41,308 bases of DNA, taken from positions 1 through 41,308 of the forward strand of contig JACQWO010000086.1 in the NCBI GenBank assembly GCA_016209225.1, read 5' to 3'. A program made the translations under genes and the position numbers. Below the pieces are notes generated by a model, which was not told where the DNA came from, searched no databases, and saw only the letters and a list, made by a program, of their open reading frames with translations. This document shows, in pieces, positions 1 to 41,308 of the stretch (the first letter of the stretch is position 1; every line of letters begins with the position of its first letter). Source of the stretch: Desulfobacterales bacterium. Lineage in GTDB: Bacteria; Desulfobacterota; UBA8473.

Positions 1-202
1 ATGCTTGTATCGCGCCATCTGTGGTTCTCCTTATGTATAAGTCGTTGTCTACTGGATAATACCACAGATCAGCGTATATTTCATGTGTATATTCTCTATT
101 AAGTGTAAGAATTACAGCCTTTTTCGACAGGCTCAACGGGAAAGCTCAGCCGCGCGCTTTAGCGCATCGGCTGGAGTGCTTGGTTCTGTGGTTTATAGTC
201 TT
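1..202. other. Gene-free left edge
   Basis: No coding sequence could be supported here; the plus-strand open frame that starts in this stretch runs antisense through the antitoxin gene and looks like a shadow. The only structure seen is a perfect 9-base inverted repeat, ATCTGTGGT at 17-25 and ACCACAGAT at 61-69, with a 35-base loop. It could be the downstream end of the antitoxin transcript or part of a truncated repeat, but it has no T-tract to support a terminator. Confidence 0.4.
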
Positions 203-421
203 TCACGGTGCCCACCTCATGTTGAGCTTGCGCTTGGAGGCAGAACAGTCCCTCAGGTAAAGGTTGATAAGGCTCTGGTAAGGGATGTTGGTCTCCTCCG
301 CCATTTTTTTGAAGTACTCAACCACGTCTGGGCTCATCCTGAGGGTAACGTGTTTCTTGAGACTCTTGGCGTAGGGATTCGGCCTGGACTTCATCTTAGA
401 CAGGTCGTATTCGTCTTTCAT
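203..421 (-). CDS. brnA: BrnA-type (CopG-like) antitoxin
   Basis: A 72-residue protein that fits the BrnA antitoxin pattern: a short basic N-terminus (MKDEYDLSKMKSRPNPYAK), then a ribbon-helix-helix segment around LKKHVTLRMSPDVVEYFKKM, then the family ending IPYQSLINLYLRDCS. BrnA proteins dimerise, bind their own promoter and neutralise the BrnT RNase. AGGAGA lies about 7 bases before the ATG. Upstream, on the same strand and 4 bases away, is the end of a BrnT frame, the usual toxin-antitoxin order, but that toxin is broken. The antitoxin itself has no visible defect and ends slightly differently from relatives (RWAP). The family call is from memory of the pattern. Confidence 0.8.
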   Translation of the reverse strand: MKDEYDLSKMKSRPNPYAKSLKKHVTLRMSPDVVEYFKKMAEETNIPYQSLINLYLRDCSASKRKLNMRWAP

Positions 422-425
422 GTCA

Positions 426-632
426 CTATCTCCTGTAAAATTTGGCTTCGTTCGTCGTGGCCTTCCGGGCCGAAATAATCCGGCTCACTGACTCGCTTTC
501 ACGATAGCAGTGGCAAACCATCACGAGCCGAAGAGGGGAACTAAGACCAAGTAGAAGGAATCTATCCTCCCATTCCGAATGTGTGTCATCGTAGAATTCC
601 ACAGCAAAATCGTCTTGACAAATGTGTCCACC
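426..632 (-). pseudogene. brnT: BrnT-type toxin remnant, N-terminus missing
   Basis: Reading the minus strand from 617 gives an open frame of about 64 codons ending with TAG at 426-428. It contains DDFAVEFYDDTHSEWEDRF, then LLLGLSS, then LVMVCHCYRE, then RIISARKATTNEAKFY. This order of blocks is the C-terminal two thirds of BrnT (DUF497) RNase toxins, including the RIISAR core. The frame is closed upstream by TAA at 633-635, and the family's first 35 or so residues are missing. No start codon with a ribosome site was found. It is therefore a toxin fragment sitting directly before an intact antitoxin gene. The neighbouring upstream sequence belongs to a different gene, so the loss looks like a deletion junction. 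Confidence 0.75.
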
Positions 633-634
633 TT

Positions 635-962
635 AAACCCCAAATTGCCTGAGCCATTTTGTCTCCTATTTTTTTTCCATGCTTTGTCTTTGAATTTCCT
701 AAACCAACTTCATCACATTCTGATATTTCTTTCAGGATTTGAATCGCAGTTTTTCATTTTTTAAATATAAGCTTCCCAGATAATTAAATGAATTTATTAT
801 TGAAGTATGCAAGGAATTATCTTGTTGAGATGGACTTTTCCATAATAAAAAAGGGGCAAGATAAAGAGGTATGTCTTCATCTAAAAATGGAATGGCAAAA
901 TCAACGCCTTCCTGTGTGAAAGGTAAATTATGAAAATCATTTAGTCTCGGTCTTACAATCAT
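635..962 (-). pseudogene. Frameshifted, 3'-truncated conserved hypothetical gene
   Basis: The minus-strand frame from 962 (MIVRPRLNDFHNLPF...) reads well for about 70 codons and then stops at 732 after LYLKNEK. A one-base change of frame near 745-755 restores a convincing continuation, AIQILKEISECDEVGLGN followed by SKTKHGKKIGDKMAQAI. That continuation runs to about 640, where it meets the BrnT remnant. So this is one gene with an internal frameshift whose 3' part was cut off at the BrnT junction. The N-terminal and GLGNSKT segments look like a conserved family I have no function for. Either the frameshift is real decay or there is a sequencing error; the missing 3' part argues for decay. Confidence 0.6.
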
Positions 963-1137
963 AGGTTTATCTTTATCATCTTAATTGTTTCTCCAGACAC
1001 ATAACAATGTTATTAAGCGACAAAACGAGTGTAGCAAAAATGGGCTTTTTTGTAAAATAAAATTGGCATAACCCATTAATATAATTATACTAACTTGTCG
1101 GTTAACACCGCAAACGGAAGGAATACACTACAGCAGC
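963..1137. other. Intergenic region between ligA and decayed genes
   Basis: An AT-rich 175-base stretch downstream of ligA (minus strand) and upstream of the frameshifted hypothetical gene. No gene, clear promoter or hairpin-plus-T terminator could be supported. Confidence 0.3.
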
Positions 1138-3278
<2,141 letters not shown>

Positions 3279-3354
3279 GTAATAAAAACAATATAATAGT
3301 AAAAAGGCTTTTTTACAACAGAAAATATCTATAACATGGGAGAATGACCGGATT

Positions 3355-3828
3355 ATGAAATGCCCTTTTTGTTCCAATCTTGACAACAGGGTTATAGATT
3401 CAAGGCTTAGCAAAGACGGTAATATCATAAGACGTCGAAGAGAGTGTTTGGATTGTAAAGAAAGGTTTACGACCTATGAAAGGGTTGAAGAGGTTCTCCC
3501 GTCGGTAGTTAAGAAGGATGGACGCAGGGAACCTTTTGATCGAACCAAGATATTTAACGGGATTAAAAGGGCATGTGAGAAACGTCCGGTAAGCATTAAT
3601 GCGATTGAAAATGTGGTTGATGAAATAGAACGAGAATTTCAAGACAGCGGTGAAAAAGAGATAAAGTGCTCGGATATCGGTGAGAGGGTAATGAGAGCAT
3701 TGCATGACTTAGATGCAGTGGCTTACGTCAGATTCGCTTCAGTTTACCGTCAATTCAAGGATGTAAGCGATTTTATGGTAGAAGTCCGGGAACTCCTTGG
3801 GGGGCAGAAGGAAACTAAGAAAGAGTGA
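3355..3828 (+). CDS. nrdR: Transcriptional repressor NrdR
   Basis: A 157-residue protein that represses ribonucleotide reductase genes in response to ATP/dATP. The N-terminal zinc ribbon is complete (MKCPFC near residues 1-6, CLDCKERF near 32-39), followed by the ATP-cone domain ([16 protein letters not shown] onward) and the family ending [15 protein letters not shown]. Length is typical (about 150). A GGGAGA lies 10-15 bases before the ATG. It is the first gene of the riboflavin operon; nrdR next to ribD and nusB is a common bacterial arrangement. No NrdR box pair was identified in the window. Confidence 0.97.
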
Positions 3829-3840
3829 GTTTTGAGAGGT

Positions 3841-4941
3841 ATGAATAAAGAAGAGTACATGAGATTAGCCATTAGGCTGGCTAAAAAGGCCCGAGGCAGA
3901 ACAAGCCCCAATCCTTTGGTAGGGGCTTTGGTGGTTAAGGAGGGTGAGATTGTTGGTAAGGGTTTCCACCAAAAAGCAGGGGAGCCTCATGCCGAGATTA
4001 ATGCCATAAATAACGCGGGGGGTAAGGCCATAGGAGGAGAACTGTATATTAACCTGGAACCCTGTAATCATTATGGAAAAACTCCTCCATGTACCAAAAC
4101 GATTATTGATAGCGGAATTAAAAGGGTGTTTGTTGGGATGGAAGACCCCAACGAAGTTGTGACAGGCAGGGGTATTCAATGCCTGAAGGATAATGAAATA
4201 TATGTGCAAACAGGCATACTAAGAGAGGAATGTCAGAGGTTAAATGAGACATATATAAAGTATATAACTGAAAAAAGGCCATTTGTAATTCTCAAATCAG
4301 CGGCCAGTTTAGATGGCAAGATTGCTACCAGGGTTGGAGATACCAGATGGATTACCAATGAAAAGTCCAGGGCTTTTTTACACAGGTTGCGGGACGAGGT
4401 AGACGGGATTTTGGTAGGGATTGGCACGATTATGGCAGATGATCCTGAGCTTACTGCCCGTTTAAATGGCAGGAAGAGTAAAGATCCTGTAAGGATAGTT
4501 GTTGACAGCAAGTTGAGGATAATGCCTCAATCAAAGGTTTTGAAGCTTGAATCCGAGGCGGGGACCATTATTGCCACCACTGAATTGGCACATAAGGAGA
4601 GGATAAAAAAAATAGAGGAATTAGGGGCAAGGGTACTTATTGTCGGTTCCAAAGACAATAGAGTTGATTTGGGGGAGCTTATGCATGAACTTGGCAAACT
4701 GGAGATTACCAGCCTTCTTATTGAGGGTGGCGCTGAGATAAATGCCTCCTCTCTTGATAGCGGCATTGTAGACAAAGTTTTATTTTTTTATGCTCCCAGG
4801 ATCATAGGGGGGGCAGATGCATTAGGCATGGTGGGTGGCGAAGGCGTTGAGAAACTTAATGATGCCATTGATCTAAAGAATATCAGGGTTAGAAGACTGG
4901 GAGACGATATTTTAGTTGAAGGCTACGTGAATAAGGGGTAA
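3841..4941 (+). CDS. ribD: Riboflavin biosynthesis deaminase/reductase RibD
   Basis: Bifunctional enzyme performing the second and third steps of riboflavin synthesis: deamination of the pyrimidine ring, then NADPH-dependent reduction of the ribose. The N-terminal deaminase has the zinc ligands in HAE (GEPHAEI) and PCNHYGKTPPC; the C-terminal reductase starts near residue 145 (PFVILKSAASLDGKIA) and includes RWITNE, DDPELTAR and LIEGGAEINAS. About 366 residues, the usual length. The ATG at 3841 gives the family N-terminus (MNKEEYM), although its GAGAGG is only one base away; a TTG at 3832 in the same frame is an alternative. It lies 12 bases after nrdR and 1 base before ribE, so it is probably translationally coupled. 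Confidence 0.96.
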   Translation: MNKEEYMRLAIRLAKKARGRTSPNPLVGALVVKEGEIVGKGFHQKAGEPHAEINAINNAGGKAIGGELYINLEPCNHYGKTPPCTKTIIDSGIKRVFVGMEDPNEVVTGRGIQCLKDNEIYVQTGILREECQRLNETYIKYITEKRPFVILKSAASLDGKIATRVGDTRWITNEKSRAFLHRLRDEVDGILVGIGTIMADDPELTARLNGRKSKDPVRIVVDSKLRIMPQSKVLKLESEAGTIIATTELAHKERIKKIEELGARVLIVGSKDNRVDLGELMHELGKLEITSLLIEGGAEINASSLDSGIVDKVLFFYAPRIIGGADALGMVGGEGVEKLNDAIDLKNIRVRRLGDDILVEGYVNKG

Positions 4942-4942
4942 T

Positions 4943-5596
4943 ATGTTTACCGGATTGATAGAAGATGTAGGTACCGTAAAGAAGATTGATAAAAAAGGCA
5001 GTTATATGAATGTCCTTATAGAGTGTAACCTGGATTTTACTGAAACAAAAACTGGTGATAGTATATCTGTGGATGGCGTTTGTCTGACTATTGTGGAACT
5101 GTTGCCAAAAGGATTTAGAGCGGAGGTTTCGCCTGAGACCTTACAGAGAGCCACTCTCAGGGAGATGAAGGAGGGACAAAGGGTAAATTTAGAGAAAGCC
5201 ATGCGTATTTCAGACCGATTGGGGGGACATCTAGTTTTGGGTCATGTTGATGGTATTGGAAAGATTAAGGGGGTTTCCAGAGATGTAAATTCCACGAGGA
5301 TTAAGATCTCGGCTTCTAAAGATATAATGAAGTATATAATTGAGAAGGGTTCTGTGGCCATTGATGGTATCAGTTTAACTGTGAATGATTGTACAGATGA
5401 TGATTTTGGTGTGAATATAATCCCCCACACAGCGAGTCACACTACCTTAAGCAATAAAAAAGTTGGCGACAGTATCAATATTGAAAATGATATAATCGGA
5501 AAGTATGTAGAAAGGTTCTTAGATAAAGGACAAGCCAAAAGAGAAGGAGATAGTAAAATTAATAGGGAGTTTCTTAGTAAACATGGGTTTTCGTAA
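4943..5596 (+). CDS. ribE: Riboflavin synthase alpha chain
   Basis: Catalyses dismutation of two 6,7-dimethyl-8-ribityllumazine molecules to riboflavin. The 217-residue protein has the characteristic start MFTGLIEDVGTV and two tandem lumazine-binding repeats, each with its own signature: VDGVCLTIVEL and later IDGISLTVNDC, with GGHLVLGHVDG between. A basic tail of about 20 residues extends past the usual end. The final Ser codon and the TAA stop lie inside the left arm of a heptamer repeat element, which suggests the tail was altered by insertion of that element. It overlaps the ribD end at the GGGGTAATATG junction. Confidence 0.96.
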   Translation: MFTGLIEDVGTVKKIDKKGSYMNVLIECNLDFTETKTGDSISVDGVCLTIVELLPKGFRAEVSPETLQRATLREMKEGQRVNLEKAMRISDRLGGHLVLGHVDGIGKIKGVSRDVNSTRIKISASKDIMKYIIEKGSVAIDGISLTVNDCTDDDFGVNIIPHTASHTTLSNKKVGDSINIENDIIGKYVERFLDKGQAKREGDSKINREFLSKHGFS

Positions 5597-5643
5597 GTCG
5601 CTTTCCTATTCACGATTCACGATTCACGATTCACGACTTACGA
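5591..5643. repeat. ATTCACG heptamer array with 10-bp inverted ends
   Basis: Four exact copies of ATTCACG (5608-5635) lie between TCGTAAGTCG (5591-5600) and its exact inverse CGACTTACGA (5634-5643). The ribE stop codon is the TAA inside the left arm. It resembles the other intergenic elements in having inverted ends and a 7-bp-period core, but its ends differ (GTAAGTCG rather than GTAACTATTCAGG). Confidence 0.8.
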
Positions 5644-5661
5644 ACTTAAGGGGGGTCTTAA

Positions 5662-6867
5662 ATGGCATTAAGCACAATCAAAGAGGCAATTGAGGATATA
5701 AAAAAAGGAAAGATAATAATCCTTGTTGATGATGAGGACAGGGAAAATGAAGGAGACTTAATGATAGCAGCGGAGAAGATAACCCCCGATGCTGTCAACT
5801 TTATGGCCAGATATGGAAGAGGGCTTATATGCCTGACATTAAATGAAGAAAGGGCGAAGGAATTACATCTGTCTCCTATGGTGACGGATAACACCTCTCA
5901 TTTTAATACTGCATTTACAGTTTCTATTGAAGCAAGGTGCGGGGTTACTACCGGTATTTCTGCCGCAGATAGGGCTATGACAATCTTAACTGCTATAGAC
6001 GAAAAGACAAAACCTCAGGATCTCGCTCGACCCGGTCATATCTTTCCTATTATCGCAAGAAATGGTGGGGTGCTGGTAAGAACAGGCCAGACAGAGGGTT
6101 CGGTTGATTTGGCCAGACTGTCCGGCTTAATACCGGCTGGTGTGATCTGTGAGATAATGAAAGACGATGGAACTATGGCGAGGATGCCGGATTTAGAGAT
6201 ATTTGCTGAAAAACATGGCTTAAAAATTGTTACAATTGCCGATATAATTGAATATCGATTGCAAAACGAGGGTCTTGTTAGGAGAGTTGCAGAAACGCGT
6301 ATACCTACTCTGTATGGTGGGGAATTCAAGGCTGTTGCATATGAAAATGACGTAGATAATCACCAGCATCTTGCGCTGGTTAAAGGAGATATTAACCCAG
6401 AAGACGAGATTTTGGTAAGGGTTCATTCCGAGTGTTTAACAGGTGATGTCTTTGGCTCCGAGAGGTGTGACTGCGGGGAACAACTCCACACTGCTATGAG
6501 GATGATTGAAGAGGAAGGCAAAGGCGTTATTGTTTATATGCATCAGGAGGGAAGGGGTATTGGGCTGATTAATAAGCTTAGAGCCTATGAGCTTCAGGAT
6601 CAGGGTTTGGATACCGTTCAGGCCAATGAACGGCTTGGCTTTAAACCCGATCTTAGAGATTATGGTGTAGGGGCACAGATCCTTCGTGATTTAGGGGTAA
6701 GAAAGATGAGACAGATGACAAATAACCCTAAAAAGATTAAGGGTATAGAGGGGTATGGGCTGATAGTTACAGAGAGGGTGGCCATTGAGACTAAGCCTAA
6801 TGATAATAACATTAAGTATTTGGAAACAAAGAAGAAGAAAATGGGGCATATATTGAATATAAAATAG
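5662..6867 (+). CDS. ribBA: RibBA: DHBP synthase / GTP cyclohydrolase II
   Basis: Fused enzyme supplying both precursors of lumazine: 3,4-dihydroxy-2-butanone 4-phosphate from ribulose 5-phosphate, and the pyrimidine from GTP. The N-terminal RibB half shows [11 protein letters not shown] near residues 23-33 and RPGHIFPI; the C-terminal RibA half shows the zinc site [19 protein letters not shown] and [12 protein letters not shown]. At 401 residues it is standard for the fusion. AAGGGGGGTCTT precedes the ATG. The TAG stop at 6865-6867 merges with the first G of the repeat element that follows. The last 10-15 residues ([12 protein letters not shown]) are variable in the family. Confidence 0.97.
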
Positions 6868-6988
6868 TAACTATTCAGGCACAAAGAGACAAAGGCACAT
6901 AGGCACAAAGCAGAGCAGGGTCGTTTCGTTGTTTTTTCCTACTTTGTGCCTTTGGCGCTCTGTGCCTTTGTGCCTACCTGAATGGTTA
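6867..6988. repeat. Modular TIR element, GGCACA core
   Basis: Left terminal repeat GTAACTATTCAGG at 6867-6879 and right CCTGAATGGTTA at 6977-6988. The core is an imperfect palindrome built from GGCACAAAG and CTTTGTGCC units around a T-rich centre, so the transcript could fold into a long hairpin. It separates ribBA from ribH within the operon. Confidence 0.85.
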
Positions 6989-7001
6989 AGAGGAGGAAAA
7001 T

Positions 7002-7472
7002 ATGTCACGGAAGATAATAGAAGGGAAGATAGATGCTCGTGGTTTGAAGTTTGGAATCGTAGTGAGCAGGTTTAATGATTTTATCAGTGAAAAATTGCTT
7101 GCTGGAGCATTGGACGCATTGATTAGATCTGGTGCAGATGAAAATGACATTGAAATAGTAAAGGTTCCTGGTTCATTTGAGATACCTCTGGCTGCAAAAA
7201 AATTGGCTAAATCTCAAAAGTACAATGCTGTTATATGTTTAGGTGCAGTTATCAGGGGTGCTACCCCTCACTTTGAATATATCAGTGCAGAAGTTACCAA
7301 GGGTATTGCCAACGTTTCTTTAGAGTGTGAAATTCCTATATCTCTTGGTGTAATTACTACAGACAATATAGAGCAGGCAATTGAACGGGCAGGTTCGAAG
7401 TCGGGCAATAAAGGGTGGGACGCAGCCATTTCAGCCATAGAGATGGCAAATATTCTTAAAGAGTTAGGGTAA
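7002..7472 (+). CDS. ribH: 6,7-dimethyl-8-ribityllumazine synthase
   Basis: Condenses the RibD product with dihydroxybutanone phosphate, the penultimate step of riboflavin synthesis, in pentameric or icosahedral particles. 156 residues. Motifs seen: [12 protein letters not shown] at the N-terminus, [15 protein letters not shown], and [17 protein letters not shown] with the catalytic His of the TPHFEY block, then [24 protein letters not shown] precedes the ATG by about 6 bases, just outside the repeat element. It completes the pathway in this operon. Confidence 0.97.
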
Positions 7473-7481
7473 ATAAGATTT

Positions 7482-7809
7482 GTAACTGCTCAGGTTCAAA
7501 GTTCCACGGGGTTCAAGGTTAGAGAGCGATGAAGATTGAACGGTTTGAAGATATTGAGGCTTGGCAACTGGCACGTGAATTGGCTCGAAAAGTGTACCGT
7601 CTAACAAAAAAGCCAGGACTTGCAAAGGACTACGGGTTGAAGAGACAGATACAAGATGCTGCCGGATCATCGATGCATAATATTGCCGAAGGTTTCGATT
7701 CCGAGACGAGTGGGGAGTTTATCCGATTCTTGCGATACGCTAAGCGGTCTTGCACGGAAGTCCGGAGCGAACTCTATGTTGCCTTGGACCTGACAACCTG
7801 AGTAGTTAC
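7482..7809. mobile_element. Modular TIR element carrying an S23 gene
   Basis: Left repeat GTAACTGCTCAGG (7482-7494) and right CCTGAGTAGTTAC (7797-7809) enclose a 328-base element. After the left repeat comes GTTCAAAGTTCC..GGTTCAAGG sequence shared with other copies (14739 onward, 16650 onward), then a four-helix-bundle S23 gene whose stop codon lies inside the right repeat. It splits ribH from nusB. This is the only copy in the window with an open reading frame and may be closest to an autonomous form; no transposase is present. Confidence 0.75.
7529..7801 (+). CDS. Four-helix-bundle S23/IVP-family protein, C-truncated
   Basis: A 90-residue protein of the 23S rRNA intervening-sequence (S23, TIGR02436-like) four-helix-bundle family. 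Motifs: FEDIEAWQLARELARKVYRLT at residues 5-25, DYGLKRQIQDAAGSSMHNIAEGF near 35-57, EFIRFLRYAKRSCTEVRSEL near 65-84. Relatives are usually about 115-125 residues and continue with a fourth helix. Here the frame runs into the element's right terminal repeat at ALDLTT and stops at TGA (7799-7801), so the last helix is missing. The family is small and pentameric in solved structures, occurs in rRNA intervening sequences, and is related to Avd of diversity-generating retroelements; its function is unknown. No strong ribosome site is visible. Confidence 0.85.
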   Translation: MKIERFEDIEAWQLARELARKVYRLTKKPGLAKDYGLKRQIQDAAGSSMHNIAEGFDSETSGEFIRFLRYAKRSCTEVRSELYVALDLTT

Positions 7810-7820
7810 CCGAGGGTTTA

Positions 7821-8234
7821 ATGGGAAACAGGCGTAAATCCAGAGAGTTAGCCCTCCAAATTCTCTATCAGATTGATGCAAGCCGTGATAATGTCAGGGA
7901 TGCTTTAGACCTTTTCTGGCAGAATTTTAAAGGTTTGGGAATGTCCACGGAGTTCACTGAAAAATTGGTAGAGGGTGTCTGTAACCATAAGGAGGAAATT
8001 GACAGGCTTATTGAGGAATCCTCGGAAAATTGGAGACTAAAGAGGATGTCCAAAGTAGACAGGAGTATATTAAGGCTAGCGAGCTTTGAACTCTTATACT
8101 GCAATGATGTTCCAGCCAAGGTTACTCTGAATGAAGCCATAGATTTGGGAAAAAAATTCGGTTCAGAAAAGTCAGGTTCATTTATAAATGGCATATTAGA
8201 TAGAATATCAGCAGGTATTGGTAAAGATTGCTGA
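7821..8234 (+). CDS. nusB: Transcription antitermination factor NusB
   Basis: A 137-residue all-helical RNA-binding protein which, with NusE (S10), binds boxA and promotes antitermination on rRNA operons. The N-terminus NRRKSRELALQILYQID and the C-terminal block KVDRSILRLASFELLYCND, then KVTLNEAIDLGKKFG and SGSFINGILDRI, are diagnostic. Placement right after ribH is widespread in bacteria. Here the S23-bearing repeat element is inserted between the two, and the ribosome site (CGAGGG) begins only 2-3 bases after that element. Confidence 0.96.
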   Translation: MGNRRKSRELALQILYQIDASRDNVRDALDLFWQNFKGLGMSTEFTEKLVEGVCNHKEEIDRLIEESSENWRLKRMSKVDRSILRLASFELLYCNDVPAKVTLNEAIDLGKKFGSEKSGSFINGILDRISAGIGKDC

Positions 8235-8307
8235 TAGGCAAGAAATAGGACTAAGTGCCTGCTTCCTCATACTCCCGGTGTTAAATATCCTTTCTAATTC
8301 GTTCATC

Positions 8308-8492
8308 CTGAAAAATGAAAAACTTCCTTTAGCGCTAACATGAGCAGGATTTTTGGGGTACCCATCTTGACGAAGCGGAAGATAAGCATTTTCAGGTATT
8401 TGAGCACTAAGGGCGAGTTCTGAAAATGTCTGAAGCGAGTCATAGATGGGTCAAAAAACCTGAACCAGAGAGCGGAAAAGGGGATTTTTCAG
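8308..8492. repeat. 185-bp imperfect palindrome, MITE- or RNA-like
   Basis: Ends are inverse copies: CTGAAAAAT at 8308-8316 and ATTTTTCAG at 8484-8492. Further inverted pairs nest inside: CAGGATTTTTG (8346 onward) with CAAAAAACCTG (8452 onward); ACCCATCT (8360-8367) with AGATGGGT (8444-8451); and CATTTTCAG near 8389 with CTGAAAATG near 8420. The apex loop is about 24 bases. The nesting indicates one long hairpin, as in a miniature transposable element or a structured RNA. No open frame. Confidence 0.6.
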
Positions 8493-8536
8493 TGTGAACT
8501 AATTCAAAACATGATGGACTCATAAAAAGTCTTAAT

Positions 8537-8695
8537 TTCGTCACACCGGCGAAAGCCGGAGTCCAGACGTCGTCCCCCGTATCGAGTACAGGGCAGGTTC
8601 TGCAAAAGCAGGGAACTATTCAAGGGAAATGGATTCCGCATCAAGTGCGGAATGACATCATTTGCTGGATTCCTGCTTACGCCGGAATGACAAAA
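8537..8695. repeat. REP-like palindromic repeats (CCGGCGAAAGCCGG type)
   Basis: ACACCGGCGAAAGCCGGAGTCCAG at its left end and GGATTCCTGCTTACGCCGGAATGAC-type sequence at its right end are the two halves of the common GTCATTCCGGCGAAAGCCGGAATCC extragenic repeat. A related unit, GGATTCCGCATCAAGTGCGG, lies between them near 8632. Such repeats are widespread in proteobacterial genomes and are usually non-coding. Confidence 0.75.
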
Positions 8696-8713
8696 AAATA
8701 GGAATTTTTCAAC

Positions 8714-9616
8714 GTGAATATTAAATTTATTCAAAGAGGATGGCTAAATGGCAATTCAGTCATCTACGACTCAGACAAACTGGTGATTTTCGATACCGGA
8801 TACTGCTCTTGTTGCAAAGAGACTGTTGAACTGTTAAAGCAGGAGGGATACGATATAGTCGATTTTGATTTGATTGTAAATACGCATTGCCATTCTGACC
8901 ACGTTGGCGCCAATGCTGAAATTATTAATTCCTCAGATGCAAAGATTGCCATGCATGAATATGAGGCATATTATGTTAACCGTGGCGACAAATGGGCAAC
9001 ATGGATTGACTATTTCGATTACGAAGTCCCGGAATATAAAGTTGATATAATTTTAAAAGATGGGGATCAACTGAATTTCGGTAATATCGAAATGGAGGTG
9101 ATTCATACCCCAGGTCACTCTATTGGCGGAATAAGTCTGTACGATCAAAGCAATAAAGTTTTGATATCAGGAGATGTTATTCATGAAAACGATTTTGGAA
9201 TAATAAATGCTCGTGTGGAGGGCAGTTCAGCCATATTTTTATTGAAAGAATCCCTTGAAAGACTTAGAAAATTAGATGTAGATGTTATATATCCTGGTCA
9301 TGGAAAACCAATTTATGATGCAGAAACAAATTTCAACAACTGTCTTTCACGCATCAATGAATTTATCAAAGATCCTTTTAAGATAGCCTATCATATGCTT
9401 TCAAGGATTGTAATATTTCACATATTAAGAAAAGGTAGAATCGAAAAAAACGAATATATCAATTACTTAAAAAATTGCATCTGGTTCATCGAAATGAACG
9501 ATCTATATCTGAAGACAGACCCGGATATTCTTATTGAAAATGAGATTGAGAAACAGAAGGGAAAGGGAATAATCGACATTTCAGATGGATTCATTACTGC
9601 AAATATCGAATGTTGA
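8714..9616 (+). CDS. Metallo-beta-lactamase-fold hydrolase
   Basis: A 300-residue protein of the metallo-beta-lactamase superfamily. Metal ligands are visible: NTHCHSDHVGA (HxHxDH) near residues 56-66, His in HTPGHSIGGIS near 132-142, Asp in LISGDVIHEND near 151-161, and His in YPGHGKPIYD near 194-203. This glyoxalase II-like arrangement supports two metals. About 95 residues follow the core and match nothing I recognise. The start is GTG (NIKFIQRGWLNGN), with AGGA 11 bases upstream; no in-frame ATG precedes the fold. Substrate unknown; the superfamily includes thioesterases, lactonases and flavin reductase partners. It stands alone between two long gaps. Confidence 0.88.
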   Translation: MNIKFIQRGWLNGNSVIYDSDKLVIFDTGYCSCCKETVELLKQEGYDIVDFDLIVNTHCHSDHVGANAEIINSSDAKIAMHEYEAYYVNRGDKWATWIDYFDYEVPEYKVDIILKDGDQLNFGNIEMEVIHTPGHSIGGISLYDQSNKVLISGDVIHENDFGIINARVEGSSAIFLLKESLERLRKLDVDVIYPGHGKPIYDAETNFNNCLSRINEFIKDPFKIAYHMLSRIVIFHILRKGRIEKNEYINYLKNCIWFIEMNDLYLKTDPDILIENEIEKQKGKGIIDISDGFITANIEC

Positions 9617-10098
9617 GAATGTTGACCATAACCTCCTTCTCGCTGTTCTCCGGTCTTTTCCTACTTTTAGCCTCTGATATTCGCTAGTTGGGCAAGTTCA
9701 ACTCCAATATCATTTTCAACACCCTTTACATAAGAAAAATCAAGGGATCACCCTTTTTACTTGACAATAAATTGTCACATTTGGTATACAATATATCCAA
9801 CAATATGTTTTATATCATTGTATCGGGCTTCATAATTTTTTCTTCTATTGGGATAAAGAAATGTTGCTCCTCTCTTTTTCTCTCGAATGTGCGAAATCCC
9901 CTTTAACCAAAATTCCCGGCAGATCATTTTGTCCCGTTCTTCATCCTGGTGTAGGTAGACCCCTATCAAGGTTTAGTAAGGTTTAGAGATTTATCACAGT
10001 TGTATCCCCATTAATCCTACTACGTTTTTAAGAAGTAGCTTTCTTGAGAGGATGTGAAGAAAAAGTTTGTAATTTACAGAAAAAAGGAGGATATGAAA
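9617..10098. other. 482-base intergenic region
   Basis: No gene could be supported. A minus-strand frame at 9775-9969 (64 codons, TTG start, no ribosome site) is not accepted. A promoter candidate with an overlapping palindrome (9761-9790) is annotated separately. The rest is AT-rich with no recognisable repeat, tRNA or terminator. Confidence 0.4.
9761..9790 (+). promoter_or_regulatory. Candidate promoter with overlapping palindromic operator
   Basis: TTGACA at 9761-9766 and TATACA at 9785-9790, spacer 18 bases. The -35 box overlaps a palindrome, TGACAAT-AA-ATTGTCA, at 9762-9777, with perfect 7-base arms as expected for a dimeric repressor or activator. It points toward the binding protein gene at 10099, though it would leave an approximately 300-base leader. 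Sequence inspection only. Confidence 0.4.
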
Positions 10099-11316
10099 AT
10101 GAAGTATGTTTTTTTACGAATGATTACGTTGGTTTCAATCATAATTCTTTTGGGAAGCGTACCCTCTTATGCTGAAGAGGTGAGGGGGGTTACGGACGAT
10201 ACCATAAAAGTTGGTGTAGTACTTGATATGTCTGGTCCTGTCGCCAATCTATTGCTTCCGTGCTGGGAGGCGTACAAAAACTACTTTCGCTACATAAACG
10301 AGCAAGGGGGTATCCACGGCAGAAATGTAAAGATGATACTGGAGGATGACCGCTATACAATACCTGCATCTGTTGCTGCCTACAAAAAACTTGTCTTCAA
10401 AGACAAGGTGCTGGCTATCCTCTTCATGGGAGGAAGCGGGCAGCATAAGGCTCTCTACGACCGTATTGAAAAGGATAAGGTTCCGGTTATTACCGGTGCA
10501 TGGTCATACCATGTGAGCAGGCCGTTTAAGAGATATAGCTTCCAACCCACAAACGACAATGTAGATGAGATAAAAATGATTGTTGATTACATCGTAAATA
10601 ATGTAAAGAAAGAAGAACTGAGGTTGGCTTATGTTTATGCGGATAATGAAGCAGGAAAATCCGGTCTAGAGCAATTGGAAAAGAGTATTAAGCACTATGG
10701 ACTGAAACTCCTGACCAAGGAGGTTGTCGGTTTTGGAGATGTAGATGCAAGTTCTCAGATAATGAATCTAAAGAAGGACAAAATCAATTACATTGTTTCA
10801 ATGACTGCCGGGAGAGGGACATTCGCACTGTTAAAGGATGCCAGAAAGTTCGGTTATTCTCCTGCTGTTATGTCTTCTTTCCATTTAATGGGAGAGGACA
10901 CTGTGAGAATAGCAGGGAAGGCGGCAGAGAATCAGTACGGGGTCAGTACCTGTGCGTCGTGGTATGATGATGCACCCGGTGTAGCAAGGATGAAAGAGAT
11001 AACGTTACGATACCACCCGGTATCAAAAGAACCGAAGTATGCTGAGGAGTTTGGGTCTAACAGGTATTATACCAAGGGTTGGCTTGGTGCCTTGATTTTT
11101 GCTGAGGGTGCTAAAAGGGCTGGCAAGGACTTGAACCATGAAACCCTGGTTACAGGATTGGAAAAGATAAGGGACTTTGACACCGGTGGTCTTACAGCTC
11201 CAATAAGCTACGGGCCTGATCGTCGAAAAGCGAATGATTCTGGTAAGTTTTACAAGGCCGATGTGGGAAAGGAACGTTTTGTCGCAATTTCTGGATGGGT
11301 CAGACCTGCCCACTGA
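10099..11316 (+). CDS. LivJ-type ABC transporter substrate-binding protein
   Basis: A 405-residue periplasmic binding protein of the branched-chain amino acid (Peripla_BP_6) class. It has a signal peptide MKYVFLRMITLVSIIILLG...SYAEE, then the mature start RGVTDDTIKVGVVLDMSGPVA. Family blocks YKNYFRYINEQGGIHGR, ILEDDRYTIPASVAAYKKLV and RLAYVYADNEAGKSG are clear. Start choice: ATG 10093 and ATG 10099 share one GGAGG (10086-10090); 10099 has the better 8-base spacing, while an upstream GTG frame start is unlikely. No LivH/M/G/F permease or ATPase genes follow, so it must share a transporter encoded elsewhere or act as a sensor. Similar proteins in anaerobes bind aromatic or short carboxylic acids. 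Confidence 0.9.
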   Translation: MKYVFLRMITLVSIIILLGSVPSYAEEVRGVTDDTIKVGVVLDMSGPVANLLLPCWEAYKNYFRYINEQGGIHGRNVKMILEDDRYTIPASVAAYKKLVFKDKVLAILFMGGSGQHKALYDRIEKDKVPVITGAWSYHVSRPFKRYSFQPTNDNVDEIKMIVDYIVNNVKKEELRLAYVYADNEAGKSGLEQLEKSIKHYGLKLLTKEVVGFGDVDASSQIMNLKKDKINYIVSMTAGRGTFALLKDARKFGYSPAVMSSFHLMGEDTVRIAGKAAENQYGVSTCASWYDDAPGVARMKEITLRYHPVSKEPKYAEEFGSNRYYTKGWLGALIFAEGAKRAGKDLNHETLVTGLEKIRDFDTGGLTAPISYGPDRRKANDSGKFYKADVGKERFVAISGWVRPAH

Positions 11317-11436
11317 GCGTTTAATTCCCAAATCACTTAATAAGGAGGTAGAACGGATGACTTAGGAGAAAAATTGTCCGATTTAGGAGTTAATCCCCAT
11401 TAAAGCAAATAACACTATTAAAAAAGGAGATAAGCA

Positions 11437-12456
11437 ATGTCTTGGAAAAAGTTGGGTTTTGCGTTTTTGATTTTATTCTTTGTATGTGGCACATTAATTA
11501 CTGTGGGTCAGCAGCCGGCAATGGCTAAAGAGATGAAACTTATTATTGCAAGCTACATAACACCCAGTTATAAGGACCTATTTACCCCTACAAAGATATT
11601 TGCTGATTATATTAATGAACACGGAAAGGGCAAAGTGCGCCTCGAGTATTTTCATTCGGGAACGCTGCTCAAGGCGGAAGAGTTGTTGCCAGGATTGATG
11701 CAGGGGACAGCAGACATGATCTTTCATACAGACTCTTACATAATGGGTACGCTCCCCATTCTTGGCATTATAGAACTCCCTTTTCTATACGAAAGCATGG
11801 AAGATGCCTCCAAAAAGTTGAGGATAGGGTCGCCTCTGTATGAACTCATTAATCAGGAGCTGGCCAAGAAGAATCTCTTTATGGTGGCTACGCTGCCTGC
11901 AATCTCGCAGTATATATGGACAAAGGATAAGCCTGTAAGAAAACCTGAGGACTTAAAAGGGCTCAGGATAAGAACCGCAGGGCGTGTAGAGGCAATGGTG
12001 ATCAAGGCTCTGGGTGGGGCGTCTACTACTATCCCTACGGCAGAACTCTATGAGGCGCTCCAGAGGGGAACGGTTGATGGTGCCTTGTGTTATTGGGGAA
12101 CCATTCCGGCACGGGGTCTCCAAGAAGTATTGAAATATTACACCAAAGGTTATTTTGCAGCATACACTGAGGAGATTTATATGCCGCTCGATAAATGGAA
12201 GGGTCTGCCACCTGACATTCGTAAACTAATGATAGAATCTGCGAAGCTCTATGAGAAACAGATCTTTGAATATGCAGTACCTGTTTGGGACAAAGAAACG
12301 TGGCCGGTAATAAAGAAAGCCGGTTTGAAAGAGACTGAGCTTACCCGGGAAGAAAGAGCAAAATTCAGGGAAATGGTAAAGCCTGTATGGGATTGGTGGA
12401 AAGATCAGCTGCCTCCGGGGGTTGGTGAAAAGGCTATAAAGCTGGCAACTGAGTAG
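11437..12456 (+). CDS. dctP: TRAP transporter substrate-binding protein DctP (copy 1)
   Basis: A 339-residue periplasmic receptor of a TRAP transporter, which captures an organic acid and hands it to the DctQM membrane unit. Signal peptide: MSWKKLGFAFLILFFVCG with cleavage near PAMAKE. Family core: LPGLMQGTADMIFH, DKPVRKPEDLKGLRIR (carrying the carboxylate-binding Arg), then TAELYEALQRGTVDGAL. AAAAAGGAGA precedes the ATG. It is the most divergent of three tandem copies: its ligand-wall segments (ASYITPSYKDLF, CYWGTIPARGLQE) differ from copies 2 and 3, so its ligand may differ. Just upstream, GGAGG at 11344 serves a three-codon frame ATG-ACT-TAG (11357-11365), which may be a leftover start. 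Confidence 0.93.
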   Translation: MSWKKLGFAFLILFFVCGTLITVGQQPAMAKEMKLIIASYITPSYKDLFTPTKIFADYINEHGKGKVRLEYFHSGTLLKAEELLPGLMQGTADMIFHTDSYIMGTLPILGIIELPFLYESMEDASKKLRIGSPLYELINQELAKKNLFMVATLPAISQYIWTKDKPVRKPEDLKGLRIRTAGRVEAMVIKALGGASTTIPTAELYEALQRGTVDGALCYWGTIPARGLQEVLKYYTKGYFAAYTEEIYMPLDKWKGLPPDIRKLMIESAKLYEKQIFEYAVPVWDKETWPVIKKAGLKETELTREERAKFREMVKPVWDWWKDQLPPGVGEKAIKLATE

Positions 12457-12556
12457 TTCAGCCTAACAGCCTGTAGGCTATTAGGCTGTAGACTGTTAGG
12501 AGGCTATTAAGCTACTACAGTCTAATAGTCTACAGTCTAACAGGCTAACTAATTAC
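12452..12556. repeat. CAGCCTA-type repeat between dctP copies 1 and 2
   Basis: Begins at the dctP stop (GAGTAGTTCAGCC) and ends with GGCTAACTAATTAC. The core contains repeated AGCCTGTAGGCTATTAGGCTGTAG and its inverse AGTCTAATAGTCTACAG, so it can fold. The terminal sequences are a degenerate form of the window's terminal repeats. It is almost identical to the copy at 13588-13690. Confidence 0.75.
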
Positions 12557-12576
12557 AAAAAAAGGAGGTACCAAAA

Positions 12577-13590
12577 ATGAAAAAGATAGGTTTTGTTTTA
12601 TTGGTTTTACTATTTATTTGCAGCACGTTAATTACCATGGGTCAGCAGCCTGCAATGGCTAAGGAGCTAAAACTCATTTTTGCCCACTATATCCCGCCGG
12701 CATATAAGGATCTCTTTCCTCCTATACAAGGATTCCCTGATTATATCAACGAGCATGGAAAGGGTAAGGTACATATTGAACATTTTCACTCGGGAACCCT
12801 GCTAAAGTCAGAAGAGTTGATACCAGGTCTGATGCAGGGAACAGCAGATATTATCCTTCAGCTGGATTCCGCCATAATGGGTACCTATCCCATACTGGGA
12901 ATAACCGAACTCCCGCTCTTATATCCAGACGTGGGAACATCTCATGAAAAGCTGAAGATAGGTTCACCCCTGTATCAACTCATAAATCAGGAGTTGGCGA
13001 AAAAAGATATTATTGCAGTTGGCACCTGGCCGGTTCTCTTTCAATACATATGGACAAAGGATAAACCTGTGAGGAAACCTGAAGACTTAAAGGGGCTGAG
13101 GATAAGGGTTGCAGGGCGTGTAGAAGCAGCGGTGATCAAGGCTCTCGGTGGAGCAGCTACAACTACCTCTTCGGCAGAACTCTATGAGGCGCTCCAGAGG
13201 GGAACTGTTGATGGTGTTATGTGTACTGAGACAACCATTATATCACGGAGTCTTCAGGATGTAGTAAAATATGTGACGAAACCCCCTTTGGGGGCATACA
13301 GTGGGCAGATTTATATGCGACGGGATAAATGGGAGAGTTTGTCTCCTGACATCCAGAAGCTGTTTATAGAATCAGGGAAGAACTCTGCAAAAGGGTTCCT
13401 TGAGTATTCAGTGCCATTCTGGAATACGAAAATCTGGCCAACGATAAGGAAAGCCGGTGTGAAGGAGATTGCGCTTACAAAGGAAGAGCAACAGGAATTT
13501 AAGAAGAGAGTCGAACCCGTATGGGATTGGTGGAAGGGCTTATTGCCTCCCGGGGTTGGTGAAAAGGCTATAAAGCTGGCTACTGAGTAG
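12577..13590 (+). CDS. dctP: TRAP transporter substrate-binding protein DctP (copy 2)
   Basis: A 337-residue TRAP receptor with the same signal peptide as copy 3 (MKKIGFVLLVLLFICSTL) and the family core KGLRIRVAGRVEAAVIKALGG, followed by SSAELYEALQRGTVDGVM. It differs from copy 3 mainly in the region lining the cleft (HYIPPAYKDLF, VGTWPVLFQYIWTK, CTETTIISRSLQDV), while the first 30 and last 45 residues are nearly identical. That suggests duplication followed by divergence of ligand contacts, or gene conversion of the ends. AAAAGGAGGT precedes the ATG. It shares DctQ and DctM with the other two copies. Confidence 0.93.
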   Translation: MKKIGFVLLVLLFICSTLITMGQQPAMAKELKLIFAHYIPPAYKDLFPPIQGFPDYINEHGKGKVHIEHFHSGTLLKSEELIPGLMQGTADIILQLDSAIMGTYPILGITELPLLYPDVGTSHEKLKIGSPLYQLINQELAKKDIIAVGTWPVLFQYIWTKDKPVRKPEDLKGLRIRVAGRVEAAVIKALGGAATTTSSAELYEALQRGTVDGVMCTETTIISRSLQDVVKYVTKPPLGAYSGQIYMRRDKWESLSPDIQKLFIESGKNSAKGFLEYSVPFWNTKIWPTIRKAGVKEIALTKEEQQEFKKRVEPVWDWWKGLLPPGVGEKAIKLATE

Positions 13591-13690
13591 TCCAGCCTAA
13601 CAGCCTGTAGGCTATTAGGCTGTAGACTGTTAGGAGGCTATTAAGCTACTACAGTCTAATAGTCTACAGTGTAACAGGCTAACTAATTAC
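13588..13690. repeat. CAGCCTA-type repeat between dctP copies 2 and 3
   Basis: Near-identical duplicate of 12452-12556, beginning at the stop codon of the second dctP and ending GGCTAACTAATTAC. The spacer and its repeat were evidently duplicated together with the gene. Confidence 0.75.
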
Positions 13691-13710
13691 AAAAAAAGGA
13701 GGTACCAAAA

Positions 13711-14724
13711 ATGAAAAAGATAGGTTTTGTGTTATTGGTTTTACTATTTATTTGCAGCACGTTAATTACCATGGGTCAGCAGCCTGCAATGGCTAAGGAG
13801 TTAAAACTCATTTATGCCCACTACTTACCACCCTCTTATAAGGATCTCTTCCCCGTTATACAGGGATTTGCTGATTATGTTAACGAGCATGGAAAGGGCA
13901 AGGTGCATCTTGAGCATTTTCACTCAGGAACGCTGCTCAAGTCAGAAGAGTTGATACCGGGTCTGATGCAGGGAACAGCAGATATTATCCTTCATGTTGA
14001 TTCCGCCATTATGGGTACCTATCCCATATTGGGAATTACAGAACTCCCATTCCTATATAAAGACATGGAGGTGTCATATGAAAAGCTGAAAATAGGTTCT
14101 CCTCTTTATAAACTCATCAATCAGGAACTGGCCAAAAAGGATATTATTGCAATAGCCACCTGGCCGATTCTTCCTGAATATATATGGACTAAGGATAAAC
14201 CTATCAGAAAACCCGATGACTTGAAGGGGCTCCGGATAAGGGTTGCAGGGCGTGTGGAAGCAGCGGTGATCAAGGCTCTCGGTGGAGCAGCTACAACTAC
14301 CTCTTCAGCAGAACTCTATGAGGCGCTCAAGAGGGGGACGGTTGACGGTGCCATGTGTACATGGACAACCATTACATCAAGAAGTCTCCAGGACACGGTA
14401 GGATACGTTACCAAAGCCTCTTTTGCCTCCTATAGTGCGCAGATTTATATGCGTCTGGACAAGTGGCAGAGTTTGTCCCCTGATATCCAGAAGCTGTTTA
14501 TAGAGGCAGGGAAGGGCTATGGAAAAGGGGTATTTGAACATGCAGTGCCATATTGGGACAAGGAAACCTGGCCACTGATAAGGAAAGCCGGTGTGAAGGA
14601 GATTGCGCTTACAAAGGAAGAGCAACAGGAATTTAAGAAGAGAGTCGAACCCGTATGGGATTGGTGGAAGGGCTTATTGCCTCCGGGGGTTGGTGAAAAG
14701 GCTATAAAGCTGGCTACTGAGTAG
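13711..14724 (+). CDS. dctP: TRAP transporter substrate-binding protein DctP (copy 3)
   Basis: A 337-residue TRAP receptor, the copy nearest to dctQM. Signal peptide and C-terminus (TKEEQQEFKKRVEPVWDWWKG) are almost identical to copy 2. The core includes LIPGLMQGTADIILHVD, KPIRKPDDLKGLRIRVAG and SSAELYEALKRGTVDGAM. Its cleft residues (HYLPPSYKDLF, CTWTTITSRSLQD) are closer to copy 1 in some places and to copy 2 in others. AAAAGGAGGT precedes the ATG, in the same duplicated spacer as copy 2. The TAG stop (14722-14724) lies in a left repeat arm (GTAGTTCAGG). Confidence 0.93.
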   Translation: MKKIGFVLLVLLFICSTLITMGQQPAMAKELKLIYAHYLPPSYKDLFPVIQGFADYVNEHGKGKVHLEHFHSGTLLKSEELIPGLMQGTADIILHVDSAIMGTYPILGITELPFLYKDMEVSYEKLKIGSPLYKLINQELAKKDIIAIATWPILPEYIWTKDKPIRKPDDLKGLRIRVAGRVEAAVIKALGGAATTTSSAELYEALKRGTVDGAMCTWTTITSRSLQDTVGYVTKASFASYSAQIYMRLDKWQSLSPDIQKLFIEAGKGYGKGVFEHAVPYWDKETWPLIRKAGVKEIALTKEEQQEFKKRVEPVWDWWKGLLPPGVGEKAIKLATE

Positions 14725-14822
14725 TTCAGGTGGAGAACATTTCTCAGGTTCAAAGTTCCAGGGTTCACGGTTCAAGGTTAGAGCAACCAACCGTGAACTG
14801 TGAACCCGACAACCTGAGTACT
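14721..14822. repeat. Modular TIR element, GGTTCAAAG core
   Basis: The left arm GTAGTTCAGG overlaps the dctP stop; a second CTCAGGTTC follows at 14743. The core has GTTCAAAGTTCCAGGGTTCACGGTTCAAGG and the inverse ACCGTGAACTGTGAACCC, ending CAACCTGAGTACTGC, a right terminal repeat with a damaged last part. It sits between dctP copy 3 and dctQ. Confidence 0.75.
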
Positions 14823-14843
14823 GCAAAAAGAAAGGAGGTATAG

Positions 14844-15350
14844 ATGTCATCAACAACTATGAAGATAGGTACTGGAATTCATTGGATTTCCAGGGGCTTT
14901 TTCTACTTTGGATGGATGGCGGCATCGGTCATGCTGGTTATAACCTGCTATGATGTGTTTATGAGATATTTTTTTGCGAAACCAACGAGTTGGGCTGTGG
15001 AACTGGGTGCCGTTTTATTGGTATATATGGGATTTATTTGTGCTGCCGAGTTGGTTAGAAGGGGGCAGCATATTGACATGAGTGTATTGGTAACCCGTCT
15101 GTCGAAAAGGACGCAGAAGCGTGTTGATGTGTTTGATTCTGTGCTGGTCATCCTGTTTTGTGCCGTCCTGGTCTGGATGGGAAGCAAGGCCACTCTTTCG
15201 ACATATAAATATGGTATGTACATGGCCGGTGAATTTCACATGCCTTTGTGGGTTATTTATATAGTTATCCCCCTGGGGGCTCTATTTGTCGGTCTGGAGT
15301 ATTTGTTACACATCATTGAGATGAAAAATGGAGGTAAAGATGTCTCCTGA
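14844..15350 (+). CDS. dctQ: TRAP transporter small permease DctQ
   Basis: A 168-residue membrane protein with four predicted helices (around residues 15-38, 50-66, 88-108 and 127-150), the usual DctQ topology. The conserved motif VFMRYFFAKPTSWAVELG (near 33-50) and FICAAELVRRGQHIDMSVL are typical. It scaffolds the large permease DctM. AAAGGAGGT lies 6 bases before the ATG. It overlaps dctM by 11 bases, so the two are coupled in translation. Confidence 0.92.
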   Translation: MSSTTMKIGTGIHWISRGFFYFGWMAASVMLVITCYDVFMRYFFAKPTSWAVELGAVLLVYMGFICAAELVRRGQHIDMSVLVTRLSKRTQKRVDVFDSVLVILFCAVLVWMGSKATLSTYKYGMYMAGEFHMPLWVIYIVIPLGALFVGLEYLLHIIEMKNGGKDVS

Positions 15351-16644
15351 AGTAGTTATAGTAATAACCTTTGTTATTCTTTTTGGCTTGATAGCGTTCA
15401 GATGCCCCATTTTTGCATCTCTGGGGATTGCAAGTGTTGTTGGCATTTTATTGATCCGGGGGGTTATAGGGCTTACCCAGGTGCCATTATCAATCATGTC
15501 TCAGCTTAACAATCCTGTTTTGGTAGCCGCCCCCCTCTATATCATAATGGGGGAAACAATCTTTCAGACAGGAATTGGCAGAGACCTGTACGATACCCTT
15601 CACAAGTGGTTTCACCGCCTCCCTGGCGGGCTTGCCATTGCAAGCGTGTTTGCCTGCGCCATATTCGGGGCAATGTGTGGGGTTAGCATAATAGGGGTTG
15701 CTGTTATTGGTGTGATGGCTCTACCAGAGATGTTAAGGCGCGGCTATGATAAGAAACTTGCGGCAGGGTCAATTACAGCCGCCGGCGCTCTGGCCATGCT
15801 TATCCCTCCCAGTCTGGTCTTTATCCTTTATGGCGCGATATCCGGGGTATCGGTGGGGAAACTCTTTATTGGTGGAATAATGCCAGGGGTGTTTCTTGCT
15901 ATAGTCATGGCAGGTTACATCCTTATACGGGTGATTAAAAACCCTGCCCTTGCTCCGAGGGATGAAGAGAGGATAACGTGGAAGGAGAGGTTTTCCTCCC
16001 TTAAGAAGTTATGGACGGCAATTGTACTCATCGTGGTGGTAATGGTCAGCATCTATACCGGTATCTGTACGCCAACTGAAGCAGGGGCTATTGGCGCGGC
16101 GGCCGCCCTTTTGATTGCCGCTTTTGTATACAGGTCTCTGAACTGGCAGGCTCTTAATAAGATATTTAGTAACACCGCCCGAATTGTGGGAGCCGTTATA
16201 CTTATTGCTGCATGCGCCTTTGCTTTTGGGCAGTTTTTGCTTTATACCAGAGTGCCTGATCGGTTGGCCGAATTCTCTGTCTCATTGGGTCTATCTCCCC
16301 TCCTTATCATTATGCTCTTTATGGTGGTCCTGGTCTTTATGGGTATGTTTATTGATGGGGCTTCCATGGTGTTTGTAACCACCCCTATATTTCTTCCTAC
16401 AGTGATTGCTCTGGGCTATGACCCTTTATGGTATGGTATCATTCTGGTGATAAACCTGGAAATGGCCGTTATTACCCCGCCTGTTGGTTTAAACCTGTAT
16501 GCCATGAAGTCTATTACCGAAGACGTGACGATGGAGGAAATCCTGGCTGGGACGTTACCCTACGTGCTTTTAGAGTTTGCTGCTCTGACATTGTTTGTTG
16601 TTTTCCCTGAACTTGCATTGTGGCTGCCGAGATTGATGGATTAG
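15340..16644 (+). CDS. dctM: TRAP transporter large permease DctM
   Basis: A 434-residue polytopic protein that carries out sodium-coupled transport of the ligand delivered by DctP. Repeated helices and the family motifs PLYIIMGETIFQTGIGRDLYD, GAMCGVSIIGVAVIG, ITAAGALAMLIPPS and TPTEAGAIGA near the centre are clear, as is the C-terminal repeat MFIDGASMVFVTTPIF and VITPPVGLNLY. I chose the ATG at 15340 because GGAGG lies 5 bases upstream; an in-frame ATG at 15328 lies before that site. One DctQM pair must serve three DctP receptors. Confidence 0.94.
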   Translation: MSPEVVIVITFVILFGLIAFRCPIFASLGIASVVGILLIRGVIGLTQVPLSIMSQLNNPVLVAAPLYIIMGETIFQTGIGRDLYDTLHKWFHRLPGGLAIASVFACAIFGAMCGVSIIGVAVIGVMALPEMLRRGYDKKLAAGSITAAGALAMLIPPSLVFILYGAISGVSVGKLFIGGIMPGVFLAIVMAGYILIRVIKNPALAPRDEERITWKERFSSLKKLWTAIVLIVVVMVSIYTGICTPTEAGAIGAAAALLIAAFVYRSLNWQALNKIFSNTARIVGAVILIAACAFAFGQFLLYTRVPDRLAEFSVSLGLSPLLIIMLFMVVLVFMGMFIDGASMVFVTTPIFLPTVIALGYDPLWYGIILVINLEMAVITPPVGLNLYAMKSITEDVTMEEILAGTLPYVLLEFAALTLFVVFPELALWLPRLMD

Positions 16645-16649
16645 GACAA

Positions 16650-16855
16650 GGTTCAAAGTTCAAGGGTTCACGGTTCAAGGTTAGAGAGCGATGAAGATTG
16701 AACGGTTTGAAGATATCGAGGCTTGGCAACTGGCACGTGAATTGACTCGAAACGTGTACCGTCTAACAAAGAAGCCAACCGTGAGCCTTGAACCTTGAAC
16801 CGTGAACCGTGAACCGTGAACCTTGAACCGTGAACCCTAAACCCTGGAACTTTGG
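16650..16855. repeat. Decayed TIR element with S23 remnant and ACCGTGA array
   Basis: Starts with GGTTCAAAGTTCAAGGGTTCACGGTTCAAGG, as in the 7482 and 14739 elements, and continues into a truncated S23 gene. It then runs into ACCGTGA/ACCTTGA heptamers (about seven units, 16777-16846) and CCCTGGAACTTTG. In related copies the sequence goes on AACCTGAGTAGTTAC; here it changes to GAGGAAGAG, which forms the ribosome site of the mutase gene. Confidence 0.8.
16691..16777 (+). pseudogene. Truncated S23 four-helix-bundle gene fragment
   Basis: The first 29 codons (MKIERFEDIEAWQLAREL, then TRNVYRLTKKP) match the S23 gene at 7529-7615 with only about four base differences over 87. The sequence then switches abruptly to heptamer repeats. 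The frame has no continuation of helix 2, so it is a fossil of the same element type. Confidence 0.85.
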
Positions 16856-16864
16856 AGGAAGAGA

Positions 16865-18535
16865 TTGTTTAAAGAAGAGGTGTTGAAAGAGATTGAGCAA
16901 TTGAATAAGGAATATGAAGCCAATGTCAAAAGAGTATTGAAAAAATTTTCAACAGAAGAGAAAGAGGTTAAAACCCTTTCAGGCCTATCCTTAAAACCGA
17001 TTTACACTCCCCTTGATATTAAAGACAATAACTATGTTGAAGATATTTCTTCCCCTGGTTTGTATCCCTTTACCAGAGGGGTTACTCCAACAGGTTATAG
17101 GACAAAAGAATGGACTATAAGACAGGTAGTAGGATTGGGGACTGCTGAGGAGACCAACGAGAGGCTGAAATATCTGTTTAAACAAGGGCAGACCGGATTC
17201 AGTGTCTGCGGAATGGGCTACCAGCCCTATGAGTCCAGTGATGAACGGAGTTTTGGTATTCTGGGAAAGGGCGGGGTATGGATTGATACCCTGGCAGACA
17301 TTGAAACCCTGTTTGACGGGATAGATATGTCTAAGATAAGTATCAACCAGATTGGCTTTTCCATACCTGTCTTTGCCATGATTCTGGCAGAAGCCGAAAG
17401 GCAGGGTGTAGATTTTAAGAATCTGTCTGGAACTATTCAAAACTGCGTTTTCCCCTTTGGTGAAGGTCCTCAAATGAGGGGGAATGGATCGGTGGATATC
17501 AGTGAGTATTGCACAAAGAATCTGCCGCGATGGAACCATGCCAGTATCTCTGTGAGGAATATCCGGGATGAAGGCATATCTGCCCCTCAGGAAATTGCCT
17601 TTGGAGTTTACATGGGAAGTTTTACTCTGCAATCCGTAATGGCAAGGAACATAGATGTTGATGAAGTTGCCCCCAGGATTTCCTTCTTTCTCAGCTCTGA
17701 GAATGACTTCCTGGAGGAGGTAGCCAAATTCCGCGCAATGCGCAGGTTGTGGGCAAGGACAGTTAAAGAAAGGTTCAATGCCAGGGATCCCAGATCATGG
17801 CTTATGCGATTCCATACCCAGACCACAGCAATTAACCTGACAGCCCAGCAGCCCCTTAATAACGTAATCCGTTCTACCATCCACGCCCTTGCCGCTGTGC
17901 TGGGGGGCGCTCAGTCAATGTCTGTAAACTCCTTTGACGAGGCATTAGCCATACCAACCAGGGCTTCAGCTACCTTATCACTGCGTACCCAACAGATAAT
18001 TGGCCATGAAAGCGGTGTAGCAAACGTTATCGATCCTTTAGGGGGTTCATATTGCATAGAGTCTCTTACCAATCAACTTGAACAAAAGGCAGTAGAGACA
18101 CTGAAAGAATTAGAGGATATGCAGCCTCAGAAGGCCTATCAGTATATTGTTGATCAGGGCAAAGAGGCCGGATATCTCAGGCAAAAGGCCATAGACAATA
18201 ACGAAAGGGCTATGGTGGGTGTTAACAGATTTATTGTGAGAGAGGGTGAAGAGGGAATTGATCTCGGCAATACGGACATTCTGGGATACGATCCTGTCTG
18301 GAGAGACAAACAGATAGAAAGGCTCAATAGAGTTAAGAAGAAAAGAGACCCTGGAAAAACAGAGAAAGCTAAGAGGCTGCTGGAAGATGCGTACAGAAAT
18401 AGAATAAATATAATAGAACCTATGATAGAGGCTGTTAAGGCATATCTGAGCATCGGAGAGATTGTTGAGATAAGAGAAAAGGTTTATGGCCCGGCAAATC
18501 TAGGCCATGTGTGGGGATGTTACTTCGGTATGTAA
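16865..18535 (+). CDS. Divergent acyl-CoA mutase large subunit (set 1)
   Basis: A 556-residue relative of the methylmalonyl-CoA mutase large chain (B12-dependent carbon-skeleton rearrangement). The TIM barrel retains YPFTRGVTPTGYRTKEWTIRQ near 67-87, SGTIQN near 188-193, EVAPRISFF near 267-275, LSLRTQQIIGHESG and PLGGSYCIE. It lacks residues considered essential in the family. GYH (Tyr243-His244 of the Propionibacterium enzyme) reads VRN at 230-232. The substrate-carboxylate loop with Arg207 and YPP is shortened to a Gly-rich stretch at 199-208. The LATHRGYDSD segment is replaced. TTG start with GGAGG 6 bases upstream; its TAA stop begins a repeat element. Its partner is the B12 subunit at 18645. 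An altered substrate or a non-mutase role is likely. Confidence 0.85.
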   Translation: MFKEEVLKEIEQLNKEYEANVKRVLKKFSTEEKEVKTLSGLSLKPIYTPLDIKDNNYVEDISSPGLYPFTRGVTPTGYRTKEWTIRQVVGLGTAEETNERLKYLFKQGQTGFSVCGMGYQPYESSDERSFGILGKGGVWIDTLADIETLFDGIDMSKISINQIGFSIPVFAMILAEAERQGVDFKNLSGTIQNCVFPFGEGPQMRGNGSVDISEYCTKNLPRWNHASISVRNIRDEGISAPQEIAFGVYMGSFTLQSVMARNIDVDEVAPRISFFLSSENDFLEEVAKFRAMRRLWARTVKERFNARDPRSWLMRFHTQTTAINLTAQQPLNNVIRSTIHALAAVLGGAQSMSVNSFDEALAIPTRASATLSLRTQQIIGHESGVANVIDPLGGSYCIESLTNQLEQKAVETLKELEDMQPQKAYQYIVDQGKEAGYLRQKAIDNNERAMVGVNRFIVREGEEGIDLGNTDILGYDPVWRDKQIERLNRVKKKRDPGKTEKAKRLLEDAYRNRINIIEPMIEAVKAYLSIGEIVEIREKVYGPANLGHVWGCYFGM

Positions 18536-18636
18536 CACCTCAGGTAGATAGACTGAAGTTTAGGCTATAGACTATTAGCCTGTAGACTATTAGCCTACTT
18601 CAGCCTTCAGCCTACAGCCTACAGCCTAAACTTGGA
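18532..18636. repeat. Modular TIR element, CAGCCTA core
   Basis: The left end GTAACACCTCAGG (18532-18544) includes the mutase stop codon TAA. The core GTAGATAGACTGAAGTTTAGG then AGACTATTAGCCTGTAGAC and CAGCCTACAGCCT is nearly identical to the element at 19029. The right terminal repeat is absent; AAACTTGGAGGTGG, the ribosome site of the next gene, follows. Confidence 0.8.
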
Positions 18637-18644
18637 GGTGGAGA

Positions 18645-19067
18645 TTGGAGAGTAATAAAAAGATCAGAGTGTTGCTGGTTTCTGACAGTCCGGGGCATGC
18701 TACCGGTTACTATGTAGTGGGAAAGGGGTTGAGGGAGGCAGGTATAGAGGTAATACTGGGGGGGTTCCAGATTCCCCCTCAGATAGTGAAATCTGCCGTT
18801 CAGGAAGATGTGGACTTCATAGGCTACCGAATTATGGATGGTGCTCCTGAAATTCTTGTGCCGAGATTGGTAGAGTTGCTCAAGGAGAGATCAATCCGGG
18901 ATATCCAGATCATTGTTGGCGGGATCATCCCCCCACCAATTGTACCCACATTGAAAGGGATTGGAATAGAAGGGATATTCACTCCTGGAACAAAGATTTC
19001 AGATATAGTGGACTATGTTAGAGGCTCTGTAACACCTCAGGTAGATAGACTGAAGTTTAGGCTATAG
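18645..19067 (+). CDS. B12-binding mutase small subunit (set 1, atypical)
   Basis: A 140-residue Rossmann-type cobalamin-binding domain, the small subunit of a split acyl-CoA mutase. The His that coordinates cobalt appears kept (PGHATG at 16-21), but the Asp of the DxHxxG motif is Pro here. The SxL motif that contacts the nucleotide tail is YRI at 61-63. The GG motif (IIVGGIIPP near 89-97) is retained. TTG start with GGAGGTGG upstream. The last 12 residues (TPQVDRLKFRL and the preceding Val) are translated from the repeat element starting at 19029, so the natural C-terminus was replaced. It pairs with the equally altered large subunit just upstream. Confidence 0.85.
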   Translation: MESNKKIRVLLVSDSPGHATGYYVVGKGLREAGIEVILGGFQIPPQIVKSAVQEDVDFIGYRIMDGAPEILVPRLVELLKERSIRDIQIIVGGIIPPPIVPTLKGIGIEGIFTPGTKISDIVDYVRGSVTPQVDRLKFRL

Positions 19068-19175
19068 ACTATTAGCCTGTAAACTATTAGCCTACTTCAG
19101 CCTTCAGCCCTGGCCAGGACCTGCGGTTTAGCAGGGCAGGCCTTCGGTCTTCAGCCTAAACACCCGAGCAGTTAC
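19029..19175. repeat. Modular TIR element overlapping a gene 3' end
   Basis: Left GTAACACCTCAGG (19029-19041) and right CCCGAGCAGTTAC (19163-19175). The core is the CAGCCTA type, as at 18532, with an extra GC-rich insert GGCCAGGACCTGCGG around 19110-19125. It overlaps the last 39 bases of the B12-subunit gene, whose TAG stop lies in the core. Confidence 0.85.
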
Positions 19176-19241
19176 TAATGTGTTTGAATATGAAGAGAAG
19201 CAGTCATTGTCCAGGCCACAAAATAAAACGGAGGTGTTAAA

Positions 19242-19706
19242 ATGGTAGAGATTAAGAAGATATTGGTTCCTATAGACTTTTCTGATTTTTCTATACGTGC
19301 ATTGAAATATGGGGTAGCTCTTGCCAGGCACTTTGGAGCAAAAATCTGTCTCTTACATGTGATTTCTCAAGAGTTGCTAAATGAAATAAAAACCGTTCGG
19401 GGCTTCTTAGGCGAAGATGATTCCCCAGGAGAATTCCTGGAAAGAAAGAAACGCGACATTAATGAAAAGATTGAGAAAATTGTGAATGGAGAAACAGATC
19501 AAGCCTTATTTGAAGGACAACTTATCGAAGTAGGTATTCCAGCCGAAGAAATCATCAGGGTAGCTAAAGAAAGAAAAGTTGATTTGGTTGTTATTGCTAC
19601 CCGTGGCAGGTCAGGATTAAGCCACATTCTTATGGGAAGTGTAGCTGAAAAGGTTGTAAGAAGATCTCCGTGTCCTGTTCTTTCCGTGAGGGGAAAGGAG
19701 TTTTAG
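19242..19706 (+). CDS. Universal stress protein, ATP-binding type
   Basis: A 154-residue UspA-family protein. The N-terminal strand KKILVPIDFSDFSIRALKYG is typical. The ATP-binding loop ATRGRSGLSHILMGSVAEKVVR fits G-x2-G-x9-G-S/T, followed by SPCPVLSVRG. USPs modulate survival under energy stress. CGGAGGTG lies about 8 bases before the ATG. It sits between the set 1 mutase genes and a GntR regulator; an operon role in monitoring energy state is possible but unproven. Confidence 0.93.
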   Translation: MVEIKKILVPIDFSDFSIRALKYGVALARHFGAKICLLHVISQELLNEIKTVRGFLGEDDSPGEFLERKKRDINEKIEKIVNGETDQALFEGQLIEVGIPAEEIIRVAKERKVDLVVIATRGRSGLSHILMGSVAEKVVRRSPCPVLSVRGKEF

Positions 19707-19780
19707 TAAAACTTATTTCAGGGGGACTCCGGCAGGTACTAAACGAGACATCGACATCGATTGATGGGGGGAGGGGATTA

Positions 19781-20491
19781 ATGGTTTTAGAAAAGGCAGG
19801 TGAAATTATAGCTGCTTCAGTGAAGCTTAAACTGGAGGTTAAAGATGGGGAACCTTTAGAAAAGGCAATCTATAGCACCTTGAAGCATGCTATAAAATAC
19901 GGTTATCTCATGCCCGGTGAAAGATTGGTAGAGGCGACTCTGGCCGAAGAGTTGCAGGTAAGTCGTACCCCTCTGCGTGAAGCAATTAGAAGGCTGAGCT
20001 TTGAGAAAATCGTTGAGATAATCCCGAATAAAGGCGCTACTGTCCGAAAGCTATCTCATAAAGAAATAAATGACATCTATTTTATCACTGCTGTCCTGGC
20101 TGGAGCAGCGGCTGGACAGGCTGTAAAATACATGGAGACTAACGATATTGAAAAGCTCAAAGAGTATCAACTGCAAATGGAAACCGCTATCCTGGAAAAC
20201 GATTACGAGAGATGGTTGAGGTTAAATGAAAGACTCCATGGGGTATTTGTGAAGAAATGTGGCGTAATGGGCCTTGTGGAATTGATTCGAGAGAAGGTGG
20301 ACATGATCCCTCAAAATTGGTATCTCATTACGATACGTCCCAATCCACTCAAAGTGTACATGGATGCCCATGAAAAGATTATAGAAGCCTTTATCAAGAA
20401 AGATGACAACTTAGTAAGGTCTCTTGTAGAAAACCATATCACGACAAATGGCGAGATACTCCAAGAGTATTTGGGAAAGATTGGAGTATAG
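19781..20491 (+). CDS. GntR-family regulator (FadR/FCD type)
   Basis: A 236-residue transcription factor. The N-terminal winged helix includes KYGYLMPGERLVEATLAEEL, then VSRTPLREAIRRLSFE as recognition helix and IIPNKGATVRKLS as wing. The C-terminal all-helical FCD ligand domain shows the usual metal-site pattern (NERLHGVF, DAHEKIIEAF, VENHITTNGEI). FCD regulators respond to organic acids or acyl-CoAs. The ATG at 19781 is preceded by GGGGGGAGGGG; the open frame extends 37 codons upstream into the stress gene but lacks family similarity there. It is the only regulator in the island and so the best candidate controller of it. Confidence 0.92.
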   Translation: MVLEKAGEIIAASVKLKLEVKDGEPLEKAIYSTLKHAIKYGYLMPGERLVEATLAEELQVSRTPLREAIRRLSFEKIVEIIPNKGATVRKLSHKEINDIYFITAVLAGAAAGQAVKYMETNDIEKLKEYQLQMETAILENDYERWLRLNERLHGVFVKKCGVMGLVELIREKVDMIPQNWYLITIRPNPLKVYMDAHEKIIEAFIKKDDNLVRSLVENHITTNGEILQEYLGKIGV

Positions 20492-20555
20492 GTAGCTTTT
20501 ATTTAAGAGAATCTCATGGAGGTAATTGTCAAATCCTATTAGGAGGAAAAACCAG

Positions 20556-21353
20556 ATGGATGATAAGTTAATAATCGTTGAGAAGCGGGATCATATATGT
20601 ACTATTACATTCAACCGTCCCGAGAAACGAAATTCATTGTCCCCCCCTCTCTTACTTCAGTTTATCAGGGTGATGGAGTCTTTAAATGATGACCAGGAAA
20701 TCAGGGTTGTTGTAATTCGTGGAGCCGGAAATGACGCATTCTCTTCAGGATACAGTATTTTCGATATTCCTAAGGAAACTAGTCCGGAGGATGTCGAAGC
20801 ACTAAAGAAGATAAATCCACTGTTAAGAGGTCTTGAGGTAATCCCTGAATATAGGTATCCGGTTATCGCCATGATAAACGGGTTTGCTCTGGGAGCAGGA
20901 TGCGAACTTGCTGCAACATGTGACCTCAGGGTAGCCTCTGATAAGTCAAAGCTTGGTATGCCACCGGCAAAGCTGGGCGTGCTCTATTCCTTTAGCGGGC
21001 ATAGGCGGTTCGTAAATCTGGTAGGGGAGGCAAATGCAAAAGAACTCTTTCTTACAGGAAGGATGGTTGATGCACACAGGGCTAAAGAAATGGGGCTTGT
21101 AAATTATGTAGTATCAGAGGATGATCTTATGTCAGTGACCTATGATCTGGCAAGGGAGATAACTGAGAATGCCCCCTTATCGGTAAGTGGAGCCAAGACC
21201 CTTATCAATAAATGTGTAAGTTCACCGATACCTACCCCGGAGGACGAAGCCCTGGCTGAGGATTTGATGAACCGGTGCTTTAGTAGTGAAGATTTACAGG
21301 AGGGGCAGAAGGCGTTCAAGGAGAAGAGGAAGCCTGCCTTTCGGGGTAAGTAG
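20556..21353 (+). CDS. Crotonase, methylmalonyl-CoA decarboxylase-like
   Basis: A 265-residue enoyl-CoA hydratase/isomerase superfamily member. The layout resembles E. coli ScpB (methylmalonyl-CoA decarboxylase): FSSGYSIFDIP at 63-72 aligns with its FSAGHDIHELP, and MPPAKLGVLYSFSG at 135-148 aligns with MTPVNLGVPYNLVG, keeping the decarboxylase Tyr (here 144). The other key residue, His66, is Tyr here. Of the two hydratase glutamates, the first (CEL at 116-118) is present and the second is Ala. So decarboxylation or an isomerase-type reaction is more likely than simple hydration. AGGAGG lies 9 bases before the ATG. Its neighbourhood resembles the scpABC operon: mutases plus a CoA transferase. 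Confidence 0.75.
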   Translation: MDDKLIIVEKRDHICTITFNRPEKRNSLSPPLLLQFIRVMESLNDDQEIRVVVIRGAGNDAFSSGYSIFDIPKETSPEDVEALKKINPLLRGLEVIPEYRYPVIAMINGFALGAGCELAATCDLRVASDKSKLGMPPAKLGVLYSFSGHRRFVNLVGEANAKELFLTGRMVDAHRAKEMGLVNYVVSEDDLMSVTYDLAREITENAPLSVSGAKTLINKCVSSPIPTPEDEALAEDLMNRCFSSEDLQEGQKAFKEKRKPAFRGK

Positions 21354-21409
21354 GACAAATGGTGACAGGAGGATATTCAATAATTAATTAGTTATAGGGG
21401 GATGAAAAG

Positions 21410-22786
21410 ATGATTACAGAAAAGTTAGCCCATTTTGTTGCTGAAACAGGCGTAGGTGATGTCCCACAGGATGCCATTAAGGTTGCCCAGATGGGGATTA
21501 CCGATTGCATAGGGGTTACTTTCCCGGGCTCATTGGAGCCACAGGGAAAGATAATGAGGGATTATGCCAGGAAGATGGGAGGTATGGCTGAATCCAGTAT
21601 AATCGGCAGTGATTTAAAGACATCTCCGTACCTGGCAGCTCTGGTTAATGGCACGATGGGGCATGCCCTGGACTATGACGATATGGGTGGCTTTGGACAC
21701 CCATCGGTAGCCCTGGCGCCGGCGGTTTTAGCCATTGGGGAAAACATAGGGGCATCAGGAAAGGATATTTTGGTTGCCTATGTTATTGGTTTTGAGGCGG
21801 CTGTCTGTCTTTGCGGACCGCTGATGATGAGCCACTATACACGGGGGTGGCACAGTACAGACAATTTTGGCAGCTTGGGAGCGGCAGCAGCGGTAGCATG
21901 GCTGCTGAAACTCAATGTGTACCAGACAAGGATGGCTTTGGGCATTGTCGCCTCTTTAGCTGGTGGGTTAAGGCAGAACTTCGGTACCATGACCAAGCCC
22001 CTTCATGCCGGGCAGGCTGCGGCAAATGGTATTCAATCGGCTCTTTTAGCTCAGGGAGGCTTTACGGCTGATGAGAACATAATTGAAGCCCCGCTAGGTT
22101 TTGCAAAGGTATTCGGACATGATGATGAGGTTGATTGGGCAAAAGCCAGTGAGGGTCTGGGGAAGATTTTCAACATTACCTCCCCTACCTTCACAGGGAT
22201 AGCCATAAAGCCCTATCCTTCTTGTGGTGGTACCCATTGCAGTATCGATGCCGCCCTCTTTCTGAAGAAGGAGTATGGGCTGAAATCAGATGATATAGCC
22301 GAAGTGGAGTTGGGTACTAATTCCTTTATGATGAACCGATTACTTATTCATCACCGTCCCAGGACAGGTTTAGAGGGCAAGTTTAGTCTGGAGTATACAG
22401 TGTCCAGGGCCCTTCATTCCGGCGGGGTTAAACTTAAGCATTTGACTGATGAAGGGGTGAATGAGCCTCCGGTGAAGATCCTTATAGAACGGACGAAGTG
22501 GGTGGAAAAGTATCCTATGCCGGCTTTAGGACAACCACTCGAGGGATTGGGACCTCAATCAGTTACAGTAAAACTCAAGGATGGTAAAGAATACTCCCAT
22601 GAAGTGAACATATCTAAGGGATTGCCTCAGAATCCATTAACCCCTGATCAGTTCAATGAAAAATACAGGGACTGTGCTTCCACCGTCCTGTCTGATGAGG
22701 GGGTGGAAAAGTCGTTAGATATACTTTCAAACCTGGCGGGGGTGAAGAACGTCAGAGAACTTATGGAAACTGTGACAAAGAAGTAA
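21410..22786 (+). CDS. MmgE/PrpD family protein (copy 1)
   Basis: A 458-residue protein of the 2-methylcitrate dehydratase / cis-aconitate decarboxylase superfamily. Conserved active-site blocks are all present: HALDYDDMGGFGHPS near 83-97, RGWHSTDNFG near 140-149, GTMTKPLHAGQ near 191-201, and YPSCGGTHCSIDA near 269-281, which carry the Asp, His, His, Lys and His used by the family. The enzymes remove water or CO2 from tricarboxylates and related acids, but members act on varied substrates. No citrate synthase or PrpB/PrpC gene is nearby, so a methylcitrate cycle is not suggested. The ATG follows AGGGGGATGAAAAG. Confidence 0.9.
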   Translation: MITEKLAHFVAETGVGDVPQDAIKVAQMGITDCIGVTFPGSLEPQGKIMRDYARKMGGMAESSIIGSDLKTSPYLAALVNGTMGHALDYDDMGGFGHPSVALAPAVLAIGENIGASGKDILVAYVIGFEAAVCLCGPLMMSHYTRGWHSTDNFGSLGAAAAVAWLLKLNVYQTRMALGIVASLAGGLRQNFGTMTKPLHAGQAAANGIQSALLAQGGFTADENIIEAPLGFAKVFGHDDEVDWAKASEGLGKIFNITSPTFTGIAIKPYPSCGGTHCSIDAALFLKKEYGLKSDDIAEVELGTNSFMMNRLLIHHRPRTGLEGKFSLEYTVSRALHSGGVKLKHLTDEGVNEPPVKILIERTKWVEKYPMPALGQPLEGLGPQSVTVKLKDGKEYSHEVNISKGLPQNPLTPDQFNEKYRDCASTVLSDEGVEKSLDILSNLAGVKNVRELMETVTKK

Positions 22787-22794
22787 GAATGTTT

Positions 22795-22884
22795 ATAACT
22801 ATTCACGTTGTCAGGTTCACAGTTCACGGTTGGTTGCCCTAACCTTGAACCCTGAACCCTGGAACTTTGAACCTGGGTAGTTAC
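22795..22884. repeat. Modular TIR element, GTTCACGG core
   Basis: Left ATAACTATTCACG and right CCTGGGTAGTTAC (22872-22884). Core TTGTCAGGTTCACAGTTCACGG, then CCTTGAACCCTGAACCC and GGAACTTTGAA. It is nearly the same as the element at 31979-32068, although it precedes a different gene. Confidence 0.85.
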
Positions 22885-22917
22885 AGTAAGCTGAGACAAA
22901 GAAAGGAGGTATTTATA

Positions 22918-24480
22918 GTGGAATGGGATATAGGCCGTATAGCCACAAAAAGAGCTTTCCTGACGCCAAACAAACCGGCTTTGATTTACGAAGATAGACC
23001 GGTTACTTACAAGGAGATTAACGATAACGCCAACCGTGTTGCCAATCTTCTGAAAAAAATGGGGGTCAAAAAGGGTGACAGAATTTCGGTGATGCTCTTA
23101 AACTGCCCCGAATTTATGGAGATATACTTTGCCGCTGCCAAGCTTGGGCTTATTTTTACCCCGCTGAATTTCCGTCTGGTTGGGCCTGAGATAGAATACC
23201 AACTTAACGACAGTGGGGCACGCCTATTTGTGTTTCATGATGCGTTTACCCCTATAATCAATTCCATTCGCTCAAATACAAAGGTAGAAAAGGATAAGTT
23301 TATTTTTATAAAAAGCATGTTGCCTGGTGTCACTGGATGCCCTGAATGGGCAGCGGACTACCATGAGATTCTTAAGAACTATTCTACTGATGAGCCGCAG
23401 CCTGATGAGCCTGTTGATCTGGATGATCCCCTGGCTATCATATATACCTCCGGTGTTACCGGTGCTCCAAAAGGGGCGCTGGTTTCCCATCTGCAGACCT
23501 ATTTTAAGAATATTCAGATCATGATGTATATGGATATGGGGTCAGAGGATATAATCCTTGCACAGTTGCCTTTGTTTCATTCTGGAGGCCTTTTCGTCAC
23601 TGCCACGCCGGTTCTTTGGAGAGGCGCAACAATGATTTTGAGGCAGGGTTTTGATCCGGTGAAGTTTGCTGAAGACATTGAAAGATACAGAGCCACTGTT
23701 GTCTTTTCTCTCACTACAATGTGGCGGTTTGTACTTCAAACAGGACGGCTCGATGAGGTCGATAAGAGTAGTGTTCGAGTTACATTTGGAGGAGGGGAAA
23801 GAACACCCTTCGGGTTGCTTGATGAACTGGCACAAAAGGGGCTTTTCTTACAGCAGGGGTTTGGTCAGACGGAAAATTCGGCGATGATGATGCTGCCCAA
23901 AGAAGATGTGGAAAGGAAGAAGGGGTCTATCGGGTTGCCAGGGTTCTGTACAGAGGTCTGGATAGCCGACGATGATTGGAACGAGCTTCCCCCGGGTGAG
24001 ATCGGTCGGATCGTTTGCAGAGGTCCTACGAGGATGAGTGGCTATTGGAATAAGCCTGAAAAAACAGCGGATACGATCGTTAATGGTGTACTTGATACAG
24101 GTGATATGGGTTACATGGATGAAGAGGGTTACTTTTATATCGTAGACCGAGCTAAAGATATGTATCGCAGCGGTGGAGAAAATGTTTACCCGGCTGAGAT
24201 AGAAAAGGTTCTCCTGGAACATCCTAAGATAATGAATGCATCGCTCATAGGCGTGCCTGATGAAAAATGGGGCGAGACCGGGAAGGCCTTTATTGTATTG
24301 AAGGAAGGGGAAACCATTACTCTAGAGGAGATACACGAGTATCTGGAGGGTAAAGTAGCTAAATATAAATATCCCACATACCTGGAATTCTTGAAGGAGT
24401 TTCCCATGACCACGAGTGGCAAAGTTAAGAAGGTGGAATTGAAGGAAAGAGAAAGGAAAATATTTGACGAGCCGGAATAG
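22918..24480 (+). CDS. AMP-forming acyl-CoA synthetase
   Basis: A 520-residue member of the class I adenylate-forming ligases, which activate a carboxylic acid as acyl-AMP and transfer it to CoA. Seen: IIYTSGVTGAPKGALVSH near 174-191 (P-loop), QQGFGQTEN near 318-326, DTGDMGYMDEEGY with the ribose-binding Asp, and the hinge/C-terminal domain ending MTTSGKVKKVELKE with the catalytic Lys. It belongs to the FadD-like clade but its acid cannot be read from sequence. The start is GTG at 22918 with AAAGGAGGT 8 bases upstream; the 17 extra upstream codons are repeat DNA and are rejected. Confidence 0.93.
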   Translation: MEWDIGRIATKRAFLTPNKPALIYEDRPVTYKEINDNANRVANLLKKMGVKKGDRISVMLLNCPEFMEIYFAAAKLGLIFTPLNFRLVGPEIEYQLNDSGARLFVFHDAFTPIINSIRSNTKVEKDKFIFIKSMLPGVTGCPEWAADYHEILKNYSTDEPQPDEPVDLDDPLAIIYTSGVTGAPKGALVSHLQTYFKNIQIMMYMDMGSEDIILAQLPLFHSGGLFVTATPVLWRGATMILRQGFDPVKFAEDIERYRATVVFSLTTMWRFVLQTGRLDEVDKSSVRVTFGGGERTPFGLLDELAQKGLFLQQGFGQTENSAMMMLPKEDVERKKGSIGLPGFCTEVWIADDDWNELPPGEIGRIVCRGPTRMSGYWNKPEKTADTIVNGVLDTGDMGYMDEEGYFYIVDRAKDMYRSGGENVYPAEIEKVLLEHPKIMNASLIGVPDEKWGETGKAFIVLKEGETITLEEIHEYLEGKVAKYKYPTYLEFLKEFPMTTSGKVKKVELKERERKIFDEPE

Positions 24481-24494
24481 AAGAGGTCAGTCTC

Positions 24495-25883
24495 ATGATC
24501 CCATCTTTACACAAATATTCAGGGGGGGGGATAGTGGAGGAAAAACCGATAGAGTTCACAAAAACAATTAGTCGATTCATAACGGATACAAACAACTCCG
24601 ATATACCCGCCCATGTCTATGATCATGCCAAAGTTTGTTTCCTCGACTGGCTGGGTGTTACGATGGCAGGAAAAGATGAGCCCCTGGTCTTAAAGCTGAT
24701 TAAATACACAGGTCTTATGGGTGGAAATGAACAGGCATCCATCCTTGGGCATAATTTAAAAAGATCGGTGGAACATGCGACGCTCGTTAATGGAGCCGCA
24801 TCCCATGCCCTTGATTATGACGATTCTCTTATCTCCTTTCTGGGACATCCGTCAGTGACTCTATTTCCATCTCTTCTTGCCCTATCCGAGTGGAAAGAAA
24901 AGAGTGGGTCCGATTTTCTAACCGCTTACATCATTGGGCTGAAGGTCGGTTCGTGCATAGGCCAATGTGCCGGGATAGAACACTACATGGCGGGATGGCA
25001 CGGGACATCGACGATAGGGCATCTGGCGTCTGCCGCCGGGTCGGCTAGACTATTGGGACTCAATCAGGATCAGACTGTACACGCCCTGGGGATTGCAGGG
25101 ACGCAGGCATCTGGGCTAAAGAGGGTATTTGGGACAATGTGCAAGCCCTTTCATGCAGGGAGGTCGTCCATGGCTGGCTTGATGTCCGCGTTGCTGGCAA
25201 GTGATGGTTTTACCAGTGCGGAAGATATACTTGAAGGAACGAACGGCTTTTTTCAAGTTCTAAAAGGACAGATGAATAAAGATGTGGTAGGTATGCTGGG
25301 TAAGACATGGGAGATCGAGAACATAGCCCAGAAATACCATGCATCCTGCCATGCTACCCACTCCCCTATCGAAGCAGTCTTGACCATTATAAACAAAGAA
25401 AGGCTGAATCCCGAAGATATTAAATCCATAAATATCCATTGTTCTCAACTTGCAATAGATGCAGCAGGAAAACTTGAGCCTTCTACCGGTCTTGAGGGAA
25501 AGTTCAGTATTCCCTACTGTGTAGCCAATGCCTTGATAAGAGGCAATACAGGGATGCAGGCATTTACGGATGAGAAGGTGAATGACCCTATGATACAGGA
25601 TTTTTATAAAAGGATAACCCTTATATCAAACAAGGACATTCCGGAGTTAGGGGCCAGAGTGGAGGTTGAAACAGATGCAGGTCAGGTGTTTTCCGGTTTT
25701 TCAGATATTATGAAAGAGATCCCTTCTTACGAGGGAAAAGAAGCTAAAATTAGGGCAAAGTTTATGGATTTATGCACCCCTGTCTTGGGTGAGAAGGTCG
25801 CTAAAGAATTGCTGGAGCACGTTGTATGCTTGGAAATGATACTGAATATGAAAGACCTGATTCCTATGGTTCAAATTCGATAA
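24495..25883 (+). CDS. MmgE/PrpD family protein (copy 2)
   Basis: A 462-residue paralogue of the protein at 21410 with the same catalytic blocks: HALDYDDSLISFLGHPS, AGWHGTSTIGHLA, GTMCKPFHAGRSS and HASCHATHSPIEA. It diverges elsewhere, so the two probably act on different substrates or in different directions. Start is uncertain. ATG 24495 has AGAGGTC upstream, but a run of nine G at 24522-24530 followed by ATAGTG makes GTG 24534 (VEEKPIEFTK) a good alternative, with the G-run as ribosome site and 449 residues. It follows the acyl-CoA synthetase by only 14 bases. Confidence 0.9.
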   Translation: MIPSLHKYSGGGIVEEKPIEFTKTISRFITDTNNSDIPAHVYDHAKVCFLDWLGVTMAGKDEPLVLKLIKYTGLMGGNEQASILGHNLKRSVEHATLVNGAASHALDYDDSLISFLGHPSVTLFPSLLALSEWKEKSGSDFLTAYIIGLKVGSCIGQCAGIEHYMAGWHGTSTIGHLASAAGSARLLGLNQDQTVHALGIAGTQASGLKRVFGTMCKPFHAGRSSMAGLMSALLASDGFTSAEDILEGTNGFFQVLKGQMNKDVVGMLGKTWEIENIAQKYHASCHATHSPIEAVLTIINKERLNPEDIKSINIHCSQLAIDAAGKLEPSTGLEGKFSIPYCVANALIRGNTGMQAFTDEKVNDPMIQDFYKRITLISNKDIPELGARVEVETDAGQVFSGFSDIMKEIPSYEGKEAKIRAKFMDLCTPVLGEKVAKELLEHVVCLEMILNMKDLIPMVQIR

Positions 25884-26008
25884 TCTCGCAGAACGAATCA
25901 AATGGACGGAGAGTGGCTAGAAAAACCTGAGTAATTCTTTATGACTTTTTATAACTTGCTAAAAAGGAAAATGCCATAAGACAATTATGATAGAATAAGG
26001 AGTTCTAA

Positions 26009-27670
26009 TTGGGCGGCAAACTGGATATAAAACTTATAGAAGAAGAAAAAATCAACTGGGAGAAAAAATGTGTAAACCCTATTCTTGAAAAAATGGGGGA
26101 GCGAGAGAGTGAATTCTCAACTTCATCAATAAACAATGTAAGCAGGGTTTATACCCCGGAAGATATCAAGAATCTTGAGTATCTGGATGACCTGAATTTT
26201 CCCGGTCAATATCCCTTTACGAGGGGGATAAGGCCTACCGGCTATCGCGGACAACTCTGGACTCATCGTCTTGTTTCAGGGGCAATGGGTGGCAAAGAAT
26301 CGAATAAGATATTAAAGAACCTTCTCGCTCATGGAGAGACAGGGTTAAATCCGGTTTTCGATCCTCCCACTTTGAATGTCAGAGATTCAGACGAAGAGAT
26401 CTCGCAGAGCCAGGTAGGAATCAACGGAACGGCTATCGATACTTTAATAGATATGGAAAATCTGTTTGACGGAATTGACATAGAGAAGGTTTCTGTCAGC
26501 CTTATTGCCCCGCATCCCTTTTTATTTCCTATGTACATTGCGATGGCGGAGAATCGGGGTGTTAAACTCCACAAGTTAAGAGGAACGATCCAAAACGATT
26601 GTATCAACAATTCTCACTCGTGTAATTGGTTTAGGATGGCCCCATTGCCTTTAAGAATGAAAGTACACGGTGATGCTGTGGAGTTCGCTACAAAATATTT
26701 ACCGTCATGGAATCCATTGAGTATTGTTGGCTATCATATTCGAGAAGGAGGCGCCACAGCAGCACAAGAAATCGGGTTTACCCTTGCTGACGGGATTGCC
26801 TATGTAAAAGATTTCATTGAAAGGGGTATGGATGTCGACTCATTTGCCCCAAGGCTGAGTTTCTTTTTTAGTTGTGAGACGGATTTCCTGGAAGAAGTGG
26901 CTAAATTCAGGGCAGCGAGGAGAGTCTGGGCCAAAATAATGAAGAACAGATTTCATGCGAAAGAAGAGAGGAGTCTGCTTCTGCGGTATCACGTTCAGAC
27001 AGCCGGCAATTCCTTGTTGGCCCAGCAACCATTGAACAACATAATAAGAACCACCATACAGGCCCTTGCCGCAGTGTTGGGAGGTTGCAATTCTCTACAT
27101 ACGAATTCCTATGACGAAGCGTTTGCTGCCCCAACTCCCGAAGCTGCTTTGATCGCTCTGCGAACTCAGCAAATCATAGCTCACGAAAGTGGTGTCGCCA
27201 ATACGGTAGATCCCCTGGGGGGGTCTTATTGTATTGAGGCCTTCACTGATGAGTTAGAAAGAAAATCCTTTGAAATTATAGAACAGGTGGATAAAAGAGG
27301 AGGCGCGGTTAAGGCTTGGAAATGGATACAGGACAGCTATCTATCTGCAGCATATGAAAAACAAAAAAGGATAGAAAACAACAAAGAGGTTGTTGTCGGG
27401 CTTAACGCGTTTACCCTTGACGAGCAAGAAGATCAGGAATTAAACCTCTTTGAAATAGATCCAGATTTTGAAGAGAAACAGATTGCGTTTCTATCCGAGA
27501 TTAAAAGAAAGAGAGACCAAAAATCGGTTGAGAGGGCATTGAACGAGATAACCCATATTACTGAAAAGGGCATGAATACCATGAGCCCGATGGTGGAAGC
27601 CTATAAAGCATTGGCAACTCTTGGGGAGGTTCGACGGGCTTGGGAGAGAGGAGCCAATGTAGCGGTTTGA
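26009..27670 (+). CDS. Acyl-CoA mutase large subunit (set 2)
   Basis: A 553-residue methylmalonyl-CoA mutase-type catalytic chain. Preserved: YPFTRGIRPTGYRGQLWTHR near 68-87 (Tyr79 corresponds to Tyr89), RGTIQND near 191-197, GYHIREGGAT at 241-250 with the catalytic Tyr-His, SFAPRLSFF with the substrate Arg, and NSLHTNSYDEAFAAPT. The segment after QND, which in true methylmalonyl-CoA mutase holds Arg207, is replaced (CINNSHSCNWFRM) with Cys at the equivalent place, so a substrate lacking that carboxylate is plausible, as for isobutyryl-, pivalyl- or 2-hydroxyisobutyryl-CoA mutases. TTG start with AAGGAG 7 bases upstream. Its small subunit follows 48 bases later. Confidence 0.9.
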   Translation: MGGKLDIKLIEEEKINWEKKCVNPILEKMGERESEFSTSSINNVSRVYTPEDIKNLEYLDDLNFPGQYPFTRGIRPTGYRGQLWTHRLVSGAMGGKESNKILKNLLAHGETGLNPVFDPPTLNVRDSDEEISQSQVGINGTAIDTLIDMENLFDGIDIEKVSVSLIAPHPFLFPMYIAMAENRGVKLHKLRGTIQNDCINNSHSCNWFRMAPLPLRMKVHGDAVEFATKYLPSWNPLSIVGYHIREGGATAAQEIGFTLADGIAYVKDFIERGMDVDSFAPRLSFFFSCETDFLEEVAKFRAARRVWAKIMKNRFHAKEERSLLLRYHVQTAGNSLLAQQPLNNIIRTTIQALAAVLGGCNSLHTNSYDEAFAAPTPEAALIALRTQQIIAHESGVANTVDPLGGSYCIEAFTDELERKSFEIIEQVDKRGGAVKAWKWIQDSYLSAAYEKQKRIENNKEVVVGLNAFTLDEQEDQELNLFEIDPDFEEKQIAFLSEIKRKRDQKSVERALNEITHITEKGMNTMSPMVEAYKALATLGEVRRAWERGANVAV

Positions 27671-27718
27671 TTATCATAACCGGAGAAGTTTTGTAGATTA
27701 TTTGATGAAGGATGACGC

Positions 27719-28123
27719 ATGAAAAAAAATATCAGGATTCTTTTGGCAAAACCTGGCTTAGATGGTCACCTTAGAGGCATAAATGTTTTGGCAAAAGCCT
27801 TGATGGATGCCGGAATGGAAGTTGTTTATCTAGGAGTCGATTTGACCCCAAATGAAATCGCTCAAGCGGCGGTCGAAGAAGGGGCGGATATTATCGGACT
27901 AAGCATTCATGCAGGTGGTGCAGCAACGCTTTTTTCGAAAGTAAAGTCAGCCTTGAGTGAACAAGGAGGCGATAATATTCCTATCTTGGTGGGAGGGATC
28001 ATCACACCCAAAGAAAAACCTAAATTAAGAGAAATGGGAGTAGTGGAAATATTCGGGCCTGGATCCCGTCTTCAAAGTATCATCAGATGTATAAATGAAA
28101 CCGTACAACATGCAGGTCTATAA
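27719..28123 (+). CDS. B12-binding mutase small subunit (set 2)
   Basis: A 134-residue cobalamin-binding domain with a canonical start: [14 protein letters not shown] (DxHxxG near 18-23), then GLSIHAGG (the SxL position reads SIH), VGGIITPKEKPKL and IFGPGSRL. The His in the DGH motif should replace the dimethylbenzimidazole ligand in base-off B12 binding. It pairs with the large subunit immediately upstream. The ATG follows GAAGGATGACGC. Confidence 0.93.
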   Translation: MKKNIRILLAKPGLDGHLRGINVLAKALMDAGMEVVYLGVDLTPNEIAQAAVEEGADIIGLSIHAGGAATLFSKVKSALSEQGGDNIPILVGGIITPKEKPKLREMGVVEIFGPGSRLQSIIRCINETVQHAGL

Positions 28124-28225
28124 ATCAAAAAATCGTCATGGTAACCATAGGGTTTTTCTTTCTCAGTGACCTTTTAAATGGGGTTCTAGTGGGCAATTGT
28201 TTCTTATGCTTTAACAGGGGGGATT

Positions 28226-28672
28226 ATGAACTCATTGAAAGAAATTGAGGTAAATACCGCGAGGGATGCACTGGCATTGTTAAGCCGTATGATTTATAAA
28301 AAGTATGGTGATGAAGTTCTGCCTCTTATAGGGGAGGTGTGCCGCAGGTTGGGAAGAGCTATTGGAAACCAGATGAGAACAAATTTGGATTCCTTTGACC
28401 TCAAGAGTGTTGGCAACGCCTTTTTCGAAGGCGCCAGACGGCGTAAGAGTTCTGTAACAATCCTCGAAGCCACAGAAAAAAAGTTTAGGGGCAAGAATGA
28501 ACGGTGCGCACTGGGGTTGGCCGGTGCCGGTCGTCCGTTATGTGAGGCCATGATGAATATGGATAAGGGTATATTCGAGGCGGCTACAGGGGAGGAAATT
28601 GAGCTCTCTATCGTGAAGACAGTAGCTGCCGGCGATGAATGCTGTGATGTAATGTTTGCTTTAAAGGGCTAG
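28226..28672 (+). CDS. V4R- or ATC-hydrolase-like small cysteine protein
   Basis: A 148-residue soluble protein. Its C-terminal half has the layout of V4R / L-2-amino-thiazoline-4-carboxylate-hydrolase-like domains: RCALGLAGAGRPLCEAM, then GIFEAATGEEI, then AAGDECCDVMFAL, with Cys at about 94, 107, 139 and 140. In relatives these cysteines bind zinc or a small ligand. GGGGGGAT precedes the ATG. It lies after the set 2 mutase genes, preceded by a 100-base gap. Function unknown; a ligand-sensing or chaperone role in the island is conceivable. Its TAG stop forms the first base of the next repeat. Confidence 0.6.
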   Translation: MNSLKEIEVNTARDALALLSRMIYKKYGDEVLPLIGEVCRRLGRAIGNQMRTNLDSFDLKSVGNAFFEGARRRKSSVTILEATEKKFRGKNERCALGLAGAGRPLCEAMMNMDKGIFEAATGEEIELSIVKTVAAGDECCDVMFALKG

Positions 28673-28814
28673 TAACTATTCAGGTAGGCACAAAGGCACA
28701 GAGCACCAAAGGCACAAATTTTTCTAGCCTATTAGCCTATAGGCTACAGGCTACAGGCTAATAGCCTGTTCTTTGTGCCTATGTGCCTTTGCCACTTTGT
28801 GCCTGAGTAGTTAC
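28672..28814. repeat. Modular TIR element, GGCACA core with nested CAGCCTA hairpin
   Basis: Left GTAACTATTCAGG (28672-28684) and right CCTGAGTAGTTAC (28802-28814). GGCACAAAGGCACAGAGCACC and its inverse flank an inner hairpin, AGCCTATTAGCCTATAGGCT and ACAGGCTAATAGCCTGT (28725-28769). One module is thus inserted inside another. Confidence 0.9.
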
Positions 28815-28839
28815 CAATTACCATTGAAAAGGAGGCTCT

Positions 28840-29778
28840 ATGAAAAACAGAATCACCGAGATACTTGGTTCTCAATATCCCATTATCTTAGGGGCAATGC
28901 GTTTTATTACCCTTGCGAAAATGGCGGCAGCCATGTCCAACGCAGGGGGCTTTGGTTTAATTGCTGCCTCAGGGATGGAGGCAGAGCCTTTGAGAAAACA
29001 GATCAGGAATGCCCGTGAATTGACGGACAACCCCCTCGGTATAAATATCCCTGTCTACAGACCCAATGCCTTTGAGGCCCTGGAGATAGCTATTGAAGAA
29101 GGGATAAAGACGATCACTACCTCGGCCGGTGATGCAGGTAAACTCATAAAGAGGATTAAAGAGGCAGGAATTAAGGTGTTACACATGGCCCCTACAGTAG
29201 AGATGGCGAAGAAGGCAGAGGATGCAGGGGTAGATGCCGTTATTGCCGTAGGGACAGAGGCAGGCGGCCATGTGGGCAGAGATGAAGTGAGCACACTGAC
29301 ACTCATTCCCCAGGTAGTAGACGCGGTCAAGATACCGGTGGTTGCAGCAGGTGGTATAGGAGATGCACGGGGTTGGGTGGCGGTGCATGCCCTTGGCGCT
29401 GAGGGGATACAGATGGGCACCCGTTTCCTTGCCACGGAGGAGTGCCCTGTCCCTGAGGTATATAAACAGGCAATTCTAGCTGCCAGGGACAATAGTACAA
29501 TGATTGCGGCTAGAAAGGGTTTTCCTCTCAGAGCATTGAAGAATAAGGCTGTTATGGCGATTCGTGAAATGGAGGAAAAAGGCGCCGGCCAGGAGGAAAT
29601 CAATGCCTTCGTGGACAAACTGGGCAGTAAGCATAAAAACGATCCGGATTATATGCTCATGCCTGCGGGGCAGGTTGCAGGATTGACAAAGGAGATTACC
29701 ACTATCGAGGAACTTATTAAACGGATGGTTGAAGGGGCCAATAGGCTGTCTTTGGAGCTGGTTGGAGACTTTGAGTAG
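28840..29778 (+). CDS. Nitronate monooxygenase / FabK-type flavoprotein
   Basis: A 312-residue TIM-barrel FMN enzyme of the 2-nitropropane dioxygenase family, which includes nitronate monooxygenases, enoyl-ACP reductase FabK and unassigned oxidoreductases. Motifs: SQYPIILGAMRFIT, AGGFGLIAASGM, VGTEAGGHVGRDEVST near 146-161 (flavin/catalytic His region) and VVAAGGIGDARGWVAVHALGAEGIQMGTRFL near 168-198. In an anaerobic CoA-ester island a reductase-like role on an enoyl thioester is more sensible than oxygen-dependent nitronate oxidation, but this is inference. AAAAGGAGG precedes the ATG, just after a repeat element. Confidence 0.88.
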   Translation: MKNRITEILGSQYPIILGAMRFITLAKMAAAMSNAGGFGLIAASGMEAEPLRKQIRNARELTDNPLGINIPVYRPNAFEALEIAIEEGIKTITTSAGDAGKLIKRIKEAGIKVLHMAPTVEMAKKAEDAGVDAVIAVGTEAGGHVGRDEVSTLTLIPQVVDAVKIPVVAAGGIGDARGWVAVHALGAEGIQMGTRFLATEECPVPEVYKQAILAARDNSTMIAARKGFPLRALKNKAVMAIREMEEKGAGQEEINAFVDKLGSKHKNDPDYMLMPAGQVAGLTKEITTIEELIKRMVEGANRLSLELVGDFE

Positions 29779-29780
29779 GA

Positions 29781-29916
29781 GTGACTAATCAGGTAGGCAC
29801 AGAGACACAGAGCACCAAAGGCACAGATTTTTCTAGCCTATAGGCTACAGGCTACAGGCTATTAGCCTGTTCTTTGTGCCTATGTGCCTTTGCCACTTTG
29901 TGCCTGAGTAAGTTAC
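29781..29916. repeat. Modular TIR element, GGCACA core with nested hairpin
   Basis: Left GTGACTAATCAGG (29781-29793) and right CCTGAGTAAGTTAC (29903-29916), both slightly changed. The core closely matches the element at 28672, including the nested AGCCTATAGGCTACAGG hairpin (29833-29870), so the two are recent copies. Confidence 0.85.
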
Positions 29917-29938
29917 GAATAGGATATGGGGGTGAGTT

Positions 29939-30730
29939 ATGGAATGGGAATTCGTTTTATTTGAGAAAGAGGATGGTATCGGCACGATTACCTTAAATCG
30001 GCCTGAAAAATACAATGCCCTGGGCGGTAATATGCGACAGGAGATATTGGCTGCCGTTGAATTAGCCTGTTCTGATAGTGATGTTCGTGTGATAGTGATC
30101 ACAGGGGCAGGAAAGGCGTTTTGCGTAGGGGGCGATATAGATGAATTTGTTTCCGGAACTACAAAGGCCATTTCAAATACTGCCACCAGTGAGCGACCCA
30201 CCATGAGCAAGATCGTCCTCTTAATCAATTCTGTTGAAAAGCCTGTGATTGCAGCTGTAAATGGGGTGGCAGCGGGCGGTGGGTGCAACCTTGCTCTCTC
30301 CTGCGATATAAGGATAGCCAGTGACAGGGCAAGGTTTTCTCAGGCATTTGTGAAACGAGGGGTTCATCCTGATTGGGGGGGTATATGGTTCTTGCCGAGG
30401 CTGGTTGGCTATGCCAAGGCGGCAGAATTGATCTTTACTGGGGATATAATAGATGCTGAAGAAGCCTTGCGAATCGGTATGGTCAATAAAGTGGTGCCCA
30501 ACGATAATCTACCTCACGCAACAAAAGAACTGGCCCGGAAAATGGCAAAGAATGCCCCGATACCAATAGCCCTGGCAAAGAGAGGTCTTCAGAATTTTTA
30601 TAAGATGGATCTGGCTGAGGCAGTGGATTACGAAGTGATGACCATTGGGGTATGCTGGAATACTGAGGATCGAGTTGAGGGCATGAAGTCGTTTCTGGAG
30701 AAACGTGAGCCAATTTTTAAAGGGAGATAG
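29939..30730 (+). CDS. Enoyl-CoA isomerase-type crotonase (PaaG-like)
   Basis: A 263-residue crotonase. Neither hydratase Glu is conserved: the first is Asn117 (GGGCNLAL) and the second is Phe137. Instead VKRGVHPDWGGIWFLPRLVG (138-157) has the Asp (145) characteristic of PaaG-type and dienoyl-CoA isomerases. The oxyanion-hole Gly of FCVGGDIDEF is present. It probably isomerises or otherwise deprotonates an acyl-CoA rather than hydrating it. GGGGGTGAG precedes the ATG. It is separated by 16 bases from the CoA-transferase gene. Confidence 0.85.
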   Translation: MEWEFVLFEKEDGIGTITLNRPEKYNALGGNMRQEILAAVELACSDSDVRVIVITGAGKAFCVGGDIDEFVSGTTKAISNTATSERPTMSKIVLLINSVEKPVIAAVNGVAAGGGCNLALSCDIRIASDRARFSQAFVKRGVHPDWGGIWFLPRLVGYAKAAELIFTGDIIDAEEALRIGMVNKVVPNDNLPHATKELARKMAKNAPIPIALAKRGLQNFYKMDLAEAVDYEVMTIGVCWNTEDRVEGMKSFLEKREPIFKGR

Positions 30731-30746
30731 TTAGAGGAGGAGGAAG

Positions 30747-31967
30747 ATGGCAATTAGAGGACCACTCACCGGCATTAGAATCCTGGACATATCACATGCC
30801 CATGCAGGGCCCTATGGGTCTCAGCTTCTGGGTGACCTGGGGGCAGAGGTATTAAAGATAGAGCCTCCAGGCAGGGGAGATATTGTAAGGGGACTTAAGC
30901 AGCCCGGTCTGAGTGGTGAGGGCTATTATACCCTGGCTCTCAATCGAAACAAGAAGAGCGTTACGCTGGATATGTATACTGAATCCGGCAAAGAGGTATT
31001 CTATGACCTGGTCAAAATATCTGATGTAGTGTTTGACAATTTTAGAGCCGGTGTCATTGAAAGATTGGGAGTTGATTTTGAAACCTTGAAAGATATCAAC
31101 TCAAAAATTATCTCATGTTCTATTACGGGATATGGTCCATCCGGGCCATATAAGGATAAACCCGCTATTGATGATATGGTTCAAGGGATTGCAGGCTCAT
31201 TAAGCCTTGCAGGGGAACCTGATAGCGGTCCCCTCCGTCCTGGTATTGCAATTGCGGATCTTTCAGGGGGTTTTTTTGGTGCTATGGGTGTGGTTGTAGC
31301 CCTCTACGAAAGGCAGAAGACAGACAAGGGTGTAAGGGTGGAGGTGAATCTTTTAGAATCTACTATGTCGCTCATGTCCACCCACTTTCAGATGTACTTT
31401 CTTTCCGGCAAGCCACCGAAACCTCAAGGCAAGAGGCACCCTGCTGCTCCTATAGGGGTGTTTCAGACCCGGAATGGACATGTAACTTTGGGGCTCTCAT
31501 GGCCGGATATTGCCCATGTGATAGGTAGAAGCTGGCTTTTAAACGATCCAAGGTTTGATACAATGGAAAAAAGACTGAAGTCTAAGAATGAGCTGGAAAG
31601 TATTATGGAAGGTGCCCTCATGGAGAAGGACACGGAAGAATGGTTGGAACTGTTTAAAGAGCATGATATAATTGGCGGACCGATAAACACGCTGGACAAG
31701 GTAGAGAAAGACCCCCAGGTGATTTATAATCAGACCGTTATCAACATGGATCATCCGATCTGCGGGCCGATCAGGGCTATTGCAACTCCTATACGCATCA
31801 GGGATGGAATGGATGGCACCCACGAGCCGCCGCCAACCCTTGGTCAACATACTGAAGAGGTATTGAAAAGGCTACTTGGATACTCCGATGAAAAGATAAG
31901 GTCTATCCAAAAAGAAGCAGAGGAGCATGCTAAAGAATTGGCAAAACATGTAAAGGAGAAGATATAA
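30747..31967 (+). CDS. Class III (CaiB/BaiF) CoA-transferase
   Basis: A 406-residue family III CoA-transferase, forming intertwined dimers and moving CoA between carboxylic acids. N-terminal block GIRILDISHAHAGPYGSQLLGDLGAEVLKIEPPGRGD; catalytic Asp in GIAIADLSGGFF near 167-178; C-terminal HDIIGGPINTLDKVEKDPQV and PPPTLGQHTEEVL. Members include carnitine, oxalate, benzylsuccinate and mesaconyl-CoA transferases, so the substrate is open. GAGGAGGAGGAAG precedes the ATG. With the acyl-CoA ligase upstream, the island has two routes to CoA esters. Confidence 0.93.
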   Translation: MAIRGPLTGIRILDISHAHAGPYGSQLLGDLGAEVLKIEPPGRGDIVRGLKQPGLSGEGYYTLALNRNKKSVTLDMYTESGKEVFYDLVKISDVVFDNFRAGVIERLGVDFETLKDINSKIISCSITGYGPSGPYKDKPAIDDMVQGIAGSLSLAGEPDSGPLRPGIAIADLSGGFFGAMGVVVALYERQKTDKGVRVEVNLLESTMSLMSTHFQMYFLSGKPPKPQGKRHPAAPIGVFQTRNGHVTLGLSWPDIAHVIGRSWLLNDPRFDTMEKRLKSKNELESIMEGALMEKDTEEWLELFKEHDIIGGPINTLDKVEKDPQVIYNQTVINMDHPICGPIRAIATPIRIRDGMDGTHEPPPTLGQHTEEVLKRLLGYSDEKIRSIQKEAEEHAKELAKHVKEKI

Positions 31968-31978
31968 GCTCTTTAGCA

Positions 31979-32068
31979 GTAACTATTCAGGTTGTCAGGT
32001 TCACAGTTCACGGTTGGTTGTTCTAACCTTGAACCGTGAACCCTGGAACTTTGAACCTGAGTAGTTAC
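31979..32068. repeat. Modular TIR element, GTTCACGG core
   Basis: A 90-base copy with perfect ends GTAACTATTCAGG (31979-31991) and CCTGAGTAGTTAC (32056-32068). Core TTGTCAGGTTCACAGTTCACGG and the inverse CCGTGAACCC, as in the 22795 copy. Confidence 0.9.
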
Positions 32069-32101
32069 CTTTAGCAATGGATAAAAAGAGGAATATCATA
32101 G

Positions 32102-34033
32102 ATGAACTGGAAACAGACAGCATCTTTGGAGAATGATTATATCTTTCGGTACAGGATACACGAAGCCAATAATAAAGAAGACAGCAAGTGTAATTCAAGG
32201 CTGGATTTAGTAAAGAAACAACTGCAAAATATCCTCGATATAGTAATTCCTTGTAGTGGAGGTTCAGAAGTCAGAATTGACGGGTTCAAGCTCATGAACG
32301 ATAGAAGTCTCATACACGGGTTATATGATCAAGACAATGAAAGCGCTGCCTCATCGGGCAGGAAGATACTGGAAAGTCCTTTGGTTAGGGAAGCTATGCA
32401 GGGATCTGGCGGAGGAGAGGGGAACGGTCAAGGAAGCAGTTTCCAATCCATAAAAAATGCTGCCCTTTATGAACCGACTGTAGAGTATATTCAACGACTA
32501 CTACAGAGTTTGTTGGATTTGGTAGACCTGGAAAGTGATGGTAAGATAGTAAAGGTCGATGCCTTCAGGCTTAAAGACTTGTCCCAATGGGTTGAAGAGT
32601 CTTCCTGTGATCCCGCTGATATGTTGGGATATCTGGCAACAAGATGCAACTGCAACTGTGTTTTTTGTTATAACAAAGGATGCCCCCCATCTCTGGCACT
32701 TACGAACCCTTCTAAGCCTCCTGACGAAGAGTTCAAAGAGGTACAGACCCGCCTGAAATACTTTTATCCTGAAAAAAAGAAGAACTTATTCACAAGTCTG
32801 GGAAGCAGCTTTGAGGCATTCATTCATCCCCATTTCAGAGAGGTACTACAGGAAGTTCGGAAGAAGAGCGATAAACTTATCAGGATAACTACAAATGGTT
32901 CGACTTTGACAGAGGAGATGATTGATTACCTTTTGGGGTTTAATCCATTGCACCTGGATGTTGCCCTGCATAGTTCTTCAACTCATAGGAGGCAGAGGTT
33001 AATGCATGACAAAACCCCGGAGATCGCTATCAAATCTCTGCCTTTACTCAGGAAAGCCGGTATTCCTTACAACATAGTCATTGTGCCGTGGCCTGACGGA
33101 TCTCCGGAGGAGATGCTGGATGACATGGAGAGAACGATTGACTATGCTGATGAAAATGACGCCCATCTCGCAGAAATCAGCTTACCGGGGTACTCTAAGT
33201 ACTTTTCAGAAGATGAGTTGTTCGACCATGATTCCATATGGGATACGATTGCCATGAAGGTAAGGGATATAAGGTATAAATATCAGGTTCCCATAATAAT
33301 CAGGCCTGCTATCTATGAAGAGGGACTGTTTTGTAATCAAAAGAACTTGCCGGAAGTTATCGGAATAGTGAAAGGCTCTCCTGGGTCTAACAGTAGTTTG
33401 CAACCAGGCGATATATTGACGAAGATAGGCAGTAATGTGATCCACAATAGACCACAGGCCAGAACCCTCCTCTCCATTTTACAAAAGAATGAGATGGAAT
33501 CTGTGTCAATAGAGGTCTTGAGGAAGGGTCGCACATTGGATCTCTTACTCAATTTAAACAAGACTTCATACCCATATTCGAGGGATATCGACACCCATCT
33601 TGGGATAATATTCATGGGCACAGGTCTTCGGGGAGGTTACCTGGAGTCATTACAAGACCTTATCGAAAAGAAAGGGGCGAAAAACATCCTATTCCTTACG
33701 TCAATCCTTATGAAACCATTGCTGGAAAAGGTCATGCTGGAATCCCCTTTCTTTGGAGGAAGGGACGTTTATGTCAAGATTGCTGTTCCTCCAAACCGGT
33801 TTTTTGGAGGAAATATTTGTATGGGGGATTTATTAGTAGTCCAGGATTATATTGACTATATAAAAGATTATATTGAATCAACGGATGTAAAACCGGATTT
33901 GGTGGTAATCCCATCTTCACCCTTCAATCTAAGTGGGTGGGGAAGGGACCTGACGGGAAGGGTATATATGGATATAGAGAGAGAAACCGAGGTACCGGTG
34001 GAGATTTTTGAATGTCAGACTATCTATGATTAA
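32102..34033 (+). CDS. Radical SAM protein with PDZ and DUF512-like domains
   Basis: A 643-residue cytosolic protein. Residues 36-66 and 131-161 look like two copies of one unit (LQNILDIV..GGSEVRIDGFKLMND and LQSLLDLV..DGKIVKVDAFRLKDL). The radical SAM barrel follows, with CX3CX2C at Cys182-186-189 (RCNCNCVFCYNKG) and an extra Cys184. Next comes a PDZ-like segment near 418-485 (GSPGSNSSLQPGDILTKIG) and a C-terminal DUF512-like part (NRFFGGNICMGDLL near 572-585, PDLVVIPSSPFN). In COG1625 relatives the PDZ precedes the radical SAM domain; here it follows. It lies between the CoA-transferase and the set 3 B12 subunit. Its reaction is unknown; maturation of, or chemistry linked to, the mutases is inferred from position only. 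Confidence 0.75.
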   Translation: MNWKQTASLENDYIFRYRIHEANNKEDSKCNSRLDLVKKQLQNILDIVIPCSGGSEVRIDGFKLMNDRSLIHGLYDQDNESAASSGRKILESPLVREAMQGSGGGEGNGQGSSFQSIKNAALYEPTVEYIQRLLQSLLDLVDLESDGKIVKVDAFRLKDLSQWVEESSCDPADMLGYLATRCNCNCVFCYNKGCPPSLALTNPSKPPDEEFKEVQTRLKYFYPEKKKNLFTSLGSSFEAFIHPHFREVLQEVRKKSDKLIRITTNGSTLTEEMIDYLLGFNPLHLDVALHSSSTHRRQRLMHDKTPEIAIKSLPLLRKAGIPYNIVIVPWPDGSPEEMLDDMERTIDYADENDAHLAEISLPGYSKYFSEDELFDHDSIWDTIAMKVRDIRYKYQVPIIIRPAIYEEGLFCNQKNLPEVIGIVKGSPGSNSSLQPGDILTKIGSNVIHNRPQARTLLSILQKNEMESVSIEVLRKGRTLDLLLNLNKTSYPYSRDIDTHLGIIFMGTGLRGGYLESLQDLIEKKGAKNILFLTSILMKPLLEKVMLESPFFGGRDVYVKIAVPPNRFFGGNICMGDLLVVQDYIDYIKDYIESTDVKPDLVVIPSSPFNLSGWGRDLTGRVYMDIERETEVPVEIFECQTIYD

Positions 34034-34040
34034 TGGATTT

Positions 34041-34082
34041 AGTGAAGAGTGAAGAGTGAAGAGTGAAGAGTGAAAAGTGAAA
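34041..34082. repeat. AGTGAAG heptamer array
   Basis: Six units of 7 bases, four AGTGAAG then two AGTGAAA, in the gap between the radical SAM gene and the B12-subunit gene. AATAACTCTTAACTATCTTAAC follows, possibly a degenerate terminal repeat. There are no spacers, so it is not a CRISPR array. Confidence 0.85.
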
Positions 34083-34122
34083 GAATAACTCTTAACTATC
34101 TTAACTGAGGAGGTGTTTTTTT

Positions 34123-34530
34123 ATGGAAAAAGAAAGAAAGATAAAGGTATTAATAGCAAAGCCCGGGCTTGACGGACATGATAGAGGCGCAAAGGTTCTC
34201 TCCTTCGGGCTGAGAGACCAGGGCATGGAAGTGATCTATACAGGAAGGAGACAATCAGTCCAACAGATTGTAAACTCAGCACTGCAAGAGGATGTGGATG
34301 TTGTGGGCCTTAGCATCCTCTCCGGAGCCCATCTGACATTTTTCCCCAAGGTTGTGGATCTTTTAAGGGAAAATGGCGCTGAAGATATGTTGGTTATAGG
34401 TGGTGGGATTATACCTGAAAATCATATCCCTATACTTAAGGAGAAGGGGGTTACGGAAATTTTTGGTCCTGGTACTATGATAAAGGATATAGGGGACTTC
34501 ATTAGGAAAAACGTACGTAAAATAGCCTGA
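34123..34530 (+). CDS. B12-binding mutase small subunit (set 3)
   Basis: A 135-residue canonical cobalamin-binding domain: [18 protein letters not shown] with DxHxxG near 19-24, [13 protein letters not shown] with Sx[15 protein letters not shown] and IFGPGTMI. It is the closest of the three small subunits to the classical methylmalonyl-CoA mutase domain. It precedes two large-subunit genes, so it is likely to serve both. CTGAGGAGGTG lies before the ATG. Confidence 0.95.
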
Positions 34531-34578
34531 AAAGTTCTGGCTGGAAATGTTTCAGGTTTAGAAGGAGGTAAAGGTATC

Positions 34579-36315
34579 ATGGATAATAAAGATAAATTGG
34601 CTGAGATAAAAGAGAAGAAGAAGGAATGGGAGGAGAAGGTGTTGTTGCCTGCGGCCAAGAGGTTTGGGATAGAGAAAAAGCCGACAGAATTTCATACGCC
34701 TTTAGATATAGCGGATTTTGACTTTGTGCGGGATGTTGGATTCCCTGGTCAGTACCCATTCACGACAGCAACCTATCCTGTAAGCCTTGTTCCCAGCATA
34801 GAGAGGGGTGCAAAGCCAGGAGGATTGAGAAGAGCAGGGACATATTCCGGGTATGGAACCCCGGAAGATACCAGGGACTACTATAAGCAGATGGCGAAAT
34901 TGAGCTGGACGGGAGGCCCAAACTTAGCACTCGACCTTCCCACTCAATGCGGTTATGATTCAGACAATGAGATGGTTGAAGGAGAGATAGGTAAGGTGGG
35001 TGTGGCAATAGATACCCTGAGGGATTTTGAGGTCATCTTTGAGGCGTTTACAGGCGATCAGGATGTCGACAGGATTGCCACAAACATCACTATCAATGCC
35101 GCTGCAAATATCCTGGTTGCCATGTACATAGCCCTTGCTGAAAAGAGGGGTATACCTATGGCAAAACTGAGGTGTACCCCCCAGAATGACATATTAAAAG
35201 AGTTTGTTTCCCGCGGCACCTACATATTTCCTCCGAGACCTTCTATGCGGATGTTTCGAGACAGCGTGGTCTTCTTTACAGAGAACCTCCCCGGAATAAA
35301 TATAACGAGTATTGGCGGGTATCATATCCGTGAAGGGGGGTCTACAAGAGAGCAGGAGCTGGCCTTCAGTATGGCCATAGGGATTGCCTATTTGCAGGAG
35401 GGTGTAAATGCAGGGGTTGATATTGATGCCTTTACCCCCAAGTTTACCTTCAACGCGTTTGGGGGAAGTATGCAGTTTTTCAAGGAGATCGCCTTTCAAA
35501 GGGCAGCTCGCCGGATGTGGGCAAAGATTCTTAAGGAGAGGTTTGGTGCGAAGAAAAAGGACAGTATGAGGATCAGATGTCCTATCACCGCCCATGTCGG
35601 TTGCAGCAGCACTACCAAACAACGGGCGTTGAACAACCTTTCCCGTTCTGTAGTGGGTGCCATTGCAGGTGTTCTTTCAGGAGGGCCACCTTATGCCTTC
35701 CCGCCGTATGATGAACCGTTGGGGTTGGGTTGGAGCCTGGAGGCAAGACAGCTTGCCGAGGATGCAACAAGGATTATCATGTATGAGACAGGGATGTGCG
35801 ATGTTATAGACCCCCTTGCCGGGTCTTACTATGTGGAGTCGTTGACCAACGAGATAGAGGACGCTGCATGGAAGGAAATAGAAAAGGTCGAGAGTATGGG
35901 TGGTGCGGTTACTGCCATAGAGAACGGGTATATGCAGCGTGAGGTTGCAAAGAGTGCTGCCGAACGTCAGGCCAGGATAGAGAGAAGAGAAGAGCTTGTT
36001 GTTGGGGTTAATTGTTTCACAGAGGAATATGAGTTGGATGTAACCACCAGCAAGATCATTGAGCATCCGTATTCTGAAGAGAAAAGGTATGATGCCGAGA
36101 AACAGCAGAAGGCTAACCTTGCTGAAGTCAAGCGTACAAGGAACAACAGGGAGGTAACGAGGCTTCTTGGAGAATTGGAGAGTGCTGCGAAAAAGGAAGA
36201 TAAGAACCTGATGCCCCTTTTTATTGATCTGGCAAGGGAATATGCGACTCTTCAAGAACAGTGCGATGTTTTGAGAGGTGTGTTTGGTGAATGGCAGTTG
36301 GATACGTTTGTCTAA
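34579..36315 (+). CDS. Acyl-CoA mutase large subunit (set 3, copy A)
   Basis: A 578-residue mutase-type catalytic chain of a divergent subclade. PTQCGYDSDNEMVEG near 121-135, QNDILKEFVSRGTYIFPPRPSMR near 202-224 (Arg212, the equivalent of substrate-binding Arg207) and GGYHIREGG at 246-254 (Tyr248-His249) are kept. The YPFTRG/WTIRQ region is replaced by YPFTTATYPVSL..GAKPGGLRRAGTYSG, and the substrate Arg of APR is Lys (TPKF, 286-289). The barrel's RTHCQTSGWSLT stretch is RCPITAHVGCSS. AAGGAGGT precedes the ATG. Copy B follows 23 bases later with near-identical ends. Confidence 0.9.
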   Translation: MDNKDKLAEIKEKKKEWEEKVLLPAAKRFGIEKKPTEFHTPLDIADFDFVRDVGFPGQYPFTTATYPVSLVPSIERGAKPGGLRRAGTYSGYGTPEDTRDYYKQMAKLSWTGGPNLALDLPTQCGYDSDNEMVEGEIGKVGVAIDTLRDFEVIFEAFTGDQDVDRIATNITINAAANILVAMYIALAEKRGIPMAKLRCTPQNDILKEFVSRGTYIFPPRPSMRMFRDSVVFFTENLPGINITSIGGYHIREGGSTREQELAFSMAIGIAYLQEGVNAGVDIDAFTPKFTFNAFGGSMQFFKEIAFQRAARRMWAKILKERFGAKKKDSMRIRCPITAHVGCSSTTKQRALNNLSRSVVGAIAGVLSGGPPYAFPPYDEPLGLGWSLEARQLAEDATRIIMYETGMCDVIDPLAGSYYVESLTNEIEDAAWKEIEKVESMGGAVTAIENGYMQREVAKSAAERQARIERREELVVGVNCFTEEYELDVTTSKIIEHPYSEEKRYDAEKQQKANLAEVKRTRNNREVTRLLGELESAAKKEDKNLMPLFIDLAREYATLQEQCDVLRGVFGEWQLDTFV

Positions 36316-36338
36316 GATGAGACAGGGGGAGATTTATC

Positions 36339-38075
36339 ATGGATAATAAAGATAAATTGGCTGAGATAAAAGAGAAGAAGAAAGAATGGAATGAGAAGGT
36401 GTTGTTGCCTGCGGCCAAGAGGTTTGGGATAGAGAAAAGGCCGACAAAATTCCATACGCCTTTAGATATAGCGGATTTTGACTTTGAACGGGATGTTGGT
36501 TTCCCAGGGCAATATCCATTTACCCCATCATCTTATCCAATAAGTCTTGTGCCTCGGATTGAAAAGGGTGCAAAGCCAGGAGGATTGAGAAGGGCAGGAA
36601 CATATTCCGGATATGGGACCCCGGAAAACACCAGGGATTACTACAAATTAATGGCGAAATTAAGGTATACGGGCGGTCCAAACCTGGCGTTAGATCTTCC
36701 TACCCAGTGTGGCTATGATTCGGACAATGAGATGGTTGAAGGAGGGATAGGTAAGGTGGGTGTGGCAGTAGACACCTTCAGGGATGTTGAGGTTATATTT
36801 GAGGCGTTTACAGGTGATCAGGATCTGGACAAGATCGCTACAAACATGACGATAAATGCCCCTGCAAATATCCTGGTTGCAATGTATATTGTTCTTGCAG
36901 AAAAGAGGGGTATATCACTGGCAAAGTTGAAGGGCACCCCACAGAATGACATACTAAAGGAGTTCATTTCCCGTGGCACATACATATTTCCTCCGAAACC
37001 TTCCATGCGGATGTTTCGAGACAGTGTGGTTTTCTTTACAGAGAATCTTCCAGCGTTGAATATTAATGGCTTTGGCGGTGCTCATATCCGTGAGGGAGGG
37101 GCCACAAGAGAGCAGGAACTGGCTTTTACTATGGCTAATGGGATCGCTTATCTGCAGGAAGGTATTAATGCAGGGCTCGATATTGATGCCTTTGCTCCCA
37201 GGTTTTCGTTTGTGGGATTTGGTGGAAGTATGGAGTTTTTCAAAGAGATCGCTTTCCACAGGGCGTCTCGCTGCATGTGGGCTAAAATTACCAAGGAAAG
37301 GTTTGGCGCAAAAAGTCCTGAAAGCATGAGGATCCGAAGCCCATACACAGCCTCTAGCGGTATCAGCGCCACCACCAAACAACGGGCGCTGAACAACCTT
37401 ACCCGCTCAGTCATAGGCGCAGTAGCCGGTGTTCTTTCGGGAGGAGCGCCAATGGCCTTCCCGCCGTACGATGAGCCGCTGGGGTTGGGCTGGAGTTTGG
37501 AAGCAAGGCAGCTTGCCGAGGATGCAACAAGGATTCTTATGTATGAGACAGGGATGTGCGATGTTATAGACCCTCTGGCCGGGTCTTACTATATGGAGTC
37601 ATTGACCAATGAGATAGAGGACGCAGCATGGAAAGAACTGGAGAAAGTCGAAGGAATGGGTGGCTCTGTGGCTGCTATTGAGAATGGGTATATGCAACGC
37701 TCGATTGCAAAGAGTGCTGCCGAACGTCAGTCCAGGATAGAGAAAAGAGAAGATCTTATAGTTGGAGTGAATTGTTTCACAGAGGAATATGAGTTGGATG
37801 TAACCACCAGCAAGATCATTGAGCATCCGTATTCTGAAGATAAGAGGTATGATGCCGAGAAACAGCAGAAGGCTACCCTTGCTGAAGTCAAACGCACAAG
37901 GAACAACAGGGAGGTAACGAGGCTTCTTGGAGAATTGGAAAGCGCTGCGAAAAAGGAAGATAAGAACCTGATGCCCCTTTTTATTGATCTGGCAAGGGAA
38001 TATGCGACCCTTCAAGAACAGTGTGATGTCTTGAGAGGCGTATTTGGTGAGTGGCAGATGGATTCGTTTGTTTAG
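36339..38075 (+). CDS. Acyl-CoA mutase large subunit (set 3, copy B)
   Basis: A 578-residue tandem paralogue of copy A, the same length and nearly identical over the first 50 and last 120 residues but clearly different in the barrel. The catalytic Tyr of GYH is Ala (GGAHIREGG, Ala248-His249), while the substrate Arg is kept (FAPRFSF, Arg288), the reverse of copy A. Arg212 (SRGTYIFPPKPSMR) is present. RSPYTASSGISATTK replaces the corresponding copy A stretch. This fits either a heteromeric enzyme in which one chain is less active, as in Propionibacterium MutA/MutB, or two enzymes with separate substrates. GGGGGAG precedes the ATG. Confidence 0.9.
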   Translation: MDNKDKLAEIKEKKKEWNEKVLLPAAKRFGIEKRPTKFHTPLDIADFDFERDVGFPGQYPFTPSSYPISLVPRIEKGAKPGGLRRAGTYSGYGTPENTRDYYKLMAKLRYTGGPNLALDLPTQCGYDSDNEMVEGGIGKVGVAVDTFRDVEVIFEAFTGDQDLDKIATNMTINAPANILVAMYIVLAEKRGISLAKLKGTPQNDILKEFISRGTYIFPPKPSMRMFRDSVVFFTENLPALNINGFGGAHIREGGATREQELAFTMANGIAYLQEGINAGLDIDAFAPRFSFVGFGGSMEFFKEIAFHRASRCMWAKITKERFGAKSPESMRIRSPYTASSGISATTKQRALNNLTRSVIGAVAGVLSGGAPMAFPPYDEPLGLGWSLEARQLAEDATRILMYETGMCDVIDPLAGSYYMESLTNEIEDAAWKELEKVEGMGGSVAAIENGYMQRSIAKSAAERQSRIEKREDLIVGVNCFTEEYELDVTTSKIIEHPYSEDKRYDAEKQQKATLAEVKRTRNNREVTRLLGELESAAKKEDKNLMPLFIDLAREYATLQEQCDVLRGVFGEWQMDSFV

Positions 38076-38082
38076 AATAATG

Positions 38083-38172
38083 GTAACTATTTTTGTAGCT
38101 ATTCAGGTGGATAGACTGTAGGCTGTAGCCTAACAGCCTTCAGCCTACAGCCTAAACAACCTGAGTAGTTAC
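38083..38172. repeat. Modular TIR element, CAGCCTA core
   Basis: The left end GTAACTAT is followed by a short insertion and GCTATTCAGG (to 38106); the right end CCTGAGTAGTTAC (38160-38172) is perfect. The core TAGACTGTAGGCTGTAGCC, then AACAGCCTTCAGCCTACAG, is of the same class as those at 18532 and 19029. Confidence 0.85.
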
Positions 38173-38195
38173 CTATTTTTTAAGGAGTTAAGTAG

Positions 38196-39464
38196 ATGAC
38201 AGGTTCTGATGCCAGTATCACTCAAGAGAATCAAGATAGTTATGGGTGGATAATCCTGGGCATTTTAACTATGGCCCAGCTGGTTATGTCCATGGGCGCT
38301 TACACATGGGGCCCACTGGCCCCGGTTCTTAGGGATGATTTTGACCTCAGCCGTGCTCAGATCGGGACTATTACCTCGGCGCTGTATTTCGCATCGGTTG
38401 TAATAGCCATACCATCCGGAATAGCCGTAGATAAGCTGGGCGCCCGGATTATGCTCGTTATAAGTCTGATTGTGATGGGGATACCTTTTGCTATTATGGC
38501 GTTGGCAAAAAGCTATCTGTTTTTCATAGTTTTTGCTGCAGTTGGCGGTCTGGGCTATGGAATGATAAATCAAATTTCGACCAAAGGTATTATGTACTGG
38601 TTTTCTATTAGGCTCAGGGCCACTGCGATGGGTATAAAACAGACAGGTGTTACTCTAGGGGGGGCGATTATTGCTGTTCTACTACCGGTCCTGACTGTGG
38701 CCTATAGCTGGAGGTTGGGGGTTTTGGTGGTTGGTATATTGATGTTAGCCATGGCTTTTTTGTCCCTGATATTTTATAAGGAGCGTCCCGTTCTCCCCGC
38801 CGAAGGGGCACCTGATGCAGCACCCACATCGAAAAAAGGCCAAAAAGGATCTATTCTAAAGGTAATGTCAAATCCTGTCCTTCTTATATTGTGTTTGATA
38901 ACACCGCTGATGGCCTTTGGGCAAACGGGCATTGCCTCATTCCTTGTGCTTTACCTGGAAGAGGAATTAAACTTTTCAGTGGGCCTCGCCGGAAGTTGCC
39001 TGACTGTTGCAATGATAGCCGGGGCAGCGGGCAGGATCGGTTGGGGTATCATTAGTGATCGTGTCTTTGCCGGAGACAGAATGATACCGATAGTTATTTT
39101 ATCGGTTATCGCTTTCATCGGTGCACTTGGAACAGCTTTCTTATCAAAAGCTTCTCCCGTCTGGCTGCCTTTTGTCTGGTCAATTCTGATGGGAGTCACC
39201 TTTATAGGCTGGAATGCTGTTTTGATAACCCTGGCTGCAGAGTTGGCAGGCAAGGAACTGGCCGGATCAATCATGGGTATTCTGGTAACCATTGCGTGGA
39301 TAGGTATCATAATAGGTCCCCCTGTCTTTGGGTATATTGCTGATAGTTTTGGCTATTATTGGAGTTGGCTATTAATCGCTGTTCTTGCCCTTTTAAGCGC
39401 GGCTGGTTTTCTTTACATCCTGCGACTCTCTAAAAGAGGGGGTCAGGAAGTTTCTGTGGGTTAA
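38196..39464 (+). CDS. MFS transporter (carrier 1)
   Basis: A 422-residue inner-membrane carrier with about 12 predicted helices in two halves split by a hydrophilic loop near residues 195-220 (PAEGAPDAAPTSKKGQKG). The helix 2-3 signature GIAVDKLGARIM and the helix 4-5 region GYGMINQISTKGIMYWF are seen. It belongs to the anion:cation symporter/organic-acid side of the superfamily, judging by its general pattern; the substrate is unknown. AAGGAG lies 8 bases before the ATG. Placement after the mutases suggests import or export of a pathway acid. Confidence 0.9.
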   Translation: MTGSDASITQENQDSYGWIILGILTMAQLVMSMGAYTWGPLAPVLRDDFDLSRAQIGTITSALYFASVVIAIPSGIAVDKLGARIMLVISLIVMGIPFAIMALAKSYLFFIVFAAVGGLGYGMINQISTKGIMYWFSIRLRATAMGIKQTGVTLGGAIIAVLLPVLTVAYSWRLGVLVVGILMLAMAFLSLIFYKERPVLPAEGAPDAAPTSKKGQKGSILKVMSNPVLLILCLITPLMAFGQTGIASFLVLYLEEELNFSVGLAGSCLTVAMIAGAAGRIGWGIISDRVFAGDRMIPIVILSVIAFIGALGTAFLSKASPVWLPFVWSILMGVTFIGWNAVLITLAAELAGKELAGSIMGILVTIAWIGIIIGPPVFGYIADSFGYYWSWLLIAVLALLSAAGFLYILRLSKRGGQEVSVG

Positions 39465-39512
39465 TCAAAAGACCAGGAAAAAAGAGCAGAAAGACACTCG
39501 GAGGATTCAGTG

Positions 39513-39542
39513 ATGGCACAATGTGCCGGGGTAATAAGATGA
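39513..39542 (+). CDS. Possible nine-codon leader ORF before MFS carrier 2
   Basis: ATG at 39513 with GGAGG 8 bases upstream encodes MAQCAGVIR and stops at TGA 39540-39542, one base before the ATG of the second MFS gene. That gene has no good ribosome site of its own, so translation may be coupled through this short frame. Could be chance. Confidence 0.3.
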   Translation: MAQCAGVIR

Positions 39543-39543
39543 G

Positions 39544-40863
39544 ATGCGAAAGGAGTTTGGAGCCATTAAGGACAAAATAAATAACCCAAAGTTTTTTTAT
39601 GGCTGGATAATAGCGATATGCTGTTTTATCAGTGCATCCAGTTATGGTTTTTTCTTCTCTCTAGGGGTATTCTTTAAGCCTTTGCAGACTGAATTTGGAT
39701 GGGGTGCCGGCTTGATTTCCACAATACACTCTCTTCATCTGGCAGTAATGATTCTTACTATTCCCATAATAGGGAGGATGACGGATAGATACGGATCAAA
39801 GATAATGTTTCTTTTGAGTGCCTTTTTTATGGGTCTTGGTTTCTTTCTTTGCGGTATCGTTAGTGAACTCTGGCAATTCTATCTGTTTTATCTTGTCGCA
39901 TCATTGGGTGTAGGTGCCACTACGGCTCTACCCACCTCAATCGTTCAAAAGTGGTTTATAAAGAAGAAGGGGTTGGCCTTGGGTATCGCAGTCTCCGGTA
40001 TCGGAGCAGGTCCTCCAATTGCGGCCCCCTTGGTAAATTATTTAATTTCACATTATGGCTGGCGAACATCTTATTTCATCATTGGAGTGCTCTTATGGGC
40101 TGTTCTCACTCTGGTTGCCCTGGCAATGGTAGACAGACCAGAGGAGATTGGACTTCGTCCCCTTGGAGAAGGAGAATTTGATAGCACATCCGAGTCGAAA
40201 CCGCAGATTGGCTTTGATACGATAATGGAGGAAACTACCTCGCTGAAGATACCAAACTGGATTACTAAAGATGTAATAAGGACTAAAACATTCTATATAT
40301 TGAGTTCTATCTGGATACTCTGTGCCCTGCCAGTGCACCTTGTCATGATCAATATAGTACCTTTCGCCATAAATATGGGTATACCCAAAGGGGCTGCCGC
40401 TGCTGGTCTCGGGCTCATCGGGGGGATAAGTATAGTTGGTAGACTTTTGGGAGGTGCCTTTTCGGATTTATTTGGATTGAAGAGATCCCTTATAGTGGCT
40501 GCCTTTTTTTCAACGGCTACGCTCCTCTGGCTCCCTTTTATAAAAACTTCCCACATGTTCCTTATCTTTGTTGTCCTTTATGGTTTCTTTTATGGAGCAA
40601 GGGTCCCACAGATTCCTGGTTTGATAGGAAACTATTTCGGGAACAAAAATCTCACGGAAATAATGGGTATATTCTGGGCAATTGCCGGAACCGGAGGTAT
40701 TATTGGTTCGTTAATAGGAGGGTTCGTGTACGATATAACCGGGAGTTATGTCATCCCTTTTTTAATCGCTGCCTTATGTTTTGGAATGGCCGGTGCCTTG
40801 ACCTTTTCCCTCAAAACACCAAAGCCGTTCATCGGTCTCGAGTTGGAAAAAGTAAGTCCCTAA
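39544..40863 (+). CDS. MFS transporter, OFA/monocarboxylate-like (carrier 2)
   Basis: A 439-residue carrier with about 12 helices. The N-terminal FFYGWIIAICCFISASSYGFFFSLGVFFKPLQTEFGW block, GRMTDRYGSKIMF loop and LPTSIVQKWFIKKKGLALGIA segment are typical of the oxalate:formate antiporter / monocarboxylate porter side of the superfamily. A hydrophilic central loop (residues 195-240) separates the halves. It probably moves a carboxylate across the inner membrane. ATG at 39544; there is no clear ribosome site directly upstream, but a short leader frame ends one base before it. It is the last gene of the co-directional island. Confidence 0.88.
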   Translation: MRKEFGAIKDKINNPKFFYGWIIAICCFISASSYGFFFSLGVFFKPLQTEFGWGAGLISTIHSLHLAVMILTIPIIGRMTDRYGSKIMFLLSAFFMGLGFFLCGIVSELWQFYLFYLVASLGVGATTALPTSIVQKWFIKKKGLALGIAVSGIGAGPPIAAPLVNYLISHYGWRTSYFIIGVLLWAVLTLVALAMVDRPEEIGLRPLGEGEFDSTSESKPQIGFDTIMEETTSLKIPNWITKDVIRTKTFYILSSIWILCALPVHLVMINIVPFAINMGIPKGAAAAGLGLIGGISIVGRLLGGAFSDLFGLKRSLIVAAFFSTATLLWLPFIKTSHMFLIFVVLYGFFYGARVPQIPGLIGNYFGNKNLTEIMGIFWAIAGTGGIIGSLIGGFVYDITGSYVIPFLIAALCFGMAGALTFSLKTPKPFIGLELEKVSP

Positions 40864-41111
40864 CGAATCCAATCATTGAGACTGCCTTCTATTCTGCTAT
40901 CATCCCCTTTCTGACCTCAGTTTCTTTTTAGGTTGATTTTTTTTATTTAGATATGCTAGTGTAAATTGAGATTGGTAGAGGATTCTTTTTGACTTCCAAG
41001 TAACTTAAATTTGAAAATGTGTTGTAAGTAGCTTATATTACTTGACATTTACCAAAAAAGAGTAAATTTACTGAAAGCGCAAGTTACTTTCCATTATAAT
41101 GCCGACGCGTC
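40864..41111. other. AT-rich gap before IS3 fragment
   Basis: No gene supported. AAGTAACTT near 41000 and AAGTTACTT near 41081 form an inverted pair that could be the end of an insertion sequence or a decayed copy of the window's repeats. All frames upstream of the transposase fragment are closed. Confidence 0.35.
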
Positions 41112-41308
41112 GACATAACCTATATTCCCCTTTCCCGGGGCTTCATGTATCTGGTGGCCATCATGGATTGGTGGAGCCGTTACGTCCTTTCCTGGCAGAT
41201 GTCCACGTCCCTGGATACGTCATTCTGCCTGGAGGCGTTAGAAAAGGCCCTTCAGTTTGGGAAGCCGGAAATATTCAATACCGACCAGGGCTCTCAGTTT
41301 ACCAGCAG
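41112..41308 (+). mobile_element. IS3-family transposase fragment (integrase core)
   Basis: The frame from 41112 reads DITYIPLSRGFMYLVAIMD, then WWSRYVLSWQMS, SFCLEALEKAL and FNTDQGSQFTS. These carry the first two Asp of the DDE catalytic triad of the rve integrase domain, typical of IS3-family OrfB (IS2/IS150-like). The N-terminal 100 or so residues and OrfA are missing: a TAA at 41097-41099 closes the frame just upstream, and no IS sequence is recognisable before it. The 3' part continues past the window edge. It is a 5'-truncated, presumably inactive insertion sequence. Confidence 0.88.

Follow-up and report, generated by a model that had tools for sequence, protein, structure and literature searches.

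S23 genes between inverted heptad arrays as probable cargo of non-autonomous IS66-type and ISL3-type elements

The window analyzed here is the whole stretch of 41,308 nucleotides of contig JACQWO010000086.1, which belongs to the 3.1-Mb genome of a Desulfobacterales bacterium (G000). The gap between the genes ribH (7002–7472) and nusB (7821–8234), which are located on the same strand, is occupied by an element of 328 bp. The element is bounded by inverted 13-mers and contains an open reading frame (ORF) matching the S23/IVP family (PF05635; 84.5 bits, cut-off 33.8) over profile positions 1–82 of 106. The TGA stop codon of this ORF (7799–7801) is located within the right 13-mer. For the 128-aa full-length homologue L227, modelling gave a four-helix bundle (pLDDT 95.6) with helices at residues 10–25, 35–56, 61–87 and 93–126. 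In the alignment with L227, the homology of the window protein stops at residue 87 and the ORF ends before the helix 93–126, so the absence of the C-terminus is real, and the window protein is not a complete four-helix bundle. The initial annotation had described the locus as an S23 gene packaged between terminal repeats, with the last helix cut off and the stop codon supplied by the right repeat, and all of this was confirmed. It had also named this copy the only one with an ORF. This is true within the window, but not genome-wide: locus L005 of G000 (C37:22794–23265) contains a full-length S23 gene of another lineage between exact 13-mers, and locus L008 (C54) contains a 5′-deleted S23 gene with slightly degraded ends.

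Apart from the fourth helix, the window element has lost its right array. The bases flanking it match at one of eight positions, i.e., no target duplication is visible, and the copy is probably dead. It lies between ribH and nusB and not inside a 23S rRNA gene, and no Rfam match was found in the window.

The window contains a number of other hairpin elements of three array classes (Table 1). The remnant at 16649–16854 shares 106 nt with the window stretch 7510–7615 at 96% identity. The target duplication of the element at 38095–38172 was read separately, the left end having failed the filter used for the 59 paired elements described below. Another inverted repeat family (CCGGCGAAAGCCGGAGTCCAG ... 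TGGATTCCTGCTTACGCCGGAATGAC) is present at 8530–8700, downstream of nusB. Two groups of similar protein-coding genes were also observed. Three tandem ORFs of 339, 337 and 337 aa with a spacing of 1134 bp are located at 11437–14724; the first encodes a DctP-type solute-binding protein, and the other two are about 70–78% alike in DNA. Two adjoining methylmalonyl-CoA mutase genes of 578 aa each, with 87% DNA similarity in the part compared, are located at 34579–38075, and a third mutase gene at 16865–18535.

Table 1. Coordinates of the S23 element, its parts and the other hairpin elements of the window.
Feature	Position	Strand	Remarks
S23-carrying element, probably non-autonomous IS66-type (class B)	7482–7809	+	328 bp
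Left terminal inverted repeat, 13-mer GTAACTGCTCAGG	7482–7494	+	Ends of the same kind as in IS66 element L367
Left array, GGTTCAA-type heptads	7493–7522	+	Period-7 signal near S23 genes
S23/IVP ORF, 90 aa, without fourth helix	7529–7801	+	
Right terminal inverted repeat, CCTGAGTAGTTAC on the + strand	7797–7809	-	
Class-C element (AGGCACAA arrays), without S23	6867–6988	+	Gap from ribA/ribB to ribH
Class-B array hairpin	14743–14820	+	Ends degraded
Class-B remnant: array, first ~34 S23 codons, inverted heptad array	16649–16854	+	Without 13-mers
Class-A element (AGGCTGA-type arrays)	19029–19175	+	Near-identical left end at 18532
Class-B 90-bp element, without S23	22795–22884	+	
Class-C element	28672–28814	+	Class-A-like repeats centrally
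Class-C element, near copy of 28672–28814	29780–29910	+	Ends approximate
Class-B 90-bp element	31979–32068	+	Perfect 8-bp target duplication CTTTAGCA (31971–31978, 32069–32076)
Class-A element	38095–38172	+	Perfect 8-bp target duplication CTATTTTT

The 13-mer, with one mismatch allowed, occurs at 317 sites of the 3.1-Mb genome, compared with 14 sites for the reversed control. A set of 59 distinct inverted 13-mer pairs, from 42 to 472 bp, was collected from the retrieved stretches; both ends had to start with GTAAC, with a maximum of two mismatches in total and with 20-base flanks. The 13-mer elements insert with 8-bp target duplications. A perfect duplication of this length was found in 23 of the 59 elements (control mean 0.42 with flanks swapped between elements), and duplications of 9–12 bp were found in none.

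An IS66-family transposon has these 13-mers as its terminal repeats. Element L367 of Candidatus Desulfaltia (genome G039) is 3333 bp long and has the exact 13-mer at each end, within terminal repeats that extend to 17 bp (GTAACTATTCAGGGGTA). It encodes an IS66 transposase (PF03050, E = 1.5e-31), a DruA-domain protein and a third ORF; its flanks match at one of eight bases, i.e., there is no target duplication. The ends of L367, together with the 8-bp duplications, identify the small 13-mer family as non-autonomous IS66-type elements. The transposon with which the ends are shared thus comes from G039 and not from G000. The only PF03050 gene in G000 (L219) has ends in which 2 of the 13 bases deviate from the 13-mer, and no PF03050 match was found in the 13-mer-rich relatives G001 and G003; hence, no motor was found in the genus of the window. 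The available portion of PMC3281130 lists two IS66 elements with 8-bp duplications and gives a size near 2.8 kb; the S23 elements share this duplication length, but they lack a transposase and retain nothing beyond the terminal 13 bp. In L367, the DruA (Druantia) domain gene (PF14236, L367:897–1769) adjoins the IS66-type transposase gene. In genome G040 (Desulfobulbaceae; L377, L380), the exact 13-mer occurs 88 times, often with a spacing of about 44 bases on the same strand. The interiors of the two elements inspected there harbor neither heptad arrays nor S23, so the 13-mer family exists without S23 too.

A full-length element of the window type was found in Candidatus Desulfaltia (L227/L368, G039). 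Its two ends are exact 13-mers, its target duplication matches at 7 of 8 bases, and GGTTCAC heptad arrays flank the gene for an S23 protein of 128 aa on either side. This protein is 87% identical to that of L168, and the window protein clusters with it in a tree of 108 proteins (support 96/84). Three S23 lineages are enclosed by the same 13-mers in the genus and family of the window, each with its own repeat type: lineage A (AGGCTGA; L005, L008 and L123, with the left end shown by L111), lineage B (GGTTCAA; the window copy and L227 from Desulfaltia) and lineage C (AGGCACAA; L120 and L137, as well as L135, which leaves its contig and has only the left end visible). At least two separate origins among these 13-mer-borne lineages are required by the tree.

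Recognizable S23 coding sequence, derived from lineages A, B and C, is present in 14 of the 59 paired elements. Five elements with an S23 fragment only (L190, L191, L198, L043 and L024) possess duplications matching at 8 of 8 bases and must therefore have transposed when S23 was already disrupted. Some of the small hairpin elements are shown to be internal deletion products of S23-carrying parents, and as these derivatives were still mobile, the motor acts in trans. The earlier proposal of S23 as the factor that acts on the terminal repeats is not supported: the ends belong to an IS66-type transposon, and copies with a broken S23 gene or without one still show perfect target duplications. The presence of three lineages in the same 13-mers and of the intact parent L227/L368 indicates that the S23 gene is part of the element rather than captured by chance. 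The initial annotation had regarded S23 genes without terminal repeats as a sign of such a capture. Most other S23 genes do lack the 13-mer, but they have inverted heptad arrays of their own, and some are enclosed by ends from another insertion sequence, so this does not imply a capture by chance. The presence of S23 is patchy between sister species, with 0 to 14 matches per genome and matches in 28 of 39 genomes, and the copies are often decayed. None of five 23S rRNA motifs was found at any of 144 S23 loci (0/144), and the interpretation of these loci as rRNA insertions was rejected on this basis.

A second type of insertion sequence ends was found around S23 genes of another lineage. At loci L002, L004 and L153, these genes lie between GGTTCATCTCCCAA-like and GGTTCTTCTCCCAATTAGTTGG ends; L004 has one internal stop, and L153 is one codon short of the end of the profile match. 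The protein of L002 scores 34.3 bits with the bAvd profile PF22296, under the cut-off of 40. End pairs of the GGTTCATCTCCCAA/GGTTCTTCTCCCAATTAGTTGG type bound 14 distinct elements, eight of which have a perfect 8-bp duplication, and an ISL3 transposase (PF01610) is encoded in two, L391 (G017) and L392 (G003, duplication 8/8). L002 (G000) and L326 (G003) share the same flanks, and the G003 copy is without S23, with a length of 159 bp instead of 489 bp. The occurrence of S23 within both IS66-type and ISL3-type ends means that S23 units ride derivatives of two unrelated transposon families. At locus L310 (G007), two ISL3-type ends form a palindrome of 31 bp that has an 8-bp target duplication and is possibly the smallest mobile hairpin of the family.

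In general, S23 genes sit between inverted arrays of approximately 7-nt repeats. In the phylum of the window, 52 of 71 loci were used (10 were omitted as weak or partial matches, and the rest for short or N-containing flanks). Comparison of each upstream flank with the reverse-complemented downstream flank of the same locus gave a median score of 18, versus 8 for flanks of different loci, and 44 of the 52 loci were above the 95th percentile of the cross-locus controls. The fraction of base matches at lag 7 in this set was 0.338 near S23 (0.273 expected) and 0.257 at 400–630 bases away from it (0.266 expected). Named loci from many phyla (74 of 80 used) gave the same medians of 18 and 8, with 46 of the 74 above the 95th percentile and with prominent lags 7 and 8. 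Insertion sequence ends were not recognized at most S23 loci, though the arrays are present.

Different loci have different repeat sequences in their arrays, and these track the similarity of S23 only at identities higher than about 55–60%; the 5-mer similarity of the arrays is 0.50 above 80% identity and at background below 55%. The assumption that the heptad type is a recognition code for each S23 was rejected, with background similarity below 55% and descent alone being able to explain the trend. A search for duplications beside the inverted ends covered 144 of 151 S23 loci, with seven left out. Exact 8-bp duplications were found at 4 loci (0.1 expected) and those with one mismatch at 16 (3.4 expected), but other lengths were raised too (e.g., 8 exact duplications of 6 bp versus 2.1), so that this heterogeneous set alone is no proof of 8-bp transposition.

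The histories of several sites were compared in related genomes. The element between ribH and nusB is absent in the sister genome G001, in line with mobility at this site, and the gene order is different in G004. In G003, this gap contains a different element with the 8-bp duplication GAAAGATA (read by eye), which apparently contains the tail of an S23 gene from a further lineage. Site L001 contains an S23 unit with TCGTAAA arrays in G000 and G003, in opposite orientations; the divergence between the two genomes is 4.07% in S23 and 4.03% in the flank (1.6-kb upstream side only). In G001, G002 and G004, this site has only a small palindrome, TCGTAAGTACGA, of one or two array units. Its presence in both the outgroup G004 and G002 suggests that the palindrome may be ancestral, and the site fits an insertion into the palindrome with subsequent inversion, the branching of G000, G001 and G003 not being settled. 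The breakpoints between L001 (G000) and L113 (G003) are located in the inverted arrays, as in a naturally invertible S23 unit. At site L114, the arrays persist in relatives that lack S23, and the start region of S23 is still present in G000; the S23-less sites look like deletion scars. At site L115, G000 has an unrelated filler with its own hairpin, and at site L121 the gap was not cleanly placed by global alignment.

The dN/dS values of S23 range from 0.05 to 0.19 in unsaturated pairs of two lineage-B groups, including pairs from different phyla; a close lineage-A pair with few changes gave 0.31. As judged from the coding sequences, the S23 protein is shown to be under purifying selection while passing between phyla. 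The intact protein matches PDB 2gsc (E = 2.9e-10). The predicted fold of the intact element RNA is better than those of 100 of 100 shuffled sequences (z = −6.6), and that of the window copy is weaker (z = −2.5, with 3 of 100 shuffles as good).

The S23 gene is known so far mainly from rRNA insertions. In the available part of PMC4990558, published intervening sequences replace tetraloops of 23S helices, and that of Coxiella carries the heptamer GACAGAT, in two or three sets depending on the strain, directly upstream of the S23 ORF. The 23S intervening sequences, e.g., of Coxiella burnetii, share with the elements described here an S23 ORF of about 120 codons and complementary stem-forming borders, and the tandem heptamers are similar to the arrays. 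In contrast to what that text describes, our units have arrays on both sides of the gene, are intergenic and located outside rRNA, and possess IS66-type or ISL3-type ends with 8-bp target duplications (PMC4990558). Bacterial MITEs, as presented in the accessible text of a review (PMC10969869), are likewise short, with insertion sequence-type terminal inverted repeats, target duplications and movement in trans, but the elements here additionally contain heptad arrays and a gene for a conserved protein, which is under selection; S23, IS66 and ISL3 are unmentioned in the searched text of that review. The BrickBuilt MITE of Porphyromonas gingivalis also has a tandem repeat array inside a mini-element, but with a 23-nt unit and a single array, and no S23 or four-helix terms were found in the part of the paper searched (PMC4596501). 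The Foldback/Galileo transposons of Drosophila, according to the portion of PMC3573991 consulted, differ in being eukaryotic, in their transposase and in lacking S23. No link of S23 genes to MITEs, IS66, ISL3 or inverted heptad arrays was found in the titles and abstract openings of the open-licence literature. RAYT/REP (BIME) hairpins were considered as well and were set aside after the 8-bp duplications and the IS66 ends appeared.

We consider it probable (roughly 80%) that the element between ribH and nusB is a non-autonomous transposon of the IS66 type, now decayed, the cargo of which is S23 between inverted arrays of ~7-nt repeats, and that transposases of unrelated insertion sequences are used by such elements in trans. 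S23 with its inverted arrays is shown to be a recurrent unit, present in ISL3-type ends as well. The best-supported explanation is that these units are cargo of non-autonomous transposons moved by IS66-type or ISL3-type transposases in trans, with S23 kept by selection. An IS66-type or ISL3-type transposase would act in trans on the S23-array elements, and an oligomer of S23 may bind the array hairpin, either as DNA or as a transcript. The bound protein could aid the element by protecting or folding the hairpin, or by recruiting or tuning the transposase. A unit of this kind placed in the helices of ribosomal RNA would be the classical intervening sequence. Binding of array hairpins is the most likely function inferred for S23.

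A more tentative alternative is that the S23-array unit is itself a mobile element inserting at the tips of palindromes, whether these are mini-elements, small DNA palindromes or ribosomal RNA hairpins; insertion sequence ends would then be one kind of target, and the arrays would grow from the target arms. The central position of S23 between the bare terminal repeats of two unrelated insertion sequences is consistent with this, as are the small palindrome at L001 in the genomes without S23, while G000 and G003 have S23, and the replacement of 23S tetraloops by intervening sequences in the available text of PMC4990558. However, the S23-less arrays and the S23 start region in G000 at L114 look like deletion scars, and with the branching of G000, G001 and G003 not settled, loss in G001 is possible. 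Also against palindrome-tip insertion, no enzyme that performs it is known. It is likewise conceivable, though less likely than not, that S23 units form a separate class of mobile elements colonizing palindromes, with the rRNA intervening sequences as a minor branch and the S23 oligomer as the needed hairpin-binding factor.

Being the sole gene in its elements and conserved by selection, S23 might be thought to be the mobilizing protein itself, the insertion sequence-like ends being coincidental. This is highly improbable: the same ends flank IS66 and ISL3 transposase genes, respectively, copies without S23 have transposed, and the modelled four-helix bundle is not known to have a catalytic site. 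It is also unlikely, if to a lesser degree, that S23 is a regulator or RNA-processing gene useful to the host, which was by chance picked up and spread by mini-elements. The low dN/dS across phyla would suit such a role, and so would the location of the window element in the gap of an operon, where processing of the transcript could be determined by a stable stem, but the patchy presence between sister species (28 of 39 genomes with any S23), the decay of many copies and the lack of S23 in G000 at sites where G003 has it argue against a host function.

These data suggest that S23 genes, as an entire family, are mobile passengers. The role and movement of S23 proteins and of rRNA intervening sequences have been a question for decades. 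S23 is found here in transposed units with defined ends and target duplications, for which intact parents, derivatives formed by deletion and two candidate motors are known, so that both its function and its mobility become testable. The intergenic gaps of these genomes are filled with inverted heptad hairpins, which would be the footprints of S23 elements.

Follow-up and report, generated by a model that had tools for sequence, protein, structure and literature searches.

The gene at positions 32102-34033 of a Desulfobacterales contig (JACQWO010000086.1; 41,308 nucleotides, analysed whole and hereafter called the window) encodes a radical SAM protein, rSAM, that is found almost only together with one branch of the B12-dependent acyl-CoA mutases. 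The protein is very probably a B12 enzyme itself, because its predicted fold, its domains and its aligned residues match those of the DUF512/Mmp10 class. The B12 nature of DUF512 is the main point absent from the sequence-only reading of the window, as it could not be known from the sequence alone. Our preferred reading, to which we give a probability of about one in three, is that this B12-dependent enzyme modifies its partner acyl-CoA mutase, most likely by C-methylation, and does so by means of a PDZ domain and a paired, separable recognition unit. The features on which the argument draws are collected in Table 1.

Table 1. Features of rSAM, of its gene cluster in the window and of the separate N-terminal-unit proteins encoded beside rSAM genes in other loci
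Feature	Position	Strand	Evidence
Radical SAM-PDZ-DUF512 enzyme (rSAM), 643 aa	32102..34033	+	ORF, Pfam, 17-member family alignment A1, AF2 model and Foldseek
N-terminal helix-strand-strand unit, copy 1, residues 29-75	32186..32326	+	Profile, model
N-terminal unit, copy 2, residues 122-167, fused to radical SAM domain	32465..32602	+	Profile, model
Radical SAM domain; CX3CX2C at residues 182/186/189 (32645-32668), Tyr190, GSxxE	32639..33124	+	Pfam, motif table
PDZ domain	33350..33550	+	Pfam; Aquifex RseP PDZ matches; alignment
DUF512, cobalamin-binding domain	33569..34030	+	Pfam, Foldseek, alignment to pfDUF512; PMC11659888
B12-binding small mutase subunit	34123..34530	+	PF02310, TIGR00640
Acyl-CoA mutase large chain, mutA1	34579..36315	+	PF01642, TIGR00641, alignment, tree
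Second mutase large chain, mutA2, tandem copy 86% identical to mutA1	36339..38075	+	Pfam, alignment, tree
Family III CoA transferase, upstream neighbour of rSAM	30747..31967	+	Pfam; recurs near rSAM in other loci
Enoyl-CoA hydratase family protein, same cluster	29939..30730	+	Pfam; also near rSAM in f20 loci
NMO/FabK-like flavoprotein, same cluster	28840..29778	+	Domain matches; recurrence among loci
Separate 83-aa N-terminal-unit protein	L072 5260-5511		Profile match beside rSAM gene
Separate 83-aa N-terminal-unit protein	L074 10715-10966		Profile match beside rSAM gene
86-aa N-terminal-unit protein, weaker case	L076 7104-7364		Profile match beside rSAM gene

Homologues at 37-93% identity establish rSAM as a real gene, and its differences from the 93% identical orthologue (30/17/66 by codon position) follow the pattern of a conserved gene, as read from the two sequences. 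The domain order that had been proposed, a duplicated N-terminal unit followed by radical SAM, PDZ and DUF512 domains, is confirmed by the ORF and by Pfam and profile searches, with Pfam placing Radical_SAM at residues 180-341 (1.2e-15), PDZ_2 at 417-483 (1.5e-6) and DUF512 at 516-608 (0.012). The last of these matches is weak and sub-threshold (15.3 bits against a cut-off of 25); DUF512 (PF04459) is matched by 15 of the 17 family members, the best at 7.7e-6, and Radical_SAM and PDZ are present in all 17 aligned relatives. C182, C186 and C189 of the motif RCNCNCVFC, which marks a [4Fe-4S]-SAM site, are invariant in this alignment. The additional cysteine within the motif, to which the sequence-only reading had drawn attention, does exist in rSAM (Cys184) and in 13/17 relatives, with Leu taking its place in the remaining four, which rules it out as a family trait. 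The GSxxE motif of the radical SAM domain contains the invariant E238, and the PDZ domain has an intact peptide-binding loop, with the invariant Gly421 in its hydrophobic-Gly-hydrophobic carboxylate-binding stretch.

The order of domains had also been described as permuted. This stands in comparison with the DUF512 protein of C. sporogenes (csDUF512), in which PDZ occupies residues 1-80 (PMC11659888), whereas in rSAM it is placed after the radical SAM domain and before DUF512. Together with the presence of GSxxE in place of the DDD motif of csDUF512 and pfDUF512, this sets rSAM outside the N-terminal-PDZ DUF512 subgroup (csDUF512, COG1625 type; PDZ first, DDD motif). The order is not unique, however, as it is common in Firmicutes proteins of ~450 aa. 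Within one Firmicutes phylum, 62 of 348 genomes match the rSAM family profile; the short proteins examined, which have ~30% identity to rSAM, share the rSAM-PDZ-DUF512 order, and the two that were run against Pfam pass the DUF512 cut-off. Unlike rSAM, they have no N-terminal units and their neighbours are not mutases. In 10 of 12 loci checked (L077-L080, L083, L084 and L088-L091) they lie downstream of tsaE-tsaB-rimI-tsaD, the t6A tRNA genes, a hint that the function of the short subfamily is related to tRNA or t6A.

DUF512 is a cobalamin-binding domain (PMC11659888, PMC13331322). Four DUF512 proteins have been found to bind cobalamin, to methylate it with SAM and to cleave SAM, and two structures have been solved; as recovered, pfDUF512 contained 44% and csDUF512 38% adenosylcobalamin, part of which could come from the E. 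coli expression host, and in pfDUF512 5'-deoxyadenosine is located above the cobalt (PMC11659888). A review groups Mmp10 (the methyl-coenzyme M reductase arginine methylase) with the DUF512 proteins as class 2 and treats their reactions as an open question (PMC13331322). With an AlphaFold (AF2) model of rSAM (pLDDT 71, pTM 0.71) as query, Foldseek returns pfDUF512 (9cg2) first (2.7e-11), csDUF512 (9cg1) second (7e-10) and Mmp10 (7qbs, 7qbu) fourth (7e-7), and the family profile of rSAM matches 9cg2 at 1.8e-7. As in csDUF512 and pfDUF512, the radical SAM domain is followed by a C-terminal cobalamin-binding domain, and the lower-axial Leu and the cluster-side residue can be aligned; csDUF512 also has a PDZ domain. 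Specifically, L577, invariant in the family, aligns with the lower-axial Leu286 of pfDUF512 (a correspondence by alignment, not structure), and Tyr190, directly after the third cluster Cys in 16/17, takes the position of the hydrophobic residue between cluster and cobalamin. Thr/Ser residues (T/S533-S534) are found in all family members, and their match to the dimethylbenzimidazole-tail Thr/Ser of the class is read by position and is less certain. A DUF512-only profile matched nothing in the PDB, so the mapping of this domain rests on single-sequence alignments and the full profile. From the CX3CX2C motif, the C-terminal DUF512-type domain, these aligned residues and the modelled fold, we regard it as highly likely that rSAM is a class-2 cobalamin-dependent radical SAM enzyme of the Mmp10/DUF512 type, to which, compared with csDUF512 and pfDUF512, two N-terminal units and a mutase linkage have been added.

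The N-terminal duplication is real. Its two copies align with a score of 57, against 20 +/- 3.6 and a maximum of 39 for shuffles, and a profile of the unit finds both in rSAM at ~1e-22. Structure prediction, which the sequence-only reading had called for, gives a helix-strand-strand unit with high local confidence (pLDDT ~90 over the unit). A known fold was rejected, since comparison with the solved folds in the PDB gave nothing below E = 3, and Pfam has no match in the 83-aa form or in the N-terminal part of rSAM. Two distant relatives encode copy 1 on its own, as a protein of 83 aa, next to an rSAM that has one fused copy. When 25 genomes were searched with the unit profile, 17 rSAM genomes each gave two matches and no more, G1004 gave a single one, and the seven genomes that have no long-type rSAM gave none. 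That the unit is found both split and fused suggests that it is a physical partner of rSAM, and by analogy it may be comparable in role, not fold, to the recognition domains of peptide-modifying radical SAM enzymes.

In the window, rSAM is immediately upstream of the B12 subunit and the mutase chains and in the same direction, as first described, with 89 bp separating it from the B12 subunit gene, which is followed after 48 bp by mutA1 and after a further 23 bp by mutA2. A RiPP maturase with an adjacent precursor peptide was ruled out, as the gaps in the window leave no room for one and the neighbours of rSAM abut in L030. The NMO and enoyl-CoA hydratase genes are each preceded by an intergenic copy of a long direct repeat (28671-28809 and 29780-29910) whose 77-nt core is 99% identical, and part of this repeat is found again immediately ahead of the rSAM gene (32048-32084); the palindrome of the repeat, ACAGGCTA-N8-TAGCCTGT, has variant forms at 18560 and 19057 of the window.

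The link between rSAM and the mutases was followed across 395 genomes of the phylum and smaller samples of two other phyla, most of them fragmented metagenome assemblies, in which related genomes are not independent. rSAM is encoded in 19 of the 395 genomes and mutA1 relatives, counted at ~49% identity or more, in 35; by this cut-off the mutA1 subfamily is present in 17 of the 19 rSAM genomes (Fisher p = 2.6e-18, uncorrected for kinship), and the remaining two (G075 and G058) have mutase fragments beside rSAM at contig ends. By profile search, rSAM is absent from the 18 genomes that have only the mutase and likewise from G039; the latter, from the window's own genus, is complete and also has no mutase of the mutA1 type. 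In a tree of 47 mutases, two clades account for 27 rows, 25 of them from rSAM genomes, and both exceptions come from G164, a genome of 85% completeness; a third clade, of alkylsuccinate type, has 0/12 rows from rSAM genomes. Beyond the phylum sample, all six genomes with long rSAM relatives carry mutA1 relatives (49-81%), and the genomes of more distant rSAMs (G858, G897 and G1004) have none.

A mutase or B12 subunit is directly beside rSAM in 13/16 informative loci, the f20 family being left out. Four neighbour orders occur (rSAM-B12-mutase, mutase-rSAM-B12, rSAM-mutase-B12 and rSAM-B12), and through these rearrangements only the mutase and B12-subunit neighbours recur. In L026, the neighbour of rSAM is a CoA transferase, followed by a partial mutase. 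The Chloroflexi loci L072 and L073 have no mutase near rSAM, and both genomes encode one (63% and 49% identity). In the f20 family, where contigs are short, rSAM is apart from its mutases; on the one long contig (G122), mutA1 is 8 kb from rSAM. The proposed association therefore survives a genome-neighbourhood survey, in that homologues are not mostly away from mutases, and it is probable that rSAM serves the adjoining mutase or its pathway. Several genomes have one rSAM alongside two or three mutA1-type mutases. The L025 locus unites rSAM in one run of genes with a MasD-type C-terminus that shows 70% identity over 91 aa, and with two activases, a MoxR-like ATPase, a VWA protein, a B12 subunit and a CoA transferase. 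Genes for the MoxR-like ATPase, the VWA protein and a 112-aa protein are directly upstream of rSAM in this locus (4994-7906), and genes of this type also occur near other mutA1 clusters.

Both mutA1 and mutA2 have the PF01642 fold, catalytic His and substrate Tyr/Arg of the methylmalonyl-CoA mutase superfamily. By alignment, mutA1 keeps the equivalents of Tyr89 and Arg207 of methylmalonyl-CoA mutase, both of which 2-hydroxyisobutyryl-CoA mutase lacks, and its substrate is therefore likely to be a dicarboxylyl-CoA. mutA2 reads GGAHIREGG where mutA1 has GGYHIREGG, with Ala in place of the Tyr that precedes the catalytic His. The window encodes two more large mutase chains (16865-18535 and 26009-27670), which have no Tyr89/Arg207 equivalents and do not match the known residues of methylmalonyl or hydroxyisobutyryl type.

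The closest known comparison is the (1-methylalkyl)succinyl-CoA mutase of ass/mas alkane clusters (e.g., of Desulfoglaeba; PMC7180275), to which mutA1 is 55-60% identical; these enzymes likewise keep the Tyr89/Arg207 equivalents and share PrpD and MeaB as neighbours. The third clade of our tree belongs to alkane degradation: its loci encode a B12 subunit, mutase, MeaB, PrpD, glycyl-radical activase and a glycyl radical enzyme matching MasD (PDB 9o8u) at 1250 bits, the same gene content as published for Desulfoglaeba (PMC7180275). However, mutA1 falls in clades separate from these mutases and differs from them at 11 near-fixed columns, several around the Tyr89 equivalent, and the mutA1 clades go with rSAM whereas the alkane-type mutases go with the MasD/AssA glycyl radical enzyme. 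The window's own genome (98.5% complete) was found to have no X-succinate synthase glycyl radical enzyme; mutA1 is thus set apart from (1-methylalkyl)succinyl-CoA mutases, and alkane activation by fumarate addition was rejected for this genome. Since the window also encodes TRAP and MFS carriers, we infer that its pathway degrades an imported acid. PrpD (MmgE) is a constant partner of the alkylsuccinate-type mutases and is also seen with rSAM-linked ones (L157, L159, L160, L162 and L164).

The precedent for a radical SAM maturase and its enzyme is provided by Mmp10 and methyl-coenzyme M reductase (PMC8828468). Mmp10 has class and fold in common with rSAM, and each of the two is a radical SAM/B12 enzyme linked to a single catabolic enzyme complex of radical type. 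Mmp10 has neither the PDZ domain nor the N-terminal units of rSAM, and its protein substrate is proven, whereas that of rSAM is deduced from its partner and domains. A search of the literature library found no radical SAM/mutase pair. On this model, rSAM would be a low-turnover maturase of its partner B12 mutase, the PDZ domain and N-terminal units holding a protein substrate, for which the mutase large chain and its B12 subunit are the probable candidates. A first SAM would methylate cob(I)alamin to methylcobalamin, and a second would give rise to a 5'-deoxyadenosyl radical that abstracts hydrogen from a mutase residue; the methyl group would then pass to the same carbon, in the way that Mmp10 methylates an arginine of methyl-coenzyme M reductase. 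Thus modified, the mutase would perform its ordinary carbon-skeleton rearrangement of a dicarboxylyl-CoA, perhaps one like alkylsuccinyl-CoA.

This role as a maturase is favoured because the mutase or B12 subunit stays the constant partner of rSAM through rearrangement, and it is favoured over that of a pathway enzyme because one rSAM serves several mutase copies. A PDZ domain whose peptide-binding loop is intact, joined to paired recognition-like units that are split or fused, speaks for a protein substrate. Known members of the class spend two SAM per methyl transfer, an expense that would be costly for a catabolic step and would suit low turnover. Against it, the alkylsuccinate-type mutases do without rSAM in spite of their similarity to mutA1, L072 and L073 offer no nearby mutase and the f20 rSAM stands apart. 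Docking of the PDZ domain to the mutase C-terminus is not supported by comparison with rSAM-less mutases: the C-termini are hydrophobic (DTFV, DSFV, DTFI, PPSIF), and the first three resemble ligands of PDZ domains, but those of mutases without rSAM are likewise so (FGEAQPVKL), and DTFI/DTFV ends also occur in G164, where no rSAM was detected. We place the chance that rSAM acts by modifying the mutase somewhat below even. Its reactivation of the mutase is a weaker proposal, since other parts of the genome encode MeaB and a PduO-type adenosyltransferase.

A serious rival, which we nonetheless consider rather unlikely, is that rSAM acts on the small-molecule substrate of the pathway and makes or uses the compound that the mutase rearranges, by methyl transfer, epimerisation or rearrangement of a branched dicarboxylate or CoA ester. 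Most long-family loci are indeed found among genes of carboxylate/acyl-CoA catabolism (CoA transferase III, crotonases, PrpD, NMO/FabK, carboxyltransferase, TRAP or TctC uptake). In the window's own genome a mutase is present and a fumarate-adding alkylsuccinate synthase is not, so the mutase substrate must arise by another route, and the residues of mutA1 around the Tyr89 equivalent depart from those of alkylsuccinate-type mutases. However, two SAM per methyl group would be a high price for a high-flux catabolic step, the PDZ domain and N-terminal units suggest a protein partner, and a single f20 rSAM serves mutase paralogues in different transport and CoA-transfer contexts.

It is improbable that rSAM and mutase share a neighbourhood for reasons of pathway only, with rSAM modifying some other protein, an RNA or a protein of the cluster such as the CoA transferase. 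The two loci and the f20 family without an adjacent mutase, the t6A tRNA genes adjoining the short Firmicutes relatives and the frequency of CoA transferase III as a neighbour would fit such a role, but the presence of rSAM tracks the mutase clade across genomes and not by position alone. Least probable is that rSAM makes or repairs adenosylcobalamin, joining a deoxyadenosyl radical to cob(II)alamin in DUF512 and passing the cofactor to the B12 subunit: the persistence of mutase or B12 subunit as neighbour and the adenosylcobalamin and 5'-deoxyadenosine seen in DUF512 proteins (PMC11659888) are in its favour, but it is weakened because the window's own genome, like many rSAM genomes, has a PduO-type adenosyltransferase (C44, 6e-48) and MeaB (C19, 2e-96), MeaB even sharing the rSAM cluster in L041 and L031, and because related mutases function without rSAM. 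By the same co-occurrence, rSAM is not a replacement for MeaB.

It has recently been recognised that some 6000 DUF512 proteins are cobalamin-dependent radical SAM enzymes; which reactions they perform is the question put by a 2025 review (PMC13331322). For this enzyme class of open function, the rSAM subfamily supplies a concrete genetic partner, and hence a testable question. If the mutase is indeed the protein that rSAM methylates, the pair would be the counterpart, in bacterial carboxylate catabolism, of Mmp10 and methyl-coenzyme M reductase, and would be one of the few instances in which a B12 enzyme serves another.
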